Virus record (IMG/VR): IMGVR_UViG_3300045256_000294
Location: 1-64,000 of that record
Reading direction: 5' to 3' (one strand)
DNA length: 64,000 nucleotides
Source of the DNA: a virus
The notes under the pieces: model-generated
Seen by the model: the letters and a program-made list of their open reading frames with translations, nothing else
Database searches by the model: none
Told to the model about the DNA's origin: nothing
Translations under genes and position numbers: made by a program
In this document: one piece after another, positions 1 to 64,000 of the stretch
Layout of the letters: each line of letters begins with the position of its first letter
Numbering within the stretch: position 1 is the stretch's first letter

Positions 1-16
1 GAGCACGTGTGGCCAT

Positions 17-412
17 TTAATCCATGAGAGTTTGGGCGATTTTCTTGACTTCTTCATTGACGACGAAAAGGGTCTTATCGTAAATTTGCACACCGTCTTT
101 CCAAACGCGACCTTTATCACTAACAAACGCAGCGTTCCCAGCGGCGTTCTCAACGAAGTTGATAAGACTTTCGCGAAGTTCAGGAGGAAGTGGTTTCCCC
201 TGGTCTTCTAACCGCCCCATGAACACGAAATCTTCTAGGACCTCGGCGGCCACAGGGCGACCTTCTTCAATGCGGCACAGCACCATCCAGTTCTGTGGTG
301 TATGCTGGATCGTGAGGCCGACTTGGTTGAACGTCTTTTCTAGAGCGTAGAGTGTCCGAAAGTTTGGACAACCTTGAAGTTTACCAACGACCACAGGAAG
401 ATTTGGGTTCAC
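17..412 (-). CDS. Hypothetical protein next to the tail sheath
   Basis: A 131-residue acidic soluble protein that I do not recognise. It has no signal peptide, membrane segment or cysteine motif. The start is GTG at 412, supported by a GGAGG ribosome site shortly upstream. It lies downstream of the sheath gene on the same strand, separated by a strong hairpin at 457-484, so it probably has its own promoter in that gap, where an A/T-rich stretch (TAAATATAA near 430) is a weak candidate. Position suggests a tail or virion role, for instance chaperone or tube-associated, but nothing in the sequence proves this. It does not look like a typical gp19 tube protein. Confidence 0.6.
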   Translation of the reverse strand: MNPNLPVVVGKLQGCPNFRTLYALEKTFNQVGLTIQHTPQNWMVLCRIEEGRPVAAEVLEDFVFMGRLEDQGKPLPPELRESLINFVENAAGNAAFVSDKGRVWKDGVQIYDKTLFVVNEEVKKIAQTLMD

Positions 413-456
413 GATGGCCTCCTTAGATTATATTTACGGCCAATCGCGGACACGAA

Positions 457-484
457 ATGAGGGCCGGGTCATCCCGGCCCTCAT
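457..484. terminator. Hairpin terminator between sheath gene and next gene
   Basis: A perfect 12-bp inverted repeat (ATGAGGGCCGGG and its complement) with the 4-base loop TCAT lies directly after the sheath stop codon. The GC-rich stem fits a transcription terminator for the sheath transcript, although no long U-run follows. Confidence 0.7.
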
Positions 485-501
485 AACAGACTTGGAACTC
501 C

Positions 502-3348
502 TTAAACTGCCGTAGCAGCGGTGACCACGCCGCCCGCAGCCAGGACCTCTTCGGCCGAGAAGCTCGCCCCGGTCCGGAGCACCGCGAGGTTCAGGACCAC
601 GAATTCCACCGTACGGGTCGGCTTCAGGAAGACCGACACCCACAGTTCGTTGCGGTCGATCCGCTCCGGGGTGTTGTTCGACGCATCGCAGATTACCCGG
701 AATGCCTGCAGACCACGCCGGGCCTGGATGTCCGCCAGGAACGGCTCAACCGTCGCCAACACCTGCTTCCACAGGATGTTGTCGTTCGGCTCGAAGATGT
801 AGTTGCGGAGCAGCCGGGTCAGGTTCTTCTTGATAAAGATCAGCAGCATCCGGACGTTCACGCGATCCAGAGCGGATTGCGTCCGCTGTAGAGTCCGCTG
901 GCCCCAGACGACGATCCCATCCTGCGGGAACTTCACGATCGGGTTCACCGCGTTCCCGGAACCGTACAACAGATCCCGCTCACTCTGGGTCGGACTGTAC
1001 TCGACATCCAGAGCCGTCAGCAGGCGACCACGCCGCAAACCGGCGGGAGCGAACCACTGCTCCGCGTCACGAGCGGTGCGGCTGAACACAGCGGCGATGT
1101 GGCCCGACGGCGGGATCCAGATCTCGTTGCTGCTGAACTGGTCGAAGACCCTGATCCAGCCCCAATAGAGGGCACCGTAACTGCTGTTGATGGCAGCCTT
1201 AAGGTCGCTGAGCAGCATCCCGTTGTGCCAGTCCACAGCCTGCTGCGGACGCAGACCGAACGGCGGGTCCACAAGATAGAGGACGTCGCCGCGGCTCTCG
1301 CACATCTGGAGAGCCGTCCCGATCACCGCACCGGTCGAGAAGCCGGGGGTGCACAGCAGGTTGATGTCAATCGCCTCCGGGTTCTGGAAAGCGTACAGAC
1401 CGGACGAGATCGCCGGGTTCCCGATCACCGCCGCGTCCAGTTCGGACGAGTAGGCCGGGTCCTGTGGAATGCCGTTCGCTTGCCCCTGGAACTCACGCTC
1501 CGTGAACTGCGAAGGGTACCGGACGGCGAAGTCGTCCAAGTTGACATTGTTCTCCAGGAACGCCGGCCGCTCCTCCCAATGCACGTAGGCGTTGCCGTTG
1601 ACCCCGCCGAACTTGGTGCCGGGGTTCACGAGGTTCCCGATGTAGCGGTCGTCCCGCTTGTCGAAGCTCACGTCATCGACCACATCCAAGACGGACCGGT
1701 TGGCGTCCTTGATGACGATCTTGTAACGGCCCGCCGCGGCGACCCCCTCGGTGAAGACCTCCAAGGAGGCCGACATGCCGTCCACCCAGGTACCAGGACT
1801 CGGAGCCACCAGCCACCCGACGATGTTCTGGAAATAAGCGGTGTCCGACGCACAGTCGCTGCCCAGCGGGTCCTGTTCGCACGACAGCGGAGTGGCCGCA
1901 GTGACCTCACCGGACGGCGGCAGAGTCAGCCGGTTGTCCTTGAAGCCACGGTAGGCCCGCTGGTACGGGTAAGGGATGTTCAGTTCTTCGGCGAACCGGA
2001 GAGTCTTCAGGTTCGAGAAGTTGGCCAGAAGCTTGAGGGTGTCGAACTCGTGGCCCACGCTGGTCACGATGACCACGTGCACCGATCCGCCCGGCACGGT
2101 CAGGGCGAAGGAGTTCCACAGCACGTCACCGGCGACAATCCCAGCCACGTCGATAGAGGAAGACACGCTTTCGGCGGTCTGATCCAGACCGATCGGAATG
2201 TTGAACTCCACCGTCTTGGTGGTGTCCTTCCCGATCAGGTTCATCTTAACGCGGTTGTTCTGGCTGGTGATATCGTACGGACCCTGGTCCACACCTAGCA
2301 GGTAGGAGCGGGGGATGTCCCAGGCGTACAGTTGGCTGCCAACTTCGAGAGCCCAGCCGGAGGTCCCGGTGATCTGGATGCGTTCGCCAGCCACCATGGT
2401 GCGAAGCTGCGGGATGGTGGTCACGCCGTCTTCCAGCGTGTACTCGACCATCAGATAGTTTTCGCTGCTGAGCAGGGCGTTCACCGCATCCACGAAGCCC
2501 CCGACAGTCGTGTAGGTCGCGGACGGCATCGTGTACTCGGTGCCGGTCGCCCCTTCGACGCTGATGGTGAACTTCCGGTTGTCCGGAGCGACCTTGAAGC
2601 TGAAGGTGTCGTTCTCGGCGATGACACCAGCGGACACCACGACCTGAACGGTCAGGCCGTTACCCAGATCGATCGCTTGGCTCGTCCCGTTGAAGTCGGA
2701 GTCGTCGAGGGTGCCTTCGGCGACCACTTCGCCGTCGGAGTTCCGGATGATCTGGAAGGTGGCCCCCTCCACACTAGCCTCGTCCGAAGCCGTGGGAGCA
2801 CCGGTGATGATCATGACGAACGAGTCGTCAACGTCCCCGGTGTAGGTGCCGACGACATTCAGGGTAGCGGAGGTTGCCCCGTCGGTGGTGCTTACCTCAA
2901 CGTCGTTGAACTCGATATCGGTCACGCTGGCCGCGTGGAACACCAGCGGATTGTCGCTGTTCACCTCGCGGAGATTGATCCGACCGTAATCGATGCCGGT
3001 GAACAACGGAATCCGGCCCCAACCCTTGCCGCGAGCACCGCTGTTATCAATGCAAATGGAGGACAGTTCTTCCGGCTGACCTTCCTCGCAGACCACGCCT
3101 ACCCGCATCACATAGCAGCCGGACCCTTCTTCGAGGTAGGCTAGTACGGCGTACATCAGGTAGGACTCAACGAATGGTTCGCCGAAGGTGTCCAGGGCCT
3201 GTTGTGCCGTGGTGATGAAAACGGCTTCGTTGAGTGGCCCCTTCTTCGCGGTGCCGATGAAGGCAGGCCGCAGTGGACCGACAGCGGTGGGAAGGACGCT
3301 GAGGTCGATCTCGCGGGGGAAGACACCCGGACTTAGGTAAACTGCCAT
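502..3348 (-). CDS. Contractile tail sheath protein
   Basis: Forms the outer contractile sheath around the tail tube. The N-terminus has the classic sheath opening (VYLSPGVFPREIDLSVLPTA, about residues 3-22) followed by the nucleotide-fold-like segment FIGTAKKGPLNEAVFI. The C-terminal 150 residues carry the conserved sheath core with RRGLQAFRVICDASNN and LKPTRTVEFVVLNL, which build the inter-subunit handshake in T4 gp18-type sheaths. At 948 residues it is longer than T4 gp18 (about 660), and the extra length lies in the variable, surface-exposed middle (about residues 140-600). The start ATG at 3348 has GGAG upstream. Identification is firm; details of the insert domains are unknown. Confidence 0.95.
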   Translation of the reverse strand: MAVYLSPGVFPREIDLSVLPTAVGPLRPAFIGTAKKGPLNEAVFITTAQQALDTFGEPFVESYLMYAVLAYLEEGSGCYVMRVGVVCEEGQPEELSSICIDNSGARGKGWGRIPLFTGIDYGRINLREVNSDNPLVFHAASVTDIEFNDVEVSTTDGATSATLNVVGTYTGDVDDSFVMIITGAPTASDEASVEGATFQIIRNSDGEVVAEGTLDDSDFNGTSQAIDLGNGLTVQVVVSAGVIAENDTFSFKVAPDNRKFTISVEGATGTEYTMPSATYTTVGGFVDAVNALLSSENYLMVEYTLEDGVTTIPQLRTMVAGERIQITGTSGWALEVGSQLYAWDIPRSYLLGVDQGPYDITSQNNRVKMNLIGKDTTKTVEFNIPIGLDQTAESVSSSIDVAGIVAGDVLWNSFALTVPGGSVHVVIVTSVGHEFDTLKLLANFSNLKTLRFAEELNIPYPYQRAYRGFKDNRLTLPPSGEVTAATPLSCEQDPLGSDCASDTAYFQNIVGWLVAPSPGTWVDGMSASLEVFTEGVAAAGRYKIVIKDANRSVLDVVDDVSFDKRDDRYIGNLVNPGTKFGGVNGNAYVHWEERPAFLENNVNLDDFAVRYPSQFTEREFQGQANGIPQDPAYSSELDAAVIGNPAISSGLYAFQNPEAIDINLLCTPGFSTGAVIGTALQMCESRGDVLYLVDPPFGLRPQQAVDWHNGMLLSDLKAAINSSYGALYWGWIRVFDQFSSNEIWIPPSGHIAAVFSRTARDAEQWFAPAGLRRGRLLTALDVEYSPTQSERDLLYGSGNAVNPIVKFPQDGIVVWGQRTLQRTQSALDRVNVRMLLIFIKKNLTRLLRNYIFEPNDNILWKQVLATVEPFLADIQARRGLQAFRVICDASNNTPERIDRNELWVSVFLKPTRTVEFVVLNLAVLRTGASFSAEEVLAAGGVVTAATAV

Positions 3349-3402
3349 GAGATAACTCCAGTCGTCGCTGTAGTCGGATTCGAGTTATTTTTGCCGGGAC
3401 GT

Positions 3403-3424
3403 GTGGGACTTACCGCTGTCCCAC
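3403..3424. terminator. Short hairpin between 3434 gene and sheath gene
   Basis: GTGGGAC and GTCCCAC form a 7-bp stem around an 8-base loop, in the leader between the small gene ending at 3434 and the sheath start. It could weaken read-through into the sheath gene or be a weak terminator. Confidence 0.4.
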
Positions 3425-3433
3425 CAGAGGGGT

Positions 3434-3679
3434 TCACTCCCCCTGGGCCGCCTCGCCATCGTAGTTCACTTGTAGCATCCGCCGCTTCTGCAGGTTCTCG
3501 ATCTGATCGATCCGCAGATACGACTTGGGAAGCATCACATCCTTCCCCGGCTCCAAACGAACCTGCTGTTCGTTAGAGAAGAAGTCAGACCCAGGAGCAC
3601 GCACCTGGAGCGGAATCATCTGCTTCGAGCAATTATATAGCCGCACCATCGCCGAGCGAGCTTTCTTAACCTTAGCCAC
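3434..3679 (-). CDS. Small putative virion-associated protein (PG-motif module)
   Basis: An 81-residue protein. The start is taken as GTG at 3679 because GGAG sits 7 bases upstream; the longer frame runs back into an HNH remnant. Its C-terminal half (QVRLEPGKDVMLPKSYL then IDQIENLQKRRMLQV) resembles the C-terminus of the plus-strand gene at 21291-21521 and the first 45 residues of the glycosyltransferase at 28541-31549. The shared pattern is a PG turn, a beta segment, then a helix with Q..L..RGLL-like spacing. Placement beside the sheath suggests a structural or decoration role, but that is inference. The ribosome site overlaps the tail of the HNH pseudogene upstream. Confidence 0.6.
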   Translation of the reverse strand: MAKVKKARSAMVRLYNCSKQMIPLQVRAPGSDFFSNEQQVRLEPGKDVMLPKSYLRIDQIENLQKRRMLQVNYDGEAAQGE

Positions 3680-3947
3680 GTTTGATCTCCGATTGATGTG
3701 GGCAGTAGCCCAGCAGGCCATGAGCAGCGTTGCAGTTGAAGCACAGCAATCGATGGCCAATCTGTGGCCACCCCTGCTCCTTCAACCAACGACAAAATTT
3801 TGAGCCGGAACCGACCTCTTTTAGACGCGGCCGTCGTGTACTTTGAGGGTAGCGGTAATTCACCTGATATTGCTCTTCCATGGCGTCACCGCAAAGCGGT
3901 TATAAACCATCTCTGCTTAAGTACCGCTTCTTAGCGGTCTTCGCCAT
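3672..3947 (-). pseudogene. HNH endonuclease remnant, internally deleted and with an in-frame stop
   Basis: From ATG 3947 the frame reads a basic start (MAKTAKKRYLSRDGL), hits TAA at 3900-3902, then continues in the same frame to LLCFNCNAAHGLLGYCPH near its end. That C-terminal signature (cysteine pair in CFNCN and a terminal CPH) matches the intact HNH proteins at 25497-26048 and 13004-13522. The central part with the first zinc CxxC and the catalytic LDH segment is missing. It is therefore a decayed homing endonuclease wedged between two virion genes. It could not be an active nuclease. Confidence 0.7.
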
Positions 3948-3972
3948 CGGAGTCCCCTGGGGGTTAGAGCTT

Positions 3973-4839
3973 TTATCGAGCTTTGTTCGGATCTTGAACC
4001 GGCTCCACCCACTTGTTAGCGAGAAGACCAGTTCCTTTGGAGGCCAGCAAGATCTCGCCGACCTTCTCCTTCAGCACGGTGACTCGACCTAGCACGGTCG
4101 GCACAATCTTCTCCGGCAGCGGCAACCAAGCCTCGGCCGTGATCGTCACCTCATACCGTACATTCGCTTGTTGGTCGTATCCACTCTCTTTGTCACTCGC
4201 ATCCTGGGAACCACCAAAGCGAAGCTGGACATTACCCTCCAGCTTCCCGTCGTACATCCGAAACTCAGCCAGCGGATTGAACCGCGTCAGTACCTGATAC
4301 AGGATGTATTCAGCATCCCGTTTGTGCTCAGCCCAGATCGTCAGCGTGTACTCCACCAGGAACGGGACTGGCCTATAAACCTTTACCGCAAGGTTCCCCC
4401 GCGTCGAGACATACCGAGCAGTCATCGCATGGTAGGCCGGACTGTACTTATCGGGGTTGAACTCGTGACCCGTCCGGTCCAGAGCCGCCAACGGCAGACG
4501 AGCCCGGCCCTCCTTAAGGTCATCCGCCCAGACCAACAAGCTCTTGTCACCACCCGCTACCTTCACCCGCATGAACCGGTATGAGTTCTTGGTCGGCACC
4601 CGAATACCAGACCAGTATTGCTTCATCGCATTATCGAGAGCCCGAAAACCGGGCTGCAGAAACTCTTCCAGGTGATACGGGTAAGCCATGAAGTCGGAGC
4701 CGTCCAACGGGCTCCGCCCACCCTCGACGTGCGACAACTGCCGGGCACCAGGAAGCTCCGCTGCCCCATTGGGCAGAGAAGCCCGTTCAGCCGGGTTAGG
4801 GCCTTGTGCCGGATCTCCGCCGAAACTGTGAATTGGCAT
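3973..4839 (-). CDS. Putative tail sheath stabiliser or tail completion protein
   Basis: A 288-residue soluble protein in the virion gene run. The segment EYTLTIWAEHKRDAEYILYQ followed by VLTRFNPLAEF (about residues 165-195) resembles the alternating strand-helix region of T4 gp15-type sheath stabilisers, where a helix precedes a 'fNP' turn. The end of the protein (about 215-260) is also strand-rich. No catalytic motif is visible. It lies two genes from the sheath across an HNH remnant. The gp15 relation is a guess from pattern and position, so the name should be treated as provisional. It is probably a structural component of the tail or neck. Confidence 0.45.
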   Translation of the reverse strand: MPIHSFGGDPAQGPNPAERASLPNGAAELPGARQLSHVEGGRSPLDGSDFMAYPYHLEEFLQPGFRALDNAMKQYWSGIRVPTKNSYRFMRVKVAGGDKSLLVWADDLKEGRARLPLAALDRTGHEFNPDKYSPAYHAMTARYVSTRGNLAVKVYRPVPFLVEYTLTIWAEHKRDAEYILYQVLTRFNPLAEFRMYDGKLEGNVQLRFGGSQDASDKESGYDQQANVRYEVTITAEAWLPLPEKIVPTVLGRVTVLKEKVGEILLASKGTGLLANKWVEPVQDPNKAR

Positions 4840-4843
4840 AACG

Positions 4844-5122
4844 TTACTTCAGTAGGTCGGCAAGAGCAGTCGGGTTCTTCAGACTGTCCATAGTCTGCTT
4901 CACCCGCTTCTCGATATCCTTGTTCACGTCCGGGTCAGCACTCTGGCCGATCAACGTCGTCTCGATCTTGTGGCCCTGAACCTTCTTACCAGCCTGGGCC
5001 ATCTCGATCTCGGCATTGTCCTTGAGTTTCTTTGCGATCGCATCGCACAAGCTAGTCAAGAACTTGTGGTTCGACACCTCGAACTTCTTCCGCAATCCCT
5101 TCAGTTGGTCAGAGACTTTCAC
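4844..5122 (-). CDS. Small hypothetical virion-region protein
   Basis: A 92-residue, lysine-rich, probably helical protein. GTG at 5122 is chosen as start because GGAGG lies 5 bases upstream; the longer reading frame would run far into the preceding gene. It overlaps the end of that gene by 14 bases, which suggests translational coupling. The composition (FEVSNHKFLTSLCDAIAKKL then several KK/DK pairs) recalls small neck or head-tail completion proteins, but I recognise no family. No membrane segment or zinc motif is present. Confidence 0.6.
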   Translation of the reverse strand: MKVSDQLKGLRKKFEVSNHKFLTSLCDAIAKKLKDNAEIEMAQAGKKVQGHKIETTLIGQSADPDVNKDIEKRVKQTMDSLKNPTALADLLK

Positions 5123-5744
5123 GGTAACCTCCCATCTCCGGCCGCGGCTCCTCGGCCATCGGAGCCGCATCTGCCGGGCGAACCGTAATGTCGGCCGTCA
5201 GTAGGGTCACTTGGCAGGTAAAGTACAACCAGTGGTACCGGAAATTCCCGGACGGGGTAGCGTTCGTTACCCGGTAGTACCGCGGGTCCAAACCCTGAGT
5301 CGCCGCGTTGTACGGCACCCGGACCAGATCACCCACCCGCAACATCCGGTCGTTGAATTGGCGATATAGCTGGTGGTGGCTGAAGACGATCTCCATCTTG
5401 TTTTCGGAGTCGGCACCCCACTTTTTGAGTTCCAGTTCGAGCGGCTGCGGCTTGAAGTACGCCTTCATTGGCACCGGATTCCAATAGGTCGGGTCCGGGT
5501 CAGCGTCGAACACCTTGTCGTAGTCCTGGTTGTCGGTGCGGGCGTAAACGACGACCTCGGCCCCGGAGATATTAATGATTTCGTCAGCCTTCTTACGGGC
5601 CTCCTTCAGATCGTTGCTTTCCGGGTCATGTAGGGCGACGGGGGTGTGCCGCTGCTCGGCTTCACTCCGGAAATCCGGGTGAATGTTATCGAACAGGTCC
5701 CCACCAGATTGACCGGTATCCACACCAAATCGATAAACAGGCAC
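5109..5744 (-). CDS. Putative neck or head-tail completion protein
   Basis: A 211-residue protein starting at GTG 5744, with GGAGG upstream. Before this point the frame runs through an HNH gene and looks non-coding. The second half contains QFNDRMLRVGDLVRVPYN followed by PRYYRVTNATPSGNFRYHW, a strand-rich segment seen in tail or neck proteins that make beta-barrel-like connectors. No enzyme motif is seen. It overlaps the next gene by 14 bases, and an HNH gene starts just upstream, so the virion operon has been interrupted by the insertion. Function is inferred only from context. Confidence 0.55.
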   Translation of the reverse strand: MPVYRFGVDTGQSGGDLFDNIHPDFRSEAEQRHTPVALHDPESNDLKEARKKADEIINISGAEVVVYARTDNQDYDKVFDADPDPTYWNPVPMKAYFKPQPLELELKKWGADSENKMEIVFSHHQLYRQFNDRMLRVGDLVRVPYNAATQGLDPRYYRVTNATPSGNFRYHWLYFTCQVTLLTADITVRPADAAPMAEEPRPEMGGYRESL

Positions 5745-5745
5745 C

Positions 5746-6339
5746 TCAGACCTCCTTCGCGAATATCTTGACCTGATGGCAGTTCGCACAAAGTAGTTGG
5801 ATACCAGTAGCATCCCGGATGTGCCCCTTATACCGGAGACGCATCTGGCGGTTCCTGTGTCGCATCCACCCATCGTTCTCCACGTGGTCAAACTGAAGAA
5901 CCGCCTCGTCCGCCTCCCCACAACCAGTACAGCACCCACCGCATTTGGCGATCGCAGCTAACCGCAAGCTCTCCACTTCCTCAGACCGGCTAGCTTTGTC
6001 GTTCCTTTTCCGCCAGTTGCAATTAGCACAGAGAAGTTGGTAACCTTCCGGGTTAGCCAGGATTTTCAAGTACAATTGTCGGCACGACAACGACTTCCTC
6101 TCCGCGGCACCGTCGTCGTGCCTGTGATCGACTTGGAGCATAGCCGAGTTCGTCTGTCCGCACCGGCATTGGTTCCCAAGAATGGTCAGCACCCGCACCC
6201 GCAGATTGGCGATATATTTCCGCTCGCGGGCAGCCAAGACAGCCCTCCCTTCCGGGGTGGCCCGAAGGCTAGCCATTTTCTCTTTCGCTGCGGTGCGGTA
6301 AATCTCAGCTTTAGCGGCGTATTTGGCGACGATAGGCAT
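5746..6339 (-). CDS. Tandem-HNH homing endonuclease
   Basis: A free-standing DNA endonuclease of the phage HNH class with two consecutive HNH domains. Domain 1 (about residues 50-118) has CRCGQTNSAMLQVDHRHDDG and the closing CANCN pair. Domain 2 (about 132-193) has CTGCGEADEAVLQFDHVEND and the closing CANCH pair. Each has the paired cysteines of the structural zinc and the catalytic DH. Start ATG 6339 has GGAGGGG upstream. The gene ends only 1 base before the start codon of the next virion gene. The tandem layout suggests an internal duplication or a fused dimer. It appears intact, unlike several HNH genes elsewhere in the window. Confidence 0.85.
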   Translation of the reverse strand: MPIVAKYAAKAEIYRTAAKEKMASLRATPEGRAVLAARERKYIANLRVRVLTILGNQCRCGQTNSAMLQVDHRHDDGAAERKSLSCRQLYLKILANPEGYQLLCANCNWRKRNDKASRSEEVESLRLAAIAKCGGCCTGCGEADEAVLQFDHVENDGWMRHRNRQMRLRYKGHIRDATGIQLLCANCHQVKIFAKEV

Positions 6340-6365
6340 ATAGTCCCCTCCACTGTATTTTTGGC

Positions 6366-6644
6366 ATGATGAGGAACGACATCCCAGATGCGATCGCCGG
6401 CTTCTTACGTGAGTAAAGCTTCGATGTTCACTACGAGACTCCCGGTGGTACCATCACGGTCGATCCGTTTGGGAAACACTATATCAACATCCTTGTCTGG
6501 CACAATCCCACGCTGTCTGTCAGCGTTAACCCCTCCGGTGTCGGCTACTCGATCGCCTCGATCGATATGAACGACCCGAACCCACTCGACCAACTAGCCA
6601 CTGCCATAAGAACGTGGAAGGAGAAGAACAACGGGCTAGGCTAA
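6366..6644 (+). pseudogene. Small plus-strand accessory gene interrupted by TAA
   Basis: A 93-codon plus-strand frame begins ATGATGAGGAAC at 6366 and ends TAA at 6642-6644, but contains TAA at 6414-6416 (codon 17). After the stop the frame reads as a plausible small protein (strand-rich centre around HYINILVWHNPTLSVSV, then DPNPLDQLATAIRTW). The centre and tail resemble in layout the small plus-strand protein at 38900-39169, which also ends in a D.DPxxLDxL..A.R helix. Either the gene is dead or translation restarts after the stop, though no good internal start is visible. No clear ribosome site precedes 6366. Confidence 0.45.
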
Positions 6645-6678
6645 CGGCTACATTACTCAACTGCAAAGCGGTGCCACA

Positions 6679-7008
6679 GTGCAGTGCCGCCCCCGCGGCG
6701 AAGATCTGAAAATCCTGGAGCGGGTCCCGGTCTGGAGGATGTGTGCGTTAGCCGGAATGGGCCACATACACGTCTACTCTTACCACAGCAAGAACATATG
6801 GGGCGAGAAAGACCACCGTAGCATTCCGGGAGTCCAACCGAAGAGTTTCTTACTAGAGCGACGGGAGCTTATTGAACGAAGCCTTGTCGCCGCCGGTCTG
6901 GAAGGTCCGTTCCACGTAACCGGCAGCGACGGTTTGGCTTTCACTTCTTCTTGCGGCGTTGATTTGGCCAGCCTTCGTACCAGAACTGCTTCGGTATCTC
7001 GTTCATGA
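6679..7008 (+). CDS. Possible plus-strand accessory protein
   Basis: A frame of 109 codons from GTG 6679, directly behind the interrupted plus-strand gene. The stretch to about residue 90 (HIHVYSYHSKNIWGEKDHRS, later LLERRELIERSLVAAGLEGP) has protein-like composition. The last 68 bases overlap the convergent minus-strand gene at 6941-7183, and there the sequence looks like antisense of a lysine-rich tail. No family is recognised. It may be a real small gene whose original stop has been lost. There is no strong ribosome site, so the start is uncertain. Confidence 0.35.
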   Translation: MQCRPRGEDLKILERVPVWRMCALAGMGHIHVYSYHSKNIWGEKDHRSIPGVQPKSFLLERRELIERSLVAAGLEGPFHVTGSDGLAFTSSCGVDLASLRTRTASVSRS

Positions 7009-7183
7009 GTTCCACGCAGTCAATGCACAGTACGATATTCTTGATGTCTTCCAAAGTTCCATCGGGTCCTATTGGCACTCGCCCGGTCCCAACTGGAGAT
7101 GTTTCGCAAGGTTTCTCACATCGGCAGCATGTGCTGTGGATAGCGATTTCCGGCTTGGCCGGATAGTTCACTTCAAAGCCCAT
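6941..7183 (-). CDS. Small four-cysteine zinc-ribbon protein
   Basis: An 80-residue protein with two pairs of cysteines, STCCRCEKPCETS near residue 20 and VLCIDCVELM near residue 55, spaced as in a zinc ribbon. The C-terminus is basic (RRKKK). The ATG at 7183 overlaps the end of the upstream gene, which implies coupled translation. Such small zinc proteins are common in phage virion and early regions as DNA- or protein-binding adaptors. The exact role is unknown. Confidence 0.65.
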   Translation of the reverse strand: MGFEVNYPAKPEIAIHSTCCRCEKPCETSPVGTGRVPIGPDGTLEDIKNIVLCIDCVELMNEIPKQFWYEGWPNQRRKKK

Positions 7184-7710
7184 TAGCCGACCCCACCGGG
7201 GAAATCACCGCCTTGCCAGCTAGGAAGCGGAGGCAACACACCACCCGCTGCAGGGAATGACCCTTCGGGCTTATAGGGGTCTTGTTCTGGTGGCTCTGCT
7301 AGCTGGAAGTCTGGGTGAGGACAGTAGCCCATCCCGTTGCTGTCGCAGATGTCGAACTTCTCCTCAACAGGAAGATCGTCACTCGCTAGGCTCTTCAGGA
7401 TCTTATAGTAGTCCTCATAGCTCTGACAGGGGCAGTCCGGCTTTAGCGGTGGCAGGACGAACCACTTCTGGCGGAAACCACCGCGATTGAAGTTGGCCCC
7501 AAGCTTCACGAACGAGCCTGGAATCGCAGCAAGAGCAACTTGCAGATCGACCAACGGATTACCGATACCGTGCTTGGCAAGGTACGCACCCAGAGTACGC
7601 GAGGACAGAGCACTGGTCGGCTCATAACCAGGGACCAGAATCTTGTTGCCGGGCATGACTTCCAATTGCCAGGCGATCGTGTGCGTCCAAGTTGACGGAC
7701 TAGCGATCAT
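7183..7710 (-). CDS. Hypothetical virion-region protein
   Basis: A 175-residue protein. I choose ATG 7710, preceded by GGTGGACC, rather than the longer frame because upstream sequence belongs to an HTH remnant. The protein has mixed hydrophobic and charged segments, a cysteine-containing middle (PDCPCQSYEDYY), and a glycine- and proline-rich tail (about residues 150-175) that looks flexible. No enzyme or membrane motif is visible. It sits between the split neck gene and the zinc-ribbon gene in the structural run, so a neck or head-tail role is possible but unproven. Confidence 0.55.
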   Translation of the reverse strand: MIASPSTWTHTIAWQLEVMPGNKILVPGYEPTSALSSRTLGAYLAKHGIGNPLVDLQVALAAIPGSFVKLGANFNRGGFRQKWFVLPPLKPDCPCQSYEDYYKILKSLASDDLPVEEKFDICDSNGMGYCPHPDFQLAEPPEQDPYKPEGSFPAAGGVLPPLPSWQGGDFPGGVG

Positions 7711-7991
7711 GGTCCACCTGAATACTGATAATATAACTTCACCACAACCACCGTACATCCAGTCATGCGAATCCGACTTCTAGCCGACTCGGGCGTTCGG
7801 TTTGGTCGTGGATTAATAACAATTCCATATCGACGCAAGGCCGACGTAACGGCTTTCTTTCCGCAACCTATCAATTTCGCAATTTGGCGAGTAGTCAGCC
7901 CCTCAACTTCATAATGATCTCGAAGCCAAGCTTCATTCATCAAAAAGTCAGCAGCCGGCCCAACTTGCTGTCGATAATTGGTTGTTAGCAT
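7707..7991 (-). pseudogene. Helix-turn-helix fragment of a homing endonuclease
   Basis: The ATG at 7991 overlaps the stop of the split-neck C-terminal gene. Residues about 18-58 read as a helix-turn-helix (EGLTTRQIAKLIGCGKKAVT) like those at the N-terminus of the PD-(D/E)XK endonuclease at 8764-9804. The rest of the frame (from about residue 60) is low-quality and runs to the start of the next gene. No nuclease domain follows. It is best read as the DNA-binding remnant of a second endonuclease inserted in the same region. Confidence 0.5.
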
Positions 7992-8767
7992 ACAACATCT
8001 TTAAATGAACCGATAAGCGTTCCCAATACCGGAAGCAGCCAATTCCACGTCCAGAAACCCATTGGTTCACCCAAGTTGATGGCCTGCTCTAAGATTTTCT
8101 CTTTGGCCGTCTCACCTTCCTGAACCAGATCCGAACCGTCGTAACTGATGCTACCACCGTCGGGGGTTGGCATACCGGAGATCTTACGGCGAGAGTTGCC
8201 GACCATGATCCGAGCTTCAGCTAGCATCAGATCATAGCACAATTGACGAGCCTGGGGGCTGCGAAAATGGGTCACGACCGGGATGTAGAGGACCGTAACC
8301 GGGAACGCACCCTTGGGAGTTGGATAGAGACGGATCTTTTGATCCTTGGCACTCAGAGAATCACCTTCAACGTCAGAATTGCCTTCGTTGATGACCTCCC
8401 AATGCCCCTCGGTGCCAAGGATCTTCTGGCTGAACTTGCGGTAGGCCGCGAGCAGGTGGTAGTCCAGCAGAATGTTCTGGATGCCGGAGATGTTCCCAAC
8501 GTTGCTGCCAATGGATTTTTTAATTCCAATTCTTTTCCGCACATCTTTGAAAATGTCGTTTGTCTGGTTATAACTATAACCAAAATCAGACAAGCGTTTA
8601 ATAAATTGCGGCCCGTGGTCGGCGTCCCCAGCTTCGATGTGGGCGATTTCGTGGGCGATGTCTTTGGCGGTAGCCGATTCAACAAATTTATTAGATATAA
8701 AAATTTCTGCGGTTTCAACATCGCAAAATGCCCGCACATGAGCAAATGGAAGCACTTTGATAATCAT
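7985..8767 (-). CDS. C-terminal half of split neck-like protein fused behind a SprT-like protease domain
   Basis: Residues about 12-75 look like a SprT/WSS1-type zinc metalloprotease: strand FCDVETAEIFIS, then the metal site AHEIAHIEAGDADHG (HExxH plus a later HG). From about residue 88 (VGNISGIQNILLDYHLLAAY onward, with KILGTEGHWEV and IRLYPTPKGAFPVTVLY) the protein continues a phage neck/virion protein whose first half is encoded at 9767-10477. The ATG overlaps the stop of the endonuclease gene (ATGA), so translation is coupled. No intein C-terminal motif (HN followed by C, S or T) is visible at the join. DNA for the SprT-like part is clearly more A/T-rich than the neck part, as expected of inserted DNA. 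The SprT call is by motif only. Confidence 0.6.
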   Translation of the reverse strand: MIIKVLPFAHVRAFCDVETAEIFISNKFVESATAKDIAHEIAHIEAGDADHGPQFIKRLSDFGYSYNQTNDIFKDVRKRIGIKKSIGSNVGNISGIQNILLDYHLLAAYRKFSQKILGTEGHWEVINEGNSDVEGDSLSAKDQKIRLYPTPKGAFPVTVLYIPVVTHFRSPQARQLCYDLMLAEARIMVGNSRRKISGMPTPDGGSISYDGSDLVQEGETAKEKILEQAINLGEPMGFWTWNWLLPVLGTLIGSFKDVVC

Positions 8768-9804
8768 CGCACATACCTCACCGAGTACAAATCACTCCCC
8801 AACTTCCGTGGCGGCGTGGCCCGCCACTTCCCAAGCGTAAAGCCAACAGCTTCATTTATAGTTTTGAAATAATAGGTAACTTGTGTGGCAGCGGCTTTGG
8901 GGGGCGGCCACCGAAATTCAACAGCCTCGGTACGCCAGCCGGTTTTAAGTAAATCCATCCCAGCGGATAGCTCATCAGAACTGGATTTACGAAAGATCAC
9001 CCCGGCCTCTTCAGCTCGCCGGCTGGCATAAATCCGTTTATCATCTGGCACAAGAACTCTATTAGGCTTAACCTCGATCCATTCTATCTTGTCCGGCCAA
9101 ACCACTGTAAAATCTATGATATAAAGGCGCTGTTTGCCGGTTAACATGTCAACATAAGGCACCCACATCTCCTCATAATACCACTCCAACCCAAGCTTAT
9201 CAAGCAACATCGCATAAGATAATTCATGCAGGGATCGAAATAAATATTTCGTACCGTTGACGGCTGTATACTCAGCTCTAATAGTCGATCGTCTCGTCTT
9301 CTCCAGTACGTCTGGCCGTTGGGCGGGTGCCAGCACTCCGTGCAAACGCAGATGGCGGGCCTGCATGGACTTTGATATCTGCTGTCTGGTTTTCTTCAGT
9401 CCCAACCGCTTGATGTGCTTCCGAATAACATTATAATGAACTGGTGGTTCTATAGTTTCAGCTATGGTCTTACTATCGAGATTCTGTTCAATAAAAAGTT
9501 TTTCTAGCTCGGCATCAGATAACACATATTTTCGATTGGGGTGTTTTGAACGAGCCAGCGGAGTATGATTATGGATGGAGGTGTCAACGCCGGCTATGCG
9601 TAGTCTTCTTTTGACAGTAGCCACTGAACAATTAAACTCGGCTGCACAGTCCGACAAAGTATGCGTTGCGAAGAACTGGATCAGTTTGGTGATATTTAAC
9701 TCTTTCTTATTAGCGATCACCCTGGGCGTGAATTTACCTGGATAGAAATCTGGTCGGTCCTTATGTTTAATGGATGAGGACCGGTTCCCCTTCCGTGCAG
9801 CCAT
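8764..9804 (-). CDS. PD-(D/E)XK-type homing endonuclease with two helix-turn-helix domains
   Basis: A 346-residue protein (start ATG 9804). Residues about 48-75 and 96-135 form two helix-turn-helix-like units (TLSDCAAEFNCSVATVKRRL; LDSKTIAETIEPPVHYNVIR). Residues about 180-270 look like a restriction-fold nuclease of the TnsA/T7 endonuclease I kind: an acidic helix (SLHELSYAMLLD), IIDFTVVW with the catalytic Asp, then WIEVKPNR with the E-x-K pair. Such proteins act as free-standing homing endonucleases. It lies between the two halves of a probable neck gene, overlapping both (38 bases with the first, ATGA with the second). The DNA is A/T-rich compared with its neighbours. Confidence 0.75.
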   Translation of the reverse strand: MAARKGNRSSSIKHKDRPDFYPGKFTPRVIANKKELNITKLIQFFATHTLSDCAAEFNCSVATVKRRLRIAGVDTSIHNHTPLARSKHPNRKYVLSDAELEKLFIEQNLDSKTIAETIEPPVHYNVIRKHIKRLGLKKTRQQISKSMQARHLRLHGVLAPAQRPDVLEKTRRSTIRAEYTAVNGTKYLFRSLHELSYAMLLDKLGLEWYYEEMWVPYVDMLTGKQRLYIIDFTVVWPDKIEWIEVKPNRVLVPDDKRIYASRRAEEAGVIFRKSSSDELSAGMDLLKTGWRTEAVEFRWPPPKAAATQVTYYFKTINEAVGFTLGKWRATPPRKLGSDLYSVRYVR

Positions 9805-10477
9805 AATAACACCCGGCGTTAAGAGCTCTGACTGAGATCGCGTCACGTGCCGCGTAGGTTTCGACGTTATGTACTGTCGGCGCGTTGTTAATGCCCTGCA
9901 ACTGCTCACCGACAACAATTTCCCCAAATTCACGCCATTTAGCACCTGGCACGGCCAGTACATGGTTGGTGGTTCCATCAACCACACCGTTGTCATAATA
10001 GATTCTAACTTTAGGTAGATCGCGGTCCACAACACGATTAACTATTTTTAATTTGCGATTACCATAGGGCGTTTTAGCTTTCCATTCAGCTTTCCACTCA
10101 CCAAGCGGTTGCAACTTACCATCTTTATCCAAGATATGAAAATTAGGGGCTAAGCAGAAGAGGAATGACTCGGCACCGAACACGTCGTCAATGCGGGTGG
10201 TCACCGGGTCCCAATTAACCTGCTGGACCCAATAAGCATCCTTGGGCAGCGGATAAGTAGACTTGAGGGGCTGAGTCCAGAACACCCCCAGCTTCTGCTC
10301 CCGCGGGAAATATTGTGCGATGAAGTCGCCGGCTACTCGCCACACAGTCTCCCACTGGTCCTCCTTGAGTTCTACGTCCACGGTCGGGTAGCCGAGTTTG
10401 GACAGGACATACTTCTTCATGGGCTCGGAACGAACCTTCATGATGCTCGGCAAGTCAGCCGGACCCATGATCGCCAT
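9767..10477 (-). CDS. N-terminal half of split neck-like virion protein, ending in an intein (Hint) domain
   Basis: Residues 1-107 are the start of a phage neck/structural protein (KKYVLSKLGYPTVDVELKED; then WDPVTTRIDDVFGAESFLF). At Cys108 the sequence switches to an intein splicing domain: block A is CLAPNFHILDKDGKLQPLGE, and block B is VDGTTNHVLAVPGAKWREFG followed by EIVVGEQL. The frame ends with VHNVET and, 26 residues later, VLIH, then TAA where an intein would place its final Asn. The rest of the neck protein is encoded at 7985-8767. It is unclear whether splicing still occurs or the element is broken. A good start is ATG 10477. Confidence 0.7.
   Translation of the reverse strand: MAIMGPADLPSIMKVRSEPMKKYVLSKLGYPTVDVELKEDQWETVWRVAGDFIAQYFPREQKLGVFWTQPLKSTYPLPKDAYWVQQVNWDPVTTRIDDVFGAESFLFCLAPNFHILDKDGKLQPLGEWKAEWKAKTPYGNRKLKIVNRVVDRDLPKVRIYYDNGVVDGTTNHVLAVPGAKWREFGEIVVGEQLQGINNAPTVHNVETYAARDAISVRALNAGCYYGCTEGEPVLIH
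9770..10156 (-). mobile_element. Intein N-terminal (Hint) segment in the neck gene
   Basis: Covers Cys108 to the end of the frame (129 codons). Block A and block B are clear, including the TxxH motif (TTNH) needed for the first splicing step. A convincing C-terminal block with HN plus C/S/T is not found in this frame, in the endonuclease frame, or at the head of the 7985-8767 gene. Confidence 0.65.
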
Positions 10478-10501
10478 GTGCCGTTCCTCCCTACACCCGC
10501 A

Positions 10502-11041
10502 TTACGATTGCGGGAAATGGTAACCCTTGTCGCCGTAAATAACGCCAGCGTAGTCGAGCCGGAACACCTCGTAGACGGCACCATCCGGTAACCCAGAAGC
10601 CAGGGCTGCCTCGATCGCCGTCTTCAGAGCCCGAACTTCAGTATTGATCGTCGAGGTCGGACCAGCGGTGTTGGAGTGAGCCACCGACCCCTCATAGATC
10701 TCACCGCCAGAAAAACGCTTGATCTCAGCATGGGTCGGTGTGTTGTTGCCGGACACTTCATAAAAGCCGGTCAGCATCAGTTGGGCCGGAGCGGCACCGA
10801 TCTGAGGCTTGCAAGCGGCGGCGTTGGCGAAACCGCCTAACCCGCCCCTCCGGTTGTAGTCGCCCATGCTTTGAGTAACACTGCCGCCCGGAGTAGCCGC
10901 CTGAACGCCAGAGATGTTGGTGATGACCTCATAAGCCAGTACCGCCAGCTTCTGGAGGTCACGGATGTACTCGAACCGCTTTCCGTTCGCCCGGTCGGGG
11001 ACGACACGAATGTGGACGGTGAATGGAACTTGCTTCGACAT
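10502..11041 (-). CDS. Hypothetical virion protein
   Basis: A 179-residue protein starting at ATG 11041, with GGGAGG six bases upstream; the longer frame is not supported. It has an alternating strand pattern and a glycine-rich region (about residues 70-85: GDYNRRGGLGGFANAAACK), then TGFYEVSGNN and a C-terminal AVYEVFRLDYAGVIYG segment. No catalytic motif or transmembrane segment is visible. It follows a head-completion or tail gene order, so a tail or neck role is likely, but I do not recognise the family. Confidence 0.6.
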   Translation of the reverse strand: MSKQVPFTVHIRVVPDRANGKRFEYIRDLQKLAVLAYEVITNISGVQAATPGGSVTQSMGDYNRRGGLGGFANAAACKPQIGAAPAQLMLTGFYEVSGNNTPTHAEIKRFSGGEIYEGSVAHSNTAGPTSTINTEVRALKTAIEAALASGLPDGAVYEVFRLDYAGVIYGDKGYHFPQS

Positions 11042-11063
11042 TGGTAACCTCCCTAGTAACTTT

Positions 11064-11492
11064 TCAGGACACAGGAATCTCGTCGTGCGGCAGATACTGG
11101 ATTGGGTAGCGAATGCCCTCACCGTCGAACATTCCCTCGTGCACCGCCAGCGACGACTCGAACAGGAAGGTCACCCGATGGTCGTCGGGTTCCTTAGTCC
11201 GCCAGCCGACAATGTGGATCACCTCCACCTTGCCGTACCCCGATCGCATGGCGGTCCGCCGCCGGTAAATCGGGTACTGACCCTTCTCATATTCCACTTC
11301 AACCAGTTTCCGGCCATCCTTGTGATAGAGAGCCAGAGTTTTTAGCTTAGAGTAGTCGATCTCCTGGCTGTTGTGCTCCCGCCCATCTTCATACTGGTTG
11401 AACCTGCTACCATCCTGGAGAGTGGCTACCCAGAAAACAGTAGCACCATCGTTGATGGCGGTAGCGTGGCTGAGAGAGTCGAGATCGGTCAT
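11064..11492 (-). CDS. Hypothetical protein in the virion gene run
   Basis: A 142-residue, strand-rich protein (VFWVATLQDGSRFNQYEDGR near residue 20; KVEVIHIVGWRTKEPDDHRV near residue 90). It has no cysteines for zinc, no signal peptide and no known catalytic pattern. It overlaps the next gene upstream by 4 bases, consistent with co-translation. Possibly a head-tail connector or capsid accessory protein by location; function unknown. Confidence 0.6.
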   Translation of the reverse strand: MTDLDSLSHATAINDGATVFWVATLQDGSRFNQYEDGREHNSQEIDYSKLKTLALYHKDGRKLVEVEYEKGQYPIYRRRTAMRSGYGKVEVIHIVGWRTKEPDDHRVTFLFESSLAVHEGMFDGEGIRYPIQYLPHDEIPVS

Positions 11493-11785
11493 AGGACTAG
11501 CTCATCGAGTTCGGTGAAGGATTCCTTCTCAGCGCGGCTATTTAGCAGAGCCCTGAACTCCTCTTCATTGAGGACATTCGCCGGGTGTGCCCACACACAA
11601 AAGCCCTTCTTGCCGCGGCCGTCGAGATCCAGGTGAGCGAGATCCTTGGGAAGTTCGACATCGAACTCCAGCCCCAGAATCTTGCCCGGCTCAGTGGTGA
11701 TACACACCAGGGTACCCAGGAGCGGCTGGGGCATCTGGCGAGCCTTGTACCACAGCTTGTCGCCCTTCTTGAATTGCTTCGGCAT
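11489..11785 (-). CDS. Small SH3/CAP-Gly-like hypothetical protein
   Basis: A 98-residue protein. The segment GLEFDVELPKDLAHLDLDGR and then GKKGFCVWAHPANV resembles in shape the small beta-barrel domains (CAP-Gly or SH3-like) in many phage hypothetical proteins, where a 'G....LD..G..G.C.WV.P..V' pattern recurs. The N-terminus is lysine-rich. It sits between two virion-region genes with a 4-base overlap on one side and 2 bases of spacing on the other. Role unknown. Confidence 0.55.
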   Translation of the reverse strand: MPKQFKKGDKLWYKARQMPQPLLGTLVCITTEPGKILGLEFDVELPKDLAHLDLDGRGKKGFCVWAHPANVLNEEEFRALLNSRAEKESFTELDELVL

Positions 11786-11787
11786 GT

Positions 11788-12333
11788 TTATGTCTCGTCG
11801 TAGAGCCAGGTGAAGGTTTCGGTCCCGGTGACCCCCGGCACAGCCGTCGAGTCCACTTCTAACTGATAGACGACGAAATCGCCGAAATCGCCGGTGGACG
11901 GGTTCGAAAGCGACCCCGACACCGACAACGGCGAGCCGACGACGTAGGTGAAGGCGTTGACCGGTGCTCCGGCTAGGGTGGGGTAGTTGCCGGTGGTCAA
12001 CTGGATGCCGCTGATTCCGGCGGTCCCCGTCGCCTGGACGTAGCTGGTGGCCGTTTGGACTTTGCAGGTGACGCCGGTACCGAAGGTGTTCGACCCGTCA
12101 GTGTACCAGCGGATGTTGTTGAGTGTTCCCAGGGGGGTGACTGTACACTCCAGCCGGCAGACCACCCAATAGCTATAGTTGATACCTGATGTGGGGATAC
12201 GAATCGGGTCGGACGACCCGGTTGCGGAACTTTGGTGGGTGTCGGTGGCGTTGGCTACGGTGTTCGCACCGGTGATGTTGGTCTTTGTGGGACCGGACCC
12301 GGTATACCTATTGATTTTGACCGTTGCTGGCAT
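11788..12333 (-). CDS. Putative capsid decoration or minor structural protein
   Basis: A 181-residue, Thr/Gly/Ser-rich, lysine-poor protein with an all-beta appearance (NNIRWYTDGSNTFGTGVTC near the middle). It ends in a conserved-looking tail (VYQLEVDSTAVPGVTGTETF, then TWLYDET) common in small phage head or tail proteins. The ATG at 12333 is preceded by GGGGGAG. A strong hairpin just upstream (12385-12424) separates it from the next transcript, and CTACTATAAC near 12350 may be a promoter element. It is probably a virion surface protein; the specific role is inferred. Confidence 0.6.
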   Translation of the reverse strand: MPATVKINRYTGSGPTKTNITGANTVANATDTHQSSATGSSDPIRIPTSGINYSYWVVCRLECTVTPLGTLNNIRWYTDGSNTFGTGVTCKVQTATSYVQATGTAGISGIQLTTGNYPTLAGAPVNAFTYVVGSPLSVSGSLSNPSTGDFGDFVVYQLEVDSTAVPGVTGTETFTWLYDET

Positions 12334-12384
12334 TTTAGCTCCCCCACAGTTATAGTAGATTTGGACGTGAGGAGCTGTCCGAAT

Positions 12385-12424
12385 AAGACTGGCCCGCCAC
12401 TCATTCGGGTGGCGGGCCAGTCTT
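12385..12424. terminator. Strong bidirectional terminator
   Basis: A perfect 16-bp inverted repeat (AAGACTGGCCCGCCAC and complement) with an 8-base loop. It lies after the gene at 12484-12885 and before the one ending at 11788, so it ends one transcript in the virion run. Confidence 0.8.
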
Positions 12425-12483
12425 GAAAGCCCTTCGAAGTGAGCATGCTCCCCACGAGGGGGGAGCAGAGGCCCGAAGGGGAA

Positions 12484-12885
12484 TTACGGCTGGTCCGCGG
12501 TGAGGTCGCGGGCGTCGTCGTGCAGGTCGCCGCCCAGCCCCACGATGGTGTTCTTGATGAACCGGTCTTGACCGATCTGGAACGCGAAGTCCACGTCCGG
12601 CAGTTGGGTCTGGGCGGTCGCGAAGGACACCTGCTTGTTGAGGCCGATGACGATCGGGAAGCCGCGGGTGGCGTTGTGCCGGGCCTCGCCCATGTACGGG
12701 CTGAAGTCGGCGGTCGTGGTGTCGCGGGACACGACACCAACGCGGATCTCATGGCCGGGGATGCTCATCACCAGCGGACGCAGCCGCTTGATGAGAGCCG
12801 CCACGCTATCGAACAACAGCGGCTGACGCTGAGCCCGGATCGTGCGGTAGATCTTGATGTCGGTGTTGGCCGGTTGAGCAGACAT
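12484..12885 (-). CDS. Abundant-type structural protein, family not recognised
   Basis: A 133-residue protein isolated between a strong terminator and a 118-base leader that contains a small hairpin (CCGCC...GGCGG at 12911-12930) and an A/T-rich element (ATATCTATAGA near 12935). Having its own promoter and terminator is typical for a highly expressed virion protein such as a tail tube or decoration protein. The sequence (TDIKIYRTIRAQRQPLLFDS; FPIVIGLNKQVSFATAQTQL) is mixed strand and helix without enzyme motifs. A tail tube role is possible from size and location near the sheath, but I cannot show it. Confidence 0.55.
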   Translation of the reverse strand: MSAQPANTDIKIYRTIRAQRQPLLFDSVAALIKRLRPLVMSIPGHEIRVGVVSRDTTTADFSPYMGEARHNATRGFPIVIGLNKQVSFATAQTQLPDVDFAFQIGQDRFIKNTIVGLGGDLHDDARDLTADQP

Positions 12886-13003
12886 TGCATGTCTCCTGTG
12901 TCGGGTGCCTCCGCCTATTTCAATCGGCGGTCTATAGATATGTTACCCATCAGGCAAAACTCTACTGGTCTTATTTCCATGAGTAACGCTTGAGTGTACC
13001 GAC

Positions 13004-14410
<1,407 letters not shown>

Positions 14411-14439
14411 GTTCTCCTCTAGCGTGTAAGTATACCCAG

Positions 14440-15006
14440 ATGCCCTACGTACCGGACAAAGATAGTCGTATGAAGCTATCCACCATCGCTGAAGCCGGTC
14501 TAAAGAGCAAGACCGCTATCCGTGACACCGCGGAGGCGATCGGCAACCTCATCGACTTCGTGTATAAGAAGGGTGCCCCTGAGCACAAGTCAGCCCTAGA
14601 CAACTTCCTGAGCAACCCAGACCCCAAAGGGTGGGAACAAACAAAATGGATAGTTGATGCTGCCATACAGATGGCAACCAAAGATCCAGACGCTCGCGGC
14701 AACCTCAAAGTCTGGGGACAACTCAAAACGATGACCTCTCCGGTGGTGGCCGCCGCCGTCTACGACATCGACCCACGCCAAGCCAGGGGCACACCACTCC
14801 AGGGCCTCGTCTTCGGGAAAGGAATCCGAGACAAGTACAAACTAGCCCTCGGCCCGCAAGGGTACGTCGGAACAATGGCTAACGTTGGCGAAATCGGTAC
14901 CAACAAGCTCCGTGATATGCTGAAAACCATATCCAAGAGCGGGAACGCCATCGCCAAGGCCGCTGAGAAGGATATACCCATCGTCCGCCCTGTGCGGGAA
15001 TTCTAA
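14440..15006 (+). CDS. Hypothetical plus-strand protein
   Basis: A 188-residue, mostly helical protein with high lysine and alanine content ([20 protein letters not shown]; later [20 protein letters not shown]). It begins at ATG 14440, divergent from the gmd remnant, and its stop overlaps the start of the next gene (TAATG). No catalytic motif is recognised. A motif TGCCCTACGTAC (14441-14452) overlaps its start codon and recurs at other divergent promoters in the window. Function unknown. Confidence 0.6.
14441..14452. promoter_or_regulatory. Recurrent TACCCTACGTAC-like motif, copy 1
   Basis: TGCCCTACGTAC lies across the start of the plus-strand gene and about 30 bases upstream of gmd on the other strand. 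Three other near-identical copies lie at gene starts (18527, 38884, 56312). Confidence 0.35.
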
Positions 15007-15383
15007 TGCGACTACGACAAATCATAGAAAGTGTGACAATCACACCGAGCCAGGGCGACGGTTTCAAGATTACGACCCCGTTCGGCTACATCGAATTCCG
15101 GCCCCGTCCCGAAGACGACACCAACGAGATCTGGTGGGTGGAGAGCCATCGGAAAGGGCACGGCTCAGAACTGGTTGACCTGATGCAGAAGTACTCCCCA
15201 GCGAGTAATATAGCTTGGGGAGCTACCAGTGCGGCAGGTGAAAGGCTTCGACAGAAATGGCACGCCGCCCACCCGGAGGTCAGCGGCGGCGAGGGCAGGT
15301 CTTATCCACACGAAGGGCAGTTCGATCCGTTCCAACACGATGAAGAAGAGGACGAAGACGACTGGATGGATGAAGAGATCTAG
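15006..15383 (+). CDS. Putative GNAT-like acetyltransferase domain protein
   Basis: A 125-residue protein. The run IWWVESHRKGHGSELVDLMQ contains the R-x-x-G-x-G type motif of the GNAT acetyl-CoA binding loop followed by a helix, and a second strand-helix (NIAWGATSAAGERLRQKW) follows as in GNAT domains. The strongly acidic tail (about residues 108-125) is unusual. It is shorter than standalone acetyltransferases (about 150), so it may be a partial fold. It is coupled to the preceding gene by an overlapping start and converges on pyrC with overlapping stop codons (shared CTAG). Confidence 0.5.
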   Translation: MRLRQIIESVTITPSQGDGFKITTPFGYIEFRPRPEDDTNEIWWVESHRKGHGSELVDLMQKYSPASNIAWGATSAAGERLRQKWHAAHPEVSGGEGRSYPHEGQFDPFQHDEEEDEDDWMDEEI

Positions 15384-16705
15384 AAGCCCTTCATATACTG
15401 GCCATCCACCACCTTCTCACCCTTGTACCACACCGTAGTCACCATCCCCGGCAAATTGCGGAGGTCAAACGGGCTCCACTGGCACTTGGTATACAGCGGA
15501 CGCCCCTCTATCGCCGTCTTAGACAGATCGAGAACGGTGATACTAGCCTCGTAACCGGGCACGATTCGACCGATCTTCCGGTCCGGCCAGAAACGGTTAA
15601 CCCACTCGCCGGGCCGCTTGCAGGCCATATTGAACAGAGTGGTGACCGGCACACCCTGAGCCAGAAGCCATGCCACGAACGGCCCGTAGGTGTCGAGCAT
15701 TGGAACCCCGCTGGTTCCCTTAAGCTTCTCTTCCTTGGTGTGCGGAGCGTGATCCGCGGCAAGGTAGTCGAACTTCCCCTCCTTGACGGCTTGTAGCAGA
15801 GCTTCCCGGTCCTTACGGGGGCGGATCGGCGGGTCTATCTGCAACCACCGACGATTCTCGTCAGTGAGCATGTCAGTGTCGAAGTACAGATGGTGAGGGG
15901 TGACCTCGCACTCGACGTCCACTCCATCCTTCTTGTAACCCATGATCGTCTCGATACCGATGCCGGTGGAGACGTGGCAGATCTTACCACGAAGGCCCAA
16001 TTCCTGGATGAGTTCGCAGGTGGTGTCGATGCAGATGAACTCAGCTTCCGGCGGGCGGCGGGTTTCGTGGGTTGGCTGTTTGGTCATCACCCCCAGCAGT
16101 ACCGGGTCTTCGCAGTGAAAGCTAACACTGCGACCAGTGTACCGTTTGAGAGCCTGCCGGAGCTTATGATGGCTGTCAAAGTTGAGGTCACCTGAGTAAT
16201 TGGTGCTGGGTCCAATGAACGCCTTGTACGGCGTGTCGGTCTGCCGGATTTTCTCCAGGTCCGCGGGCTTCATACCACCGTCGAACGGCTCGGAATCCTG
16301 ATTCACTGCCGCATAGAGCAGCACATCGATAGGACAGCGACTCTCGGCGATCCACCGCTTCTGGCGGTAGAGGTTGGCGTTGAAGGGTGCGATGGGGTTG
16401 TTGGGCATGTCGGCCACACAGACGACACCGCCGGATAGGGCAGCTTGTCCCGCCGTCTTGTAGTCTTCTTTGTGGGTGTCACTGCCGCTGGCGTCCTCGC
16501 GGCAGTGAGTGTGAATGTCGATAAAGCCGGGGAAGATCAGGCAATCGTTCCCGAAAGTCTCCGGTTTCCAGATCGCCAGTACATCCTCGACGATCTGCTG
16601 GTCGGTCAGCGGTTCTGCCTGTGTGATGATCCCGTTCTCGATGGTGATGATCCGCTTCTTGACACCATCGGCTTCGACCACATTACCATAAATCCGTTGT
16701 GACAT
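15380..16705 (-). CDS. pyrC: Dihydroorotase
   Basis: Catalyses ring closure of carbamoyl aspartate to dihydroorotate in pyrimidine synthesis. The 441-residue protein has the full metal-site set of the amidohydrolase family: FPGFIDIHTHCRED with HxH plus Asp, YKAFIGPST with the bridging lysine, SFHCEDP, CHVSTG and the catalytic Asp in AADHAPHTKEEK. Length fits class I (long) dihydroorotases. ATG 16705 is chosen because the upstream gene's stop overlaps it (TGATG). Other amidohydrolases (hydantoinase, allantoinase) look similar, but the motif spacing favours dihydroorotase. An orotate phosphoribosyltransferase gene lies at 26804-27364, so the phage carries two steps of the same pathway. Confidence 0.85.
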   Translation of the reverse strand: MSQRIYGNVVEADGVKKRIITIENGIITQAEPLTDQQIVEDVLAIWKPETFGNDCLIFPGFIDIHTHCREDASGSDTHKEDYKTAGQAALSGGVVCVADMPNNPIAPFNANLYRQKRWIAESRCPIDVLLYAAVNQDSEPFDGGMKPADLEKIRQTDTPYKAFIGPSTNYSGDLNFDSHHKLRQALKRYTGRSVSFHCEDPVLLGVMTKQPTHETRRPPEAEFICIDTTCELIQELGLRGKICHVSTGIGIETIMGYKKDGVDVECEVTPHHLYFDTDMLTDENRRWLQIDPPIRPRKDREALLQAVKEGKFDYLAADHAPHTKEEKLKGTSGVPMLDTYGPFVAWLLAQGVPVTTLFNMACKRPGEWVNRFWPDRKIGRIVPGYEASITVLDLSKTAIEGRPLYTKCQWSPFDLRNLPGMVTTVWYKGEKVVDGQYMKGF

Positions 16706-17454
16706 CACTCTGTCCTCAGTGTGGGTGGGAGTCTGTCGGGAGGGATCGAGGGCAGACGAGCAAAAACGATTTGAGCGAATTTCAAGCAATCCTCAATCGT
16801 AGCCACCCACGGCATCAACTTCTTCTGATTCAGTAGTTGTTCCCAAGTCTTCACGACAGCCAGCATGTTAGCCCCACCCGGCTCCTTCTGCCGCCGGCTC
16901 AATACAAGCTCATGAAGATGTTGGATCGTGGGATTAAAGCCAGCCAAAGCGATTTGGACCTCGGCGGGAGACGGCTTTAGTTCAGCCAGCACGACAGCCC
17001 GGCACGCCTCGGCAAACACTTTGATGGCTACCGGGTCATAGTCTACCACTGGTTGTGGAGTCTTAGTCAGGCCCAAGACATGGATCAGATTCCTATAGAA
17101 CTTGTAGTATGACTCCGGCTCTTCCTGAGCCTGGATGTCCTCAACATCATACACCGCCTTAAACCAATCCAGCACACTAAGCATGTCGTCATAATGCTCC
17201 GTGATTATAGGAGTGGTCATAAGCAAGCATGCCGGGTCTTCATCCGGCAGTGGAGCGAAGTGGTACACATCAGCGACCACGACCCCCACTTGGCCGTACT
17301 TCGGCACCTGTAGTAGTACCCGGTCGCCCTTGTGCGGTGAGACTGAATAATTGAGTAAAGCAGTGAAGCTGCAGGCCGGACCGGATGGTCCGGCCTGCAA
17401 TACCATTCGAGTTGGTAGGTTCACGCCTTGGTAGGCTCCGGAGCCTTCTTGCAT
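16705..17454 (-). CDS. Hypothetical protein upstream of dihydroorotase
   Basis: A 249-residue soluble protein with a strand-rich N-terminus (SPHKGDRVLLQVPKYGQVGV) and helical C-terminus (VKTWEQLLNQKKLMPWVATI). Not recognised. A perfect 12-bp hairpin at 17371-17398 lies inside its first 30 codons, so either the true start is lower than 17454 or the hairpin acts on translation. ATG 17454 is kept because no ATG follows the hairpin for some distance. The gene is coupled to pyrC (TGATG overlap). Confidence 0.55.
   Translation of the reverse strand: MQEGSGAYQGVNLPTRMVLQAGPSGPACSFTALLNYSVSPHKGDRVLLQVPKYGQVGVVVADVYHFAPLPDEDPACLLMTTPIITEHYDDMLSVLDWFKAVYDVEDIQAQEEPESYYKFYRNLIHVLGLTKTPQPVVDYDPVAIKVFAEACRAVVLAELKPSPAEVQIALAGFNPTIQHLHELVLSRRQKEPGGANMLAVVKTWEQLLNQKKLMPWVATIEDCLKFAQIVFARLPSIPPDRLPPTLRTE
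17371..17398. promoter_or_regulatory. Perfect hairpin inside the 5' part of a coding frame
   Basis: GCAGGCCGGACC and its complement flank the 4-base loop GGAT. The architecture matches the intergenic terminators of this genome, but it sits inside the frame of the gene at 16705-17454. It may be a translational control element or a sign that the start is misplaced. Confidence 0.55.
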
Positions 17455-17537
17455 TCCTTACACACCGCCGGATGTGACATAAAAATCGCCCCCAGAGCCA
17501 ACCGAGAGGGACCGGCGAAAGAGAGCCTGGAAAGGTT

Positions 17538-18254
17538 CTAGGTCTTGGCTCTGTACTTTATTGAAGCAGCCAATTTCGTTTTGTCGGCTGCGTCCCAGAT
17601 CGCTTTCTTGCGACTCAGAAAAATAGTACCTTCAGCATACATCCATTCGCACAACAGTTTGGTGTCATATTGGCCGAGAATCAATTTCTGATGGTGCTTG
17701 CCGGTAATTTTCCTACGACTTACACCCACTTCTGCGACTAAGAGATTTTGCAAATTATGCAAAAACTGGCCCGTACCCTTGCCGGCTGTAAAAGACGACT
17801 GCAGCCACGCTGACCGATTACCGTGTCTATTCGTGCTGTTCACCCAATAAATAGAACCATCACCATCGAAGAATCCGCGAACAAAATGCGGGAGCAATGA
17901 CGTTGGTATGTCAGGCAGTCTCGGCTCTGCTTTGCTCTTATGGGTGACGCCAGCCAGCTCTAGACAACGATCGTATAAGTGCTCCGACCAAAGTTCTGTC
18001 TGATAGTAAAGACCACCGGCAATGTGTCTGATGTTGAGCAACGTTCCCCATTCGTTAGCAAACATGATGATCGCCTCTTCGTCCAGACTGCCGACGCTAA
18101 CGTATTTATATATCTTATTATTCTTATACCTGGTGAAAATGCAGCCATCGGCTAACCAAAAACCGTACAAGTAAGCAGACTTCTGGTCCCAATAGTCAAA
18201 AAGAGTGCAACGTAACATGGGGATTTGAACTTGGATGGTCGCCTTGCCGACCAT
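17538..18254 (-). CDS. LAGLIDADG homing endonuclease
   Basis: A 238-residue site-specific DNA endonuclease with the two LAGLIDADG helices of a single-chain (monomeric) enzyme: AYLYGFWLADGCIF (residues about 27-40) and HFVRGFFDGDGSIY (about 122-136). Each ends in the acidic residue that binds the catalytic metal. The length is right for this class. The gene is A/T-richer than the surrounding virion and metabolic genes. Its ATG (18254) lies inside one arm of a 12-bp inverted repeat, and two decayed tRNA-like sequences lie just upstream. The endonuclease may once have belonged to an intron or targeted the tRNA locus; this is inference. Confidence 0.85.
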   Translation of the reverse strand: MVGKATIQVQIPMLRCTLFDYWDQKSAYLYGFWLADGCIFTRYKNNKIYKYVSVGSLDEEAIIMFANEWGTLLNIRHIAGGLYYQTELWSEHLYDRCLELAGVTHKSKAEPRLPDIPTSLLPHFVRGFFDGDGSIYWVNSTNRHGNRSAWLQSSFTAGKGTGQFLHNLQNLLVAEVGVSRRKITGKHHQKLILGQYDTKLLCEWMYAEGTIFLSRKKAIWDAADKTKLAASIKYRAKT

Positions 18255-18314
18255 CTAGCCAACGAATGCCGCCGAAAACCGACGGATTTATGTTGACAAA
18301 TTATGGTCGGCAAG
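18243..18314. repeat. 12-bp inverted repeat around the LAGLIDADG start
   Basis: CTTGCCGACCAT (18243-18254) and its exact complement (18303-18314) flank 48 bases that contain a second small hairpin with a CCGTCG/CGGCGG stem. The proximal arm contains the endonuclease ATG, so folding would hide the start codon. It could be a leftover intron end, a terminator for the tRNA-like transcript, or a translational switch. Confidence 0.6.
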
Positions 18315-18321
18315 ACTACGA

Positions 18322-18395
18322 TGGCTAGCTGGGATTCGAACCCGCGTTAGGAGCCAGTTAGGCTCCTCGTTCTGGACCACTAAACTATAGCCGGA
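18322..18395 (-). tRNA. tRNA-like sequence, degenerate
   Basis: Read on the minus strand: a D-arm-like start (TAGTTTAGTGGTCC), a perfect 5-bp anticodon stem GGAGC/GCTCC around the loop CTAACTG (anticodon would be AAC, valine, with an unusual U at position 37), and a T-loop GGGTTCGAATCCC. The acceptor stem (5' TCCGGCT against 3' GCTAGCC) pairs poorly and the T-stem has two mismatches. This is probably a decayed tRNA gene. Confidence 0.45.
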
Positions 18396-18423
18396 GCCCA
18401 GTCAGAGACCGGACCCACTATCG

Positions 18424-18495
18424 CCGCTTATCTACTCGCGAACCCGTGTCAAGAACCCGAAGGTTCAGTGTCCTGGAACGCTAGACGATGCCGGA
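18424..18495 (-). tRNA. tRNA-Glu-like sequence (UUC), 3' end decayed
   Basis: The 5' half (TCCGGCA, then TCGTCTAG and CCAGGACAC) matches the D-arm of bacterial tRNA-Glu closely, and TTC sits in the anticodon position. The anticodon stem-loop is one base short, and after GGGTTCG the T-arm and acceptor 3' strand no longer pair. It is a truncated or mutated tRNA-Glu gene and probably non-functional. Confidence 0.5.
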
Positions 18496-18526
18496 GAACC
18501 CCGCCGGAGCGAGGTCCCACTTCCAG

Positions 18527-18538
18527 TACCCTACGTAC
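18527..18538. promoter_or_regulatory. TACCCTACGTAC motif, copy 2
   Basis: Exact TACCCTACGTAC 17 bases before the start of the plus-strand gene at 18556. It is a candidate promoter or operator shared with copies near 14441, 38884 and 56312. Confidence 0.4.
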
Positions 18539-18555
18539 GCTCGGTAGTTAACCGC

Positions 18556-18867
18556 ATGAACGAGATCATCTTCACACGCCGATGTACCACGCCATTTCTA
18601 GCCGCTGTCCCGCCGCAGATCGAGCATTTCGACGCTCACATCTATGCGGTAGTCAAGCGGAAAAAGGGTAAGGATATCCCGGACAATAAGTACGGCACAG
18701 ACGTGCGACTAGATCCCTGCCTACTGGATTGGACGACACGCAGCATCACCGTCCACATCCCACTGAACATCAACGCGGGAATTGAATCTGTGGAGGATCT
18801 TGACCCAGCCTTCTTTGAGGCGGTCGAAGCGGCGTTTCTGGCGATAATGCAGGGGTGTCTGCCGTGA
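18556..18867 (+). CDS. Small plus-strand hypothetical protein
   Basis: A 103-residue protein with central strands (HFDAHIYAVVKRKKGKDIPD; SITVHIPLNINAG) and a C-terminal helix after a D.DP turn (VEDLDPAFFEAVEAAFLAIM). This strand-strand-helix layout with a 'D.DP' helix cap resembles the small proteins at 38900 and 6366, which may form a loose family of plus-strand accessory genes. Not otherwise recognised. Confidence 0.55.
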   Translation: MNEIIFTRRCTTPFLAAVPPQIEHFDAHIYAVVKRKKGKDIPDNKYGTDVRLDPCLLDWTTRSITVHIPLNINAGIESVEDLDPAFFEAVEAAFLAIMQGCLP

Positions 18868-18872
18868 ATTGG

Positions 18873-19058
18873 TCAGGGGGCGGGTACTGACCACACTTGG
18901 TACAGCTTCCGAATGAAACGGTTGTAGGGCTTCCCATAGTAGGAATTAGACGGAGCCCACTTCTGTGTCTTCTTGTCGAAGTAAGCGTGCATCCTCACCT
19001 TCGACCATGCGGCCGGGTTGCGGAGAATAGCTCGGCGTAGGGAGTGAAGCTTTCCCAT
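18873..19058 (-). CDS. Small basic hypothetical protein
   Basis: A 61-residue basic protein (for example HAYFDKKTQKWAPSNSYYGK). The start ATG 19058 is supported by GGGAGG upstream. The gene overlaps by 113 bases, in another frame, the end of the preceding gene. It may be nucleic-acid binding, but there is no recognised motif. Confidence 0.5.
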   Translation of the reverse strand: MGKLHSLRRAILRNPAAWSKVRMHAYFDKKTQKWAPSNSYYGKPYNRFIRKLYQVWSVPAP

Positions 19059-19887
19059 CTGTCGCCTCCCTATTCCAGCGTGTCGTGATTTTGTAATACC
19101 TGCGAGGCCGGGGACCGTACAGCGACAATTCCCCCGGCCCGAAGGCCCCACTGGACGAGTAGTGCCAGAAGCACGTCGAAAGCACCGGCTCGCCCCCGAA
19201 CTTAGCCAAATACAGGGCGATCAATCGCTCGAACATGTGTGGAGTCCAGAATCCAACATCGCGAAGTCGCAGCTTCTGGGCCATCTCGTACAACCGTGAC
19301 CCCAGCTTATCGAACAGCTTCCGCGAACACGCGAACTGGTGCGAGTAGACCAACCGCGGCTGAGTGTCCATCGCCCACTCATGGATGTCCGGGTCGTACT
19401 GCCGGATGATGTCCCACACCCGAATGCCGTGATCGAAACTGTGCAGCTTCATCGGGTCGAACTTAGGGCGATACGGGACCTCCGGCGGGATCTCCCACCC
19501 ATCCCAGAGGCCGATGGCGGACGACGGGGCCGTCAGCCCAACCGCCCGATCTGGCTTCTCCTTTAGCCACTTCGCCACTTGCTTCCAGGTATCCGCCGGC
19601 TTGAAATGTAGGTCGATGTCGGAGTGAATGATGGCGACGTTATCGTCCCCAGCTAGCTCCTGGATATGCTCCCAGAGCGTGAGGATCACCGACGTCTCGA
19701 ATAAAGACGAGTTCCACGGAGCATAAGTCGGGTGGAAATCGCCGGCCTCCGAGAAATCCACCTTATCCATCTTGGTGGTGCCGCAGGAGATCCGACGGAT
19801 GCGGGCATGCTTGGTATTGTAGGCCGTCCGCGGTAGCAGATCGACACTCTGCGGGTGGCACAACATAAAAACTTCGAGCAAAGTCAT
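18946..19887 (-). CDS. Probable glycosyltransferase-like protein
   Basis: A soluble protein of about 313 residues. The region DDNVAIIHSDIDLHFKPADT has a D-x-D (SDIDLHF) after a hydrophobic strand, typical of nucleotide-sugar-binding GT-A enzymes, and the opening FMLCHPQSVDLLPRTAYN is like that of DUF4422-type transferases. Later YSSSGAFGPGELSLYGPRPR may be an acceptor loop. ATG 19887 follows GGAG closely; MLCHPQ further down is another possible start. The last about 35 residues overlap the next gene and look unlike the rest, so the stop may have shifted. Other glycosyltransferases follow upstream. Confidence 0.5.
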   Translation of the reverse strand: MTLLEVFMLCHPQSVDLLPRTAYNTKHARIRRISCGTTKMDKVDFSEAGDFHPTYAPWNSSLFETSVILTLWEHIQELAGDDNVAIIHSDIDLHFKPADTWKQVAKWLKEKPDRAVGLTAPSSAIGLWDGWEIPPEVPYRPKFDPMKLHSFDHGIRVWDIIRQYDPDIHEWAMDTQPRLVYSHQFACSRKLFDKLGSRLYEMAQKLRLRDVGFWTPHMFERLIALYLAKFGGEPVLSTCFWHYSSSGAFGPGELSLYGPRPRRYYKITTRWNREATDGKASLPTPSYSPQPGRMVEGEDARLLRQEDTEVGSV

Positions 19888-19924
19888 CTCCGAATGGCAC
19901 AACCAACCCGATCTGGAACCCGCT

Positions 19925-20363
19925 ATGATTCACAACTGCCCAGATCACGGTGATTGCGAACATAAGTACCACAGCAACGGTAAAAGGAGGCCGAAAACGC
20001 TAGCCTGCGTCTTGTGCTGCAGAGCGAAAGGGAAACTCCGCCGTCGCCGAAACATTACAGACTACACAAGCGATCCACCATAAAGGTGGAGTATGCCAGA
20101 AATGTGGTTACAACCGGTGTCTATCCGCCCTCGAATTTCACCATCGCGACCCAGCACAGAAAGAATTCGCATGGGCCAAGATGCGAATGAAATCGTGAGA
20201 GCGGATTAAGACAGAAATCAAGAAATGTGACCTACTCTATGCGAATTGTCATCGTGAAACACATTGGGACCCCACTACCGCCATTGAACACGTTGACTAC
20301 ATCAAGAACCGCAAAACAGAGTTCATGGGCGACCGCGAACTTCATGACTACAGCCACCTTTAT
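19925..20363 (+). pseudogene. HNH endonuclease pseudogene
   Basis: Starts MIHNCPDHGDCEHKYHSNGK at 19925. After a frame change near 20070 it reads AIHHKGGVCQKCGYNRCLSA then LEFHHRDPAQKEF, the standard HNH core with zinc CxxC and catalytic HH. A TGA (20195-20197) replaces an expected tryptophan before ERIKTEIKKCDLLYANCHRE, which closes the fold. With a frameshift plus a nonsense codon it cannot make the full protein. It occupies the 480-base gap between two glycosyltransferase genes. Confidence 0.75.
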
Positions 20364-20382
20364 AAGATGAGCTCTCAGTTTC

Positions 20383-21246
20383 TTATGGTATCTCCAGAAG
20401 CCCCTGGCGACGGTCGCTCTTGAGTTTGACCTTATTGATTCCCATCGACTTCAGGTGAACGTTCAATCCATCTCCGGAGTCTAGGCTCACGTTGATGTAG
20501 CTGGTGACCTCCGGTTGGCCATTCTGCTGGCTCCAATGCATGTGAGTGCCCAGAAGCTCCGGGAACCGCAGCCGCCACTTGTTGTACAGCAGCCGCAAGT
20601 AGACCCAATATTTCTTGTCGCCGATGAAAGAGGCACTGTAGCTGCCGTAGTGGATGATCGGCAGGTGAGAGCAGTAGACACCATAAGCGGCAGCCCTCGC
20701 CTGCAAACAGAGATCGACACCGTAGAAGTGGAAGCCAGTGAACAGAGAGTCGAAGCGAAGGCCAGTCTTCTTGTTCAAGACGAGCACGCACTCGTCGGCA
20801 CAGTGGACCTTGGTGGTGTCTTTCTGACCGTCCCAATAGGGAGGTTCGCCAAGTTTATCGTCGGAGTCCCAAACGCTCCCGACGGCCACGGTGTCAGTGT
20901 TTAAAGCACCACCCCACCGCCCGATATGCTGTCTACCGTAGTCGAGCGAGATGCCGGCGGAGCCTAGCACACCCCAATCTTGTGGGAGTTCGGCAACCAC
21001 ATCCTTGAGGCGGTCGAACCAGCGATATAGGAGCCGGATGTCCTGGTGAGCGAAGACGAGGATGTCGGAGCGGGCCACGTCGATGCCGATGTTCAGGGCA
21101 TTTGCGGCACTGTATCGGTTATCCTCGTTTAAAACGGGGATTATCTCAATATCGTGGCTGCGGCGGTTCTCGGCGATGCTCGCCAAGAGACACTTCTCGT
21201 AGACGTCTGGGCGGGACACACAGGTAATGATCGAGACGTCTGGCAT
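20383..21246 (-). CDS. Family 2-type glycosyltransferase
   Basis: Transfers sugar from a nucleotide sugar to a surface glycan or virion protein. The 287-residue protein opens MPDVSIITCVSRPDVYEKCL, the classic GT2 strand-loop. FAHQDIRLL takes the place of the D-x-D metal site, and FHFYGVDLCLQARAAAYGVY is the acceptor-side helix with its conserved Asp (as in GDED/GVDxDLC motifs). The C-terminal region is family-specific. It is divergent from the small gene at 21291, so the 44 bases between them hold both promoters. The substrate cannot be told from sequence. Confidence 0.75.
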   Translation of the reverse strand: MPDVSIITCVSRPDVYEKCLLASIAENRRSHDIEIIPVLNEDNRYSAANALNIGIDVARSDILVFAHQDIRLLYRWFDRLKDVVAELPQDWGVLGSAGISLDYGRQHIGRWGGALNTDTVAVGSVWDSDDKLGEPPYWDGQKDTTKVHCADECVLVLNKKTGLRFDSLFTGFHFYGVDLCLQARAAAYGVYCSHLPIIHYGSYSASFIGDKKYWVYLRLLYNKWRLRFPELLGTHMHWSQQNGQPEVTSYINVSLDSGDGLNVHLKSMGINKVKLKSDRRQGLLEIP

Positions 21247-21290
21247 GATGTCAAATCTATTAGTAACTGGACCCTTGGGAGGGAGAAACC

Positions 21291-21521
21291 ATGGCGGTAG
21301 CCGTCACGACCATCACGAACCTGTCGAAGCAAGCGGTGCCGGTGCTCGTCAACGAGATCCCACTAGCCAAGACGTCGGAATCGTCCGACCTACCGCCGGG
21401 TGAGGCTCGCCAACTGCTCATTCAGCCCGGTGCCTCGATCACTGTCGAATCCCGCCGGCTGGATCAGGGTCAGCTTGACCAACTCCGTCGCAAGGGGCTT
21501 CTGTCGTACACGTCCGCGTAA
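21291..21521 (+). CDS. Small putative virion-associated protein (PG-motif module)
   Basis: A 76-residue protein on the plus strand with a strong GGGAGGGA ribosome site and its own terminator, which suggests high expression. Its C-terminal part (LIQPGASITVESRRL then QLDQLRRKGLLSY) matches the small protein at 3434-3679 and the N-terminus of the glycosyltransferase at 28541. The N-terminal half (TITNLSKQAVPVLVNE) is strand-forming. Likely a small structural or decoration protein; the role is inferred from expression signals and the paralogue near the sheath. Confidence 0.6.
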   Translation: MAVAVTTITNLSKQAVPVLVNEIPLAKTSESSDLPPGEARQLLIQPGASITVESRRLDQGQLDQLRRKGLLSYTSA

Positions 21522-21541
21522 GCCCAGCGAGTCCAGCCAGA

Positions 21542-21562
21542 CCCGCCCCATGATGGGGCGGG
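21542..21562. terminator. Terminator between convergent genes
   Basis: CCCGCCCCA and its complement form a perfect 9-bp stem with a TGA loop, placed between the plus gene ending at 21521 and the minus gene ending at 21576. It probably works in both directions. Confidence 0.75.
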
Positions 21563-21575
21563 CCTTCCTGCCAGA

Positions 21576-22346
21576 TCACTCCTTGATCGGCAAATCGTCT
21601 GGGATCTCCCGCAAAGCCAGCTTACCGACCCCCACCGAGATGAAGTCTCGGAATTTCTCTTCATCCATTTCCCACTGCTTGATCTCGGTCAGGCACTGCC
21701 GATATTTAGTACCAAGCTCGGTGTCCGACCGCTGATGCCCCTTCTGCAGTAGCTGCCCAGCGAACCGATCCAAGTCATCCAGCCCAGCGCGATCCCAGAC
21801 CGGACCGCGAACAGTCGATTCCCGCCAGAACTTGTACCGCAGCAGGCAGCTGATCAGCCGCTTATCCACTTCAGAATGCTGGCGGAGCCAGCATTTGGAG
21901 TCCATATCATAGCAGCAGTCGGCAATAAGCTTGAAAGCGGTGTTGATCGCCGCCTCTGCCGGCTTCAGGCACATCTCGCGGATCACCGTGTCGAACTTCC
22001 ACACCCGATGCCGTTCGGTGTAGTACAGTTGGGTGAAGTGCTGGACGGCGACTTGGTAATCGTGAGGAAGGGCGAACACCAACCCCTTAATGATGTCATC
22101 GTAACGAGGAGGAAGAGTGCCAGGCATCTTGCCACGGAGAGCAGCCGGGAACTGCTCCTGCCAGTGATCTTCCACCCACTTGACGTACGAGTCCTGCTTG
22201 AACTTGTCTACTGAGTCCCAATCCAGCTTGAACAGGTTGTACATTCGCGAGTCGGCGGCTTGGGAACCGACCGGAACCTTGACATTCTGGAACAGGAGAC
22301 GGGGAACGTAGAAATGCTCTACCGAACCGTGATAACGGCCCAACAT
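21576..22346 (-). CDS. Hypothetical protein
   Basis: A 256-residue, mostly helical soluble protein rich in aromatic residues (for example DWDSVDKFKQDSYVKWVEDH). No motif for catalysis, metal or membrane is seen. Cysteines in ADCCYDMDSKCWL are not in a zinc pattern. It stands alone downstream of the methyltransferase gene with an 80-base gap. Not recognised. Confidence 0.6.
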   Translation of the reverse strand: MLGRYHGSVEHFYVPRLLFQNVKVPVGSQAADSRMYNLFKLDWDSVDKFKQDSYVKWVEDHWQEQFPAALRGKMPGTLPPRYDDIIKGLVFALPHDYQVAVQHFTQLYYTERHRVWKFDTVIREMCLKPAEAAINTAFKLIADCCYDMDSKCWLRQHSEVDKRLISCLLRYKFWRESTVRGPVWDRAGLDDLDRFAGQLLQKGHQRSDTELGTKYRQCLTEIKQWEMDEEKFRDFISVGVGKLALREIPDDLPIKE

Positions 22347-22424
22347 ACTGACCCCTCAGTTAGCGACCACGCAATAGCACCGCCAACCTTCGGCGGAATC
22401 CGCCCCATCTTGGAGGCGGACTAT

Positions 22425-23123
22425 CTACACGTAGAGTACTGACGGAGTGGGATGGAAACTAGCATCGCGAGTGGCAACGATGTTCAGCCGTGGCCCGGCA
22501 GGAGCGTTGTGACGTTGTTCGTGGAGCGTCCGAAAGCCGTGCTTGGCCAGAATAGCCCTCAGCACAGCCTCGTCCAACCAAATGCTTGAGGCATCGATGC
22601 CGCTGAGGGGGTCGTGCCAGCCATGCTCATTATACACCCCGCCAGTGTATACCTCACCATCGAAATATTCGACTGTCGGCTGCAGACCTTGCTTGTTGAC
22701 GTGCGTATCCAGGCAGAGCGTCTGGCACATCGGCAGGACACGATGGAGATGGGCTACCGGCCGAGACAGGTGGTAAAGAACGCCTACGTGGACCAGTACA
22801 TCGGTCTTGAACTCTATCTCTTCCACATTGTCGAGCACCACATCAACGTTGCGGATATTCAGGAGATTCAGCCGCAGCAGAGTCTTGGCGACGTTATCCG
22901 GCCGAACGTCGATGGCTGTGACGTGCTTGAATCGCCTAGCGAGTGGGACCGTGTGCCAACCGTGCCAACAGCCAAACTCAATGGCTGCAAGCTGCTTACA
23001 CGGCAAATTGTCCAGAATGTATCGCAGCCGGAAATCCGGCTCAGGAAACTCGATGTGCCCGCCGAACATCGGCAGCAGTTGCTGTCGGACCAGAGCTTGC
23101 CAGGGTGCTCGCAGTAAGATCAT
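22425..23123 (-). CDS. SAM-dependent methyltransferase
   Basis: A 232-residue Rossmann-fold methyltransferase. Motif I is LAAIEFGCWHGWHTVPLA, the acidic end of strand 2 is TAIDVRPDNV, and motif IV lies around VLVHVGVLYHLSRPVAHL (about residues 110-128). The motif I glycines are in the unusual form E-F-G-C-W-H-G, seen in FkbM/TylF-like and tRNA-U34-type methyltransferases. The gene sits among glycosyl- and sulfotransferases and overlaps the macro-domain gene by 4 bases, so a surface-sugar or small-molecule substrate is plausible. The exact substrate is unknown. Confidence 0.7.
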   Translation of the reverse strand: MILLRAPWQALVRQQLLPMFGGHIEFPEPDFRLRYILDNLPCKQLAAIEFGCWHGWHTVPLARRFKHVTAIDVRPDNVAKTLLRLNLLNIRNVDVVLDNVEEIEFKTDVLVHVGVLYHLSRPVAHLHRVLPMCQTLCLDTHVNKQGLQPTVEYFDGEVYTGGVYNEHGWHDPLSGIDASSIWLDEAVLRAILAKHGFRTLHEQRHNAPAGPRLNIVATRDASFHPTPSVLYV

Positions 23124-23599
23124 GTTAGCTCAAGGAGAACAAAGCGGTCATCGAGCCCGTCCTTGAGAATAGGTACGACCTCCGCCCGCTCCAGACCGCC
23201 GGCACCACACCCCACCAGCGGTAGAGCGATCTCACCGAAGACCAGCTTCTTCTCACGCAGAATCTCACCCAGCTTCTGTAACTGCTTTACACCGCGAGCG
23301 ATAAGGTCGATGTCGGACGGTGATTGCCAGGACATCCACGGCTGGCGGACATTCAACGGCTTAGTCGGGAACAGGATGAGATTGCCCTCATAATAAGGGC
23401 AGACGGCGGTATTCGCCCCATACTTCTGGCAGTGGTCCCCGTACCACGTGGCAAGGTCTGGGTATAATTCGGAAGCAGCAAGAGCAACCCCGGCTCCCAT
23501 GGGGTTACTCCCATCGCGTTTCCAGCCGATGTTGGTGGGGATGACAGCCCACCTTTTCTCGGCCATCCAGACGGTGATACTGCCGCGACGTTCAACCAC
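23120..23599 (-). CDS. Macro-domain protein (ADP-ribose-1''-phosphate phosphatase-like)
   Basis: A 159-residue macro domain that probably binds ADP-ribose or a derivative. PTNIGWKRDGSNPMGAGVAL holds the binding loop with N and G-x-G pattern, and ALPLVGCGAGGLERAEVVPI is the second loop seen in Poa1p/ALC1-type macro domains (lP.iG.G.gGl.w..v). Start GTG 23599 is chosen because the frame before it belongs to the upstream gene. In a phage it might remove ADP-ribose marks made by host defence enzymes or process ADP-ribose phosphate; this is inference. Confidence 0.75.
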   Translation of the reverse strand: MVERRGSITVWMAEKRWAVIPTNIGWKRDGSNPMGAGVALAASELYPDLATWYGDHCQKYGANTAVCPYYEGNLILFPTKPLNVRQPWMSWQSPSDIDLIARGVKQLQKLGEILREKKLVFGEIALPLVGCGAGGLERAEVVPILKDGLDDRFVLLELT

Positions 23600-24166
23600 T
23601 GTGACCACACCCCTCGTGAATGAGAGCTTTGAATTTCGCCAGATGACCCAGCAGTTCCTGCTTCGGCATCCGGTCAAGGTCCTTGCCCGCCGTGGTGCGG
23701 ACAGCTTCGTGGGCGACATCCCGGTTGATTCAGCATGATGGTCCAGGTGGTCTGAATAGGGACCACAGTATGCCAGACCATCGGACCGACGATCTCGTAG
23801 CAGGACCACTTGGGCATGACGGTATGACTAACCGTCACCGGCTCGCGGTCCTGACGATTCTTGGATCGGCCAAGCCACATCTGGTATTGACCCTCCAAAA
23901 CCAAGAACGCACCCGGCCACGGGTGCGGATACGGGAAAGCCTCATAGGTGTGGCAAGGGTCAAATTTGTGCAGGCAGATCCGGTAGTCGTCTTTTGGGTG
24001 CCGTCCTCGAACGCATCCTGGAACAGGGAGTGCACCCGGTAGGTATATGGCTTACGGCGGTTGACGATCAGCGACTGCCACCGTTCCGGTTGTTTGAACC
24101 TTTCATAGATTTGGGCAGAAGCCGAAACAACTCAGGGATGAGCTTCGGCTTAGGAGCTTCGGTCAT
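23592..24166 (-). pseudogene. Cupin-like hypothetical protein, broken by three frameshifts
   Basis: Pieces in all three frames join into one protein: MTEAPKPKLIPELFRLLP, then AQIYERFKQPERWQSLIVNR, then DDYRICLHKFDPCHTYEAFP with PHPWPGAFLVLEGQYQMWLG, then DVAHEAVRTTAGKDLDRMPK to a TGA at 23592-23594. The third piece has cupin features (paired His with a PHPW loop, a glycine turn, and a second metal-like GPMVWHTVVP). Three indels in 575 bases make a pseudogene, or a badly sequenced stretch. The ATG (24166) has GGGGG upstream and is divergent from a glycosyltransferase. Confidence 0.6.
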
Positions 24167-24182
24167 GTTGACCCCCGGTGAT

Positions 24183-24926
24183 GTGATACAATTGATAATG
24201 GTCACCTATTTCAGGCCCAACGACCTGACCCGGTGCCTGGATTCAGTTCTATCTAACACGGTCGAACCCATCAAGTTGGCTATCATAGACAACTCCCGTG
24301 GTGGTCTGGACCATATCCTGGATAATATCGACGACCCCAGAGTTACCGTCTACAAGAATGACAACAACCTAGGTAAGGGTCGGGCCTTCATGAAGTGGTA
24401 CCCACATATTATGAAAGGGAACCGATTCGACTTCTTCGTGTCGATCGACTCGGACCTTGTGGTCCCGGAGGGTTGGCTGAGCCGGATGTTGAGGGCGGCG
24501 TACCGACTGGACAACCCCGGCATCTTGGCCCCCGTCTTGACACAGGAGACAGGCGACACCTTCGACCTACAGCGAGCCCGCGGGAAACTCATGATGCACA
24601 GGGAAGGGCAAGGAAGCGGCTTCGTGGGGCCGTCCCTGTTTCAGAATCGACATACGGCCGGTCCGCTGTTCCTCATTCACCGCAAATTCTTCGAGCAGGT
24701 AGGCGGCTACGTCCAGACTCAATTGTACGGAAATGACGACGGGGAACTCTGCAAAGCCGCCGCCAAGAAAAAACGCTTCATCGGCATCGTGACCGATGTG
24801 GAGGTCTTGCACCTAGACGGCGACGTGACCCCGGAATACCGAGCATGGAAAAAGCGGAACGTCAATAGGGACGCGGACCACAAAGGCTTTTGGGATCAAG
24901 GTCAGATGTCGGATAGTAACGATTGA
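24183..24926 (+). CDS. Family 2 glycosyltransferase
   Basis: A 247-residue GT-A enzyme. VIQLIMVTYFRPNDLTRCLD is the N-terminal GT2 strand and helix, NDNNLGKGRAFMKW matches the G-K/R-x-x-A helix, and FFVSIDSDLVVPEGWLSRML holds the D-S-D metal site (about residues 97-99). LYGNDDGELCKAAAKKKRFI is the acceptor/catalytic region (NDDGEL). GTG 24183 is preferred because it gives the usual start just before the first strand; ATG 24198 is the alternative. It converges on and overlaps the sulfotransferase gene by 65 bases. The sugar is unknown. Confidence 0.8.
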   Translation: MIQLIMVTYFRPNDLTRCLDSVLSNTVEPIKLAIIDNSRGGLDHILDNIDDPRVTVYKNDNNLGKGRAFMKWYPHIMKGNRFDFFVSIDSDLVVPEGWLSRMLRAAYRLDNPGILAPVLTQETGDTFDLQRARGKLMMHREGQGSGFVGPSLFQNRHTAGPLFLIHRKFFEQVGGYVQTQLYGNDDGELCKAAAKKKRFIGIVTDVEVLHLDGDVTPEYRAWKKRNVNRDADHKGFWDQGQMSDSND

Positions 24927-25509
24927 TGACTTCCGACTCCGCGGCCAGGACCCGCTTGGCCAACTTCTCATCGTAAGTGGCCCAGAATTTCGACGACTTC
25001 CCATCCATATCGGAATCGTTCACTCGCGGACAATTCCTGATCGCCGACGTGCTGAATTTCTCACCAGCCATAGACAGAGCCTGGATGATGTCCTCGACCA
25101 TGTTCTCGACTCTGCCCACGAAGTCAATGGGCCGCGGGCATTGGTCGATGAACGACTGACACTCCCAGGTGAGCCAACCTGACGGCTTGTAACGGAGGAC
25201 ATTCTCGACAAAAGTGCGGAAGTCGTTAGAGGCACAGTTGTAGTCGAGGGGATGCTGTGGCTTCCAGCCGTGCTTGACCCGGAACGCCCATCTGGACTGA
25301 TACCAGGTGAGCGGGTGGCGGACGAATGAGAACAGGAACTTGTCCTTGAAGAATTCGGGCGGCTGGTAGCGGGAAATCTCTGGGAAGTGGGAGTGTTGCT
25401 CACCCAACTCCAGGTGCGGGATCTTGCAAATCTTGAAGACGTGGCGAATCCACATCCCGCCGCACTTCGGGATGTGAAGAAAAACTGATCGGTCTGTTAC
25501 GAGAGCCAC
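24862..25509 (-). CDS. Sulfotransferase
   Basis: Probably transfers sulfate from PAPS to a sugar or small molecule. SVFLHIPKCGGMWIRHVFK is the 5'-phosphosulfate loop (K-C-G-G in place of K-T-G-T), and FSFVRHPLTWYQSRWAF is the 3'-phosphate binding motif (R-x-P...S). Length (215 residues) is at the short end for the family 2 sulfotransferases. It lies beside a glycosyltransferase and a macro-domain gene, and a second sulfotransferase is at 38105. The substrate is probably a glycan, by context. Confidence 0.8.
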   Translation of the reverse strand: MALVTDRSVFLHIPKCGGMWIRHVFKICKIPHLELGEQHSHFPEISRYQPPEFFKDKFLFSFVRHPLTWYQSRWAFRVKHGWKPQHPLDYNCASNDFRTFVENVLRYKPSGWLTWECQSFIDQCPRPIDFVGRVENMVEDIIQALSMAGEKFSTSAIRNCPRVNDSDMDGKSSKFWATYDEKLAKRVLAAESEVINRYYPTSDLDPKSLCGPRPY

Positions 25510-26048
25510 TTCGTTTCTCCATGGTGCGGGCAGACCCCGCCGTTCCTGGCCCGGCCGCAGTTACAGTTGAAGCACAGGACCTGAAATCCGGACGGATAGT
25601 TGTGTTTCTTGAGCCACCATGCGAGGTTCTTTCCGGACTTGCCGCCCGTCTCCCGACGATGCTCAGCCCCATCGTTGTTTACATGGTCAAGAGTGAGAAA
25701 GAAGATATTGTCTTCCCCACAGCACTTGCAGACCGGACCCCCGTAGTGAGACAGGGCCTCTAGAAAACGCTGACGAGCGGCAACAGTATTATATAGGGGA
25801 TTGGCGTCACGCCATTCCTTTTTGGCAGCATTATTCGCGACACCACAAGCGGGACAGCGTTTCTTCCCCGATTCCGCCGGTTGGCCACATCGACAGATCC
25901 CTACTGCGGCCAAGTTGCGGCGTCTGCTATTCTCCTTGAGACGCTTCTTCTCCCGGCAGACTCCACACTTAGTCTTGCTGGATTCAGGATCTCGGTATCC
26001 GCACTGGACGCACTTGCCGGCAGCTTTTCGGTCAGCGTACAAACCCAT
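25497..26048 (-). CDS. HNH homing endonuclease, apparently intact
   Basis: A 183-residue protein with an N-terminal zinc-finger region of three CxxC units (KCVQCGYRD, TKCGVCREK, RCPACGVAN) and a C-terminal HNH domain: VCKCCGEDNIFFLTLDHVNN, the long helix HRRETGGKSGKNLAWWLKKH, and CFNCN then GGVCPHH. The catalytic LDH and all zinc cysteines are present. It overlaps the sulfotransferase start by 13 bases. It serves here as the reference for the decayed HNH genes in the window. Confidence 0.9.
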   Translation of the reverse strand: MGLYADRKAAGKCVQCGYRDPESSKTKCGVCREKKRLKENSRRRNLAAVGICRCGQPAESGKKRCPACGVANNAAKKEWRDANPLYNTVAARQRFLEALSHYGGPVCKCCGEDNIFFLTLDHVNNDGAEHRRETGGKSGKNLAWWLKKHNYPSGFQVLCFNCNCGRARNGGVCPHHGETKWLS

Positions 26049-26364
26049 GAGACATACCTCCTGACGTACCTTTGTCTGGAGAGATGTGTCCTGGAGTTGG
26101 CGTGCTCTGGAAAAGGAGGCGGGCGTAGATGTGGTCCGGAGTCGTCAGGGGGTCAGCCAGTTCTAGCCGTTCTACGACACGTTCGATTTGTTGGAAGTCT
26201 GTATGGTTGTAAGGCACACTGTAGACCAGGTTACCATCCATCACCATCAGCCGGACGGTCCAGACGCCATCAATCATGATGCTTGGACCGTTCGGGGTTT
26301 CGGAGTCGGTGAGAATCAGCCCGCGACCGCGGAGGTCATGGGCTATCGCCCCTAGGATGTCCAC
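26032..26364 (-). CDS. Hypothetical protein
   Basis: A 110-residue protein beginning at GTG 26364, with GGGGAA upstream; the longer frame is a shadow of the previous gene. It consists of strand-helix units (SIMIDGVWTVRLMVMDGNLV; YNHTDFQQIERVVERLELAD) and ends in a Thr/Pro/Ser/Gly-rich tail that overlaps the HNH gene. Not recognised. Confidence 0.5.
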   Translation of the reverse strand: MDILGAIAHDLRGRGLILTDSETPNGPSIMIDGVWTVRLMVMDGNLVYSVPYNHTDFQQIERVVERLELADPLTTPDHIYARLLFQSTPTPGHISPDKGTSGGMSHGFVR

Positions 26365-26677
26365 CGCTGTTCCCCTTAGCGAGTTTGGCTTTGACGTTCG
26401 CGTAGTGCGGGATGTTCGGCGTGTACCCCGGCTCCAGCCGCACGAACTCGCAGCGGTACTGGAGGGCCAGCAGGCGGGCCACGTCCTCGTGGACCTCCCG
26501 CTTCTCGGCGACGATCTTGCACTCAACCCCACCCAACAGCACCACCACGCTGGTCACGTTCGGGTCCGCGGGCGGGTCGAGTTCGACGAAGTTCGCCACC
26601 CGCTCCATAGCCGCCCCCAGGAGGGTCACGGCGTCAGTGAGGTAGGGGTGTGCTCCCAGGGCCTCGACCATCTTCAT
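26336..26677 (-). CDS. Hypothetical protein in the pyrE operon
   Basis: A 113-residue protein with a clear strand-turn-helix centre (SVVVLLGGVECKIVAEKREV) and helix EDVARLLALQYRCEFVRLEP. It starts at ATG 26677 overlapping the stop of the small zinc-type gene (ATGA). No family is recognised. Confidence 0.5.
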   Translation of the reverse strand: MKMVEALGAHPYLTDAVTLLGAAMERVANFVELDPPADPNVTSVVVLLGGVECKIVAEKREVHEDVARLLALQYRCEFVRLEPGYTPNIPHYANVKAKLAKGNSGGHPRGDSP

Positions 26678-26802
26678 GGTCTGGCGGATGGCTTCCTCGG
26701 TTGGGGTCTGCTGTTGCAGGTCGTTTCTCCGCGGCAGTCCCCCTCAGGGAACAACCGCCCGCAGTTGTGGCATGAGTTGTACCGGCCAGACGGAATGACC
26801 AT
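26674..26802 (-). CDS. Very small cysteine-containing protein
   Basis: A 42-residue protein (MVIPSGRYNSCHNCGRLFPE start) with a CxxC pair and two later cysteines in DCRGETTCNS that could bind zinc. It begins one base after the stop of pyrE and ends in an ATGA overlap with the next gene, so it fits an operon of coupled genes. Confidence 0.5.
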   Translation of the reverse strand: MVIPSGRYNSCHNCGRLFPEGDCRGETTCNSRPQPRKPSARP

Positions 26803-26803
26803 G

Positions 26804-27322
26804 CTAGACCCCGATCTTGAGATCGTCGAGGGTGGTAAGGGCCTGGAAGTTGTAGTCCTTGAGCTTCTCAGCGGCACCGGCGAGCCGGTCCAGGAGGGTA
26901 ATCACCTTGATGACCGACGCCCCCTGTTCCTCCACCACCTTGATGGCCTTGAGGACGCTGCCGCCGGAGGTCGTGACGTCCTCCACGAGGACGACCTCGG
27001 AGTGCTTCTCCAGGTAGCCCTCGTACATCTCACCGGCACCCGGCCCGCGACCCTTCGGCTCCTTGCGGATCACGAAGCCCCGGACGTTCCGCCCGGCGGC
27101 CGGATAGCAGTGGAGGGCGGGGAGGACCGCCCCCACGATCGGGTCGGCACCGGACATCGGGCCGCCGATGGCGTCGAAGTCAGAGGGGAGAGCGGCCACC
27201 ACCGCCCCGACGATGGCGGCGGCCCCGTCCGGGGTCATGATGACCTTGCTGAAATCGATGTAGAACTTGGACTTTGCTCTGCTGGCGAGTGTAAATTCCT
27301 CGCCCTCCGGAGCCCAGACCAC
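26804..27322 (-). CDS. pyrE: Orotate phosphoribosyltransferase, N-terminus cut by an amber codon
   Basis: Makes orotidine 5'-phosphate from orotate and PRPP, two steps after dihydroorotase. The PRPP-binding signature SEVVLVEDVTTSGGSVLKAI is complete, and EFTLASRAKSKFYIDFSKV is the N-terminal substrate region of the family. The natural start appears to be GTG 27362-27364 with GAGG upstream, giving VNKN, then TAG at 27350-27352, then LVSVIKKYGVVW, which is the expected family N-terminus. As written the protein would have to start at GTG 27322, which lacks a ribosome site and loses about 14 residues. The gene may be damaged, or the TAG may be an error. Confidence 0.8.
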   Translation of the reverse strand: MVWAPEGEEFTLASRAKSKFYIDFSKVIMTPDGAAAIVGAVVAALPSDFDAIGGPMSGADPIVGAVLPALHCYPAAGRNVRGFVIRKEPKGRGPGAGEMYEGYLEKHSEVVLVEDVTTSGGSVLKAIKVVEEQGASVIKVITLLDRLAGAAEKLKDYNFQALTTLDDLKIGV

Positions 27323-27373
27323 GCCATATTTCTTGATGACGCTGACGAGCTAGTTCTTATTCACATCAGGGCC

Positions 27374-28327
27374 TCACGAAAGCATTTTGGTGGCTTCGTC
27401 CGCCAACCCCAATGCCGTGAAGAGGGTTGCCAGACGATGGTGATACGTGTGCCCCGATAACACTTCGTTCTGCTGCCGAGCTACAAGGTCCATTCGTTCC
27501 ATCTGGGTATCCGGCCGCGAGTAGTACCGGATGTAGTCCTGGAACTGGTCAGGATTGGGGGCAATCAGAGCAGAAGGTATCATCCGACGCAGACTCACCG
27601 CGGCGTCATGCACCACCAGAGCACCGCACAGAGCGACCTTGAAGGCTCGCTCCGGGATATCGATACCGTGGGAGTGGGTGTGCTGCTCTGAGATGCAAGG
27701 TCCGATTTTGCCCTGGTTCAGGAAATCGCACGCCTTGTCCTCGGCCAGCACGCCGGAGCAGAGCCCCGGCTGCCAGTCGCCCCAACCATACAGCTTGAAG
27801 GTCACTTCCTTCTTCTGCAACAGCGGTACGAGATAAGAGTCAATGGTCAGACCCTTGTAGGCCCAACGGCCACCCAGGTAGACCAGATCATACTGGCGGT
27901 CAGCCAATGGCTTGAGTTGTTTGAAGATCACCTTGTCGCCCGCGGTGGGCATCGGCACCCACGGGATACCGTGCTTCTGAGTCCAGTAAGACCACAGCAG
28001 ACGATCGTCCTCGTGGCCGTAGCCGAACACGCAGTCGGGCCGCTGATTCAGGGTCCAACGGATGTTCTGCTCTGACTCGTTGATTCCCTGGATGTTGACC
28101 GGGCCGTAGGGGTTGACGTGAATGGCGATCTTGCAGTTCCGCTTGGGCGGAATCGGCTGCTTATGGCTGCTAGCTCCGCAATATAGATCTGGAGCAAAAC
28201 CATGCCACGAAGGCTCTAGGCCGTCCCAGCGAGTTACCACATGTCCCTTGTCCCGCAGGGCGTTGATCATCCCGTCGGTGATGTACCCGAAAGCACCGCC
28301 GGGGCGTTGGCCAAACATAATTCTCAT
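27374..28327 (-). CDS. Glycosyltransferase, CgeB/group 1-like
   Basis: A 317-residue GT-B type enzyme. MRIMFGQRPGGAFGYITDGM is the N-terminal Rossmann opening, LVYLGGRWAYKGLTIDSYLV the start of the second domain, and DIPERAFKVALCGALVVHDA the conserved C-terminal nucleotide-sugar site (N/P-E-R-x-F/A-x-x-x-x-C-G). This pattern is typical of CgeB-like transferases in phage and capsule loci. Start ATG 28327. It overlaps the previous frame by 158 bases, where that upstream protein is likely running past its natural end. Confidence 0.75.
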   Translation of the reverse strand: MRIMFGQRPGGAFGYITDGMINALRDKGHVVTRWDGLEPSWHGFAPDLYCGASSHKQPIPPKRNCKIAIHVNPYGPVNIQGINESEQNIRWTLNQRPDCVFGYGHEDDRLLWSYWTQKHGIPWVPMPTAGDKVIFKQLKPLADRQYDLVYLGGRWAYKGLTIDSYLVPLLQKKEVTFKLYGWGDWQPGLCSGVLAEDKACDFLNQGKIGPCISEQHTHSHGIDIPERAFKVALCGALVVHDAAVSLRRMIPSALIAPNPDQFQDYIRYYSRPDTQMERMDLVARQQNEVLSGHTYHHRLATLFTALGLADEATKMLS

Positions 28328-28544
28328 AGAGACTATCCCTATTTAAGTTGTGTGGGACAGAAGACCCATCAAGGTTTATGTACCGACGCAAAATCATATA
28401 CCCAAGACCGGCATCGACTAAGATCGCGTTGGAGTGGATGCTCTTGACGCGGGCGGCGATGCCCCGCTCGTGGCAGAAGTGGCCGACGGCGTAGGTGGCG
28501 GGCTCAGTGAAAAGGATCACATCACCTATCGCCAGACAGTTCAT
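28170..28544 (-). CDS. Small hypothetical protein
   Basis: The first about 70 residues (MNCLAIGDVILFTEPATYAV; then AILVDAGLGYMILRRYINLD) read as a small strand-rich domain. The rest, which overlaps the glycosyltransferase start by 158 bases, looks like out-of-frame sequence, so the real protein may once have ended near 28330. The ATG overlaps the stop of the intein-bearing glycosyltransferase (ATGA). Function unknown. Confidence 0.45.
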   Translation of the reverse strand: MNCLAIGDVILFTEPATYAVGHFCHERGIAARVKSIHSNAILVDAGLGYMILRRYINLDGSSVPHNLNRDSLYENYVWPTPRRCFRVHHRRDDQRPAGQGTCGNSLGRPRAFVAWFCSRSILRS

Positions 28545-31500
28545 TTCAGAGCCTCAGCCAGTTCTTGGGAATATCCGATCCGTCGTAGTTGTTCACGCTG
28601 GCGGTCCACCCGATCAGCTATCTGCAGCCGTTTGAGTGATGCTTCCAGAGCCTTGTTCGCATCGTGATGGTCATGCCAACCACTCACCCGCGAGTGCCAC
28701 AAGTGAAGGAAGTCAAACATGCGGTCCTCCTTCCACTTAGTAGTTCCACTCAAGCGGGCGTAGAAGTCACAATCCTCGCAATTATGCACAAATAGACCGT
28801 TCACCACATAAGAATGGTCGTCGGCCACTTCGAAATTGTACACAGGCCCCGAGTATGATCGACTCTTAATGTCGTATACCGTCCCGAACTTGGACCGGCC
28901 CATCGAACTAGACCCAATCAGCGACGGCTTAGTGTAGACCGTGCTGATAAGATGCTCGAATTCGCGGTTCACGCACAGATCGAAGGTCCAGTCAGAACTA
29001 CCAGGGAACGACCCACCGGATCGCTTACCAAAGGAATGAGCGATCCCCAATCGCCGCATGATTCCGGAATAGGCCATCGCCAGATTAATACTAGAACTGT
29101 GGTAAACATGACGGCGTTCTGACCCGTTGCCGTGGTCGGCGTCCCCGTCACATCCGCCGCCGAGCAGGAGCGATAGTTGTCGATCGGTGAGCCCGTTAAT
29201 GAACGACTGTGACACTACCTTACTGGTAGCCTGGTGACGGCCCGCCACCGCTTTAATAGTCTTCGCCAGCAGCGAATTAAATACCCTGACTTCGCGGCAG
29301 CCATTCTTAACATAGTGGTACGCTACATTAATGTCTGGGTGCAATTCTTGCACCAGCCTCTCGACATGCTTCGCCAGGAACTCCTCACTCTGGCTAAGAT
29401 AGTAGCATACGGTCCGCAACTTGTCCGGCGTCTGCAACACCCCATCGGCAAGATACAACCCTAGCAAGTAACAAAATTGATCCATTTTGGCATAGACGTC
29501 GAACGAATTCTTGCTCAAATCAAGATTTGCTAAATCGCTCAAATCGTAGCTCGGAACCAACTCCGGCAGGAAATCGGTCGAAGCGATCACATCACCATTA
29601 TTAAGGGTATCGGCTCGTCGCCACATAAACTCATCAGGCCCGGTCTGCACCAGGAACGGGTGATTTGGGGTGACTCCCTTGATTGGCAGACGACCAGGAA
29701 CATAGACATCCAGAACGGTCCCATCATAGTGGCGACTACGCAACTCGATCGGTTGGAACTCGCACTCGTGGGTATAGAGGCGGTCAGAGGCCGTTACCGT
29801 CTCAATAGGCTTGTACCCCGCCTGAGTTAGAACGTAGTTGCCGGGGAGAAAACACCCATAACCCCAATAGTCCTCATTGAAGCCGCCGCACTTCCAGAAG
29901 CCCTTCTTGGTCACAGCCAAACTACCACCCTCGTAGTAGCCCACCACCCGTTCGCACTTGACCTCGGCGTCGATGATCCCAGAAGCGTTGATCTGCTTCA
30001 TCGACTCCTGAGTGGTGTACAGCACGGTACTACCGATATGACACGACTCATAATCACGAAGGATATCGGCGACGGCCTGGGTGTAGTGACCCTGGGCCAG
30101 CATGTCGGCATCATGGAGAATCACCATATCGCAAGGAGCCTTAGCCACACCGACATTGAACGCCCGGCTCTTGTTGAATAGCGGGCTCTCAGGGGCCGTA
30201 ACCAAATAGTGGTTGACCGGGGCATACTGGCTTATGTCGATTTGGGACTGCGAATCCTGCTCGACCATAATAAGATGGATCACCGGGAACCGCTGTGCCC
30301 GAAGGTTATTCATCACCGTGGCAATCGAGGCGGTCCGCTCGAAATCGCGGAACGGCACCACGTAGGCGATTTCCGGCACCCGGCTCTTCTCACTCGGACC
30401 GACATATACCGGCCGACGATGGGCGAACTTGGTGCGAGCCTCCTGGAGCAGACGGGAGCGTTCTTGCACCGCGGACGGCTCGGCGTACAGCTTGAAATAG
30501 TTGTCCGAGCCAGACACGTCGAAAAAGCCGGCGTCCTGCAGACCAAGCTCCCACACCCGCTGTGACCAATCCACGTGTTCCATGCCGTACAGACCATACG
30601 ACTCGTCAAAATAACCGCATGTCTTGAGGAACTGGTTGTCGAAGGCCAGGATTGCCCCATGGGGCTTGTCTTCAACCCGCAGCAAGGACACACCATTCTT
30701 CTGAACCACGGTGCCAAGGTCGGCACCGTATACCCCATACTGGCGGTACATGAAGTGGTGCATCCCGGTCTTGACCATCACGTCCGGGTAGAAGTATTCC
30801 CAGCCGTGATTCAAGATCTCCACATCGTCATTGAGCAGCAGCCCATACTGGAACCGCGACAAGCATCTCAGCAGACGGTTACTGTTGCAGGCAATGCCGC
30901 TGCGTTCCTGGTTCCTGAGGATGACGAAGTTTGGGTTGTTCGACAGTTCATTCAGGTAGGTGACGGTGGCCGGGTCGGTGCTGCCATCATCGGAAATGAA
31001 GACGGTTGTCCGCCGTAGGTCGGTATTCCGGATGATCGAGTCCACCAACCGGCGAAGGCTACCAGCCCGATTGAACGACATGATGCCTACGGCGATGCCG
31101 TTACTGACCGGGTAGTTGTTCCGATCCAAGTTGTAGCGTAGGAGTTCGTTGGGATCGCGACTGAGCGATTTGCCGACGATCTGCTTTTGTGGTCGCATAT
31201 GAGTAGACGGCACCGGCTTGCGATTGCCAATCTTGGCGGCCATCGCAATTTTGCGGGCACGTGCCACATCTGCCCTTTTGGGCTTGACTTGAGCGGGGGC
31301 AGCAGCTTGGATCTGTGACTGGGGGGTCTGGCGGCGAGCGGTTTCTGTGACCTTGACCTTGGCCTGCACTTTGATAGGAGCAGCGGCCTGGGCCTGCTGG
31401 GATTGGGCGAGACGCAAGAATCCGCGAGCACGGTACTTGTCGAAGAATTCCGACAGAATGACCCGTTGGTGTGGTTTCACCTTGAGTGATTTACCATCTG

Positions 31501-31549
31501 GCCCCAGCAGGTGTACGGCGTAGCTGTGGGGGTTGACGTATTCTGGCAA
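28541..31549 (-). CDS. Two-domain family 2 glycosyltransferase carrying an intein
   Basis: A 1002-residue precursor. Residues 1-45 are a small module also seen in two short putative virion proteins (VKPHQRVILSEFFDKYRARG). Residues about 60-135 are Ala/Lys/Gln-rich linker. GT domain 1 begins at GIAVGIMSFNRAGSLRRLVD, with FISDDGSTDP and LLLNDDVEIL. GT domain 2 begins at IAYVVPFRDFERTASIATVM, with VILHDADMLAQG. An intein fills residues 566-923, and the last 79 residues (CEDCDFYARL onward) complete domain 2. The mature protein would be 644 residues. The intein sits in the acceptor-site loop 'GYG/CEDCDF', one of the most conserved parts of the enzyme, so activity depends on splicing. Confidence 0.85.
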   Translation of the reverse strand: MPEYVNPHSYAVHLLGPDGKSLKVKPHQRVILSEFFDKYRARGFLRLAQSQQAQAAAPIKVQAKVKVTETARRQTPQSQIQAAAPAQVKPKRADVARARKIAMAAKIGNRKPVPSTHMRPQKQIVGKSLSRDPNELLRYNLDRNNYPVSNGIAVGIMSFNRAGSLRRLVDSIIRNTDLRRTTVFISDDGSTDPATVTYLNELSNNPNFVILRNQERSGIACNSNRLLRCLSRFQYGLLLNDDVEILNHGWEYFYPDVMVKTGMHHFMYRQYGVYGADLGTVVQKNGVSLLRVEDKPHGAILAFDNQFLKTCGYFDESYGLYGMEHVDWSQRVWELGLQDAGFFDVSGSDNYFKLYAEPSAVQERSRLLQEARTKFAHRRPVYVGPSEKSRVPEIAYVVPFRDFERTASIATVMNNLRAQRFPVIHLIMVEQDSQSQIDISQYAPVNHYLVTAPESPLFNKSRAFNVGVAKAPCDMVILHDADMLAQGHYTQAVADILRDYESCHIGSTVLYTTQESMKQINASGIIDAEVKCERVVGYYEGGSLAVTKKGFWKCGGFNEDYWGYGCFLPGNYVLTQAGYKPIETVTASDRLYTHECEFQPIELRSRHYDGTVLDVYVPGRLPIKGVTPNHPFLVQTGPDEFMWRRADTLNNGDVIASTDFLPELVPSYDLSDLANLDLSKNSFDVYAKMDQFCYLLGLYLADGVLQTPDKLRTVCYYLSQSEEFLAKHVERLVQELHPDINVAYHYVKNGCREVRVFNSLLAKTIKAVAGRHQATSKVVSQSFINGLTDRQLSLLLGGGCDGDADHGNGSERRHVYHSSSINLAMAYSGIMRRLGIAHSFGKRSGGSFPGSSDWTFDLCVNREFEHLISTVYTKPSLIGSSSMGRSKFGTVYDIKSRSYSGPVYNFEVADDHSYVVNGLFVHNCEDCDFYARLSGTTKWKEDRMFDFLHLWHSRVSGWHDHHDANKALEASLKRLQIADRVDRQREQLRRIGYSQELAEALK
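28781..29854 (-). mobile_element. LAGLIDADG-containing intein in the glycosyltransferase
   Basis: A 358-residue intein. Block A is CFLPGNYVLTQAGYKPIETV, block B is GVTPNHPFLVQTG, two LAGLIDADG-like helices lie at CYLLGLYLADGVL and SLLLGGGCDGDA, block F is PVYNFEVADDHSYVVNG, and it ends FVHN followed by extein Cys. All splicing residues (Cys1, TxxH-type His, penultimate His, terminal Asn, +1 Cys) are present. The second endonuclease helix is less regular, but acidic residues remain in both. Confidence 0.9.
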
Positions 31550-31649
31550 AGGTAGCCCCTCAGTTTTACGCAGCCTTGGCTAATCGAAGCTACTACACGA
31601 GCACAAAATCCGAGCCTTGTAGTCTTTATCCCGCCGTAGTTACCATGCA

Positions 31650-31790
31650 CAGGGTCACCTGGCATAAATGAAAAGCAGCACCAAGGAATTAAGTTGGCAG
31701 CGACTCAAACACCACTCTTGGGAAATGCGATCTTCTCTGTACTCTCTACCACCGCGAAACAACTGTCCGATACGATCTATGGCCTACCGC
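31650..31790 (+). pseudogene. HNH endonuclease C-terminal remnant
   Basis: In one frame MKSSTKELSWQRLKHH (from 31668) and in the next LGKCDLLCTLYHRETTVRYD together match the tail of the HNH type whose core ends 'SWERIKxELxKCDLLCANCHRE'. The front half is gone, and the pieces are joined by a frameshift. This is all that remains of an HNH gene in the 230-base gap upstream of the glycosyltransferase. Confidence 0.4.
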
Positions 31791-32506
31791 CTCACTTCCG
31801 CGTACAGCGGGATGATACCGTCGTCATCGGTGGGGCTGAAAGTAGTGTACTTGCTGGGCTTGATGATGAGGTCGCCTTCGTAGGTCCCCGTGCCCTTGGC
31901 GATGTATTCGATAGCCCTATCATCCAGGGCCTCCACTTTCAAGACCTCCTGGGTGCGATAGATCTTCCCGAAGAGGTCGCGAACCATCCCTGGTCCAACC
32001 ATTTTAGTCATCGCCACTTGCTGGGCAATCTGGACCACGGCGATATCAGTGAGAATCAGGTTCCCTTCAGCATCAAGAGCCAGAAAGAACTGTGCCTGAG
32101 GTAGCTTGATGTAGTGCATTAGCTCCAAGAACAGTTTCAGATCTTCCTGCACGAAGACGAGGGCTGCCTGGACAAGCCGATCGGTGCTGTCTCCATCCAG
32201 GTCGATGTTGTTGCCCTTCCAATCACCGCACAAGACGGCGATTTGGTCCTGCTTGGGGTTCCGGAGGATGAGGACAGCGATGCCATCGTTGCCGTAATGC
32301 CGCAGAACATAGCACAGGTGGTCTTTGAGAACGGCCTCGGCGACGGCCATATGCTGCATCTTGGGATACGGCAACACTTTGGGCAAGAAAGTCGGCTTCT
32401 TAGCTGGAGCCGGCACTTCTGGCTGCGGTAGGCGTCCACTCTTGACCCCGCCTGAGATCTTGGGGGGCCTAAATGAACCAGAGGCTGATGTTCCGGGTGT
32501 AGTCAT
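31784..32506 (-). CDS. Hypothetical protein
   Basis: A 240-residue protein (ATG 32506; a TTG at 32521 is less likely). The first about 45 residues are Pro/Gly/Ser/Lys-rich and probably unfolded. The rest is a regular fold of strands and helices (DHLCYVLRHYGNDGIAVLIL; TEFG-free, with EGNLILTDIAVVQIAQQVAM). No enzyme motif is visible. It overlaps the next gene by 38 bases. Function unknown. Confidence 0.55.
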   Translation of the reverse strand: MTTPGTSASGSFRPPKISGGVKSGRLPQPEVPAPAKKPTFLPKVLPYPKMQHMAVAEAVLKDHLCYVLRHYGNDGIAVLILRNPKQDQIAVLCGDWKGNNIDLDGDSTDRLVQAALVFVQEDLKLFLELMHYIKLPQAQFFLALDAEGNLILTDIAVVQIAQQVAMTKMVGPGMVRDLFGKIYRTQEVLKVEALDDRAIEYIAKGTGTYEGDLIIKPSKYTTFSPTDDDGIIPLYAEVRR

Positions 32507-32789
32507 GTTGGTGGACCGCAAAAGTTCCGTGTGATGACCCCTGGATCTTCTCCAGGGCGATCTTCCTGGTTTCCTTCTTCATTTCATCCTCTTTCATGGT
32601 GAAGAGGAGGAAGGGTATACCAGCGAAGATTACTGACAGTTCACCAGTGTTCTCGTCGAACTCGGCAACGACCCCGAACCACGTACTAAACCACCCCGAC
32701 CAGACGAGAGTGTCACCGTACCTAGGGACATACTCGGCAATATCCTTGTACTGAGCCAGGGGCGGCAGATCTGGTCGATTCTTGGCCAT
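32469..32789 (-). CDS. Hypothetical SH3-like small protein
   Basis: A 106-residue protein with a strand-rich front (YGDTLVWSGWFSTWFGVVAE; DENTGELSVIFAGIPFLLF) like a small beta-barrel that binds nucleic acid or protein, and a basic C-terminal helix. It lies in a run of short coupled genes. Not recognised. Confidence 0.5.
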   Translation of the reverse strand: MAKNRPDLPPLAQYKDIAEYVPRYGDTLVWSGWFSTWFGVVAEFDENTGELSVIFAGIPFLLFTMKEDEMKKETRKIALEKIQGSSHGTFAVHQHDYTRNISLWFI

Positions 32790-32790
32790 G

Positions 32791-33306
32791 TTAGCTCTGA
32801 GTCGGGACGCGGGTCAGTTTGTGCTGGTAGATGTCGTAACGGTACGTGTACCCGTCGGCCAACCGCCAGCAGATCATGATGCCGTCGCGGAAACCCCCCA
32901 GCCATTGCTTGATGAGTGGGTCCACCCAACTTGTTCCTTCGGACTGGTAGCCCAGGCGAGCCGGCTTCATGGGGACGCCGTTGACTTCGATTTCCTCCTG
33001 GAGTTCGGCGATTCGGGCAGCCGACTCCATTCTGATCTTGATTACGTCGAGGCCCTCGACCAGCATGTCCCGCTTGCTCTTTGAGCGGGTGTGGGCTTCA
33101 ACCCGATAGGTGACATTCTGATTGTCCTCAGTTGCCACCATGGTGGTACTGAGTGGAATATCCATCTGTCGTGGATTTTTCTTCGGGTCGAGTTCGGCGA
33201 CGAGCCTCTTGATGTCGTCGAAATTCCGGACTTCGGCAGGCTTAAGAACCTGCTGCGGGTCAAGACGAAGGGCCTTCCGAGCCTCCAGCCTGTCCAATGC
33301 TTCCAT
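32791..33306 (-). CDS. Hypothetical protein
   Basis: A 171-residue protein, charged and helical in its first two thirds, then strand-rich (WRLADGYTYRYDIYQHKLTR near the end). It overlaps the membrane-protein gene by 47 bases. There are no cysteines in zinc spacing and no known catalytic motif. Confidence 0.5.
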   Translation of the reverse strand: MEALDRLEARKALRLDPQQVLKPAEVRNFDDIKRLVAELDPKKNPRQMDIPLSTTMVATEDNQNVTYRVEAHTRSKSKRDMLVEGLDVIKIRMESAARIAELQEEIEVNGVPMKPARLGYQSEGTSWVDPLIKQWLGGFRDGIMICWRLADGYTYRYDIYQHKLTRVPTQS

Positions 33307-33742
33307 CGTCGCTCACCTGATGCTTGTGCACGAGTTCGATGTCGTACGTCTTGACTCGACCCTTCTTAGTTAGCGAGAAGACGACGTGCAGATAGTTACA
33401 AGTCCGGTGTATGACGAACACCATTAGTAGCCAATTCGCCAGCCAACCAGTCCAGTGACCGGTCGCAAGCCACCACGGAGCGAACAGAGCGGAGCCCATC
33501 GCCACCCACACGCTCATACAATAGCCGCAGGTGAACACATCATTCACAAACCGCCAGAAGGCAGGACCGGGCTTCGGCTCTTCGCCGTCCGGAATCTCCC
33601 TGTCGAAGTCAGGGTTGGCCTTCTTGAATACAAAAGCCCGGAGGCCGTCGGTGATCTTGGCCGCAACCAAGATCTCCGTTACGGCCTCCGTGAAGATCAC
33701 CAGCAACGCGAAACGAAGTAGGTCGATAGCTTCAATAGACAT
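33260..33742 (-). CDS. Small membrane protein, DUF1360-like
   Basis: A 160-residue protein (ATG 33742) with an N-terminal hydrophobic helix (LLRFALLVIFTEAVTEILVA), a middle CGYCMSVWVAMGSALFAPWW motif, and another long hydrophobic segment (WLANWLLMVFVIHRTCNYL). The C-x-Y/F-C-x-S-x-W motif at the start of a membrane helix is typical of the DUF1360 family in phages and plasmids. It likely sits in the host inner membrane. The soluble C-terminus is acidic and glycine-rich. Confidence 0.65.
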   Translation of the reverse strand: MSIEAIDLLRFALLVIFTEAVTEILVAAKITDGLRAFVFKKANPDFDREIPDGEEPKPGPAFWRFVNDVFTCGYCMSVWVAMGSALFAPWWLATGHWTGWLANWLLMVFVIHRTCNYLHVVFSLTKKGRVKTYDIELVHKHQVSDDGSIGQAGGSEGPSS

Positions 33743-33750
33743 GGCACCCG

Positions 33751-34011
33751 TTAGCTGATGATGAGCCGGCAATTCACGTTACTGCACTGCATGCGTTCCC
33801 GGCCGGCGATTGTCACCACCATTCCAGGATACCCACACTTGGTGCACTGCTGCCTCGGCAAGACGTACTGCCGTTGTACGCTGGCCGGCTGAGCGGTGTT
33901 CTTCTGGCTCAGCTTCCGTTGAATCGGGGCAGACTGCTTGGAAACCTCCGGAGAGGTCACCTGTTGCTTACGAATACGCTGCGGACGATTACCGCCACCA
34001 CAGCATGCCAT
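33751..34011 (-). CDS. Small zinc-ribbon protein
   Basis: An 86-residue basic protein with a glycine-rich start (MACCGGGNRPQRIRK), a Gln/Ser-rich linker, and a C-terminal zinc ribbon made by CTKCGYPG and CSNVNC. It is one of several small zinc proteins in this phage. Probably a nucleic-acid or protein adaptor. Confidence 0.6.
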   Translation of the reverse strand: MACCGGGNRPQRIRKQQVTSPEVSKQSAPIQRKLSQKNTAQPASVQRQYVLPRQQCTKCGYPGMVVTIAGRERMQCSNVNCRLIIS

Positions 34012-34021
34012 GGCGTCCTCC

Positions 34022-34196
34022 TCAAGCTCGATGTTTGTCCAGATCGTTGGCTGGCTTGGTGGCGACAGTACGAGCAGCGATCTTGCGACTACCGAGCTTG
34101 CGAGGAGTAGAAGCGATCTTGACCGGCGACATACGTGCCGACCCGCTACGTTCCACCCTCAGAATCTGCCCCTTCCCGCACGAGTTGCACCCCATC
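34022..34196 (-). pseudogene. Tiny basic zinc-type protein, frameshifted
   Basis: From ATG 34196 the frame gives MGCNSCGKGQILRVERSG, then ends at TAG near 34089. A second short frame starts at ATG 34132 (MSPVKIASTPRKLGSRKIAA...) and ends TGA at 34022. Removing one G from a GGG run near 34145 joins them into a 58-residue basic protein with an N-terminal CxxC. It may be one damaged gene or two overlapping micro-genes. The first ATG is preceded by TAGGAGGTTGGCG. Confidence 0.4.
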
Positions 34197-34205
34197 GCCA
34201 ACCTC

Positions 34206-35111
34206 CTAGGTTTCCTCGTAGCTTTGAGGCGGGGTGATGGGATTCAGGAAAAAGGATTGAGGATCGACATTCGCGGCGAAGTCCTTCCAGCGGCACATCA
34301 CTACTGCCGGGAGTTTCAGCGGCACATACTTGAAATTGGCTTTCTTCTTGGTCCGTACAACGTTGAAAGAGATCTCGCCTAAGTAATCATAGGCGTCAAA
34401 CAGGAAATGGGGAAACCAGACCTCTGGTGGGCACGACCCACAGGAGTAGCAACCTTTACCATCACTCGGATAAGCAATCACACCTTCTGGCGCTGGCCTC
34501 GGTTTCAGTACCCTACCACGGAAAAGGTTGTAGTCCAGAGCCACCCAATTCTGGTTGGGATAGGGCCTGAAAAACATCATCGGATAGAAGACACGACCAA
34601 AGACCTTAGTGACCAACTGGACATCATAGGTGGCTTGGTGCCACCATTCAGTGAACTTGGTACCCTTGGGGTTGTCCATCAAAGCGGCGAAGGTGGAAAC
34701 CTCACCGCATTTGGCCTCAATCGAGCAGTGGATATCACCCTTGACAGGGATCACGTCGGCAGTGCTCTCCCGCTCGATGACCGTCACATCACGACCTTCA
34801 ACCCGCCGACGACGGAACTCCTGCCCCGACCAGTTGGTCAGGTAGTGAGCAATTTGCCGCTCGTGGTCCTTAGAACGACGGACGTTGGACTTCCCGACTC
34901 GCGACTGGTTGGCCTTGATCTCGGCGGCAGTCTTGACCACCTTAGGAGGGGCCTTTGCCGCGAGCAGGCCCTTATACTCGTCAACCTTGTCCGGATGCTG
35001 GTTCTTGACGTGCAATGTCCGTCCCAACGTGCTGGACACGCCGACTTTGCAAAACGGGCATGTTAGTCCGCCGTCCCACTCAATTGCCTGTTCGATATGA
35101 AAGCCATTCAC
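34206..35111 (-). CDS. Zinc-finger protein with a PD-(D/E)XK-like nuclease domain
   Basis: A 301-residue protein. Residues about 13-50 form a zinc finger (GGLTCPFCKVGVSSTLGRTL then HVKNQHPD) of a type that recurs at 61222-61383 and 61393-62004. Residues about 80-140 resemble a PD-(D/E)XK nuclease or junction resolvase: HERQIAHYLTNWSGQEFRRR, then the acidic-strand SIEAKCGE (E-x-K). The C-terminus has further cysteines (KGCYSCGSCPPEVW). It may be a DNA-structure nuclease acting in packaging or recombination. The catalytic set is inferred from pattern only. Confidence 0.55.
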   Translation of the reverse strand: MNGFHIEQAIEWDGGLTCPFCKVGVSSTLGRTLHVKNQHPDKVDEYKGLLAAKAPPKVVKTAAEIKANQSRVGKSNVRRSKDHERQIAHYLTNWSGQEFRRRRVEGRDVTVIERESTADVIPVKGDIHCSIEAKCGEVSTFAALMDNPKGTKFTEWWHQATYDVQLVTKVFGRVFYPMMFFRPYPNQNWVALDYNLFRGRVLKPRPAPEGVIAYPSDGKGCYSCGSCPPEVWFPHFLFDAYDYLGEISFNVVRTKKKANFKYVPLKLPAVVMCRWKDFAANVDPQSFFLNPITPPQSYEET

Positions 35112-35136
35112 TGATTAATCTCGGTGTAGATAGCGG

Positions 35137-35591
35137 TATGAACGAAACCACAATGTGTACTCGCTGTCTCCTCTCGAAAACACGCTCTGAGATGGCCATC
35201 AGATACGAGAAAAAGCAAGCGGACCATTCGGAGCCACTGCCAAGAATGTCAGAAAAGAGCACAGCGAACGTCTACCAACAAAAGTAACCAATATAAAGAT
35301 CGAATTAAAGAGTGGCGTAAAAGCCCAACTCATCGGGCTAACATCCTGGCTGTCTATAATTATTTGGCTGAAAACCATTACGTAGATTGCGGCGAATCTG
35401 ACGAAACAATCCTCGAATTCGACCACATTCAGGGCAAGGAATTCCTAATTAAAAAAGGGCTCCGCCACAAACCGATCGGTGAGGTGTTAGCCGAAATCAA
35501 GAAATGCGTCGTGCGTTGTCCCAATTGTCATAGACGTCGCACATACGCATTCTCGGCCAATTTCGGGCATCGTTCTCAAACTAGCGTCTAA
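35137..35591 (+). pseudogene. HNH endonuclease with a frameshift
   Basis: Begins MNETTMCTRCLLSKTRSEMA in one frame. After a shift between about 35195 and 35240 the next frame continues SHCQECQKRAQRTSTNKSNQ, then VDCGESDETILEFDHIQGKE (zinc and catalytic DH) and CVVRCPNCHRRRTY. A one-base change near a run of A's at about 35210 would restore a normal HNH protein of about 150 residues. It starts divergently from the zinc-finger nuclease gene and converges on the oxygenase gene. Confidence 0.7.
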
Positions 35592-36366
35592 CTCCAAGCC
35601 ACTGCACAAAGCCAATTCGCTCGCGGCCGTTGCTGGGAGTCACGCTGTGGTAGGACGGGTTGTGTTGGTAATTGTTGATGAAAATCCGGTTGTAGGTCGG
35701 AACGATCTGGTCCACCAGAATCAGATCAGCCGCACCCTTAGTCCCATCCTTCCAACCACCACCGGGCGTGCTCGTTCGAATACGCTTGTGTTTGGTTAGG
35801 AAGTCCATCCTACCTTGAGGACGGTTCACTTCATAGGTGCCATGAACAGTCCCGTCCACCTTCTCCCAGAGCTGCAGTAACCCGCCGTCCTCGGCCCGCC
35901 ATCCCTTGTTGAAGTAAGCGATTGCCACCATCGTACGGAAACCGGCGTCAGTGTGAACCCAAAAGCCGTGGGCGTCTTTTTGGTGCCACCGCAGCTTCAC
36001 ATCGGTTTCGGTCGGATACTCCATCTCACAGTGGGTGAGGTAAGCCAAATAGCGGTGCCACTCCTCATCGAAGAAAAGATCAGAACCGACGTGCTCACCC
36101 GGCTTGGCGTAGACGAGGGCTCCGTCGTATGGGAGCCACTCACCGGTACCAGGAGCCCGGCGGTCAAGCTCTTCGTTGAACTGGAGTTTCTTGTGCTGAT
36201 CGACTAGTTCCTGGATCTTATGCTCCAGGAAGAAGTTGTCGAGCACGACGTACTTGGCCCCCGGCTTAGCGGCTACCGCCTCGCGAATATCATGGACACC
36301 TTCGGCACTGAGGTAGATGGGATTGATCCACTGATCGAGAACGGTCGGGATCATATAATCATCCAT
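35581..36366 (-). CDS. 2-oxoglutarate/Fe(II)-dependent oxygenase
   Basis: A 261-residue hydroxylase-type enzyme. The iron triad is visible: GFWVHTDAGFRTMVAIAYFN gives H-x-D, and NPSYHSVTPSNGRERIGFVQ gives the distal His with the Arg that binds 2-oxoglutarate. GWRAEDGGLLQLWE is the usual turn between. Such enzymes in large phages hydroxylate proteins, nucleobases or sugars. The neighbours (glycosyltransferases, sulfotransferases) hint at a role in surface modification, but the substrate is unknown. Confidence 0.8.
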   Translation of the reverse strand: MDDYMIPTVLDQWINPIYLSAEGVHDIREAVAAKPGAKYVVLDNFFLEHKIQELVDQHKKLQFNEELDRRAPGTGEWLPYDGALVYAKPGEHVGSDLFFDEEWHRYLAYLTHCEMEYPTETDVKLRWHQKDAHGFWVHTDAGFRTMVAIAYFNKGWRAEDGGLLQLWEKVDGTVHGTYEVNRPQGRMDFLTKHKRIRTSTPGGGWKDGTKGAADLILVDQIVPTYNRIFINNYQHNPSYHSVTPSNGRERIGFVQWLGVRR

Positions 36367-36972
36367 AATGGTGAACTACATGGCACGAATGGCAGAGGCA
36401 GCTAAGACCTTCTATTGGATACCTACCACCCACAGCGTCAGCATACACCTTGGCAGTCAGTCCTCTGAATTCTCTCTGGTGACCGCCGTCACCATGACGA
36501 TGGTGCACAGACAAAATCTCTGACTCGGTAGTATTACACACTTCGCATTTGCCACCTAATTTTTCAATTATGACCTTATGCGATGATACCGATCGCGGCT
36601 TTCTTTAGCACGAGGATGATCCGAGACACTTGGTCGATTAATCACTCGATGGTTACAGTTGCCACATAGTACCCGAAATCCGGCCGGGAATGCATTCTTT
36701 TTCAACCATCGGCACATCACGTTGCCAGATCCGACTATCCTGCGATGAGTATTACCACCTCCACCGATGTGGTCAATGACTAATGCCCCTAGCCTGTTTT
36801 CAGGGCATAGAACACATTGGCATCCACCATAAGCCACTAATACTTCGAGTTTCAGTTTGATACGCCAGAGACGTTATCTCTCTTTGACAGCACCGGCATT
36901 CGCCTTATAATAGTTACGAGCTTGGATACGAAGGGCTTGACGGTTTGCTGATCGGTGGCCCATAGCGCTCAT
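36359..36972 (-). pseudogene. Double-HNH endonuclease with in-frame TAA and a frameshift
   Basis: From ATG 36972 the frame reads MSAMGHRSANRQALRIQARN, stops at TAA (36874-36876), then continues CQCVLCPENRLGALVIDHIG and RVLCGNCNHRVIN (first HNH domain). Near 36580 the frame shifts and a second domain follows (KCEVCNTTESEILSVHHRHG ... LCHSCHVVHHY) ending at 36359. Layout matches the intact tandem-HNH gene at 5746-6339. Its first 59 bases overlap the preceding gene. It could not be translated as one protein as written. Confidence 0.7.
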
Positions 36973-37663
36973 CCCTAAATCTCTCTGCTGCCATTTCCCA
37001 ACTAGTGATATGGGTTGGTACTTTAGTACCATCCGGCATCTTACCAGCGAAATAGTCTAGATCTTTACGATAATCTTTTCTGGACCGCTTAGCTAACCAT
37101 TCTGCATGGCCTGGTGGGTGTCCATCCACATATTCTAGCTTTGCCCCAGCAGTAGCCCCCGCTAGTACAAACATCTGGGCGATTGGCTTGCCCTTTGGAA
37201 TCAAGAATTCACCGGATTGGTTGAGCAGGAACACCAGACCGAAATTCCCAACACTCCACCATGCTTCGATAGCAGCTTCCATACAGGTGTATGGGCATGA
37301 TCGCTCATTGGCGATCGACTTGATGATGACGAAATCCCCTGGCTCATCTGTAACGGGGATGAACTTGGCTTGGACTACGAAGGAGCCGAAAGCGGCGTGA
37401 TTGTCAACTTCGTAGTGTGATGATCTCTCGATGTGCTCGATCTGGGCCGGGGCGTGGACATCGCCATTCCAGCGGACGATGAACGTCCCCGGTGATAGGA
37501 TGTAGTATCCAAGATGATTGGCCATCTGGAGCGGTAGGCAGTGCTTGGCATGGTTCTGGGTCTTCTGGTTATCCTCCCACCAGTCCCGAAGCTTAAATGC
37601 CGGGACCGGTGCGAGGGACTTATCGTAACCAGGAGCCAGATATAGGCGGAGTTTGTCACCCAT
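36914..37663 (-). CDS. Hypothetical protein, DUF6065-like
   Basis: A 249-residue soluble protein. KHCLPLQMANHLGYYILSPG followed by TFIVRWNGDVHAP resembles the conserved opening of a family of uncharacterised proteins found near glycosylation genes (DUF6065; relation by memory only). No catalytic motif is clear. It starts 3 bases after the tiny gene upstream. The last about 20 residues overlap the HNH pseudogene, so the natural end may have been altered. Confidence 0.5.
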   Translation of the reverse strand: MGDKLRLYLAPGYDKSLAPVPAFKLRDWWEDNQKTQNHAKHCLPLQMANHLGYYILSPGTFIVRWNGDVHAPAQIEHIERSSHYEVDNHAAFGSFVVQAKFIPVTDEPGDFVIIKSIANERSCPYTCMEAAIEAWWSVGNFGLVFLLNQSGEFLIPKGKPIAQMFVLAGATAGAKLEYVDGHPPGHAEWLAKRSRKDYRKDLDYFAGKMPDGTKVPTHITSWEMAAERFRDERYGPPISKPSSPSYPSS

Positions 37664-37666
37664 GCT

Positions 37667-37804
37667 TTAGCTACGTGGGAACTTACGGCCCGCCAGAGAA
37701 ACCATGTCGGCCGCATAACGGGCGGTCCCGAAGATGGCCCTGAGTGAGGCACCATTGCGGAAATCCTGGACAATACTGACCAGCACGCCAGTCTTGCTCG
37801 CCAT
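37667..37804 (-). CDS. Very small basic hypothetical protein
   Basis: A 45-residue protein (MASKTGVLVSIVQDFRNGAS start) directly in front of the DUF6065-like gene (3-base gap) and 13 bases after the next upstream gene. Spacing and protein-like sequence support it as a real gene. Unknown function, possibly virion-associated. Confidence 0.5.
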   Translation of the reverse strand: MASKTGVLVSIVQDFRNGASLRAIFGTARYAADMVSLAGRKFPRS

Positions 37805-37817
37805 GGCCACTCACAGA

Positions 37818-38102
37818 TTAGGTGGCGGAGTTCAAGGCACCCTGGTCGTAGGTGACGATCATATTCTGGTCCATGTGGTAGACCACGAAATCCTGAGCCG
37901 CTTCCAGCCGCAGGTAATCATCAACCGTGGGACTACCGGTGGAGTTTGGAGCGTTAGTCGTATCCACGATAATGCGATGCTGGTGCTCGGTCTGGAGCAC
38001 GTCACTGATCTTCGTGGCCGGATCGTTCTTGTTAATCACCTGCCCCGTGTGCTTATTAACGGCGAAGTAGCCGACACGGGCAATGTGGATACCGACTGCC
38101 AT
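37818..38102 (-). CDS. Small hypothetical protein
   Basis: A 94-residue protein with beta-type segments (VGIHIARVGYFAVNKHTGQV; QDFVVYHMDQNMIVTYDQG). It lies 2 bases from the sulfotransferase gene. It could be a small structural protein; not recognised. Confidence 0.5.
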   Translation of the reverse strand: MAVGIHIARVGYFAVNKHTGQVINKNDPATKISDVLQTEHQHRIIVDTTNAPNSTGSPTVDDYLRLEAAQDFVVYHMDQNMIVTYDQGALNSAT

Positions 38103-38104
38103 AA

Positions 38105-38884
38105 TTACTCTCCTGGTTCGCTATCAGCGAGCAAGTGACCCAACCCCAGCCTGTGCACTTCCGCGGCAAGCTCATCGTAGTTGGTCACGCGAGCCTTCAG
38201 GCTGTCCGGGTTCTGCTTTGATAGCTTTGTGGTGAGATGGTATCTCTCCCCAATAAGCCAGTCAAGGACATCTTCAGCCGGCCCCACATTATCTTTAAAG
38301 TCCTCGTACTTGAGCCGCTGTTTGGCCAACTTCAATTCATTGACCCGATCGATCAGGTAAGTCTTTTCGTCCACAATCCGCTTGAGTTCCAGTCCCAGGG
38401 AAGAGACATCCACCTTCACCCTGGCAGTCCGCACATTCCCATCCCAACAGGTCGGTTGACGAGTAGCGATGGTGATGAGATCAGACACATACTGCATAAG
38501 AATGTTATAGCGGAAGCATAGAATTACCGGGATCTTCTCCTCGACCAGAATATCCCAGAATTGCTTCTCGCTCTTGAGCCCCCGGATCTGATGAGCCATG
38601 ATCTTGAAGCCAGAGGCGATATCGCCCCGTTTGCGGCTCTGAATCCATTGTTCAGGCGGGGGCTCCGGGCTCCAGAGGATGTCGAGTGCCCGACGGATGT
38701 TGTTCTGTACCATTGCTTCCGGCATCAGGCAGGTCGAACCCGCCACCGGTCGCATATGGTGGTTGTGCGTTTTGGGGTTGATTGGTTCGACGAGACAGCG
38801 AACCCCTGGATGGCTGTTGAAAAGCGAACACAGCAACGTGGAGCCGGTGCGTGGCTGAGACAGAATAACGAATCGTTTAGCCAT
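38105..38884 (-). CDS. Sulfotransferase (Stf0/LPS-type)
   Basis: A 259-residue PAPS-dependent sulfotransferase. KRFVILSQPRTGSTLLCSLF is the phosphosulfate loop (P-R-T-G-S-T-x-L as in Stf0 sulfotransferases), followed by NSHPGVRCLVEPINPK. VILCFRYNILMQYVSDLI is the 3'-phosphate region. RLKYEDFKDN near residue 200 is the usual Y-E-D strand. With the enzyme at 24862 this gives the phage two different sulfotransferases. The ATG is immediately preceded by the TACCCTACATAC motif shared with the divergent gene at 38900. Confidence 0.8.
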   Translation of the reverse strand: MAKRFVILSQPRTGSTLLCSLFNSHPGVRCLVEPINPKTHNHHMRPVAGSTCLMPEAMVQNNIRRALDILWSPEPPPEQWIQSRKRGDIASGFKIMAHQIRGLKSEKQFWDILVEEKIPVILCFRYNILMQYVSDLITIATRQPTCWDGNVRTARVKVDVSSLGLELKRIVDEKTYLIDRVNELKLAKQRLKYEDFKDNVGPAEDVLDWLIGERYHLTTKLSKQNPDSLKARVTNYDELAAEVHRLGLGHLLADSEPGE

Positions 38885-38895
38885 ACCCTACATAC
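38884..38895. promoter_or_regulatory. TACCCTACGTAC-like motif, copy 3
   Basis: TACCCTACATAC fills the 15-base space between two divergent starts (38884 minus and 38900 plus). It is the clearest argument that this element controls transcription. Confidence 0.45.
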
Positions 38896-38899
38896 GATT

Positions 38900-39169
38900 A
38901 TGAGCGACAACGACATGAACGCTATACTCTGCGATATGCCACAGAGCTTGGAGATAGACGCTTGGCTTAAAGGGGTAATACTATCGCTGAATGGCAGAGG
39001 TGAGACTTATATTGGTATCGATGACCCATACATCATGACCGTCCATTCCCACAATAGCACAGTGGTCGTCCAACACGAAAGAGTCCGGGAGGACTGGTCC
39101 ATTGACCTAGCCGACCCGGACTCTCTTGACAAGTTGGTTGCCGCGGTACGGCTCAGACTAGCGTCTTGA
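38900..39169 (+). CDS. Small plus-strand hypothetical protein
   Basis: An 89-residue protein with strands (IDDPYIMTVHSHNSTVVVQH) and a closing helix after DLADPDSLDKLVAAVRLRL. The layout is like the small genes at 6366, 18556 and 52019, also on the plus strand. It converges on the 5' exonuclease gene with a 17-base overlap. Unknown function. Confidence 0.55.
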   Translation: MSDNDMNAILCDMPQSLEIDAWLKGVILSLNGRGETYIGIDDPYIMTVHSHNSTVVVQHERVREDWSIDLADPDSLDKLVAAVRLRLAS

Positions 39170-40013
39170 ACGGCTGCACGAGATCCATGAACTCCTGTTG
39201 TAGGCCGTTCACTTTGTGCTGCATGATGAGCTTGTTCACTTCGGCCTTGTCCCACACAACCGGTTGGGCCAGAACTTTCTGGATGTAGCAGGTATTCGCC
39301 AGGAGCCGGGGACACATCGACAGATCAACGAGAATCAGGTTCCGCCGATAGGTCTGGTGGCCCTTAAGTTCCAGGAATTCAGCCAGGGCGGTGGGGTCCT
39401 TGAGCATGGCCGTGCCCTTAACCGGCCCGATCTGGTTGTAGCCCTCGATTGAGTCGGACTTGTCGCCGACCAGGGCTTTCAGGTGAGCGGGGTTCACGTC
39501 GCCAACTTCTACATCCTCACCCTTAAGGCCGTCTGGCTTGTAGATGCTGCAGCTATTGAATCGGAATGGGACCTGGATCATGTCGGAGTCGTTCGACACA
39601 ATCCAGGTCTTCTTGGGATGCATAACGCTGACGGCGGCGTAGATGAGGTCGTCGGCCTCCATCTCTTTTTTGCGGTACTGGCGGACGCCCATGAACTTGA
39701 AAAAGTCTTGGGCCACGGCGGTGGTACGGGCCAGATTCTCGGCAAGTCCCTCGACGTAGTTGGACGAGGACCGGTCCTTGTAGGTGGGGAGGACCCGTCG
39801 CCGCCAGACGGTTTCGCGGGGGGCGTCCCAGAACACGTGAACGCTGGAGGGCCTCTTCGCATTCATCCAGGCGGCTAACTGCCGTAGGAAAATGACGAAG
39901 TAGTGATACTTGGGGCGGTCGGAGCGGTCGTTCATACCAGCATAGACGGCCCGGTACATGGCGTTCCGTGCGTCTACGAGTAGTGCCGGTCCGGTGTTGG
40001 GGGCTTGCTCCAT
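39153..40013 (-). CDS. 5'-3' exonuclease (T4 RNase H/FEN family)
   Basis: Removes RNA primers and flaps during replication. The 286-residue protein shows the FEN active site: GPALLVDARNAMYRAVYAG (first Asp), VHVFWDAPRETVWRRRVLPT (Asp, Arg/Lys), KKEMEADDLIYAAV (Glu-Ala-Asp-Asp) and IVSNDSDMIQVP (Asp-x-Asp). A helix-hairpin-helix-like part (GYNQIGPVKGTAML with GDKSDSIEG) follows, giving the last Asp. Lengths fit T4 RNase H and T5 exonuclease. It stands at the left end of the replication cluster, after a strong terminator. Confidence 0.9.
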   Translation of the reverse strand: MEQAPNTGPALLVDARNAMYRAVYAGMNDRSDRPKYHYFVIFLRQLAAWMNAKRPSSVHVFWDAPRETVWRRRVLPTYKDRSSSNYVEGLAENLARTTAVAQDFFKFMGVRQYRKKEMEADDLIYAAVSVMHPKKTWIVSNDSDMIQVPFRFNSCSIYKPDGLKGEDVEVGDVNPAHLKALVGDKSDSIEGYNQIGPVKGTAMLKDPTALAEFLELKGHQTYRRNLILVDLSMCPRLLANTCYIQKVLAQPVVWDKAEVNKLIMQHKVNGLQQEFMDLVQPFKTLV

Positions 40014-40034
40014 GGCTGGCTTTCAGAGATGAGA

Positions 40035-40064
40035 GCACCAGGGGAGTGCGGACTCCCCTGGTGC
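40035..40064. terminator. Terminator after the SSB gene
   Basis: GCACCAGGGGAGT and its complement form a perfect 13-bp stem with a GCGG loop just after the ssDNA-binding protein gene, so this highly expressed gene probably has its own transcript end. Confidence 0.8.
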
Positions 40065-40076
40065 GAAGTGCGGGCC

Positions 40077-41195
40077 TTACTCGTCGTCGTCTTCGAGTTG
40101 GCTCAGCAGGTTGTCGATGTCCGGATTCGCGGCTTCCTTCTTGCCGGCGGTGACTAGAGCAGGCTTCTCTTCCAGCGGGGCCTCGTCAGCGAGGTCGTCC
40201 GCGGCCGGCTTCTTCGCCGTCGTCGCGGCCTTGGCGGGCTTGACCGGCTCGTCGTCCTCGACGAGCGGAGCGGCCTTCTTGGTTGTGGTGCCAGCCTTGG
40301 AGGTCTGGGTCTGGCCAGTGCCGTCATCCCACTTGCCGGCCGGGGCGGACGACTTGGTGGCGGTGGCCGTCTCGTCTTCGTCGAACCCACCCGACTTCCC
40401 ATCCATGTGGGAGTCGTCGCCGTTGCTCATCACCTGGAAGACCTTCTTGATCTTCTCCATGCTCGGCACTTCGATCTTGGCGAACAGGTCGTGCCGGCTC
40501 TCCAGAAGCTTGGCGATCGCCGTCTCGTTGGGCGAACCGTCGGTGTTGCGGATCATCGGCCGCGGGGTGGCGAGGAACTTCGACGACTTGTACGAGTTGT
40601 TCTTCCCCTGCTTGGTGACCTGCAGTTCGAAGAGGAACGCGTTGTTCTCATCGAAGAACACCCCGAATGCCTCCGGGCTCTCCGGATCACCGGCGTCGTC
40701 ACGCATGAGCGTGGCGGTGCAGATGTCGAGGATGGTCTTGGGGGCGTTGTAGAACATCACCCTGTTGTGGAGGTCTTCCGGGTTCTTCTTCACGGCCGGG
40801 AAGAAGATGTTCATCATATAACACTGGTTCGGCATCCAGGTCTCGATGACCCTCCGCCGCTTTTGGTCGTCCTTGCTAATCTTCTCATCCTTGAGGAGAT
40901 CGAACCCGAACTTGCAGATGGGGCACTCGGTGTCGTCCCAGACCCGCGGGCAGGCGTGCGGCTTGTCGCCGAACCAGTGATTCCCGTGGGTCACGTAAAA
41001 CTGGTCCATCCCCTGCTTGGCCTTGCCACCCTTGATCTGCTCGCCCAGGCCGAAGGGCGGGAGGATAAAGAACTGGTAGCAGATCGGTGGCTGGTTGGGC
41101 TGAGCCTTCTCCGGCCGGAACTCGTCCGGGTCCGAGAACTTGCCCGACATGGCCTGCTTGATCTTCCTGCGAATGGCTTCGACGTCGTAAGGCAT
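40077..41195 (-). CDS. Single-strand DNA-binding protein (gp32-like)
   Basis: Coats single-stranded DNA during replication and recombination. The 372-residue protein has a basic N-terminus (IRRKIKQAMSGKF), the zinc/OB region KPHACPRVWDDTECPICKFG with the His-Cys-Cys-Cys set of T4 gp32, and YMMNIFFPAVKKNPEDLHNR, typical of the gp32 core. After about residue 265 comes a long Lys/Ala/Asp-rich linker and a strongly acidic tip (NLLSQLEDDDE) that would recruit partner proteins. The start ATG 41195 follows a 110-base leader, which leaves room for autoregulation as in T4. Confidence 0.85.
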   Translation of the reverse strand: MPYDVEAIRRKIKQAMSGKFSDPDEFRPEKAQPNQPPICYQFFILPPFGLGEQIKGGKAKQGMDQFYVTHGNHWFGDKPHACPRVWDDTECPICKFGFDLLKDEKISKDDQKRRRVIETWMPNQCYMMNIFFPAVKKNPEDLHNRVMFYNAPKTILDICTATLMRDDAGDPESPEAFGVFFDENNAFLFELQVTKQGKNNSYKSSKFLATPRPMIRNTDGSPNETAIAKLLESRHDLFAKIEVPSMEKIKKVFQVMSNGDDSHMDGKSGGFDEDETATATKSSAPAGKWDDGTGQTQTSKAGTTTKKAAPLVEDDEPVKPAKAATTAKKPAADDLADEAPLEEKPALVTAGKKEAANPDIDNLLSQLEDDDE

Positions 41196-41306
41196 CTGTG
41201 CACCTGTTGGTTATGCAACTTTGGGACTGCAACTTACCAGCTTAGCCGCCACAACCCCCCATAGAGGGTTTCTGGTTTCGGGCCGCGGCCGGTCATCTTT
41301 GGCAAA

Positions 41307-41861
41307 TCAGCGTTGGTTGTCCCACTCTTGCTTTTTTAAGCCTAGCAAGGACCTCGCTAGCTCGGCCTTCATTTTGAGGGCCTCAATCATGTGGTACAGT
41401 TTCCCCGCCTGCATCTGAGCATGCTGAAAACCCATCTCCGCCTCGTTCAACCGCTTGTCCGCTTCCACAATCTGCATGAGGACTTTTTCTGCGGGCGGCT
41501 TCCCCACCTCCTTTATGAATTCCTGGGTAACGAGCTTCGTAACCTCGGCCTTCCTAGCCTTGAGCTTCCGCTCGGCGATCGCCACTCCTAGGCGAACTTC
41601 GGAGTAGACTGCTGCCCAAAACGAATATTGGGCCGGCAGGTCCTGCATCTGGAATTCCAGGATGTCAATGTCCAGGTCCAGATCAGGCAGGATATCAACT
41701 TCGACTTCTTTCCTCTTGTTCTTCTGCTCCTCTTCGTCCCACTCCATCACCTGCAGCTTCACATTAAACTTGAAGAGCGTGCTCGTTGCGAGTTCAGTAG
41801 GCAGGTTGGCGTCGATCCACTTCGGCAAGCGATCGTTCTGTGGAATCTTCTTACGAGCCAT
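41307..41861 (-). CDS. Putative recombination mediator (UvsY-like)
   Basis: A 184-residue protein whose second half is a long helical, coiled-coil-like stretch (LGVAIAERKLKARKAEVTKL; EADKRLNEAEMGFQHAQMQA). In T4-type phages, UvsY helps load the recombinase onto gp32-coated DNA and has this kind of build, with the segment after an acidic strand (DLDLDIDILEFQMQDLPAQY) recalling the UvsY start. It lies beside the gp32-like gene. Relation to UvsY is inferred from pattern and position, not proved. Confidence 0.45.
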   Translation of the reverse strand: MARKKIPQNDRLPKWIDANLPTELATSTLFKFNVKLQVMEWDEEEQKNKRKEVEVDILPDLDLDIDILEFQMQDLPAQYSFWAAVYSEVRLGVAIAERKLKARKAEVTKLVTQEFIKEVGKPPAEKVLMQIVEADKRLNEAEMGFQHAQMQAGKLYHMIEALKMKAELARSLLGLKKQEWDNQR

Positions 41862-42276
41862 GTTTCGGCATCCACGCAGATTTATCGAATCCCGCCGGTT
41901 TCTCCGGAATGGAGGCTGGCGGAGTGACTAGTTCAGGTGATGCCGACTGCTCCCCAGAAGGTCGCCAAGCCGACCTGTTAAAGCCGCCAGTCTTCAACAC
42001 GTTCTTGGCCGCTCGAACAGTGCCGCTACCCCTAGGTTTGCTACACGGTTGTTCAGTAGTCAGGGATACCCCATTGGTGGTAGCACCACCCTGCCACGCA
42101 CCCCTGTCGAAAGTAGGTTTCACCACCTGCTGAACGATGCTACTCCGGATCTCCCGCTTGATCGTCGCCGCCCGCTTCTTCTCCAGATCCTTCCGACGTG
42201 CCAGCTTCTCCGCCTTCCGCTTCTTCTTGCGGATCGCTGCTTTCTTCCTGATCTCGTGCTTCTTCCGGTCGGACAT
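41851..42276 (-). CDS. Small highly basic hypothetical protein
   Basis: A 141-residue protein. The first 45 residues are extremely Lys/Arg-rich (RKKAAIRKKKRKAEKLARRK), followed by a low-complexity, probably unfolded region with two repeats of a 'FxRSAWxP' type motif (GGFNRSAWRPSGE; AGFDKSAWMPKHG), plus FDRGAWQGG. These short repeats may bind a partner protein. It starts inside the end of the polymerase frame (137-base overlap). Function unknown. Confidence 0.55.
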   Translation of the reverse strand: MSDRKKHEIRKKAAIRKKKRKAEKLARRKDLEKKRAATIKREIRSSIVQQVVKPTFDRGAWQGGATTNGVSLTTEQPCSKPRGSGTVRAAKNVLKTGGFNRSAWRPSGEQSASPELVTPPASIPEKPAGFDKSAWMPKHGS

Positions 42277-43504
42277 ACTGGATTCCAGTCGGGCGGACAA
42301 TCGCTTTAAGTTTCCACTTCCGCCATTTCTTACCAATACTTACTTTCAAAGGGAAAGCCGGATTGGATGGCAACAACCCCTCAAACGGATACAGCATAAT
42401 CTCAGATACCGCCCGGAGAGTCGCCATCGCTTCCTCGTTCGTCGCCGGGCTCGACACCACCAAGGAGTCATGGCCCTCCATCAGCAGCCGTTCACCGAAC
42501 CTCGCCCAAACCCGACGAATCACATTCTGCATAGCATGAGCCACACTACCCTGCTGAACGCCGTTGAGTACCGCCAAGGCATTCTTAGCATGGGCTACCC
42601 GGAAACGACGGCCCAAAATCGTCTCCAGGTAGCCACCATCCTCACTAGTGATCTTCTTACACCGCCCGATCCAATCCCCAAGTTGCGGGTAGATGCTGGT
42701 CAGGGCGATACTGGTGAAGTCCATCGAGTTGATAGACTGGAGTAAGAGCTTCTTGCACTCCTCACGACCCAAAGTCTTGTTCGAGTTGGCGTTGACCTCG
42801 GCCATCATGTAGGTGTATGGGTCAGACGAGATGAACGCATCCTCCAACCGCTTGTCACCCGACAGAAGTGCCGCCACGCGGATGTCCGCACTAATCCAGT
42901 CGAAATGCAGGACGACTTCTTTCTCGCTGGCCCCAGGTTGGATAACGTAGTATGGTTCTTTGAAGCCCTGGATGTTGAACCCGGAAGTCTTACTACGGCC
43001 AGAAAAGACCTTTTGAGACCAGACCGGATTCTCCCGAACGTAGTTGCACCACAGGCCACGGTCTTCAATGGCCTGATAGACTACACCGGCATTAGCAAAG
43101 ACGCGGTTCCACTCCTTGAGTTTGGTCTTGGTCATCCGTTCCAAGACCTTCTTGATGATCTCGGTGTCCTTACTCAAGGTCTCAGAGGGCTTGATGTCCG
43201 GGAGTATCGCAAGGTCGTAGACGTTGTAGTAAGGACTACCATCTGGGCGTGACGCACGGCGTGGTAGGTTGAAAGCCTTGACGTGGCTCTTGAAATCGTT
43301 GGTGACTATGCTAATGTTCTTGTCCGATGCCTCGGTGATTAGGCGAGCGACTTTGGCTTTGTTGTCGTTGACTACTTTGATCAGGGTCCGGGAGCCAGGG
43401 CGGTAGAAATCGAAGATCTGTACTTGGTTACCAGCCAGGACGCCAGTACAGCGTGGCCTACCTCCGTCGTTCTCGAAGATGGTGAACAAATACAGATTCT
43501 TCAT
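42140..43504 (-). CDS. Divergent family A DNA polymerase-like protein
   Basis: A 454-residue protein related to the polymerase part of DNA polymerase I. Motif A is VLHFDWISADIRVAALLSGD (first catalytic Asp present), and GRRFRVAHAKNALAVLNGVQ plus QGSVAHAMQNVIRRVW is the helix set before motif C, which reads LLMEGHDSLVVSS, that is HDS where most polymerases have HDE. Motif B (helix with R, K and FGxxYG) is not in normal form: LGREECKKLLLQSINSMDFT. There is no 3'-5' exonuclease domain, and it is shorter than usual. It may be a repair or gap-filling enzyme, or partly inactive. The last about 45 codons overlap the basic gene and look low-complexity. Confidence 0.7.
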   Translation of the reverse strand: MKNLYLFTIFENDGGRPRCTGVLAGNQVQIFDFYRPGSRTLIKVVNDNKAKVARLITEASDKNISIVTNDFKSHVKAFNLPRRASRPDGSPYYNVYDLAILPDIKPSETLSKDTEIIKKVLERMTKTKLKEWNRVFANAGVVYQAIEDRGLWCNYVRENPVWSQKVFSGRSKTSGFNIQGFKEPYYVIQPGASEKEVVLHFDWISADIRVAALLSGDKRLEDAFISSDPYTYMMAEVNANSNKTLGREECKKLLLQSINSMDFTSIALTSIYPQLGDWIGRCKKITSEDGGYLETILGRRFRVAHAKNALAVLNGVQQGSVAHAMQNVIRRVWARFGERLLMEGHDSLVVSSPATNEEAMATLRAVSEIMLYPFEGLLPSNPAFPLKVSIGKKWRKWKLKAIVRPTGIQYVRPEEARDQEESSDPQEEAEGGEAGTSEGSGEEAGGDDQAGDPE

Positions 43505-43515
43505 GGCTCCCCGCT

Positions 43516-43553
43516 TTTGGCCAAAAGGCCAAACACGGGCAGACTAGTCTGCC
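43516..43553. terminator. Paired hairpins before the polymerase gene
   Basis: TTTGGCC/GGCCAAA (43516-43533) and the 16-base perfect palindrome GGCAGACTAGTCTGCC (43538-43553) lie in the 65-base gap between two minus genes. The first resembles a terminator; the palindrome could also bind a dimeric regulator. Confidence 0.5.
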
Positions 43554-43569
43554 ATCAGGACTCCCATGG

Positions 43570-44058
43570 CTAGCTGGAAGAAGCGGGCGGCAGACTGGCC
43601 GGCGGATCTGGGGTGTTAACGGCATCACGGACGGCCTTCTCCATTTCACCGCCGCCCATGACCATATGCTTGGAGTTTGGGTTGTGCTGACCGGCCCGCT
43701 TGAACTTGGCCTTCATCTCATCGACTTCGCCGGCCACCCGCATCTCCTTGTAAGGATCGTCGGTGACCAGCTTGTGTAGGTGCATGTCCCGCTTGCAGCC
43801 ATCACGGTCGAGATAACCGTTGCCGCGGACGTAGAAGGTCTGGTTGTAACCGTAGAAAGTCCGCTCACACTCTTTCGAGTTGCACCGTGGGCAGGTCATC
43901 GCCTCGGCGATTTCTTGGTCGGTGGCACTGAAGGCGTATCCGGTTTCGAACAGGACGAGTTCTTCGTACTCCTCCGTCGTCCGCTCCCGCTTGTCCTTCT
44001 TGAGCTTACGCTCTAGCTTCTTCTCGCACTTTTTGCAGGCAGCGTAGAAGGTGGGCAT
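43570..44058 (-). CDS. Zinc-binding hypothetical protein
   Basis: A 162-residue protein (ATG 44058, overlapping the upstream stop as TAATG) with two cysteine pairs, FYAACKKCEKKLE at the start and AMTCPRCNSKECERTFYGYN in the middle, like zinc ribbons. The C-terminal third is charged then Pro/Ser-rich. It is located in the replication cluster between polymerase-like and chaperonin-like genes. Possibly a DNA-binding accessory protein. Confidence 0.55.
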   Translation of the reverse strand: MPTFYAACKKCEKKLERKLKKDKRERTTEEYEELVLFETGYAFSATDQEIAEAMTCPRCNSKECERTFYGYNQTFYVRGNGYLDRDGCKRDMHLHKLVTDDPYKEMRVAGEVDEMKAKFKRAGQHNPNSKHMVMGGGEMEKAVRDAVNTPDPPASLPPASSS

Positions 44059-44303
44059 TAAACACCCTGTTCGTAGCGGACTGGCCAACTGTTGAAAGTG
44101 GTCATCCCACCTACTTCAGCGGCCTGTAGGTCCTTGACATAGACCACGATCTCCCGTTTTTCACGCTTGTCGGTCGCCGCGGCCCGCTCTGGGGACTGAG
44201 AGAAGACCTGACAGCGGATAAACCAGGGGACGCCCAAGAGCCTCTTGTGTAGCTCCTGGGCAGCCTCGTGGATGCTGGTGAGATGCTTGAGGTTGCGGCT
44301 CAC
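44058..44303 (-). CDS. Small hypothetical protein
   Basis: An 81-residue protein with a helix (LKHLTSIHEAAQELHKRLLG) followed by strands (VPWFIRCQVFSQSPE; EIVVYVKDLQAAEVG). Coupled with both neighbours by tight spacing. Not recognised. Confidence 0.5.
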   Translation of the reverse strand: MSRNLKHLTSIHEAAQELHKRLLGVPWFIRCQVFSQSPERAAATDKREKREIVVYVKDLQAAEVGGMTTFNSWPVRYEQGV

Positions 44304-44305
44304 GG

Positions 44306-44764
44306 TTACTCCTGGGCCGGCTCGTCTTCCACGATCTTGAACGGCACCGCCTTCAGACCGCAGATGACGGCTCGCTCCGGCACGATAATGATCTTCTGGC
44401 CGGCGTACACGCCGGACTTCGGCTCCAGAGCGGTAGTCGGGTTGCCGTAGAAGCTCACCACGTCGCCGATCTGGAGTTGGCTGGGTACCCGCTTGCCGTC
44501 CGACCCCGGCAGACCCGGACCGACGCCGACGACCATTCCCTCGTTCTTGTAGCCGTGGTTCCCGGTCATCAGGATGCTGGATTCGACTCGAAATTGCAGG
44601 ATGGCAACGAAGTCGTTGAAGGTGCGGACCTTCTTGACGGGGATCTCTTCGCCGGGCTTGTACACCTTCACGGTGGCCTCGCGTTCGGCCTGCCGGCGGT
44701 CAGCCTCCCGCTCGGCTGCAGCACTCTCTTCACGCAGAAGCTTCTGACTCTTCGGAGGGGGCAT
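44306..44764 (-). CDS. GroES-like co-chaperonin (gp31-type), probable
   Basis: A 152-residue protein. After a Glu/Arg-rich start (about residues 1-35), the rest follows the GroES barrel: GMVVGVGPGLPGSDGKRVPS, then LQIGDVVSFYGNPTTALEPK and GQKIIIVPERAVICGLK, which fits the 'G.VvavGpG...vk.GD.Vlf......g....il.e.dil' pattern. T4 and related phages encode such co-chaperonins to fold the capsid protein with host GroEL. The mobile-loop region (about VESSILMTGNHGYKN) is different from GroES, as expected in phages. Assigned from pattern only. Confidence 0.55.
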   Translation of the reverse strand: MPPPKSQKLLREESAAAEREADRRQAEREATVKVYKPGEEIPVKKVRTFNDFVAILQFRVESSILMTGNHGYKNEGMVVGVGPGLPGSDGKRVPSQLQIGDVVSFYGNPTTALEPKSGVYAGQKIIIVPERAVICGLKAVPFKIVEDEPAQE

Positions 44765-44807
44765 TCTAGCAAACTCCCGGTAGTAGCGGACGAGTCTGTC
44801 GAACCGC

Positions 44808-45059
44808 CTACTTACTTTCTGGAACCGGCTCTACTGCGGGTGGTGTGGGGTCTGTCGCCAGGACCTGTAACAGGTCCTTGTAGGAATGCTTGGGATTGGT
44901 GACGAAGACCGCCTTGGTCTTGCGTTGAGGAATGGGTGGGGCGTCAGCGACCTTCACCTGTAGACAGGTCCCGTCCGGAACCAGAGAGAACCCCGTCCTT
45001 TGCATCGTCTCCCCAATCGTCTTGGGGACATCAACCTCCAATAGTACCAACATCTTCAT
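44808..45059 (-). CDS. Small hypothetical protein
   Basis: An 83-residue protein overlapping the helicase start region by 4 bases. It has a strand-rich front (KMLVLLEVDVPKTIGETMQR), a basic middle and a Pro/Glu-rich tail. Not recognised. Confidence 0.5.
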   Translation of the reverse strand: MKMLVLLEVDVPKTIGETMQRTGFSLVPDGTCLQVKVADAPPIPQRKTKAVFVTNPKHSYKDLLQVLATDPTPPAVEPVPESK

Positions 45060-46402
45060 AGCAATTCCTTCACAACCATGGTGTCGTAGTTAATCTCGCA
45101 GGAGATCGTAACGTGCTTGGGGCCGTTACGATTCTTCGCTACGAAGAAGCGCAGTCGCGGCGGGGTCATCTGCCTCTCGGAACGAGTCTGGTTGAGACTG
45201 ATGACGTAGTCAAGGGAGAACTGCTTGCCAAAGCTCTCCGCCGCCTTAGTCAGGTCAACCAACTCCTCTCCATTGGAACCACTCCGGTTCGTCTGGGTGG
45301 CGGTGAAGATCAGAACGTTCTCATTTTTGGCTAGACCGCGGACCTCGTTGGCCACGTGCTTCTGCCGCGTGTAGTCATCCTTGTTGTACGCGGGATTTCT
45401 ACTTACCATCAGATCCATGTAGTCGATGATGATAACGTCTGGCTTCCACCCATGCACCCGCTTGAGGCTGTCCAGCAGAGCATAGATGTGGTTAACCGAG
45501 CATTCATCAGGCGGCATCTCATGGATCAAGAACCGCTTCCCGTACGCCTTCTGCATTGACAGCATATTGCGACGGATGTACTCCTTGCGGTCAGCGATGT
45601 CGTTAATCGGCACGCCGAACGCACTCGCCACACACCGCATCGCCGTCTTGATCGCGTCGAGCTCGAACGTGATGAGCAGCACATCCTGGCCCGGCACCCC
45701 ACCCGGCCCTTCTCCCTTGAGGCTGGTAATGGCGTTGTTACACAACAACACCGATTTCCCGACGTTCGTACCGGCCAGCCAGCACACGACTTCCTTGACA
45801 GACGGACCACCGTTGTTGAGCAGACGGTCGAGGCTGGGGAAACCCGTTGTCTTGTGTTGAATGACATCAGGCTGGAACAGTAGTTCAGCGTTCTCGAAGA
45901 ACCAGAACCCGGAATTGCCGACATCAGCGATACGGTTGGCTTCCTGGACGATGTTCTCAATGAAAGCATAGTCCTGGCGGTGATACGCCTCTACCGCCTC
46001 ATCGGAATAGAGCATGCCGTAGGCCCGATCCCTGGACCACTTAAGGATCGTGTCCTTGACCATAGGGACCTCCCGCGGGTCGCTCTTGCGATCTACGATG
46101 CGGAGGATCTCGTCGTGCGGGTCGTCTACGGTGACTGATAGTTCGAGTTGATCCCGCAGCATGCCGCGGGTGGGGATGACGTTGTGTTTCTCGTAGATGT
46201 TCAGGATCTCCGCCATGATCCACCGGGCTTCAAGCCGCCCAAACATGTCAGGCTTCATGAAACGAGCGGCGACGTAGAAGAAATCCGGATGGTCAAGAGC
46301 CAACGAGATGATCGCTTCTTCTTGGTACGGCCCGAAAGGTCGAGCCTGACTATCTTGACCGCTGAGCGATTCCAGCTTCTCCAGGGTGTCGATAGTAGGC
46401 AT
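45056..46402 (-). CDS. Replicative DNA helicase (DnaB/gp41-like)
   Basis: Unwinds DNA at the fork as a hexamer. The 448-residue protein has the RecA-type helicase core: Walker A CWLAGTNVGKSVLLCNN, conserved DVLLITFELDAIKTAMRC, Walker B PDVIIIDYMDLMVSR, and the loop with NENVLIFTATQTNRSGSNGE (sensor/Gln) before LDYVISLNQTRSERQ. The N-terminal part (about 1-170) is helical with YQEEAIISLALDHPDFFYVA like DnaB N-terminal domains. It is somewhat shorter than E. coli DnaB (471). No separate primase or loader is recognised nearby. Confidence 0.9.
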   Translation of the reverse strand: MPTIDTLEKLESLSGQDSQARPFGPYQEEAIISLALDHPDFFYVAARFMKPDMFGRLEARWIMAEILNIYEKHNVIPTRGMLRDQLELSVTVDDPHDEILRIVDRKSDPREVPMVKDTILKWSRDRAYGMLYSDEAVEAYHRQDYAFIENIVQEANRIADVGNSGFWFFENAELLFQPDVIQHKTTGFPSLDRLLNNGGPSVKEVVCWLAGTNVGKSVLLCNNAITSLKGEGPGGVPGQDVLLITFELDAIKTAMRCVASAFGVPINDIADRKEYIRRNMLSMQKAYGKRFLIHEMPPDECSVNHIYALLDSLKRVHGWKPDVIIIDYMDLMVSRNPAYNKDDYTRQKHVANEVRGLAKNENVLIFTATQTNRSGSNGEELVDLTKAAESFGKQFSLDYVISLNQTRSERQMTPPRLRFFVAKNRNGPKHVTISCEINYDTMVVKELL

Positions 46403-46407
46403 GGCCG

Positions 46408-46734
46408 TTAACCTTCTGTCGGATCATCCGGGCAGAATTTCTGCCGCTGTGCCTTGGCCCTCTCGTAGGACGCCTTGGCGTTCGCTTCCACCAACACGAG
46501 AGCGTCACACAGCAGCAGGAATTCATCCTCAGTGTAGTACAACGTCTGGGTGCTGATCTGGGATCGCCTCTCCATAGCCCCGCCCATCGACGGCGGTCCC
46601 AGCGAATAGTCAATGGAGTACATCCAGCCGTTCTGACCGAGATGTACACCACTGATTTTCACAGCCTCAAGGGTGCCGATCGCCGCCGACTCCCTGAGGT
46701 AGACAACATCACCAGGGTTGTACTTGTTACTCAT
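46408..46734 (-). CDS. Small hypothetical protein between recA and helicase genes
   Basis: A 108-residue protein with an SH3-like start (KYNPGDVVYLRESAAIGTLE; then GQNGWMYSIDYSLG) and a helical C-terminus (EFLLLCDALVLVEANAKAS). Overlaps the recA stop by 8 bases. Similar small barrels occur in several short genes of this phage. Function unknown. Confidence 0.5.
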   Translation of the reverse strand: MSNKYNPGDVVYLRESAAIGTLEAVKISGVHLGQNGWMYSIDYSLGPPSMGGAMERRSQISTQTLYYTEDEFLLLCDALVLVEANAKASYERAKAQRQKFCPDDPTEG

Positions 46735-48937
46735 CGGAGTCCTTCATGGCGTCGAGGATGTCGTCGTCGAGAGGGTCGCCCTCGTCATCCCCGCTGACCG
46801 TGGTCACCAGATGCTTCGTCCGGTCACGCAGGTTATCGTAGATTTTCCCCATCAGAGCATCCCGGATCGCGTCGTTCTTCCGCAGGAACTCCGCCGCCGC
46901 ATCATAGCCATTGACCTTCTGCCCCTCGAAGATGAAGTAGCTGGACGACTTCTCGATCAGCTTCATGTCCCCGGCCACCTTGAGCAACGACTCGACCGAA
47001 TCGACGCCGAAGCAGGGGTAACCGAACCGAATACCATACTCCGCGGTCGTGAACGGCGGGGCACACTTGTTCTTCTTGACCGAGAGGTTCGTCGAGAAGC
47101 CGATCGTCTCTTTCCCATCCTTCACCGCCGAGCCCTTGTTGATCTGGACACGGAGGCTGGCGTTGAACTTGAGGGCCAGACCGCCGGGGGTGGTGTCGGG
47201 AGAATTGTGGACGATGATGCCATTGGTGGAGCCCCCAGCGGAGTAACACTTTGTGTCACGCACGCTGATATCATACTTCCCCCTGTCCCTCATCTGCCGA
47301 CCACTGGCGCGGCGAATGCTGATGACCGTCGCCACCGCATTGCGCCACGCGGCGTCGCGTTCCAACGAGAATTCGACATAATCGCGGGAACCGAACGGTA
47401 GCTTACGTCGCATGCACGGCGGCACGAATTCAGCTATGTTCTCAGCGATGCGGGTGGATACATCTTTATCGAAAATAATTGAACCGCCCTCACTGACATA
47501 GTGATACAGACCAAGATCATCGAGAGCGCGACTAATCTCTTCGAGTTTATCAAAATTGCCGGCGAACCGCCTGACTGAAAGATGGTAACGACCACACTCG
47601 TAAACGGCGTCGTCCATAACCCACACGGCGAATCCTAACCACGAAAAATGGTTAAGCAGAAGCATCGGGTCCCGATGCGGATATTCGCCCTTCATCTGGA
47701 GTAGCTCAGGGTAACAGTCAGACTCGTACCGTTCTCCGGACGGACATGGACGTTTGGAGAATTCCATATAACTCTGCAGCTTGCCTACTTTCCATAGCGT
47801 ATAATCTGGATCAGTATTGCCTCTAAGTATCAGAGATGCCCCCAATCGCTTGGGGTTGTGAGATAGGTGAGAATCACCCGACAACACACCAGTGAGGAAC
47901 AGCCCTAGAGTACCATTCGGGCGATTACCATTCATGACGAATGCTGCTTGCCGGGTGACAACGACATCCCCGCCGGCCAACTCCTTGGCCTCACGCCACC
48001 CACTACTAGTCAGTATCTTGTGTTCCGGTGTTACCGTGACCTGCATGCGACCATTCTTGGTGTCAGGTCCCTTGACCTCAATCAACAGAAAATCGTCAGG
48101 GGTCTGCACATCACCATTGTAATGCCAGTCAGTGATCGGCCGGGCGACAAAAGTCTCCGCCTCTTCGTCGTAGCTCCAGACGTCCCCCCTGACTCTCTCC
48201 TGTACAACCTTGGCGATGGGTAGACTGCGGCCATCAACAAAGTTGATGAGAGTGTCGCCGTGCAGGCACCCAAACATGACACCGATCTTCTGCCTGATCT
48301 GGTTAATAAAGATCACGGTAGTCTTGGACTTCGAAGCCTTCCCGGCGATCATCCGCAAGCCCTTCGACATGAGCCGAGCCTGGGCACCGATCGCGTTGTC
48401 GCCGATTTCCCCTTCGAGTTCCTGCTTCGGGATAAGGTTGGCCACAGAGTCCACCACAACCAGATCGACCAGCCCCGACTCGCAAATCTTGTCCACGATA
48501 TCGAAGGCTTCCTCACCGGAGTTGGGCTGGCTGAACAGGAGGGCGTCCACATCCACGCCGCACTTTGCTGCCCATTCGGGGTCGAAGGCGTGCTCGGCGT
48601 CCACGAACGCACAGACCCCCTTGCGGTTCTTGTGCGGGAAGAAGTGCTTCTGGCAAGCGGCGATGAACTGGATGCAGGTGGTGGTCTTGCCTGAGGACTC
48701 CAATCCATATATCTCGACGATACGACCTTCTGGTAGTCCTCCCACCCCGAAGGCTACGTCGATGGTGGGTACTAGAGTGGGGATGGCGTAGGTCCTGACG
48801 ATGTTCTCGCGGCCCTGCATGATGGTGCCGTCACCGTGGGCCTTGTTGAGGGACTTAATCAAAGCCCCCAGGTCCTTTGGCTTCTCGGCTTTTTTCTTCT
48901 TGTCGTCCTTCTCGTCGCTTTCCTTGGCCTTGGCCAT
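46727..48937 (-). CDS. recA: RecA/UvsX recombinase precursor with intein
   Basis: DNA strand-exchange protein. ATG 48937 is used because GGGGAG lies 8 bases upstream; total 736 residues. N-extein (1-223) contains Walker A EIYGLESSGKTTTCIQ, Walker B LVDLVVVDSVANLIPK, and VIFINQIRQKIGVMFG. The intein covers residues 224-578. The C-extein (579-736) begins SPDTTPGGLALKFNASLRVQ, the RecA DNA-binding and C-terminal region, and ends acidic (EGDPLDDDILDAMKDSDE). The mature RecA would be 381 residues. The insertion lies in loop L2 right after the conserved F-I-N-Q segment, a known intein site class in RecA proteins. Confidence 0.95.
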   Translation of the reverse strand: MAKAKESDEKDDKKKKAEKPKDLGALIKSLNKAHGDGTIMQGRENIVRTYAIPTLVPTIDVAFGVGGLPEGRIVEIYGLESSGKTTTCIQFIAACQKHFFPHKNRKGVCAFVDAEHAFDPEWAAKCGVDVDALLFSQPNSGEEAFDIVDKICESGLVDLVVVDSVANLIPKQELEGEIGDNAIGAQARLMSKGLRMIAGKASKSKTTVIFINQIRQKIGVMFGCLHGDTLINFVDGRSLPIAKVVQERVRGDVWSYDEEAETFVARPITDWHYNGDVQTPDDFLLIEVKGPDTKNGRMQVTVTPEHKILTSSGWREAKELAGGDVVVTRQAAFVMNGNRPNGTLGLFLTGVLSGDSHLSHNPKRLGASLILRGNTDPDYTLWKVGKLQSYMEFSKRPCPSGERYESDCYPELLQMKGEYPHRDPMLLLNHFSWLGFAVWVMDDAVYECGRYHLSVRRFAGNFDKLEEISRALDDLGLYHYVSEGGSIIFDKDVSTRIAENIAEFVPPCMRRKLPFGSRDYVEFSLERDAAWRNAVATVISIRRASGRQMRDRGKYDISVRDTKCYSAGGSTNGIIVHNSPDTTPGGLALKFNASLRVQINKGSAVKDGKETIGFSTNLSVKKNKCAPPFTTAEYGIRFGYPCFGVDSVESLLKVAGDMKLIEKSSSYFIFEGQKVNGYDAAAEFLRKNDAIRDALMGKIYDNLRDRTKHLVTTVSGDDEGDPLDDDILDAMKDSDE
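47204..48268 (-). mobile_element. RecA intein
   Basis: A 355-residue intein: block A CLHGDTLINFVDGRSLPIAK, block B VTVTPEHKILTSSGW, endonuclease-like helices GLFLTGVLSGDSHLSHN and LGFAVWVMDDAVYECG, and end DTKCYSAGGSTNGIIVHN before extein Ser. All splicing residues are present. Confidence 0.93.
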
Positions 48938-49208
48938 CGGTGAATCTCCCCAGAGGTGCGAGTATGGCGTCAATGTCGTATGCTGCCACTTTCAAAACAT
49001 CCATAGCAGGAATGCGGATAGTGGCACCATGCTTGACGACAAGCAGGTCGTGTCCATCTTCGACGGGAATGATCGACGCCACACTCCACACCCCCTTGGG
49101 AGATACCGATGCCTCAGGGGGTGCTGAGAGGTACTTGACATTTCGAGTGGTACGTAGTCGCACTTGGTCGAACTGACGAAACTCGATCGATTCCTGCTGT
49201 TCAAACAT
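48855..49208 (-). CDS. Hypothetical protein overlapping the recA start
   Basis: A 117-residue protein with strands in the first 80 residues (EFRQFDQVRLRTTRNVKYLS; HDLLVVKHGATIRIPAMDV) and a charged Arg/Glu/Gly-rich tail that overlaps the recA start by 83 bases, so the natural stop may be earlier. SH3-like appearance as in other short genes nearby. Not recognised. Confidence 0.5.
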   Translation of the reverse strand: MFEQQESIEFRQFDQVRLRTTRNVKYLSAPPEASVSPKGVWSVASIIPVEDGHDLLVVKHGATIRIPAMDVLKVAAYDIDAILAPLGRFTDGQGQGKRREGRQEEKSREAKGPGGFD

Positions 49209-49226
49209 ATCTTGCAGAGCCTCGGC

Positions 49227-49440
49227 TTATGGTGAACTACCGCTACCCTCTGCTTTCGCTCGCAGAGAGGTGGCGGCTTCGGGTTTCACTGAGAATTGCA
49301 TCCTTGCGGAAGTCATCTCTCCACCCACTAACCCCGTAGTTCCTACGGTTCTTTTTCCTTCCATCAAGATGTTCTTCGCCGCATTGAAGTCCCTGTCATG
49401 TTCCACCTGCAAGTACAGGAAGAAGTTGTTGCGGGAACAG
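49227..49440 (-). pseudogene. C-terminal fragment of a TnpB (IS200/IS605 OrfB) gene
   Basis: The 61-codon frame at 49227-49412, with a few codons before it, reads QVEHDRDFNAAKNILMEGKR then TVGTTGLVGGEMTSARMQFS to a Ser/Pro end. This is the last part of TnpB: the RuvC-III motif D-R-D-x-N-A-A-x-N-I-L and the tail of the protein. The zinc ribbon is lost and the upstream 170 bases show no further TnpB. The 405-base gap between genes at 49208 and 49613 thus holds this transposon scar and otherwise nothing I recognise. Confidence 0.75.
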
Positions 49441-49612
49441 TGATAGATAGTTTAACTGAGTGTAGTCCGTAGTTGCTCCTATGGCTCACATTCATCCCCT
49501 ACCCTAAAGAAGCGACTACTGTTCGCAGAGCCTCACAGTGGTCGTGCCTTCAGCATAGGGGCTTTCTGCTCGCTTATTGGTAAAGCAAATCTGAAACAGG
49601 AGGATGTGAACA

Positions 49613-50200
49613 ATGGCACTGAATAAAGCGGAGAAAATGCTCATAGAGGGCATCGACAGCATGCTCCAGCAGGATGCCAAGCTGGGTTTGTCCTTCCACG
49701 ACCAGGACGCCCCAGAAAACAAGCAAGACTGGCGTGGCTACCAGTATCTACATGAACAGATCAACGATATGTTCATGCTCAAGGCGGCTGACCTCACCCA
49801 CTTCGAAGGCATCAACTCCGCCTTCCGCAAAGTCCACAACTACAAGTACGTGGACGACTGGACTTTCCTCCCTGCCATGGACAAGGAGATGGTGTCCCAG
49901 GGCGTCCCCCGCGAGGAGCGAATCAAGGCCCTCGAATTCGTCCCAAAGATCATCGAAGAACTACGTTCCGAACACCATATGTGGGCGGAGCGGGACGGCG
50001 GTTTGAACCCGAAGATAGACGAGATCCGGAAGGTGAGCAAGCCCAAACAGAAAGGCAAGTTCAAGATCCACAACGCCCCAATCAACAAGCGGAACGTAGA
50101 CAAGCCGAAGCATGGCGACGGCTCACCGGCCCACACCAGCCAGGGCAAGCCGCCGATGCCCGATGACAGCCACGACAATGACGACGTGGACCCCCGATGA
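49613..50200 (+). CDS. Hypothetical plus-strand protein
   Basis: A 195-residue protein with a strong AGGAGG ribosome site. The front (about 1-120) is a regular helical fold (EKMLIEGIDSMLQQDAKLGL; KVHNYKYVDDWTFLPAMDKE), followed by a Lys/Pro-rich then Asp/His-rich unfolded tail. No catalytic motif is recognised. It lies at the head of a plus-strand pair next to the TnpB scar. Confidence 0.6.
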   Translation: MALNKAEKMLIEGIDSMLQQDAKLGLSFHDQDAPENKQDWRGYQYLHEQINDMFMLKAADLTHFEGINSAFRKVHNYKYVDDWTFLPAMDKEMVSQGVPREERIKALEFVPKIIEELRSEHHMWAERDGGLNPKIDEIRKVSKPKQKGKFKIHNAPINKRNVDKPKHGDGSPAHTSQGKPPMPDDSHDNDDVDPR

Positions 50201-50215
50201 CGGCGAAGGGAACTA

Positions 50216-50461
50216 ATGAAGCTCAAGTCGATCCGCGAGAACTTTCTATCGCAGAAGATGCGAGACGCGATCATCTCGTCTAAGGCTCTCTGTGACCGGC
50301 CCCTGCCTGTCGCCTCAGACGCCCCTTACGAAGCCTCTTCAGGCCACGATGCCATCTCCTCAGCCAGTGCCGCCCCCAGCCAAGTAACAGGCGTCGGCCG
50401 CAAACCGCGGCACCGCCGCTATTTCGGAATGGAAACGCGGCCAGGCACCATCCGCCTCTAG
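50216..50461 (+). CDS. Small plus-strand hypothetical protein
   Basis: An 81-residue protein starting ATG 50216 after GAAGGGAA. MKLKSIRENFLSQKMRDAII looks like a short amphipathic helix of the kind found at the start of many phage small proteins, and the remainder is Ser/Ala/Pro-rich and likely unfolded. Converges on the zinc-finger gene with a 4-base overlap. Unknown. Confidence 0.45.
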   Translation: MKLKSIRENFLSQKMRDAIISSKALCDRPLPVASDAPYEASSGHDAISSASAAPSQVTGVGRKPRHRRYFGMETRPGTIRL

Positions 50462-51291
50462 TAGACGGAAATGACACCCGCCCCATTACACTTCGGGCAG
50501 CTAACTTCCTGCTTGACACCCCGCACCGGCTGGACAATGACGCAGGTCCCATGACATATGGGGCACTCACTTTGGGTATTCTGATACCCGGCACGAGCGA
50601 AGTTGGGAACGCGGTCGTGGTCGATAGAGTCCTTGGCCATCTTCTTGAAGCGGCCCTGGAGCTTCCCGTCGTCTTCCTTCTTGGAGATCTTCAGACGAGT
50701 AGTACCCATACCGTCAACCCGCTTCTCTTCAATGACGATGGGCTGACCGGCTCGGCCTTCGACCACGGCTAGCTTCGCCTTCCCCTTCTTGGCTTGAAGA
50801 AGCCCTGCTCGCTGATCCTGCGGTAGGTTGCTTGCCGCGATGCTGGTGGCGTCGAGGGAGGCGTGCCCCGCCACACTGACCGAACCCCCGCCAAAATTCG
50901 CCGTACCAGCAGCAGAAACCATCCCTCTCGACTTCTTGGCGTCGAGGATGGCGGTGTCAACGACGTCATCTCCTTGGAGTTCTTCGGCGAGGATGGTTCC
51001 TTCGGGGGCGAAGTCGGGCTTGGGCTGGGGCTTGGGGGCCATGACGGGGACGACGAGGCCGCTTTTAGATTGCTCCAAGCTAGCGACGTCGTATCCCATA
51101 GCCTTGAGTTGTTCCAGCAGGGCTTTGGCCTTCCTATCCTTCTCCAGGTAGGCCGCCTTGACCGTCTTGGGAGTGGCGTCTTCCGCGTGGACATCGCAGA
51201 TATCGCAAGTCACCTTCTTCCCATCATCAAGCTTCACCGCCATCTGGGTATTTAAAGTCGTAGTAGCTTCGCAGAACACGCACTGAGCCAT
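50458..51291 (-). CDS. Protein with two zinc-finger ends
   Basis: A 277-residue protein. The N-terminus has CVFCEATT ... VTCDICDVH and the C-terminus has a DnaJ-like zinc pair SECPICHGTCVIV ... VSCPKCNGAGVI. Between them is a long, Ala/Gly/Lys-rich region with little predicted fold (about residues 60-220). ATG 51291 has GGAG 8 bases upstream. The layout (zinc ends, flexible middle) suggests an adaptor that holds two partners together. It starts divergently from a plus-strand gene. Confidence 0.55.
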   Translation of the reverse strand: MAQCVFCEATTTLNTQMAVKLDDGKKVTCDICDVHAEDATPKTVKAAYLEKDRKAKALLEQLKAMGYDVASLEQSKSGLVVPVMAPKPQPKPDFAPEGTILAEELQGDDVVDTAILDAKKSRGMVSAAGTANFGGGSVSVAGHASLDATSIAASNLPQDQRAGLLQAKKGKAKLAVVEGRAGQPIVIEEKRVDGMGTTRLKISKKEDDGKLQGRFKKMAKDSIDHDRVPNFARAGYQNTQSECPICHGTCVIVQPVRGVKQEVSCPKCNGAGVISVY

Positions 51292-51315
51292 AATATTCAC
51301 TCCAAAAGGTGGCCC

Positions 51316-51765
51316 ATGCCAACCAAGGTATGTATCATCGACGTTGACCTGGGGCTCAGCGTTGACGACATCATCGGCGAAGAAGTCGAAGACCTAACCG
51401 GAGCTGCGGCCAAGGAACTCAACAATGCCCTAGAGATCGCCAAAGCTACCCAGAGGGTGAAGCAGGAGCGAGATGCCGCCACCCGCAAAGCCGACACCAA
51501 GCTCAACGACGCTATGGAAGGAGCCTTCAAGAGCCTCGTCGAAGCTGGTGACGCCGGGCTACCAGTCAGCACGGTTATGGCCGCGGTAACTGGCGTGGTC
51601 CCCAACTCCTCAGCCTTCGCCTTACGGATGAAAAGCATCTTGTCACAGAAGGGGAACCCTTACATCCTGGAGAGGAAGAAGGTTCACGGCACCCCCCACT
51701 ATGTCTTCATGCCGTTCAACTATCAACCAGAACCGCCGCCCCCGGCGGACGGTTCGCAACAGTAA
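51316..51765 (+). CDS. Hypothetical plus-strand protein
   Basis: A 149-residue helical protein (LTGAAAKELNNALEIAKATQ; RKADTKLNDAMEGAFKSLVE) with a winged-helix-like C-terminal half (AGLPVSTVMAAVTGVVPNSS then ILSQKGNPYILERKKVHGTP), which could bind DNA. Function unknown. Confidence 0.5.
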   Translation: MPTKVCIIDVDLGLSVDDIIGEEVEDLTGAAAKELNNALEIAKATQRVKQERDAATRKADTKLNDAMEGAFKSLVEAGDAGLPVSTVMAAVTGVVPNSSAFALRMKSILSQKGNPYILERKKVHGTPHYVFMPFNYQPEPPPPADGSQQ

Positions 51766-51771
51766 TTACTC

Positions 51772-52071
51772 ATGAGCATCACCGAGAACAGCAAACTCAC
51801 CTTCGGCAAACACAAAGGCACCCCGCTGAAGTATTGCCCACCTGGGTACCTGAAATGGCTCAGTGAGAACCTCAGTGGTGGCGATTTCCACGAATGGGCC
51901 ACAGCAGCAGCCGAAACCCTCCGCATCCTAGAATCCGAAGGAGCCGCAGCCGCCAGCATCGAAAAGCAGGCCGACGATTTCCTCAGACAGCACGGCGTAG
52001 ACCCCCAGAAGTACAAAAATGTACAACATCCACAGCGCAATCGCAATGGCCCTCGTCGAAGACGGTATTGA
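51772..52071 (+). CDS. Small protein with an exodeoxyribonuclease X C-terminal-like domain
   Basis: A 99-residue protein. The opening LTFGKHKGTPLKYCPPGYLK with WLSENL matches the 'fGKhkG.pl..vP..YL.Wl' domain (DUF3820/ExoX C-terminal) found in many phage proteins, thought to bind DNA ends or proteins. The end is basic (RNRNGPRRRRY) and overlaps the next gene. Acts probably as a DNA-metabolism accessory. Confidence 0.6.
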   Translation: MSITENSKLTFGKHKGTPLKYCPPGYLKWLSENLSGGDFHEWATAAAETLRILESEGAAAASIEKQADDFLRQHGVDPQKYKNVQHPQRNRNGPRRRRY

Positions 52072-52288
52072 CGCTTTCGCCTTCCACCGCACTAAAGGCA
52101 CACGCGAGAACGTCGTCATCCGGGTCGCCCGCCGCCACGGACCCATCTATGTCTTCACCGCCTTTGCCGAAGGCGACATCTTCGTCATCGGCAAAAGCGA
52201 CCATTTCATCCGGGCACGATTCGACCTCGCCAACCCAGGCTGCTGGGGCCAGATCAGGACGCCATCGAATTTATGTCGTTCTCGGTAA
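52019..52288 (+). CDS. Small plus-strand hypothetical protein
   Basis: An 89-residue protein: helix (MYNIHSAIAMALVEDGIDAF) and strands (NVVIRVARRHGPIYVFTAFA; DIFVIGKSDHFIRARFDLAN). It overlaps the previous gene by 53 bases and ends one base before the convergent nuclease gene. The strand part ending in 'D.ANP' resembles the small gene at 38900. Function unknown. Confidence 0.45.
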   Translation: MYNIHSAIAMALVEDGIDAFAFHRTKGTRENVVIRVARRHGPIYVFTAFAEGDIFVIGKSDHFIRARFDLANPGCWGQIRTPSNLCRSR

Positions 52289-53200
52289 TCATTCGTCAAT
52301 GTCCTCGACGCTATTCAGTACCGACAACACCGTCCGAGCCGCCCGGCCCAACTCACGCCGACCGCGGTCCGACAGCCTCTTGGCGAACGGCCGGTCGATG
52401 TTGGTATCCAGGAGTTTTACGATCTCCTGCACCCGCTTCTCCGTCGCCGGATCGCCCTTCACCGACGCCGGCACCCCGTCCTTGAGCCACTCAGCGATTT
52501 CCTCTCGGAAATCACGAGCCCGGTGCAGTTGGTAAGTGCCGTCCTCACGCAAGTGCAGGATGTAACCGTCCGAGAGTTGGATGTCAGGCTTGTTCCGCTC
52601 CATGATGAGACGATACAGCGACAGTTGGATGCTGTACTCATTGAGCTTGCAGTTGTCGTAGGCGTGGAAAGGCGGCAACAGCTTCTCATAGCGGTTGGTG
52701 ACCTCGAACTTGCTGCCGGTCTTCCAGTCGAAGATACACGCCAACCTGGACTTGGCTTTGTAGGGAAGGATAGATATGAGACTGTCCACCCGTCCGGCTA
52801 CCCCTAACTCCTCGTCGCCGACCACAAACTCCTGCTTGACCACCTTGGCGTCGAGTTCGGCCCGTAACTTGGTCCAGGCATCGTCGAAAGCGTCCATCTC
52901 CGGGAGCCGGTCGTTAACACGTCCCATGATAGGGTCAACCTTGCCAGCCATCACGTCTTCGATGTACTGGTGCAGACGGGTGCCCTTGTCCCGGCTTTTG
53001 GCTCCTTTCGCCTCCCATTGACGGAGGATCTCGGCCTGTGTCACCCCGGAGCGTTCAGCCATTTTCAGGCTGATACTGTCTTTGTCGAACTCCGGGATAA
53101 CGCTTTTGAGAACGGTTGTAACTGAGACGAGATTCTTGTCACCGATGCGGTAGCCGTGGTTTACCGAATCGACTACGATGTCGCTGAAACGAGTTGGCAT
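52289..53200 (-). CDS. RecB-family PD-(D/E)XK exonuclease
   Basis: A 303-residue nuclease of the RecB/Cas4-like class. The active site is clear: KSRDKGTRLHQYIEDVMAG (His in motif I), GVAGRVDSLISILP (Asp), ACIFDWKTGSKFEVTNRYEK (D-x-K) and NEYSIQLSLYRLIMERNKPD (Q-x-x-x-Y). Such phage enzymes trim DNA ends in recombination or degrade host DNA. The start overlaps the next gene by 28 bases. ATG 53200. Confidence 0.85.
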   Translation of the reverse strand: MPTRFSDIVVDSVNHGYRIGDKNLVSVTTVLKSVIPEFDKDSISLKMAERSGVTQAEILRQWEAKGAKSRDKGTRLHQYIEDVMAGKVDPIMGRVNDRLPEMDAFDDAWTKLRAELDAKVVKQEFVVGDEELGVAGRVDSLISILPYKAKSRLACIFDWKTGSKFEVTNRYEKLLPPFHAYDNCKLNEYSIQLSLYRLIMERNKPDIQLSDGYILHLREDGTYQLHRARDFREEIAEWLKDGVPASVKGDPATEKRVQEIVKLLDTNIDRPFAKRLSDRGRRELGRAARTVLSVLNSVEDIDE

Positions 53201-53916
53201 TGCTGTTCCTTGTGCCGAGTCACGAACTTGGCATAGTCTTCATGATTATTAATACCCACGAAATCGACGTGATCAATGAGGACTTTAACTCTATACCCAG
53301 CCTGCAACCACTGCAATTGCTCCAGACACTCACCACCGGCTGTCGTCGGCTTCATTAGGAACAGACGTCGCAGGAATTTAGGGGAGTAAGCGTAGATGCC
53401 GACGTGCTTGAGCCAAGGACCGCCAGTCGGAATCGCCTGACGACTAAACCACAGGGCATTGCTTGCGTGATCGAGAACCACTTTTACAACATCCGGATCG
53501 CGAGCAACCGCAGAATCTTCCGTGGGTGAGGCGAGAGTAGCGACATCGCAGAACCCGGCCTTAACCGATTCAGCGAGACTGTCAATGTGATGACCAGGGA
53601 GGTCGGGCTCATCGCCCTGGAAGTTGACTACGACGTGATCGTCGTCCACGAAGTAGGTGCTGACGAAGTTGGCGATCCTTTCGGTGCCACTTTTAGCCGG
53701 GCCGGTCCTCACCACTTGAACTTTGGGATTACCGTAATCTCTGACTAGATTCTCGATCTCTTTGTCGGGGGTGACAACAAAGACGACGCTCGTCAATTTG
53801 GATCCCAACACTCGGTCGATGGTGTGGTAGAGGAGCGGCCTCCCGGTGTCAGTCAGGACCAGCTTGTTAGCAAGCCGTGTGGAACCCAACCGAGCCGGGA
53901 TAGCCGTGATAATCAT
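53173..53916 (-). CDS. kdsB: CMP-KDO synthetase
   Basis: Activates KDO with CTP to CMP-KDO for inner-core LPS or capsule. The 247-residue protein has the full family pattern: IITAIPARLGSTRLANKLVL (CTP loop with R-x-x-S-T/S-R-L-x-x-K), VVVNFQGDEPDLPGHHIDSL (Q-G-D-E-P) and KHVGIYAYSPKFLRRLF (H-x-G-x-Y). Length is normal. It is coupled to the flavoprotein gene upstream (ATGA) and the nuclease downstream. A host with KDO-containing glycan is implied. Confidence 0.92.
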   Translation of the reverse strand: MIITAIPARLGSTRLANKLVLTDTGRPLLYHTIDRVLGSKLTSVVFVVTPDKEIENLVRDYGNPKVQVVRTGPAKSGTERIANFVSTYFVDDDHVVVNFQGDEPDLPGHHIDSLAESVKAGFCDVATLASPTEDSAVARDPDVVKVVLDHASNALWFSRQAIPTGGPWLKHVGIYAYSPKFLRRLFLMKPTTAGGECLEQLQWLQAGYRVKVLIDHVDFVGINNHEDYAKFVTRHKEQQCQLVSATS

Positions 53917-54863
53917 GGGCGCACCAGGATTTGCTTCTTGAACGGCTTGAAATTGCGGTTGGCGTAACGAACAAGCCGCGTGATACAGCTACTCACGTCA
54001 ATACACCAGTCCCACTGAGCATAGGAGCCTACTGAGTAGACGCCCTTCTGCTCCAAGTGTTCCAGATTCGGCATCGGCCCCATCGGGATGTAGTCGCCGA
54101 CGCTGGTCCCATCCAAAATCTCGAAGTCCGGCATCAAAGCCATAAAATACGGCCCAGGCTGCTGGATCTCCTCATGACAGTAGAACAGATACCTGTCAGG
54201 GGCGATGTTAGCCACCTTGTAGAACGAGAATTTCGAGTCGGTGATAAGAGTCTGATTGTAACCCTCAAAATCCAGGTGCTTGGTCTGGATGTGGAAGAAG
54301 TGGGCTGGTTTGGCCGGCAACTCCTGCTGCAAGCCCATTAGGTTGTTCAAGACATTAAGAGGGATGGTGTTGACAGCGTTGTCGAACTCTTCCTTCTTCC
54401 CGTTCCGAACGAAATAGTGGTCACCGATCTCAGTGATCTTGCCCTTGGCGTGCTCCTCCTTGAGTTCACCCAAATACCGCTGGAGTAGTTCGCCGTAGAG
54501 TTGATTGACCCGGATGTCGTAGATGAAAAGATCAAGCCGATTGTTCATGTAGGGTTCAGCCTGACCCGGCACTTGGAGGCCGAAGATCTTGGTCAGCCAG
54601 TCCTGGCAGAGGCCCTTGTCATACTTGCCGAAAAGGTGCCCGCCGACGTCGAAGGCCCGGCGGTACAAGAAGGTTTTGGTCGGTGCCCGGCAGATATCGC
54701 GGACTGGTTCATCAATCTCCTCGCTGCAGATGATAAAGTTGTCATCCAGGGCGGGGTTGAACGTGAAGAATCGGCTCCGGCCGAACGGGATCACCGTCCA
54801 ACCGGGTAGTAGGGCCTTGGCGAATAGGCCGGTGATACCAGAACCAAAGATGACGTTCTTCAT
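53913..54863 (-). CDS. UDP-galactopyranose mutase-like flavoprotein
   Basis: A 316-residue FAD-binding protein. The start VIFGSGITGLFAKALLPGW is a short dinucleotide-binding loop (G-x-G-I-x-G-L), and NAVNTIPLNVLNNLMGLQQE and GVYSVGSYAQWDWCIDVSSC give the later FAD contacts typical of UDP-galactopyranose mutase and amine-oxidase-like phage enzymes. It is shorter than the usual mutase (about 380), so it may act on another NDP-sugar. It is next to kdsB, so a surface-sugar role is likely. Confidence 0.65.
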   Translation of the reverse strand: MKNVIFGSGITGLFAKALLPGWTVIPFGRSRFFTFNPALDDNFIICSEEIDEPVRDICRAPTKTFLYRRAFDVGGHLFGKYDKGLCQDWLTKIFGLQVPGQAEPYMNNRLDLFIYDIRVNQLYGELLQRYLGELKEEHAKGKITEIGDHYFVRNGKKEEFDNAVNTIPLNVLNNLMGLQQELPAKPAHFFHIQTKHLDFEGYNQTLITDSKFSFYKVANIAPDRYLFYCHEEIQQPGPYFMALMPDFEILDGTSVGDYIPMGPMPNLEHLEQKGVYSVGSYAQWDWCIDVSSCITRLVRYANRNFKPFKKQILVRP

Positions 54864-55573
54864 TCCACCATGTCCTTGTCGTCAAAATCTTGTTCCTCAC
54901 CCAGACCGTCCGCCTTCTCGACCTCGACGGGCCGGGTAGAGGCCATCTTGGTAAGAGTGAATGGATCGTCCGGGCTCTGCTGTTCCTCGATCCGCGGCGG
55001 GACGACCTGCTGGATCATGACCTTGGGAGCCGGGGTATCGGCGACCGGAGCCGGGGCCGGTGCTGGCAGAGTAATCGCCTGTGGCTTTTTCTTGCCCTTC
55101 TTTGGTTTCTTCCCGCGAGGCGGCCTCGCGGCCGAGGCTGTTGGTGCGACGGAAGGCACGGGAGAGGCCAGGACGGGGCTCTCCGGCATAGCGAACCGAT
55201 CGGCCACCGTTCCAACCTTCTCCGCCAACGGCTGCTTGGGGTCGTGTAGAATCGGGTCGAGTTCGAATGCCTGAATCCGCCCTGTCTTGATCGGGTTCAG
55301 GAACGGGTCTTGGACAGGCGGCGGGGCTGGCTTACAGACGGGACAGGCTACAACAACCGCCTGGAATGGCGGGTCACCCAATTTCACGTCCAGTTCAAAC
55401 CCCTGTCCGCAGTCCGGACACGTCGTTATCACTCGCGATGGCTTGACCACCACCCCGAAAGCGTTGGTCATCGTCATCTGGTTGACGACATCAGAGTCGA
55501 ACTGGAATGGCCGTCCGGTGATGGACTTGCCATTGATGGTCAGGGGAACGAGGTCGTATGGGTTGTAGTTCAC
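54860..55573 (-). CDS. Zinc-finger protein with Pro/Ala-rich region
   Basis: A 237-residue protein. Residues about 45-85 hold a zinc ribbon (RVITTCPDCGQGFELDV; VVVACPVCKPAPPP). The rest is rich in Pro, Ala and Lys (about 120-200) and ends acidic (about 210-237). It overlaps the neighbours by 4 bases on each side. The ribbon plus basic linker plus acidic tail suggests a nucleic-acid or transcription-linked adaptor. Not recognised further. Confidence 0.5.
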   Translation of the reverse strand: MNYNPYDLVPLTINGKSITGRPFQFDSDVVNQMTMTNAFGVVVKPSRVITTCPDCGQGFELDVKLGDPPFQAVVVACPVCKPAPPPVQDPFLNPIKTGRIQAFELDPILHDPKQPLAEKVGTVADRFAMPESPVLASPVPSVAPTASAARPPRGKKPKKGKKKPQAITLPAPAPAPVADTPAPKVMIQQVVPPRIEEQQSPDDPFTLTKMASTRPVEVEKADGLGEEQDFDDKDMVE

Positions 55574-55857
55574 TTCTTCTCCACCTGGGAAACGGCACCG
55601 ACATTCCCGACCGGATACCGTTTGCCGTCTTTTTTGAGGATCTCGCGGCGAATCACTGGACCGTGGGTTGACTCCCGATATTCCAGCATGTACTCGCCTT
55701 CTGAGTCCTGGATCGGGTACATCGTCATTTCAAGGATGACTTTCTCATCCTTGTGCGGGTCCTCAAGCTGGACAGGGTTTGGGTCCTGACAAACCAGGAC
55801 CACCGCACCCAGAATGAGGATAATCACGAGCAGGCGGGCTACGAGTTTGTTGACCAT
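55570..55857 (-). CDS. Small membrane-anchored protein
   Basis: A 95-residue protein with a single N-terminal hydrophobic helix (LVARLLVIILILGAVVLVC) and a charged periplasmic-type domain with strands (EKVILEMTMYPIQDSEGEYM). The cysteine at the helix end could be lipid-modified, but the lipobox is not canonical. A spanin-like or superinfection role is possible, without evidence. It overlaps the previous gene's end by 19 bases. Confidence 0.55.
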   Translation of the reverse strand: MVNKLVARLLVIILILGAVVLVCQDPNPVQLEDPHKDEKVILEMTMYPIQDSEGEYMLEYRESTHGPVIRREILKKDGKRYPVGNVGAVSQVEKK

Positions 55858-56312
55858 TCCCCTGCTACCTTCCGGACGGTGCCGGCGTTAGTTGTCAATT
55901 GCTTGTACATATCATCCGTGATATTCATCTCGACGTACCGCTCGTCAGTCTTGACCACCGGCGGCTTTTGCGTGGTCCGCACATCGACCTTGGTGACGGC
56001 CACGTGATAGTAGCTGTAGGTGCCGGTCATGAGTCGCCCACTCAAATCACAAAGCGTCCCAATGACCACACGCCGCTTGGGTGACTGGATTTTGGCGAAA
56101 TTAGCAACGATCAGCTTCTTGTGCTTGTCGAAGCACGCCGGGCAGACGTCGAGTGAGAATATCACGGGGAATTGGACGATCTGGTCCAGAGGCGGCTTGA
56201 CGTTGCCGTAGACCTCGACCGGTCGGAAATCATAAGAGTAGTATGTGAAATCGTGGCGGCAACCTAGGCCGCACACGTCACAAGCGATACCATCTTTTGT
56301 TGGTAATTGCAT
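55839..56312 (-). CDS. Hypothetical protein with cysteine pairs
   Basis: A 157-residue protein with GIACDVCGLGCRHDFTYYSY and SLDVCPACFDKHKKLIVAN, which together look like a zinc-binding pair around a beta region. The ATG sits against the TACCCTACGTAC motif (56312-56323). Function unknown. Confidence 0.55.
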   Translation of the reverse strand: MQLPTKDGIACDVCGLGCRHDFTYYSYDFRPVEVYGNVKPPLDQIVQFPVIFSLDVCPACFDKHKKLIVANFAKIQSPKRRVVIGTLCDLSGRLMTGTYSYYHVAVTKVDVRTTQKPPVVKTDERYVEMNITDDMYKQLTTNAGTVRKVAGEWSTNS

Positions 56313-56323
56313 ACCCTACGTAC
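56312..56323. promoter_or_regulatory. TACCCTACGTAC motif, copy 4
   Basis: Exact copy touching the start codon of the minus-strand gene at 55839-56312. It lies between that gene and the DnaE C-terminal gene ending at 56325. Confidence 0.4.
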
Positions 56324-56324
56324 A

Positions 56325-57533
56325 TCACCGTTCCCTCAGAGCCATGATGATCTCGCCGCGAGCAAGGGCGAAAGTACCCCGTTTGTCGTCGTAGTCCACA
56401 AACATCTGAACCGCCTTCCCCCTGGAAATGATATTCAGATCTTGATTCTGTAGTTCGTTGAACCACACGAAAACCAGGGCCGTCTGGATACCGTCGGTAA
56501 TGAAGACCTTAAGGTACGGCTTGTTGGTCTTGGTCATGCCGTCAACGACGTCCTGAATGATCCCCTCAAGCTTGACCTCACCGCCCGTCTTGGCGTTCTC
56601 CTTCGCCTGGGCGATCGTGCAGCCCTCGCACTTATACACGTCCAGCGGCGAATCGATCCAGTAGCCCAGGAACTGCTTCTGGAACAATAGCCGATCTTCC
56701 ATGGTGAAGTCATCAGGGAAGAGGGCCATCACCTTATCGCGGGTATCCTTTGGCTTCGGCTGCCAATTCTTCAACTTGTCCGGGATCTTATTCCGCTTGG
56801 GGAACGTCCGTTTCCACTCCATGATCTGACGCTGGCGTTCCTCGTTGATAGTCTTGGGGTTCCAGCCCTCAAGTTCCAGGAGCTTAGCCCGCACCGCCCG
56901 GCGGAGTTCCGTCATGTTCTTACCGGACTTACAATATTTGTACTGGTAGTATTGCCATAGAGCCTGAGCGTTCTCGTGGCCCGGCAGGTGGCGGAAGGCC
57001 CCCAACTTGATGAACCGCTCCAACACCGTCTTCGACTGACGACCAGGGGCCGACTCCACGAACTCATCGATATCCCGATACTTGCCCTTCCCTTCGAAGG
57101 CGAGAGCCGCCTTCTTGCCCAATCCCTTGATACCGATGAGCCCCTGATTCACCGTGTCTCCAGTCACGGTGAAGTTGCTGGTCATATGCTCAATGTTCAC
57201 CACCGAGAAACGGACGTTGCGAGGCTTCTCCTTACCGCCTTTGTACTTCCCACAGTAAGTGATTTCAGTTGGGTTCCACTCTTCAGCACGAGCCACACTC
57301 ATGTACCGCACCAACTTGTCCGGGTGGCAGTCGGACATAACCGCCGCCCAGAACTCCGGTGCGAAGTGAGCCTTAAGCCACAGACATTTAAGGGCCACGA
57401 GGCAGTAGGAGACGGCGTGGGAATTACGATGTACTGCCGCAGAAGAATCAGTTATGTAATTGTGTTCCGAAGACGCCATTTCTGGCGAATACGTTTGCCG
57501 CATCCCTAAGGATCGATACGATACGATCTTCAT
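56325..57533 (-). CDS. dnaE: DnaE polymerase, C-terminal part, beginning with a split-intein C-half
   Basis: Third piece of the polymerase. ATG 57533 (GGAG 5 bases upstream) starts the intein C-half: MKIVSYRSLGMRQTYSPEMA then SSEHNYITDSSAAVHRN (37 residues). The extein follows as SHAVSYCLVALKCLWLKAHF, the segment that in normal DnaE comes directly after 'FNK'. Further on are a helix-hairpin-helix (GLIGIKGLGKKAALAFEGKG) and an OB-type fold (EVKLEGIIQDVVDGMTKTNK). The protein is 402 residues, 365 after splicing. It needs the half at 59106-61229 to work. The start codon overlaps the endonuclease stop (ATGA). Confidence 0.9.
   Translation of the reverse strand: MKIVSYRSLGMRQTYSPEMASSEHNYITDSSAAVHRNSHAVSYCLVALKCLWLKAHFAPEFWAAVMSDCHPDKLVRYMSVARAEEWNPTEITYCGKYKGGKEKPRNVRFSVVNIEHMTSNFTVTGDTVNQGLIGIKGLGKKAALAFEGKGKYRDIDEFVESAPGRQSKTVLERFIKLGAFRHLPGHENAQALWQYYQYKYCKSGKNMTELRRAVRAKLLELEGWNPKTINEERQRQIMEWKRTFPKRNKIPDKLKNWQPKPKDTRDKVMALFPDDFTMEDRLLFQKQFLGYWIDSPLDVYKCEGCTIAQAKENAKTGGEVKLEGIIQDVVDGMTKTNKPYLKVFITDGIQTALVFVWFNELQNQDLNIISRGKAVQMFVDYDDKRGTFALARGEIIMALRER
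57423..57533 (-). mobile_element. Split intein C-half (DnaE)
   Basis: Thirty-seven codons, block F (TYSPEMASSEHNYIT) and end AAVHRN followed by Ser+1. The residue before the final Asn is Arg rather than the usual His. Confidence 0.85.
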
Positions 57534-59188
57534 AACAACTCCAATTTGTAATGTCCAGCATCCCACAGCCGTCTATACCCATTGGCGAACATATTCTGGG
57601 CTTCGGTCAATTCGGCCTTAAAATCAGGCAAGAGACCAGGTAACTTATGCTTCTGAAACATCTGTCGCGGATACACTTTCTGGCCTTTACAATAACTATA
57701 CCCAGGAGGGGTCACACCACGCTTGACGAACCCAGCTGCAATATAAGCGGCAGCAGTTGGTGAATAACGGCGATCCACATACGTGAATACGCTGCCAAGG
57801 CCCGACCGTTTCATCAACCGGCTAAGGCCGCCCACAACCATTGTGTCCAATAAATTACAGAACCGCATTAACTCCCACCTCCCATGTAAATTGTTGAACG
57901 AAGCCGCAGCAACAATACAACCGCCTTTTTCCAGTGCCAAATAGCGACTAGATCGCCTATGCCCGTGTAAGTGATTGTGGTCAAAAAACATTTTCATCTC
58001 CGCTTCTGTGGGTTCGGTCACAACACAGTCCCTGGCGTAGACCCTCGATTTCACCAAACCGAGCTTGGAACGCAACATCGACTTTACGATTTGTGGCTTA
58101 TCACGCCATTCTGATTCATAAATCTGAATCAACGAAAAGCCTTTATCCAAAGCAGCATCCAACTTGTTATAGTGGCGGTATGACTCTTCCCTAGTTTCTG
58201 GCCTGTTATATGAGTGCCAATATAAACCATGGTACTCTATCCCAACGTTACCAGCAACAATATCAATCTCTTGGCCATCAAGGATATTGCGGTCATTACG
58301 AACACACTGCGTCAATGATCCAACAAATTCCGCTAACTCCATTTCGCCTTTAGAACTCGTTTTAGCCGAATCACAAAACCGGCACCCAGCCCCTTTGAGA
58401 TGATTCTGAGCTAGTTGTACAACATGTCCATGTATATCACACTTATAAACGATATGACTCAGCGATGACTCATACGTACTATCCGAATAATCGTATCTGC
58501 CACCATGGACAACTGCACAGCGCTCGAAGAATTCAGTCGCTGTTAATTTAGATCGCTCGGCCGCGCAGGTTGGACAGCCATGTCCTCGCACATGATTGGA
58601 CGGTAGCTGGACGAATGGGCCATGGTGCGGACACACGACCGTAAATGCCACATCGGTGCTTACGTAAACTGTTTTCGAATAATCATAAAAACCATCATGT
58701 ACTAATGAACAACGAGCTAAGAATTCAGCAGCATTATTCCGCCGCGCCGCATTAACTCTAGCTACATATTCTGGATCGGCGAATTTTTTCTTTATAGCCG
58801 CAGAAATCTTTTCAGCGAACTCCTTACTACTACTCAACCGCCGAGCACAGTCCCGCATTTTGGTGCGATAGGCATCATCCAGCCACAGCCGCTTTGACCT
58901 TTCAGACGACCCAGCCACAATCTTATCAATAGCAGATTTTGATGCCAACGAAGCAGCCGCGACGACTGACGGGAGGGCACGATAGCAACTTGGGCAATGG
59001 TAATCAACTACGTGTTTAGATTGATTGTTAACAGTCCGCACAAGTTCTGCAAATACAACAGTCCTCTGCAATTTACAATTAGCACAAATGGCCGTTACCC
59101 TTTCCTTACTTTTCGGACGAGTTGCCTTGGCCACCAGTCTGAGCCTGGGCGACATCCAATCCTTTGTCGATAATTTCTCTAACTTCAT
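57530..59188 (-). CDS. Vsr-like homing endonuclease with DUF723-type zinc repeats, between the two halves of a split intein
   Basis: A 552-residue protein (ATG 59188, GGGGAG upstream). Residues about 10-45 have a zinc pair (ERVTAICANCKLQRTVVFAE ... YHCPSCY). Residues about 160-290 hold two repeats like 'YDYSKTVYVSTDVAFTVVCP' and 'YDYSDSTYESSLSHIVYKCD', each followed by HGHV/HGPFVQL and a C-x-x-C. Residues about 295-420 are the Vsr-like nuclease core (CVRNDRNILDGQEIDIVAGN; VGIEYHGLYWHSYNRPETRE; GFSLIQIYESEWRDKPQIVK). The DNA is A/T-rich. This kind of gene is known between halves of split inteins (fractured genes). It overlaps both flanking genes. Confidence 0.85.
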   Translation of the reverse strand: MKLEKLSTKDWMSPRLRLVAKATRPKSKERVTAICANCKLQRTVVFAELVRTVNNQSKHVVDYHCPSCYRALPSVVAAASLASKSAIDKIVAGSSERSKRLWLDDAYRTKMRDCARRLSSSKEFAEKISAAIKKKFADPEYVARVNAARRNNAAEFLARCSLVHDGFYDYSKTVYVSTDVAFTVVCPHHGPFVQLPSNHVRGHGCPTCAAERSKLTATEFFERCAVVHGGRYDYSDSTYESSLSHIVYKCDIHGHVVQLAQNHLKGAGCRFCDSAKTSSKGEMELAEFVGSLTQCVRNDRNILDGQEIDIVAGNVGIEYHGLYWHSYNRPETREESYRHYNKLDAALDKGFSLIQIYESEWRDKPQIVKSMLRSKLGLVKSRVYARDCVVTEPTEAEMKMFFDHNHLHGHRRSSRYLALEKGGCIVAAASFNNLHGRWELMRFCNLLDTMVVGGLSRLMKRSGLGSVFTYVDRRYSPTAAAYIAAGFVKRGVTPPGYSYCKGQKVYPRQMFQKHKLPGLLPDFKAELTEAQNMFANGYRRLWDAGHYKLELL

Positions 59189-61229
59189 GATACTCCCCAT
59201 CAGTGCAAAGGAATTTGTGTTGCATTGTGACTCTCTCTGTCTGGCCATTATCGAAAACTATTTCAAACACCTCCTGCACACCAGTATCGTGAATAGCCAC
59301 GCACTTATCAGTAACAACTATGCCATTGCTGTACGCTTTAAGGGTCGGTAAATCAACTTCATTGGCCCACTCGCCAATAGTGGCCGACCGACCGGTGGTG
59401 GTGTCGGTTAGCACAGTATCTTTGTCAAGGCACTTATTGAAGGCGTATCTGCCGAACGTCTCCATCTTCGGCCACCACTCGTCAGCCTCGGCCTGACCGA
59501 GCATTTTGGCGGCACCGCGCAGCCACTTCTCCTTAATTGGCTTGAGCTTGTGGGTCAACTTCTTGGCAACGGCCTTTCGAGCCTCCTGAGCCTCAGGAGC
59601 AGTGAACCCGGCCACCCGCTGCCAGATGGCCTGCAATTGTTCCTGGTAAACGATCACACCATAGGTGTCCTTGAGGACATCCAGGATGACCGGGTGGAGC
59701 CTTTTCTGCCAAGTCTTACGGCCGTCATCGCGGTTTCTCACCGCATCCGGGATCGAGGCCATCGGACCAGGGTGACCCATCGCGTTGAACAGCATCAAGT
59801 CTTCGAAGCAGTACGACTGGTTGGCCAAAATACTCTTAGCCAGATCGGTGTCGAACTGGAACACCCCGTCCGTCTTTTGCTCGTTGGCGAGCCTGAGGGC
59901 ATGGGGGTCGTCCATGTTGATGAAGTGCTTCTCTCCGTTGCCGTCATAGTAGAAACCAGCGTGCCGGAGCCGTGGGTTGTTGTACTCCATCCCCTCCATA
60001 TTCTTACCAAAGGAGATACCGCGGTTCTCCTCAATAAGCTGGCACGCCTTGAAAATGTACTCCAAAGTCTTTAGGCCAAGGAGGTCCCATTTAATGTAAC
60101 CGAACTTGGATAGCTGGGTGTTACGGCCCTCAGTCCACATGCTCGTCCAGAAGCCCTTGCTTCCGGTCTTGGCCATGGGAACGTTGCCGTACAGCGGCCG
60201 GTTCGTGATGATGATGGCCCCGGCGTGCATCCCCATGTTGCGGATGCGGCCGATCAGGTTGAGAGCTACGTCGAAGATAGGTGGGTACACCCGCTCTTCG
60301 AGTTCCGGATTCTCCAACCGCTGCTTGTCCCATTCAGCCTGCAGTTCGACCCGCCGCTTCTCGCAGCTATCGTAGAAACGACGAAGAGGCTCGTGTTCCT
60401 CGAACAACTTGGCGAATGTCGGCCCATCGGTGTCGGTGGATTCTACGTTACGATCTGCCCAGCACTTCGGGCATTTGAGTTCACCCTTCTTGCTGCCGTA
60501 CAGATGGCCGCACTCCTTACCGGAAGGCAGAATCGCTTTGCATGGGGCCAGCCCGCCTTCCTTGAGATCGTCAACGTCGTCGGGCAGTAGCTTGGTGATC
60601 TGTTCAGCTTTCTCCAACTTGGCCTCTTCCATGTCCACGGTGACGCCAAGGTCATCCACGCTCTTGGTGCCCTTCCGCTTTACCCCAGCTTTGGTCTGCT
60701 GGGTGCCGCGGCCCATGTAGCCAAGGGCGACGGCTGAGTCGATTAAGGCACTCTTGAACTTATAGGTCTGCCACGTACCGACCGAACAGACTGAACCATA
60801 GCCATCATTATGGTTACTGCCGTAAGTCTTGATCGCGAATTCCTTAAGAGGGTCGCGAGCGGCCGGTAGGCAGTCAATGTCGATGTCAGGGCTGTCCGGG
60901 TCCTTGATGAGATCGTGTGGAATGAAGCCGTTAGCGTCCTTGAACTCCAAAACTTTCGCTGCCCGGACGGTGTTGAGCATCGGGGTCTTGCGAGCCACGA
61001 TGGGGTCATCATCCACCATCCCAAGAACCCACGGCAGGACTAGGTTATTGGGGTTAGACAGGAACTTCTTACCTTCAGAGTAACGGTTGACCCAGATTAA
61101 TTCAGCACCCTGCTTCTCGACCTCGGCGATCTCGAACTTGAGCCGTTCTTCGTACGGACCATCTAACCCTCGCTGGGCCAGGACAGCCAGAGCTTTAGAT
61201 ACGACTTGTTGCCAAGAAATATCAGTCAT
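59106..61229 (-). CDS. dnaE: DnaE polymerase, catalytic middle part, ending with a split-intein N-half
   Basis: Second piece of the DnaE-type replicative polymerase (707 residues). The catalytic acidic pair is in DSPDIDIDCLPAARDPLKEF, the third Asp in FGYIKWDLLGLKTLEYIFKA, and conserved polymerase segments include SVCSVGTWQTYKFKSALIDS. A zinc ribbon is inserted (APCKAILPSGKECGHLY ... ELKCPKCWADRN). The extein ends METFGRYAFNK, after which Cys600 starts the intein N-half. The first about 115 residues before the PDIDID motif are unlike normal DnaE order. Start ATG 61229. Its partner halves are at 56325 and 63246. Confidence 0.92.
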   Translation of the reverse strand: MTDISWQQVVSKALAVLAQRGLDGPYEERLKFEIAEVEKQGAELIWVNRYSEGKKFLSNPNNLVLPWVLGMVDDDPIVARKTPMLNTVRAAKVLEFKDANGFIPHDLIKDPDSPDIDIDCLPAARDPLKEFAIKTYGSNHNDGYGSVCSVGTWQTYKFKSALIDSAVALGYMGRGTQQTKAGVKRKGTKSVDDLGVTVDMEEAKLEKAEQITKLLPDDVDDLKEGGLAPCKAILPSGKECGHLYGSKKGELKCPKCWADRNVESTDTDGPTFAKLFEEHEPLRRFYDSCEKRRVELQAEWDKQRLENPELEERVYPPIFDVALNLIGRIRNMGMHAGAIIITNRPLYGNVPMAKTGSKGFWTSMWTEGRNTQLSKFGYIKWDLLGLKTLEYIFKACQLIEENRGISFGKNMEGMEYNNPRLRHAGFYYDGNGEKHFINMDDPHALRLANEQKTDGVFQFDTDLAKSILANQSYCFEDLMLFNAMGHPGPMASIPDAVRNRDDGRKTWQKRLHPVILDVLKDTYGVIVYQEQLQAIWQRVAGFTAPEAQEARKAVAKKLTHKLKPIKEKWLRGAAKMLGQAEADEWWPKMETFGRYAFNKCLDKDTVLTDTTTGRSATIGEWANEVDLPTLKAYSNGIVVTDKCVAIHDTGVQEVFEIVFDNGQTERVTMQHKFLCTDGEYHEVREIIDKGLDVAQAQTGGQGNSSEK
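59109..59432 (-). mobile_element. Split intein N-half (DnaE)
   Basis: 108 codons: block A CLDKDTVLTDTTTGRSATIG, block B ERVTMQHKFLCTDGEYHEVR, ending in a Gln/Gly/Ser-rich stretch and a stop. TxxH is present as TMQH. Confidence 0.92.
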
Positions 61230-61383
61230 AGTTCACCACCAACAAGCAGCTTCTGGTAATCCTGGAGCTTCTCAGGGTGCTTACCCTGGACGTGGAGCGT
61301 CCGGCCGACGTGTTGCTCATCTTAGCGTCACAAAACGGACATTTCAGAGAGCCCGCCTCATCCGACTCCGCCTGACGACTCAC
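61222..61383 (-). pseudogene. Zinc-finger micro-gene before dnaE part 2, frameshifted
   Basis: From GTG 61383 the frame reads LKCPFCDAKMSNTSAGR and then loses sense. In the next frame the sequence continues GRTLHVQGKHPEKLQDYQKL then LVGGEL, whose TGA overlaps the ATG of the polymerase gene (ATGA). The module matches the zinc fingers in the genes at 61393 and 34206. One missing base near 61309 explains the break. Confidence 0.55.
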
Positions 61384-61392
61384 AACATCATC

Positions 61393-62004
61393 TTAGTCGT
61401 CCTCCGGCTCCGGCTGGCATGGGACCTTCCCGGCCAACAGAGCCTGATACTCAGTAAATCTCTCCGGATGAGCGGCCTTAACGTGCAGGGTGCGGCCCGG
61501 TGTGCTGGATACCTCAAACTTGCAGAACGGGCAAGTCAACCCACCGTCCCACCGCTTGGGGTCCTTGGGCTTGGGGTCCTTGGGCTTAGCGGCCTCCTGC
61601 TTCTTTACTTCGTCTGGGTGCTCAGGAATACTGTCCCAATCGATGATGAAGGGAGGGTGTGTCTGATACTTGTTATCCACCCTCTTAACGACACCACACC
61701 ACAAGTAATTCTTGCGTTTCTTGACCGCCTCGATCAACTCGGCGTAGTGAGCCTTGTCCTTGCAGCGGTGCATCTTGATGGGGCAGGGGTTGAGCCCAGG
61801 AGGGCATTCTAGGAAGACAGTCCAGTCGTAGTCAATGCCGCTCTTGGGTGGACCGCTCTGGTCGAGGCGAATTGTGGCGTCTTCGAGCGAGTATTCCTCG
61901 CCCTCGATCATATACCGGTCACCGTCCCGCCGCACGTCCTGACCGCGGACACGACTGGATTTACCGGGCTTGATGGATCGTAGTTGTTCGGCTGTCTTGC
62001 TCAT
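61393..62004 (-). CDS. Zinc-finger protein of the polymerase cluster
   Basis: A 203-residue protein. Front part strand-rich with cysteines (DWTVFLECPPGLNPCPIKMH; YLWCGVVKRVDNKYQTHPPF), Lys/Pro repeats (KDPKPKDPKRWDGG) and then the zinc finger GLTCPFCKFEVSSTPGRTLH followed by VKAAHPER. The finger is nearly identical to that of the nuclease at 34206. It probably binds DNA or a replication partner. It ends just before the frameshifted zinc micro-gene. Confidence 0.55.
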   Translation of the reverse strand: MSKTAEQLRSIKPGKSSRVRGQDVRRDGDRYMIEGEEYSLEDATIRLDQSGPPKSGIDYDWTVFLECPPGLNPCPIKMHRCKDKAHYAELIEAVKKRKNYLWCGVVKRVDNKYQTHPPFIIDWDSIPEHPDEVKKQEAAKPKDPKPKDPKRWDGGLTCPFCKFEVSSTPGRTLHVKAAHPERFTEYQALLAGKVPCQPEPEDD

Positions 62005-62033
62005 AATCCTTCAATACAACAGCCGTATGCCGC

Positions 62034-62183
62034 CTAATTCCCTGTTATGGCGTAACCGATGGCAGCGATAATGGCAATAGCCAGAAGAATACCGACCTTC
62101 CACCAGAAAATGGGGTCCTTGGGCTTACCGCCGCTTGGGGGCTGGGTTGGGTTGAAGTCCCCACCCAGAGGTAGAATTGGCAT
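62034..62183 (-). CDS. Very small one-helix membrane protein
   Basis: A 49-residue protein with Gly/Pro-rich start (MPILPLGGDFNPTQPPSGGK) and a C-terminal hydrophobic helix (GILLAIAIIAAIGYAITG). AAGGAG lies 7 bases upstream of ATG 62183, so it is very likely real though it overlaps the end of the RNase H-like gene. Could be a small lysis or membrane-interaction protein; unknown. Confidence 0.6.
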   Translation of the reverse strand: MPILPLGGDFNPTQPPSGGKPKDPIFWWKVGILLAIAIIAAIGYAITGN

Positions 62184-62628
62184 TGGCCGCTCCTTGTGTC
62201 AGAGAATCGAATTCTTTTTGGGTCTCCATCCCCATCTTCGCCAGTTCACGGGCACGAACGAGTTGTCCACCCATCTCCGCATGCACCATCACCTGGATGT
62301 CTTTATAATACCCGTACCAGCGACGAGCATCCACCATGGCCGCAATAATACCATCTGGACCACCCTTGGTCAAGTAGGTGGCGACCTCCGGCGATTCGAC
62401 GTGAACCGTTGCCTTAGCTCCCCGGAATGCTGGGGCCACAGACGCCAGGGCGAGTCGCACAGCCTGGAAGTCACAGAGTTCCTGAGGAGAACCACCCAGG
62501 CCCCAAGCGAACTCCCGCCGTTGAGTCCGTCCGTGCTCATCCCGAAACAGCAGGACGATCCCACATCCACCCAGGATGTGGGGATCTTCACCTTGGCTTA
62601 GACCGACGCAGTACAGATCGATCGTCAC
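62125..62628 (-). CDS. RNase H-like fold protein, active site altered
   Basis: A 167-residue protein with the RNase H strand order: TIDLYCVGLSQGEDPHILGG CGIVL, then CDFQAVRLALASV (where active RNases H have a Glu near 'N.aE..a'), ATVHVESPEVATYL (in place of t-D-S-x-Y-V) and later DIQVMVHAEMGGQLVRAREL. The key acidic residues are changed or missing, so it may be inactive or a nucleic-acid binder. The C-terminal about 35 residues are Asn/Gly/Pro-rich and overlap the small membrane gene. Confidence 0.5.
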   Translation of the reverse strand: MTIDLYCVGLSQGEDPHILGGCGIVLLFRDEHGRTQRREFAWGLGGSPQELCDFQAVRLALASVAPAFRGAKATVHVESPEVATYLTKGGPDGIIAAMVDARRWYGYYKDIQVMVHAEMGGQLVRARELAKMGMETQKEFDSLTQGAANANSTSGWGLQPNPAPKRR

Positions 62629-63140
62629 AGAATGTTCCCCATTACATCAGTCATGTCCGGGTAGCGGGCCTTGGTGTAGGTGGACAGACTACGCAGGGCC
62701 TCGGCTATCTCCTTAAGTAAAGCACTCTTGGCAGCGATTTTGTCGGGAAGCTGCCGGGCTTTACCGATGACGACAAGAAGGTTGTCACCCTTGTTCTGGA
62801 TGCTCGCCGGGAACTGGTCTCCCTTGGCGGCAGCTTGGGTCGCACGTTGATCGATTGACTGTTGGACAAAGAGAGCAACGGACTCGACGATAGCGAAGGC
62901 GAGCTTGGCCATCTCGGACTTTCGCCGTGTATCGTCCTTATCTTCAAGGAAGTCGATGAGCTTGACTAGGAAGACCGTCAACTGCGGCGACGGCCCCTGC
63001 ATGATGACAAGGTGAGTGCGAATTGAGTGCTTGAGTTCTTCGAGTAGCCGATCGGCAGATGGCGACAGGTTGGCGTCGATCGGTGTCCGCTCTTCTTCGG
63101 GCACCAAGGTGTCATCACCGGGCAGGTTCGCGTCCGACAT
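62625..63140 (-). CDS. Hypothetical helical protein
   Basis: A 171-residue, almost all-helical protein (DRLLEELKHSIRTHLVIMQG; AKLAFAIVESVALFVQQSID; ALLKEIAEALRSLSTYTKAR) with an acidic start. It overlaps the RNase H-like gene by 4 bases. It lies between two pieces of the polymerase. Not recognised. Confidence 0.55.
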   Translation of the reverse strand: MSDANLPGDDTLVPEEERTPIDANLSPSADRLLEELKHSIRTHLVIMQGPSPQLTVFLVKLIDFLEDKDDTRRKSEMAKLAFAIVESVALFVQQSIDQRATQAAAKGDQFPASIQNKGDNLLVVIGKARQLPDKIAAKSALLKEIAEALRSLSTYTKARYPDMTDVMGNIL

Positions 63141-63146
63141 GTAATA

Positions 63147-63175
63147 GCCTCCAGTAGTGGCTATCTACTGGAGGC
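63147..63175. terminator. Hairpin after dnaE part 1
   Basis: GCCTCCAGTAG and its complement form a perfect 11-bp stem with a 7-base loop, followed on the plus side by AAAATTTT. It sits right before the next minus-strand start, so it may end the transcript of the polymerase first piece or control the following gene. Confidence 0.6.
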
Positions 63176-63245
63176 CAAAATTTTCAATCACCGCCACAGT
63201 CCCCACCAACCACTAGTCCCAGAATCGCATCGTACATAGTTATCC

Positions 63246-64000
63246 TCAGTTTACTGGATCAGGCATACTCAGGTTCAGCATATACCCTCCACGCGATGGC
63301 GACAGGAAGCGGTCGAAAGACAGCCCCCACAGCAACGGGTCGAGGGTGTGAATACCGAGCAGGTAGCAGACCAGTGAACCACCAGCACTCCCACGTGGGC
63401 TAAAAGGCCAGCCCTGCTCGCGGCCGTGCAGCACCAGGGTCCGCGTAATAATGAAGTACGACGAGAAGCCCTTATCGATGAACCGCTTGAGTTCGATCTT
63501 AGCCTGCTCGACGTAAGTCACTTCTTTACCGTCGATGATGAACTTCTCCCGGCACGTATCCAGGCCAAGCTCACGGAGTCGAAGGGCGACCAGCCGCTTC
63601 AACTCCTCATCAGCATTCGGAATGTTCGGGATCTTTGGATCAGGATCGAAATCGAACGGCGTCACCTTGTCCGCTATGACCAATGAGTTATCGCACATCG
63701 TCTCGAATACGCTGTCCGGAATCCCCTTCGAGTAAGGATAATTCTTGAAGCGAGCCCAAAGCTCACCCCGTGTCTTCATATACTGCTCGTCAGAATTGAC
63801 GTGAAACAGGTCCTTGCTGTAAACGTTGGTGTCCTGAGCGATGGCCATCATCACTTTCTGCAACAGGAAGTCCTTCCGCGTCAGGTAATGGCAATTTGAA
63901 CTAGTAACCCCAACCAAGAAGCTGCTATCATCTTCCACTTGAATACACCATACCTCCGAAATATCAGATTCAATCCGACGAAATGGATTCTTAATCCAGA
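63246..64000 (-). CDS. dnaE: DnaE polymerase, N-terminal part (partial at window edge), with intein end
   Basis: First piece of the DnaE polymerase. The frame enters from the right edge and ends at 63246. The part up to 63894 is intein; the extein resumes as CHYLTRKDFLLQKVMMAIAQ, the late PHP-domain segment. Then follow LGLDTCREKFIIDGKEV..., FSSYFIITRTLVLHGREQGW, SPRGSAGGSLVCYLLGI and the palm start LDPLLWGLSFDRFLSPSRGG, all matching DnaE. It stops after LNLSMPDPVN, just where a normal DnaE would read 'SMPDIDIDF'; the catalytic Asp pair is on the next piece (59106-61229). GTG 63938 is not the real start. Confidence 0.9.
   Translation of the reverse strand, partial: WIKNPFRRIESDISEVWCIQVEDDSSFLVGVTSSNCHYLTRKDFLLQKVMMAIAQDTNVYSKDLFHVNSDEQYMKTRGELWARFKNYPYSKGIPDSVFETMCDNSLVIADKVTPFDFDPDPKIPNIPNADEELKRLVALRLRELGLDTCREKFIIDGKEVTYVEQAKIELKRFIDKGFSSYFIITRTLVLHGREQGWPFSPRGSAGGSLVCYLLGIHTLDPLLWGLSFDRFLSPSRGGYMLNLSMPDPVN
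63894..64000 (-). mobile_element. C-terminal end of an intein in the DnaE PHP domain
   Basis: Reading from the edge: SDISEVWCIQVEDDSSFLVG then VTSSN followed by extein Cys. This fits intein block F and the terminal Asn/+1 Cys; the penultimate residue is Ser rather than His. The rest lies beyond the window. Confidence 0.8.

Follow-up and report, generated by a model that had tools for sequence, protein, structure and literature searches.

The gene for a predicted neck protein in the window (the whole 64,000-nucleotide stretch of viral DNA analysed, positions 1 to 64,000 of IMG/VR record IMGVR_UViG_3300045256_000294) is broken into two halves, each with a small domain of its own at the break: a complete Hint domain at the end of the N-half and a zinc-metallopeptidase (zincin) domain ahead of the C-half, with a homing-type endonuclease gene between them. 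We establish here the identities of these domains, their conserved active sites, the exact boundaries of the inserts and the strict co-occurrence of the two domains. The arrangement, which recurs in at least 13 phage lineages, suggests an undescribed means by which a broken protein is trimmed and may even be rejoined.

The locus consists of three touching genes, all on the minus strand, with the following features (a slash in a motif marks the break or domain boundary throughout):

10477-9767, minus strand: N-half gene, 236 aa.
10157..10477, minus strand: neck / head-tail adaptor part of the N-half, residues 1-107, ending ...DVFGAESFLF (set by the homologue junction).
9770..10156, minus strand: complete Hint domain, N-half residues 108-236, with Cys1 = C108 and block B TTNH = 169-172 (AlphaFold2, Foldseek, profile search).
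9767..9769, minus strand: stop codon straight after the penultimate Hint His (sequence).
8764..9804 (first ATG about 9804), minus strand: endonuclease of homing type, HTH plus PD-(D/E)XK, TnsA-like (Pfam, phrog, alignment).
8767-7985, minus strand: C-half gene, 260 aa.
8764..8767, minus strand: ATGA overlap of the C-half start codon with the endonuclease stop (ORF coordinates).
8504..8767, minus strand: zincin domain (minigluzincin/SprT/WLM-like), C-half residues 1-88 (AlphaFold2, Foldseek, Pfam, invariant residues).
7988..8503, minus strand: neck part of the C-half from N89, with a C-terminal extension (homologue identity, end comparison).

ORF coordinates and sequence place all three genes where the initial annotation had put them and on the same strand, and the ATGA coupling of the endonuclease to the C-half that it described is indeed present at 8767-8764. 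A protein search with the C-half identified uninterrupted homologues on 26 viral contigs, reading ...FGAESFLF/N[IV]G[NQ][IV]SG.QN... across the break. In these 26 loci the match always starts at residue 89 of the C-half, and upstream of it lies a single uninterrupted gene (...DVFGAESFLF/NIGNISGIQN...); the similarity of the N-half to the homologues ends after FLF, at the same point. From the homologue reading and both similarity limits, the break in the neck gene falls precisely between F107 of the N-half and N89 of the C-half. The earlier claim of a neck gene broken in two is thereby upheld with a fixed F/N boundary, the inserts being missing from the homologues. The neck sequence comprises N-half residues 1-107 and C-half residues 89-260, and the insert comprises N-half residues 108-236 and C-half residues 1-88. 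Identity to the uninterrupted homologues is 84% over N-half residues 1-110 and 67-83% over C-half residues 89-241, and the last ~19 residues of the C-half form an extra tail, a 19-residue hydrophobic extension (NWLLPVLGTLIGSFKDVVC) absent from intact relatives in an end comparison.

By homology, the host protein is a head-tail adaptor or neck protein. The profile of head-tail adaptor Ad2, phrog_211, matches split members at E 3.1e-6 and the uninterrupted L003 at E = 0.0017, and in tblastn the neck protein matches annotated head adaptors of jumbo phages. Such a protein is expected to be essential; a second intact neck gene, which had been raised as the finding that would speak against a split, was not found in the 136,952-base record, which may be incomplete.

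The insert of the N-half is 129 residues long, begins with Cys directly after FLF and ends ...EPVLIH-stop, with the terminal Asn absent. AlphaFold2, run on a 13-sequence alignment, yielded block-mean pLDDT values of 81-94 over N-half residues 111-236, and Foldseek against the PDB returned 41 chains at E < 0.001; the matches listed are all Hint proteins whose alignments span the whole domain, including BIL2 6y75 (E 3.7e-7), VidaL 6vgv, a C. thermocellum BIL, hedgehog 1at0 and gp41-1 6qaz (TM(target) 0.80). Searched against PDB sequences, a profile of the 13 Hints gave BIL and intein matches (BIL 2lwy, 6.5e-5) and aligned end to end with the Hint of 8w20, which ends VLVH at the same place. Pfam detected Vint (the best family, E 4.6e-5), PT-HINT (8e-4) and Intein_splicing (0.022) in several other members, and no Hint-type family in the window's own N-half protein. 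With Cys or Ser at position 1 and the block-B His present, the insert belongs by predicted fold to the Hint superfamily, and the model indicates a full Hint that is short of the last Asn alone; the last residue is His in 11 of 13 aligned members, Ser or Lys in two and Asn in none. The initial annotation had thus been right to place a Hint fold at residues 108-236, which structure prediction confirmed; its reading as an intein N-domain alone did not hold, given that AlphaFold2, Foldseek and the profile all point to a complete domain. The intein C-half described as invisible lies in fact within the N-half, in model strands 213-235, where ...VLIH-stop takes the place of the intein VHN.

For C-half residues 1-88, AlphaFold2 predicted three strands and a helix bearing HEIAH (39-43), with a third His at 51 and the boundary at I86-G87-S88/N89. 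Block-mean pLDDT was 73-87 over residues 1-70 and ~60 up to residue 88, and the C-half model is weak overall (pTM 0.39) owing to poor coverage of the neck part. The ten best Foldseek matches in the PDB were all minigluzincin/selecase (4jiu, prob 1.00, E 0.014), with IrrE next. In Pfam, SprT-like (0.0013) and WLM (0.0037) were found in other members and M78 (0.025) in the window protein, which has no match to zincin families above the curated cut-off. The window protein has the HExxH helix with a further metal ligand (HEIAH, H51), as do 9 of 14 members, and DExxH takes its place in the remaining five; as in WLM and SprT, the residues after the third His read [DGNAS]xx[FW], and the domain is as small as about 65 residues in some members. 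Each of these lines is weak alone, and three methods and the invariant residues agree: fold and motif predict a zincin that falls clearly into no one sub-family. The SprT-like metallopeptidase domain recognised earlier ahead of the second neck half is borne out by AlphaFold2, Foldseek, Pfam and the motif. So is the absence of an intein C-part from the C-half, AlphaFold2 and Foldseek having pointed to minimal HExxH metallopeptidases. A degenerate intein C-domain in residues 1-88 is ruled out by the zincin fold and the invariant ExxH...H, and the stretch is not neck sequence either, being missing from uninterrupted relatives. The segment AEIFISNKFV was also considered as intein block F and rejected, the true block F/G lying in the N-half.

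Between the halves, the endonuclease gene, whose start overlaps the 3' end of the N-half gene, matches Pfam Tn7_TnsA-like_N (E 3.8e-6) and phrog_218 (2.8e-11), and its acidic residues and ExK are invariant in 7 relatives. Pfam, phrog and the ORF coordinates agree here with the overlapping PD-(D/E)XK endonuclease originally proposed, and its fold and position fit a homing-type enzyme. Related or fragmentary endonucleases lie between the neck halves at other loci.

Sequence searches with pieces of the window alone gave no match in viral_contigs, phages or the PDB. Further loci were identified with the DNA pattern FGAESFLFC, endonuclease alignment and the pattern [AG][AG]/N[IV]GN (AA/NVGN). The composite is not a product of chance, since 12 other distinct loci for which both halves were read carry it at an identical codon boundary (L029, L030, L031, L034, L035, L036/L053, L037, L038, L055, L057, L058 and L059). 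In all 13 loci, the window included, a Hint follows FLF and a zincin precedes N, and neither is missing from any of them. Of the incomplete cases, L067 has the N-half only, L060/L062 has the C-half only, on a 26.8-kb contig with no endonuclease or N-half, and a scan of genome_contigs for the C-half junction added L092, a further C-half that lies at the end of its contig, besides one chance match. Where records were searched with both profiles, every record with a Hint had a single zincin, which was joined to the neck C-half; in four records with intact necks the profiles gave no Hint and no zincin of significance (one stray match, E 0.028). The strict co-occurrence, with active sites kept, makes it unlikely that the protease is a passenger, as had been entertained before. 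In related phage records examined for the same module in other host genes, only ordinary inteins were found. Split genes free of both domains were sought in viral_contigs with a degenerate pattern, FGAESFLF plus any codon starting with T, a scan of one motif spelling outside which FSAESFLF and FSSESFLF fall; it returned Cys- and Ser-type Hints, the remaining matches being chance or unrelated, and no FGAESFLF-stop.

Median identity among the inserts is 26-28%, versus 57-62% for the exteins, and the active sites are nevertheless kept. Position 1 of the Hint is Cys in 11 and Ser in 2 of the 13, and the block-B Asn-His is found in all 13. In the zincin, E40, H43 and H51 are invariant in 14 of 14, and position 39 is His in nine and Asp in five, both possible metal ligands. 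The best-conserved stretch near the end of this insert is the boundary itself, with [IVLF] at P3 and [AGS] at P2 and P1 in 13 of 14 members, followed by an invariant Asn. Intact genes have F-L-F at this position, so the small-residue motif belongs to the insert and does not stem from the neck; it looks like a cleavage site. NG86 dN/dS is saturated for most pairs, and in the one unsaturated pair used, L035/L059, the zincin is under purifying selection (dN 0.13, dS 0.60). Conservation at such low identity points to function.

The modules have been exchanged independently of one another. Between L035 and L059 the neck is 76-80% identical and the zincin 77%, the Hint only 19%; between L038 and L057 the C-extein is 81%, the zincin 51% and the Hint 26% identical. 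Hint and zincin distances show no Mantel correlation, and two Hint groups pair with two groups of related endonucleases. Since Hint and endonuclease are exchanged together while the zincin is kept, the two domains probably act separately. The endonuclease is inverted in L057, in L055 a 97-residue piece stands alone after the Hint, and in L036 the halves are separated by other genes, among them a glycosyltransferase and a 608-aa reading frame; both domains are retained although the endonuclease has been replaced, inverted, reduced or lost. Such persistence through rearrangement speaks against decay and against a split enzyme whose parts co-evolved; it favours two processing steps, independent of each other, that the phage needs.

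Hint domains with Cys1 or Ser1 form an N-terminal (thio)ester. We propose that a homing-type endonuclease gene split the neck gene and that each half has a small auto-processing domain of its own at the break. Cys1 or Ser1 of the Hint would first attack the F107 carbonyl to give a (thio)ester between the neck N-half and the Hint. The zincin would then cleave at [AG][AGS]/N, the boundary at its own C-terminal end, so that the C-half begins with a free Asn. Upon assembly of the neck halves, the alpha-amine of Asn89 would attack the (thio)ester, leaving a native F-N bond without a scar and both domains behind. The zincin would thus stand in for Asn cyclisation, release of the C-fragment being performed by a protease on the other chain.

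We infer every catalytic step of this pathway, and we give the explanation as a whole an even chance. Removal of both domains from the neck halves seems somewhat probable, and release of the second half by cleavage, suggested early on, is the leading idea. That removal is also accompanied by ligation of the halves is a tentative reading, short of even odds. More tentative still is the proposal of a new kind of protein trans-splicing, in which a Hint (thio)ester is joined scarlessly by an amine freed by a zinc protease on the partner chain, in replacement of Asn chemistry. Several points count against the pathway. DExxH in 5 of 14 zincins, with the first metal-ligand His changed to Asp, could mean weaker catalysis; the zincin fold match is modest (best E 0.014, model pTM 0.39); and the exact junction could result from one ancestral insertion. 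Thioester aminolysis without a +1 Cys, Ser or Thr is usually inefficient, and BILs give mostly cleaved products (PMC4031507, PMC7664689).

The main rival is dual trimming without ligation, which explains nearly the same data and which we consider unlikely, if a serious contender: Hint hydrolysis would free the N-half, the zincin would free the C-half, and the two would sit in the virion as a non-covalent pair. Cleavage is the main outcome for Hints such as hedgehog and BIL that lack a terminal Asn or +1 nucleophile (PMC7664689, PMC4031507), the independent recombination of Hint and zincin implies that no tight interface is needed, and L060/L062 has a C-half without an N-half on its 26.8-kb contig. 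Yet for trimming alone simple FLF-stop and Met-NVGN genes should suffice, and none appeared in the scan of one motif spelling. We regard it as improbable that the domains are tolerated appendages, the halves folding with Hint and zincin attached and conservation stemming from another task such as cutting a phage or host protein. The insert could sit at an exposed loop and some zincins carry DExxH, but nothing is invariant in inserts of ~27% identity except the active-site residues, the small-residue motif falls exactly at the boundary, and additions of 129 aa and 88 aa would burden a ring-forming connector protein.

Still more improbable, and by far, is an ordinary fractured gene whose split-intein C-part has decayed or been replaced, leaving a non-functional remnant carried by the endonuclease. 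The window's split DnaE, whose C-half starts with a normal IntC (...AAVHRN/S), has the same gene order, and PD-(D/E)XK endonucleases are known in split genes. Against this, the Hint is complete in one chain, the layout is stable with active sites kept over 13 divergent loci, both domains persist where the endonuclease is replaced, inverted (L057) or reduced (L055), and the neck protein is expected to be essential. Joining at the RNA level by a self-splicing intron with an ORF is scarcely credible: endonuclease-bearing introns are common in phages, but each insert flank continues the frame of its neck half and encodes a conserved protein domain, and Rfam over 7700-10700 gave no match at E up to 0.5.

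In known intein-type systems both cleavages take place within one Hint fold, whole or in complementary parts. In the neck system, two unrelated auto-processing domains, one per chain, flank the break of a virion protein expected to be essential. If they only trim, a mobile element would here be tolerated in a new way; if the halves are ligated, this would be a new protein-splicing chemistry without a fixed +1 side chain and a potential protein-ligation tool. Either outcome is relevant to the question of how splicing arises or disappears in Hint domains and of how a gene comes to be split for good.

Fractured genes, reportedly described by Dassa et al. in 2009, consist of a split intein and a free-standing endonuclease. 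The neck locus shares with them a phage gene in two halves, an endonuclease gene separating these, and a Hint-fold element where the gene is interrupted. DnaE in the window, likewise split and with the same gene order, is a proper fractured gene. Fractured genes, however, carry the N- and C-parts of one intein on their two halves, whereas the neck locus has a whole Hint on the N-half and a zinc peptidase on the C-half. Unlike split inteins, the neck system lacks a terminal Asn, Gln or Asp (13 of 13 Hints end in His, Ser or Lys plus stop), and its first C-extein residue is Asn rather than Cys, Ser or Thr in all aligned intact and split genes. Complementary halves, a terminal Asn and a +1 nucleophile were all tested for and are absent, so it is not a split intein.

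Hedgehog (Hog) and Vint proteins share a C-terminal Hint fold, the lack of a terminal Asn and an expected N-terminal (thio)ester. The hedgehog thioester is passed to cholesterol, and we know of no partner chain with a protease there. Hedgehog performs the N-terminal (thio)ester step only, and BILs, which lack the +1 nucleophile, mostly cleave (PMC7664689). Type A BILs are close in other respects: the closest structural and profile matches include BILs (6y75, 2lwy), and the ligation proposed for them, in which the free amine of the C-fragment attacks the thioester after Asn cyclisation (reviewed in PMC4031507), is what we propose for the neck system. A type A BIL, by contrast, ends His-Asn and frees its C-flank by Asn cyclisation in one chain, whereas the neck Hint stops at His, with the C-flank on the other chain behind a protease; having no terminal Asn (His 11/13, Asn 0/13), it is not a type A BIL. 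Minigluzincin/selecase, SprT, WLM and IrrE (M78) share with the neck zincin the fold and the [H/D]ExxH helix, the neck zincin differing in its fusion to half a virion protein and in the change of the first His to Asp in 5 of 14. We found no report of a Hint-metallopeptidase pairing in the open-access literature searched. The parts of the neck system are all known; its arrangement lacks features by which each of the known kinds is defined, and the mechanism we attach to it is a proposed one.

At the 3' end of the split neck gene, comparison of protein ends revealed a hydrophobic C-terminal extension, which is likewise present in the neck protein of locus L035 (...SPIKDIVC), another locus with the same split layout, and was found in none of the other neck relatives compared. 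The end of the gene coding for this tail is overlapped by a small open reading frame.

7988-8044, minus strand: extra hydrophobic tail NWLLPVLGTLIGSFKDVVC on the neck C-terminus
7707-7991, minus strand: 94-aa ORF with a helix-turn-helix (HTH), TTRQIAKLIGCGKKAV

Because the tail overlaps this ORF, whose HTH resembles that of the 624-aa gene directly following the neck C-half at the contig end in L092, endonuclease genes appear to have inserted at a second site, the neck 3' end, where the window would carry a decayed copy.

In L060 and L062, a papain-like/NlpC-type gene is followed downstream by a zincin-bearing C-half (7273-6605, minus strand, in L060), and neither endonuclease nor N-half was found on the 26.8-kb contig; the two neck halves may have lost their linkage in this genome. 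In four split loci (L029, L031, L034 and L058), the C-half reading frame and the endonuclease gene end share ~75-112 bases, an overlap that makes the zincin start tentative and may be a dual-coding stretch.

Judged by its sequence, the window phage is unusually rich in intein-type elements.

56325-61229, minus strand: DnaE gene broken by a canonical split intein (IntC ends ...AAVHRN|S)
46727-48973, minus strand: RecA with an apparently intact intein (VHN|S), from the translation
28541-31549, minus strand: glycosyltransferase-like protein with an apparently intact intein (VHN|C), from the translation

The split DnaE, with a 572-aa endonuclease between its halves and ATGA coupling identical to that of the split neck gene, provides a useful contrast within the same window. 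Elsewhere, in phage G002, a DnaB-like helicase gene is apparently split around a Hint that looks to be of the conventional kind.

L087:2589-4611, plus strand: apparently split DnaB-like helicase gene, second piece ending ...VLSHN|S

Among the neck Hints, one group keeps a Trp in 9/9 members and a Cys of block F in 8/9, neither of which is conserved in the other group.

About 9935 and 9809, minus strand: the corresponding N-half residues 181 and 223, from the Hint alignment

This pair has a faint resemblance to the W and C residues in class 3 inteins, yet Hint position 1 is still Cys.

Follow-up and report, generated by a model that had tools for sequence, protein, structure and literature searches.

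Genes at the locus

The window, the whole stretch of DNA that was analysed, covers positions 1-64,000 of the 136,952-base virus record IMGVR_UViG_3300045256_000294, whose genes include those for a DnaB-type helicase and the sheath of a contractile tail. Every gene of the split dnaE lies on the minus strand. The features are listed below in the order of transcription (a slash marks a junction).

67064..63246 of the record, minus strand: DnaE N-gene, 1272 aa, with the PHP domain, the start of the palm and two cis inteins
63894..64000, minus strand: C-terminal portion of the N-gene's second cis intein, ...GVTSSN/CHYL (read in L019; Hint plus LAGLIDADG)
63246..63893, minus strand: end of the DnaE N-gene inside the window (PF07733)
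59433..61229, minus strand: DnaE middle part, 599 aa, with PDIDID, IKWDLLGL and the fingers region, ending in ...ETFGRYAFNK
59106..59432, minus strand: N-half of the split intein, 108 aa, with Cys1 and block B VTMQHKF (similar to solved DnaE inteins by phmmer; clade)
59106..59188, minus strand: dual-coded stretch, read as intein HEVREIIDKGLDVAQA... in frame 0 and as endonuclease MKLEKLSTKDWMSPRLRL... in frame +1 (five lineages)
57530..59188, minus strand: candidate Vsr-like homing endonuclease gene, 552 aa (PHROGs, fold tests, named relatives)
58055..58387, minus strand: nuclease domain, approximately residues 268-378 (GQEIDIV...VGIEYHGLYWHS; AlphaFold model, Foldseek)
57533..58054, minus strand: Mom/GNAT-like domain, approximately residues 379-552 (structure model, Foldseek)
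57423..57533, minus strand: split intein C-half, 37 aa, MKIVSYRSLG...EHNYIT...AVHRN (aligned to cyanobacterial and phage C-halves)
56325..57422, minus strand: DnaE C-terminal part, 365 aa, from SHAVSYC on (PF14579, phrog_405)

The gene at 61229..59106 encodes a 707 aa product, in which 599 aa of DnaE are followed by the intein N-half. The DnaE part matches PF17657 (E 8e-31), PF07733 and PRK05673 (E 1.5e-56) and aligns with polc columns up to 750. The gene at 57533..56325 starts with an ATG at 57533. It encodes the C-intein, after which DnaE resumes exactly at SHAVSYC. This C-terminal part matches PF14579 (E 2e-9) and phrog_405 (positions 791-1044); it has no match in named phage genomes. The original prediction placed these genes correctly between 56325 and 61229. 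It also read a fractured dnaE in which SHAVSYC continues YAFNK, and the junction is indeed codon-exact when compared with uninterrupted relatives.

The polymerase was predicted to consist of two pieces. It is encoded by three genes, since the first third is the separate N-gene. The two cis inteins of this gene have the junctions IPG/C..HN/CEIYF and LAND/C..SSN/CHYL. PF07733 is severed between its positions 99 and 100, just ahead of the catalytic PDIDID (12-99 in the N-gene, 100-260 in the middle gene), and the beginning of the middle gene weakly duplicates the N-gene tail (hhalign E 2e-5). No intein bridging this break is visible. Close relatives whose ends can be read retain the break, which is thus older than the intein fracture. 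Even after ligation of the middle and C parts, the first third of DnaE would remain a polypeptide of its own, with two cis inteins in it. No second dnaE, and so no uninterrupted copy that would speak against a fractured gene, was found across the 136,952-base record, which may be incomplete.

The split intein

The N-half matches TIGR01445 weakly (17.9 bits, below the cut-off of 24.5). In a phmmer search, its nearest solved matches are cyanobacterial DnaE split inteins, aligned over around 100 residues (Npu 4lx3, E 1.8e-9; 7qil, E 3.4e-11). The C-half region matches PRK07373 (12-93). The sequence thus supports the predicted pair of intein halves flanking an endonuclease gene. All of the expected splicing residues are present: the nucleophile at position 1, TxxH, the block F His, the C-terminal Asn and the +1 nucleophile. 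The subgroup of the window retains Cys1, TxxH, HNY, the terminal Asn and Ser+1. Other copies at the same site keep C1 or S1, (T/S)xxH, the block F His, the terminal Asn and S/C+1.

The Arg before the last Asn was described as unusual. This holds against the canonical His, but not within the subgroup of the window, where Lys or Arg is the rule. More distant copies at the site end in TSN or VSN, resembling the cyanobacterial ASN. A catalytic model for a DnaE intein without the penultimate His is cited in PMC8899391 (Sun et al. 2005). In the five closest copies the N-half is acidic (charge -10 to -17) and the C-half is basic (+1 to +5). In an intein tree that also holds five inteins from elsewhere in this genome and cyanobacterial DnaE inteins, the same-site copies all group in a single clade (UFBoot 100). 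From these sequence features, the halves are likely to splice in trans, and the polymerase is likely to depend on this splicing, as had been predicted.

It could be argued that the halves are never ligated, and that DnaE-middle and DnaE-C form a non-covalent two-subunit enzyme in which the intein halves are inert or serve for docking. The polymerase already has a second break without an intein, between the N-gene and the middle gene, in close relatives; and the split polymerase 43A/43B of phage 25 and the split NrdA of Aeh1 function as separate peptides (PMC2988022). However, the splicing residues are conserved over around 14 diverged copies, which docking alone would not require. We consider this alternative very improbable.

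The endonuclease between the halves

The likeliest start of the endonuclease gene is the ATG at 59188, behind GGGGAG, which gives the 552 residues of the original prediction. The gene ends at 57530, where its stop codon shares ATGA with the start codon of the C-half. The protein matches phrog_559 (E 7e-80) and phrog_3339 (E 4e-74); the PHROG label 'HNH' for this family is a misnomer. Pfam gives nothing at E 0.01 for the window endonuclease taken alone, and its identification therefore rests on PHROGs and folds.

The nuclease part was modelled separately with AlphaFold (pLDDT 81.5). Foldseek matches it to I-Bth0305I (3r3p, E 3e-4) and Vsr (1cw0, E 3e-3; also 1vsr) with a probability of 1.0. The fold agrees with the Vsr-like endonuclease that had been proposed. 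Vsr profiles of Pfam and NCBIfam match some family members weakly.

A model of residues 269-552 has a pLDDT of 94. Its best Foldseek match is phage Mu Mom (8bv8, E 2e-5), followed by GNATs, and the match runs through the C-terminal part (approximately 379-552). PF25680 (Mom) matches 8 of the 29 family members (best E 5.7e-10), with the window copy not among them. An hhalign comparison of the window domain with Mu Mom is weak, with YVDRRYS..AAY aligned to FADERCG..VVY. As modelled, the endonuclease is an I-Bth0305I/Vsr-like nuclease domain joined to a Mom/GNAT-like domain, an architecture added in this analysis.

Relatives of the endonuclease are frequent in named phages, where they are often annotated as 'Hef-like homing endonuclease', and most family members found have no adjoining intein. 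We scanned 43 other family records with TIGR01445. An N-intein lies directly upstream only in L050, where it belongs to a split PolB. The same family sits between split-intein PolB halves in L050 and in phage MIJ3, so this family accompanies split inteins outside DnaE as well.

Dual-coded overlap

The endonuclease gene was said to follow the N-intein gene. Instead, it overlaps that gene by 83 nt. The middle and C polymerase genes share one common frame, in which stop codons separate them, and the endonuclease is read in +1 relative to the polymerase gene. The overlap of the endonuclease start with the N-intein end occurs in five out of five lineages, with lengths of 50-101 nt and always in +1. 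The start of the endonuclease is dual-coded with the intein, which is a further addition of this analysis. Among same-amino-acid codons in the five lineages, those of the intein frame differ in DNA in 26% of cases inside the overlap vs 57% outside; for the endonuclease frame the values are 38% and 54%. The endonuclease motif KLS(T/S)KDWxS is the same DNA as the intein motif EII(D/E)xGL. A free-standing paralogue of the endonuclease (approximately 86432-87973 of the record) is without the N-terminal dual-coded extension.

We also considered programmed frameshifting into one chain (+1 into the endonuclease and back at its end), which the frames would permit. Reinitiation at the overlapping starts is simpler, because the N-intein stays in frame until it reaches a stop of its own.

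Recurrence, empty sites and mobility

Relatives (L numbers) were gathered from IMG/VR with the polymerase and the intein as queries. The three-gene layout is also present in four other lineages (L006/L007, L011/L012/L087, L174 and L177), and is thus neither chance nor a sequencing error. The shared frame of the middle and C genes is the one feature we found that would fit an assembly or frameshift artefact of a contiguous intein. Against this stand the independent contigs of the five lineages, the +1 frame of the endonuclease and the in-frame stop codons that separate the polymerase genes. With the layout recurring, the artefact reading is refuted, and we give it a negligible probability.

In L008, L009, L010, L013, L014, L016, L017, L023, L024 and L026 the polymerase parts adjoin at the same codon, and in L015 the YAFNK/SH junction is unbroken. 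These empty sites place the insertion exactly between two codons and confirm the fracture. In the polymerase tree, the filled L007 is sister to the empty L023 (UFBoot 98), and the filled L011/L012 are sister to the empty L015 (UFBoot 100). In AU tests on five taxa, the best polymerase topology is rejected by the endonuclease (AU 0.003) and by the cassette (AU 0.006), but not by the intein halves alone (AU 0.32). The proposal that the three genes move as a unit therefore stands in part. The endonuclease and the combined cassette reject the polymerase topology; the intein alone does not reject it, and the endonuclease has been replaced, decayed or deleted separately. Transfer of the endonuclease is supported by these sequence comparisons, and joint movement of all three genes would be compatible with them.

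The Vsr-Mom protein may alternatively be a phage restriction-modification device that merely sits in the intein and is not a homing endonuclease. Mom-REase fusions of jumbo phages have been interpreted as such devices (PMC7824862), and the many family members away from inteins would fit this role. However, the protein sits at one dnaE codon in five lineages as well as in the split-intein PolB of L050 and MIJ3; sister phages carry empty alleles; and the endonuclease tree conflicts with that of the polymerase. We consider this alternative unlikely. The location in the intein argues for homing, and a second role is compatible with it. Homing and restriction-modification roles of the protein are not mutually exclusive.

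States at one dnaE codon

The same codon is occupied in several different ways in the relatives. L189 has a contiguous mini-intein with Ser1 and the junction TSN/SHSVAY. L181 has a split intein with a LAGLIDADG gene in between. L182, L184, L186 and L188 are split by an intervening gene of around 300-360 aa, with NUMOD3 in three of the four; we read the sequence pattern of these genes as EDxHD-like. The endonuclease of L180 has lost its nuclease domain to a deletion, along with most of its Mom-like part. L183 and L185 are split without an endonuclease. In L185, the DNA that leads up to and runs through the start of the C-half still reads ISDGTFKEDLKCKLLKLN; over 22 residues, this is 68% identical to the C-terminal end of the L184 endonuclease (E 4e-9, small search). 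L183 has a stop inside the scar sequence that matches the endonuclease end. In L179, an inversion whose breakpoint falls between the intein halves has turned round the C half and three genes downstream of it with respect to the middle gene; the two halves can therefore come together only in trans. The genes are collinear in L180, the sister of L179 (UFBoot 100).

The decay and the scars show that endonucleases have been lost at this site; the direction of the series is one that we infer. The mini-intein of L189 could be ancestral or re-fused, because L189 groups with L181 in the intein tree (UFBoot 100). We tentatively suggest, at slightly less than even odds, that phages keep at one dnaE codon the stages leading from a mobile intein to a freely separable split gene, and that the Mom-like domain may itself catalyse DNA modification. 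The stages would be the mini-intein of L189; the split inteins with different endonucleases of G000, L181 and L184; the deleted core of L180; the scars of L183 and L185; and the inversion of L179. If this is true, the series would be a natural and testable path to the cyanobacterial dnaE arrangement. The origin of split inteins, including that of cyanobacterial dnaE, has mostly been argued from scattered cases. Related copies at one site, with the endonuclease present, dying or scarred or with the halves rearranged, allow copy-by-copy tests of the order of events and of whether trans-splicing persists.

Proposed mechanism

Taken together, the locus is most probably (roughly 90%) a fractured dnaE whose product is restored by trans-splicing, the split intein being host to a homing endonuclease. 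The three overlapping genes would give DnaE-middle with the acidic 108-aa N-intein, the free endonuclease, and the 37-aa C-intein with DnaE-C. The halves would associate, and Cys1, Asn37 and Ser+1 would produce a trans-spliced DnaE middle+C chain of 964 residues reading ...YAFNK-SHAVSY.... This chain may pair non-covalently with the PHP-bearing DnaE N-protein after the two cis inteins of the latter have spliced. The endonuclease would cut the intein-less dnaE of co-infecting phages near YAFNK/SH, and repair would copy in the intein and the endonuclease. By restoring the polymerase, the intein would pay for the insertion of the endonuclease.

Comparison with known systems

The 'fractured genes' of Dassa et al. 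(2009) are reportedly DNA-synthesis enzymes, eight in number and mainly of phage, that are broken by a split intein with a free-standing Vsr-related endonuclease gene between the halves. The locus has the same make-up. Its enzyme is broken by intein halves with the junction in frame with uninterrupted homologues, and a free-standing, Vsr-related endonuclease gene sits between the halves. It differs in the DnaE site YAFNK/SH, the dual-coded endonuclease start and the Mom-like domain.

The cyanobacterial split DnaE intein is a standard tool for protein ligation. The Ssp and Npu inteins also interrupt the DnaE alpha subunit, with halves of around 100 and 36 residues. Unlike the phage copies, they have Cys+1 and no endonuclease. 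The cyanobacterial site is AEY/C...SN/CFNKSHS and that of the phage is YAFNK/C...N/SHAVSY, four residues downstream. This offset and the similarity to PDB entries hint at a common origin, but the intein tree does not support it. The cyanobacterial inteins are not sister to the phage clade (UFBoot 100) and fall beside two further inteins (UFBoot 85 in a small sample).

The split PolB of Pseudomonas phage MIJ3 (PMC6892783) is also a replicative polymerase with an intein and an endonuclease gene between its halves. The window endonuclease is 34% identical to that of MIJ3 over 422 aa (E 4e-74). The MIJ3 case differs in the PolB gene, a Ser1 intein at YGDTD/S, an endonuclease called HNH and an overlap of 8 nt.

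The nuclease domain shares its fold with I-Bth0305I/EDxHD endonucleases and Vsr. Unlike these, the window protein has a zinc-finger-like N-terminal region and the C-terminal Mom/GNAT-like domain. Hef of phage U5 cuts nrdB (PMC2988022). Hef and 'Hef-like' genes are free-standing, unlike the intein-lodged endonuclease, whose relatives carry the 'Hef-like' label in many phage records. The Mom-REase fusions of jumbo phages (PMC7824862) also combine a Mom-family domain with a restriction-fold nuclease; the window fusion, in contrast, is lodged in a split intein and would be homing-like rather than restriction-modification.

The general kind of arrangement, and this endonuclease family in a split PolB, are already known. 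The analysis adds around 12 new candidate split inteins, some with Lys or Arg before the final Asn. It further contributes the range of states seen at a single codon, the dual coding, and a Mom-like domain that is joined to a Vsr-like nuclease in one endonuclease.

The dnaE gene is broken a second time, directly upstream of the catalytic PDxDxD motif (61229 / 63246). This break carries no intein, and close relatives keep it. At its head, the dnaE middle gene resembles a degenerate duplicate of the N-gene tail. A LAGLIDADG-like part is present in at least one of the two cis inteins of the N-gene. Inteins were observed in the following genes of the record:

63246-67064 of the record (63246-64000 in the window), minus strand: dnaE N-gene with two cis inteins, both in the PHP region
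46727-48973: RecA-like gene with a cis intein, junctions FG|C...VHN|SPDTTPGG
28541-31549: glycosyltransferase gene with a cis intein
83542-87973 of the record (2542-6973 of its piece L020): helicase with a LAGLIDADG intein; the gene after it is a free-standing Vsr-Mom endonuclease paralogue

The ORF at 42140-43504 matches only the final third of family A DNA polymerase (PF00476 246-379).

Inserts and an inversion occur at the dnaE loci of related viral sequences. In L015, an insert of approximately 1.2 kb (11389-12635) lies near residue 530 of the DnaE middle gene, which remains a single open frame of 1397 aa with the insert included. The insert is probably another cis intein; the YAFN|SH site of this phage is empty. 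In L023, a 5.7 kb insert (11092-16783) separates the DnaE C half from the gene that adjoins it in relatives. As in L179, three genes downstream of the C half are inverted in L174 (9108-10947); in L174 the C half itself is unmoved.

The Vsr-Mom endonuclease is also found outside dnaE. The free-standing paralogue is 42% identical and directly follows the helicase gene. In another viral sequence, L050, a gene resembling DNA cytosine methyltransferases (4495-6717) contains a cis intein and lies just upstream of a split PolB gene. This PolB gene (6746-12106) contains a split intein, and between its halves lies the same Vsr-Mom endonuclease as in the window.
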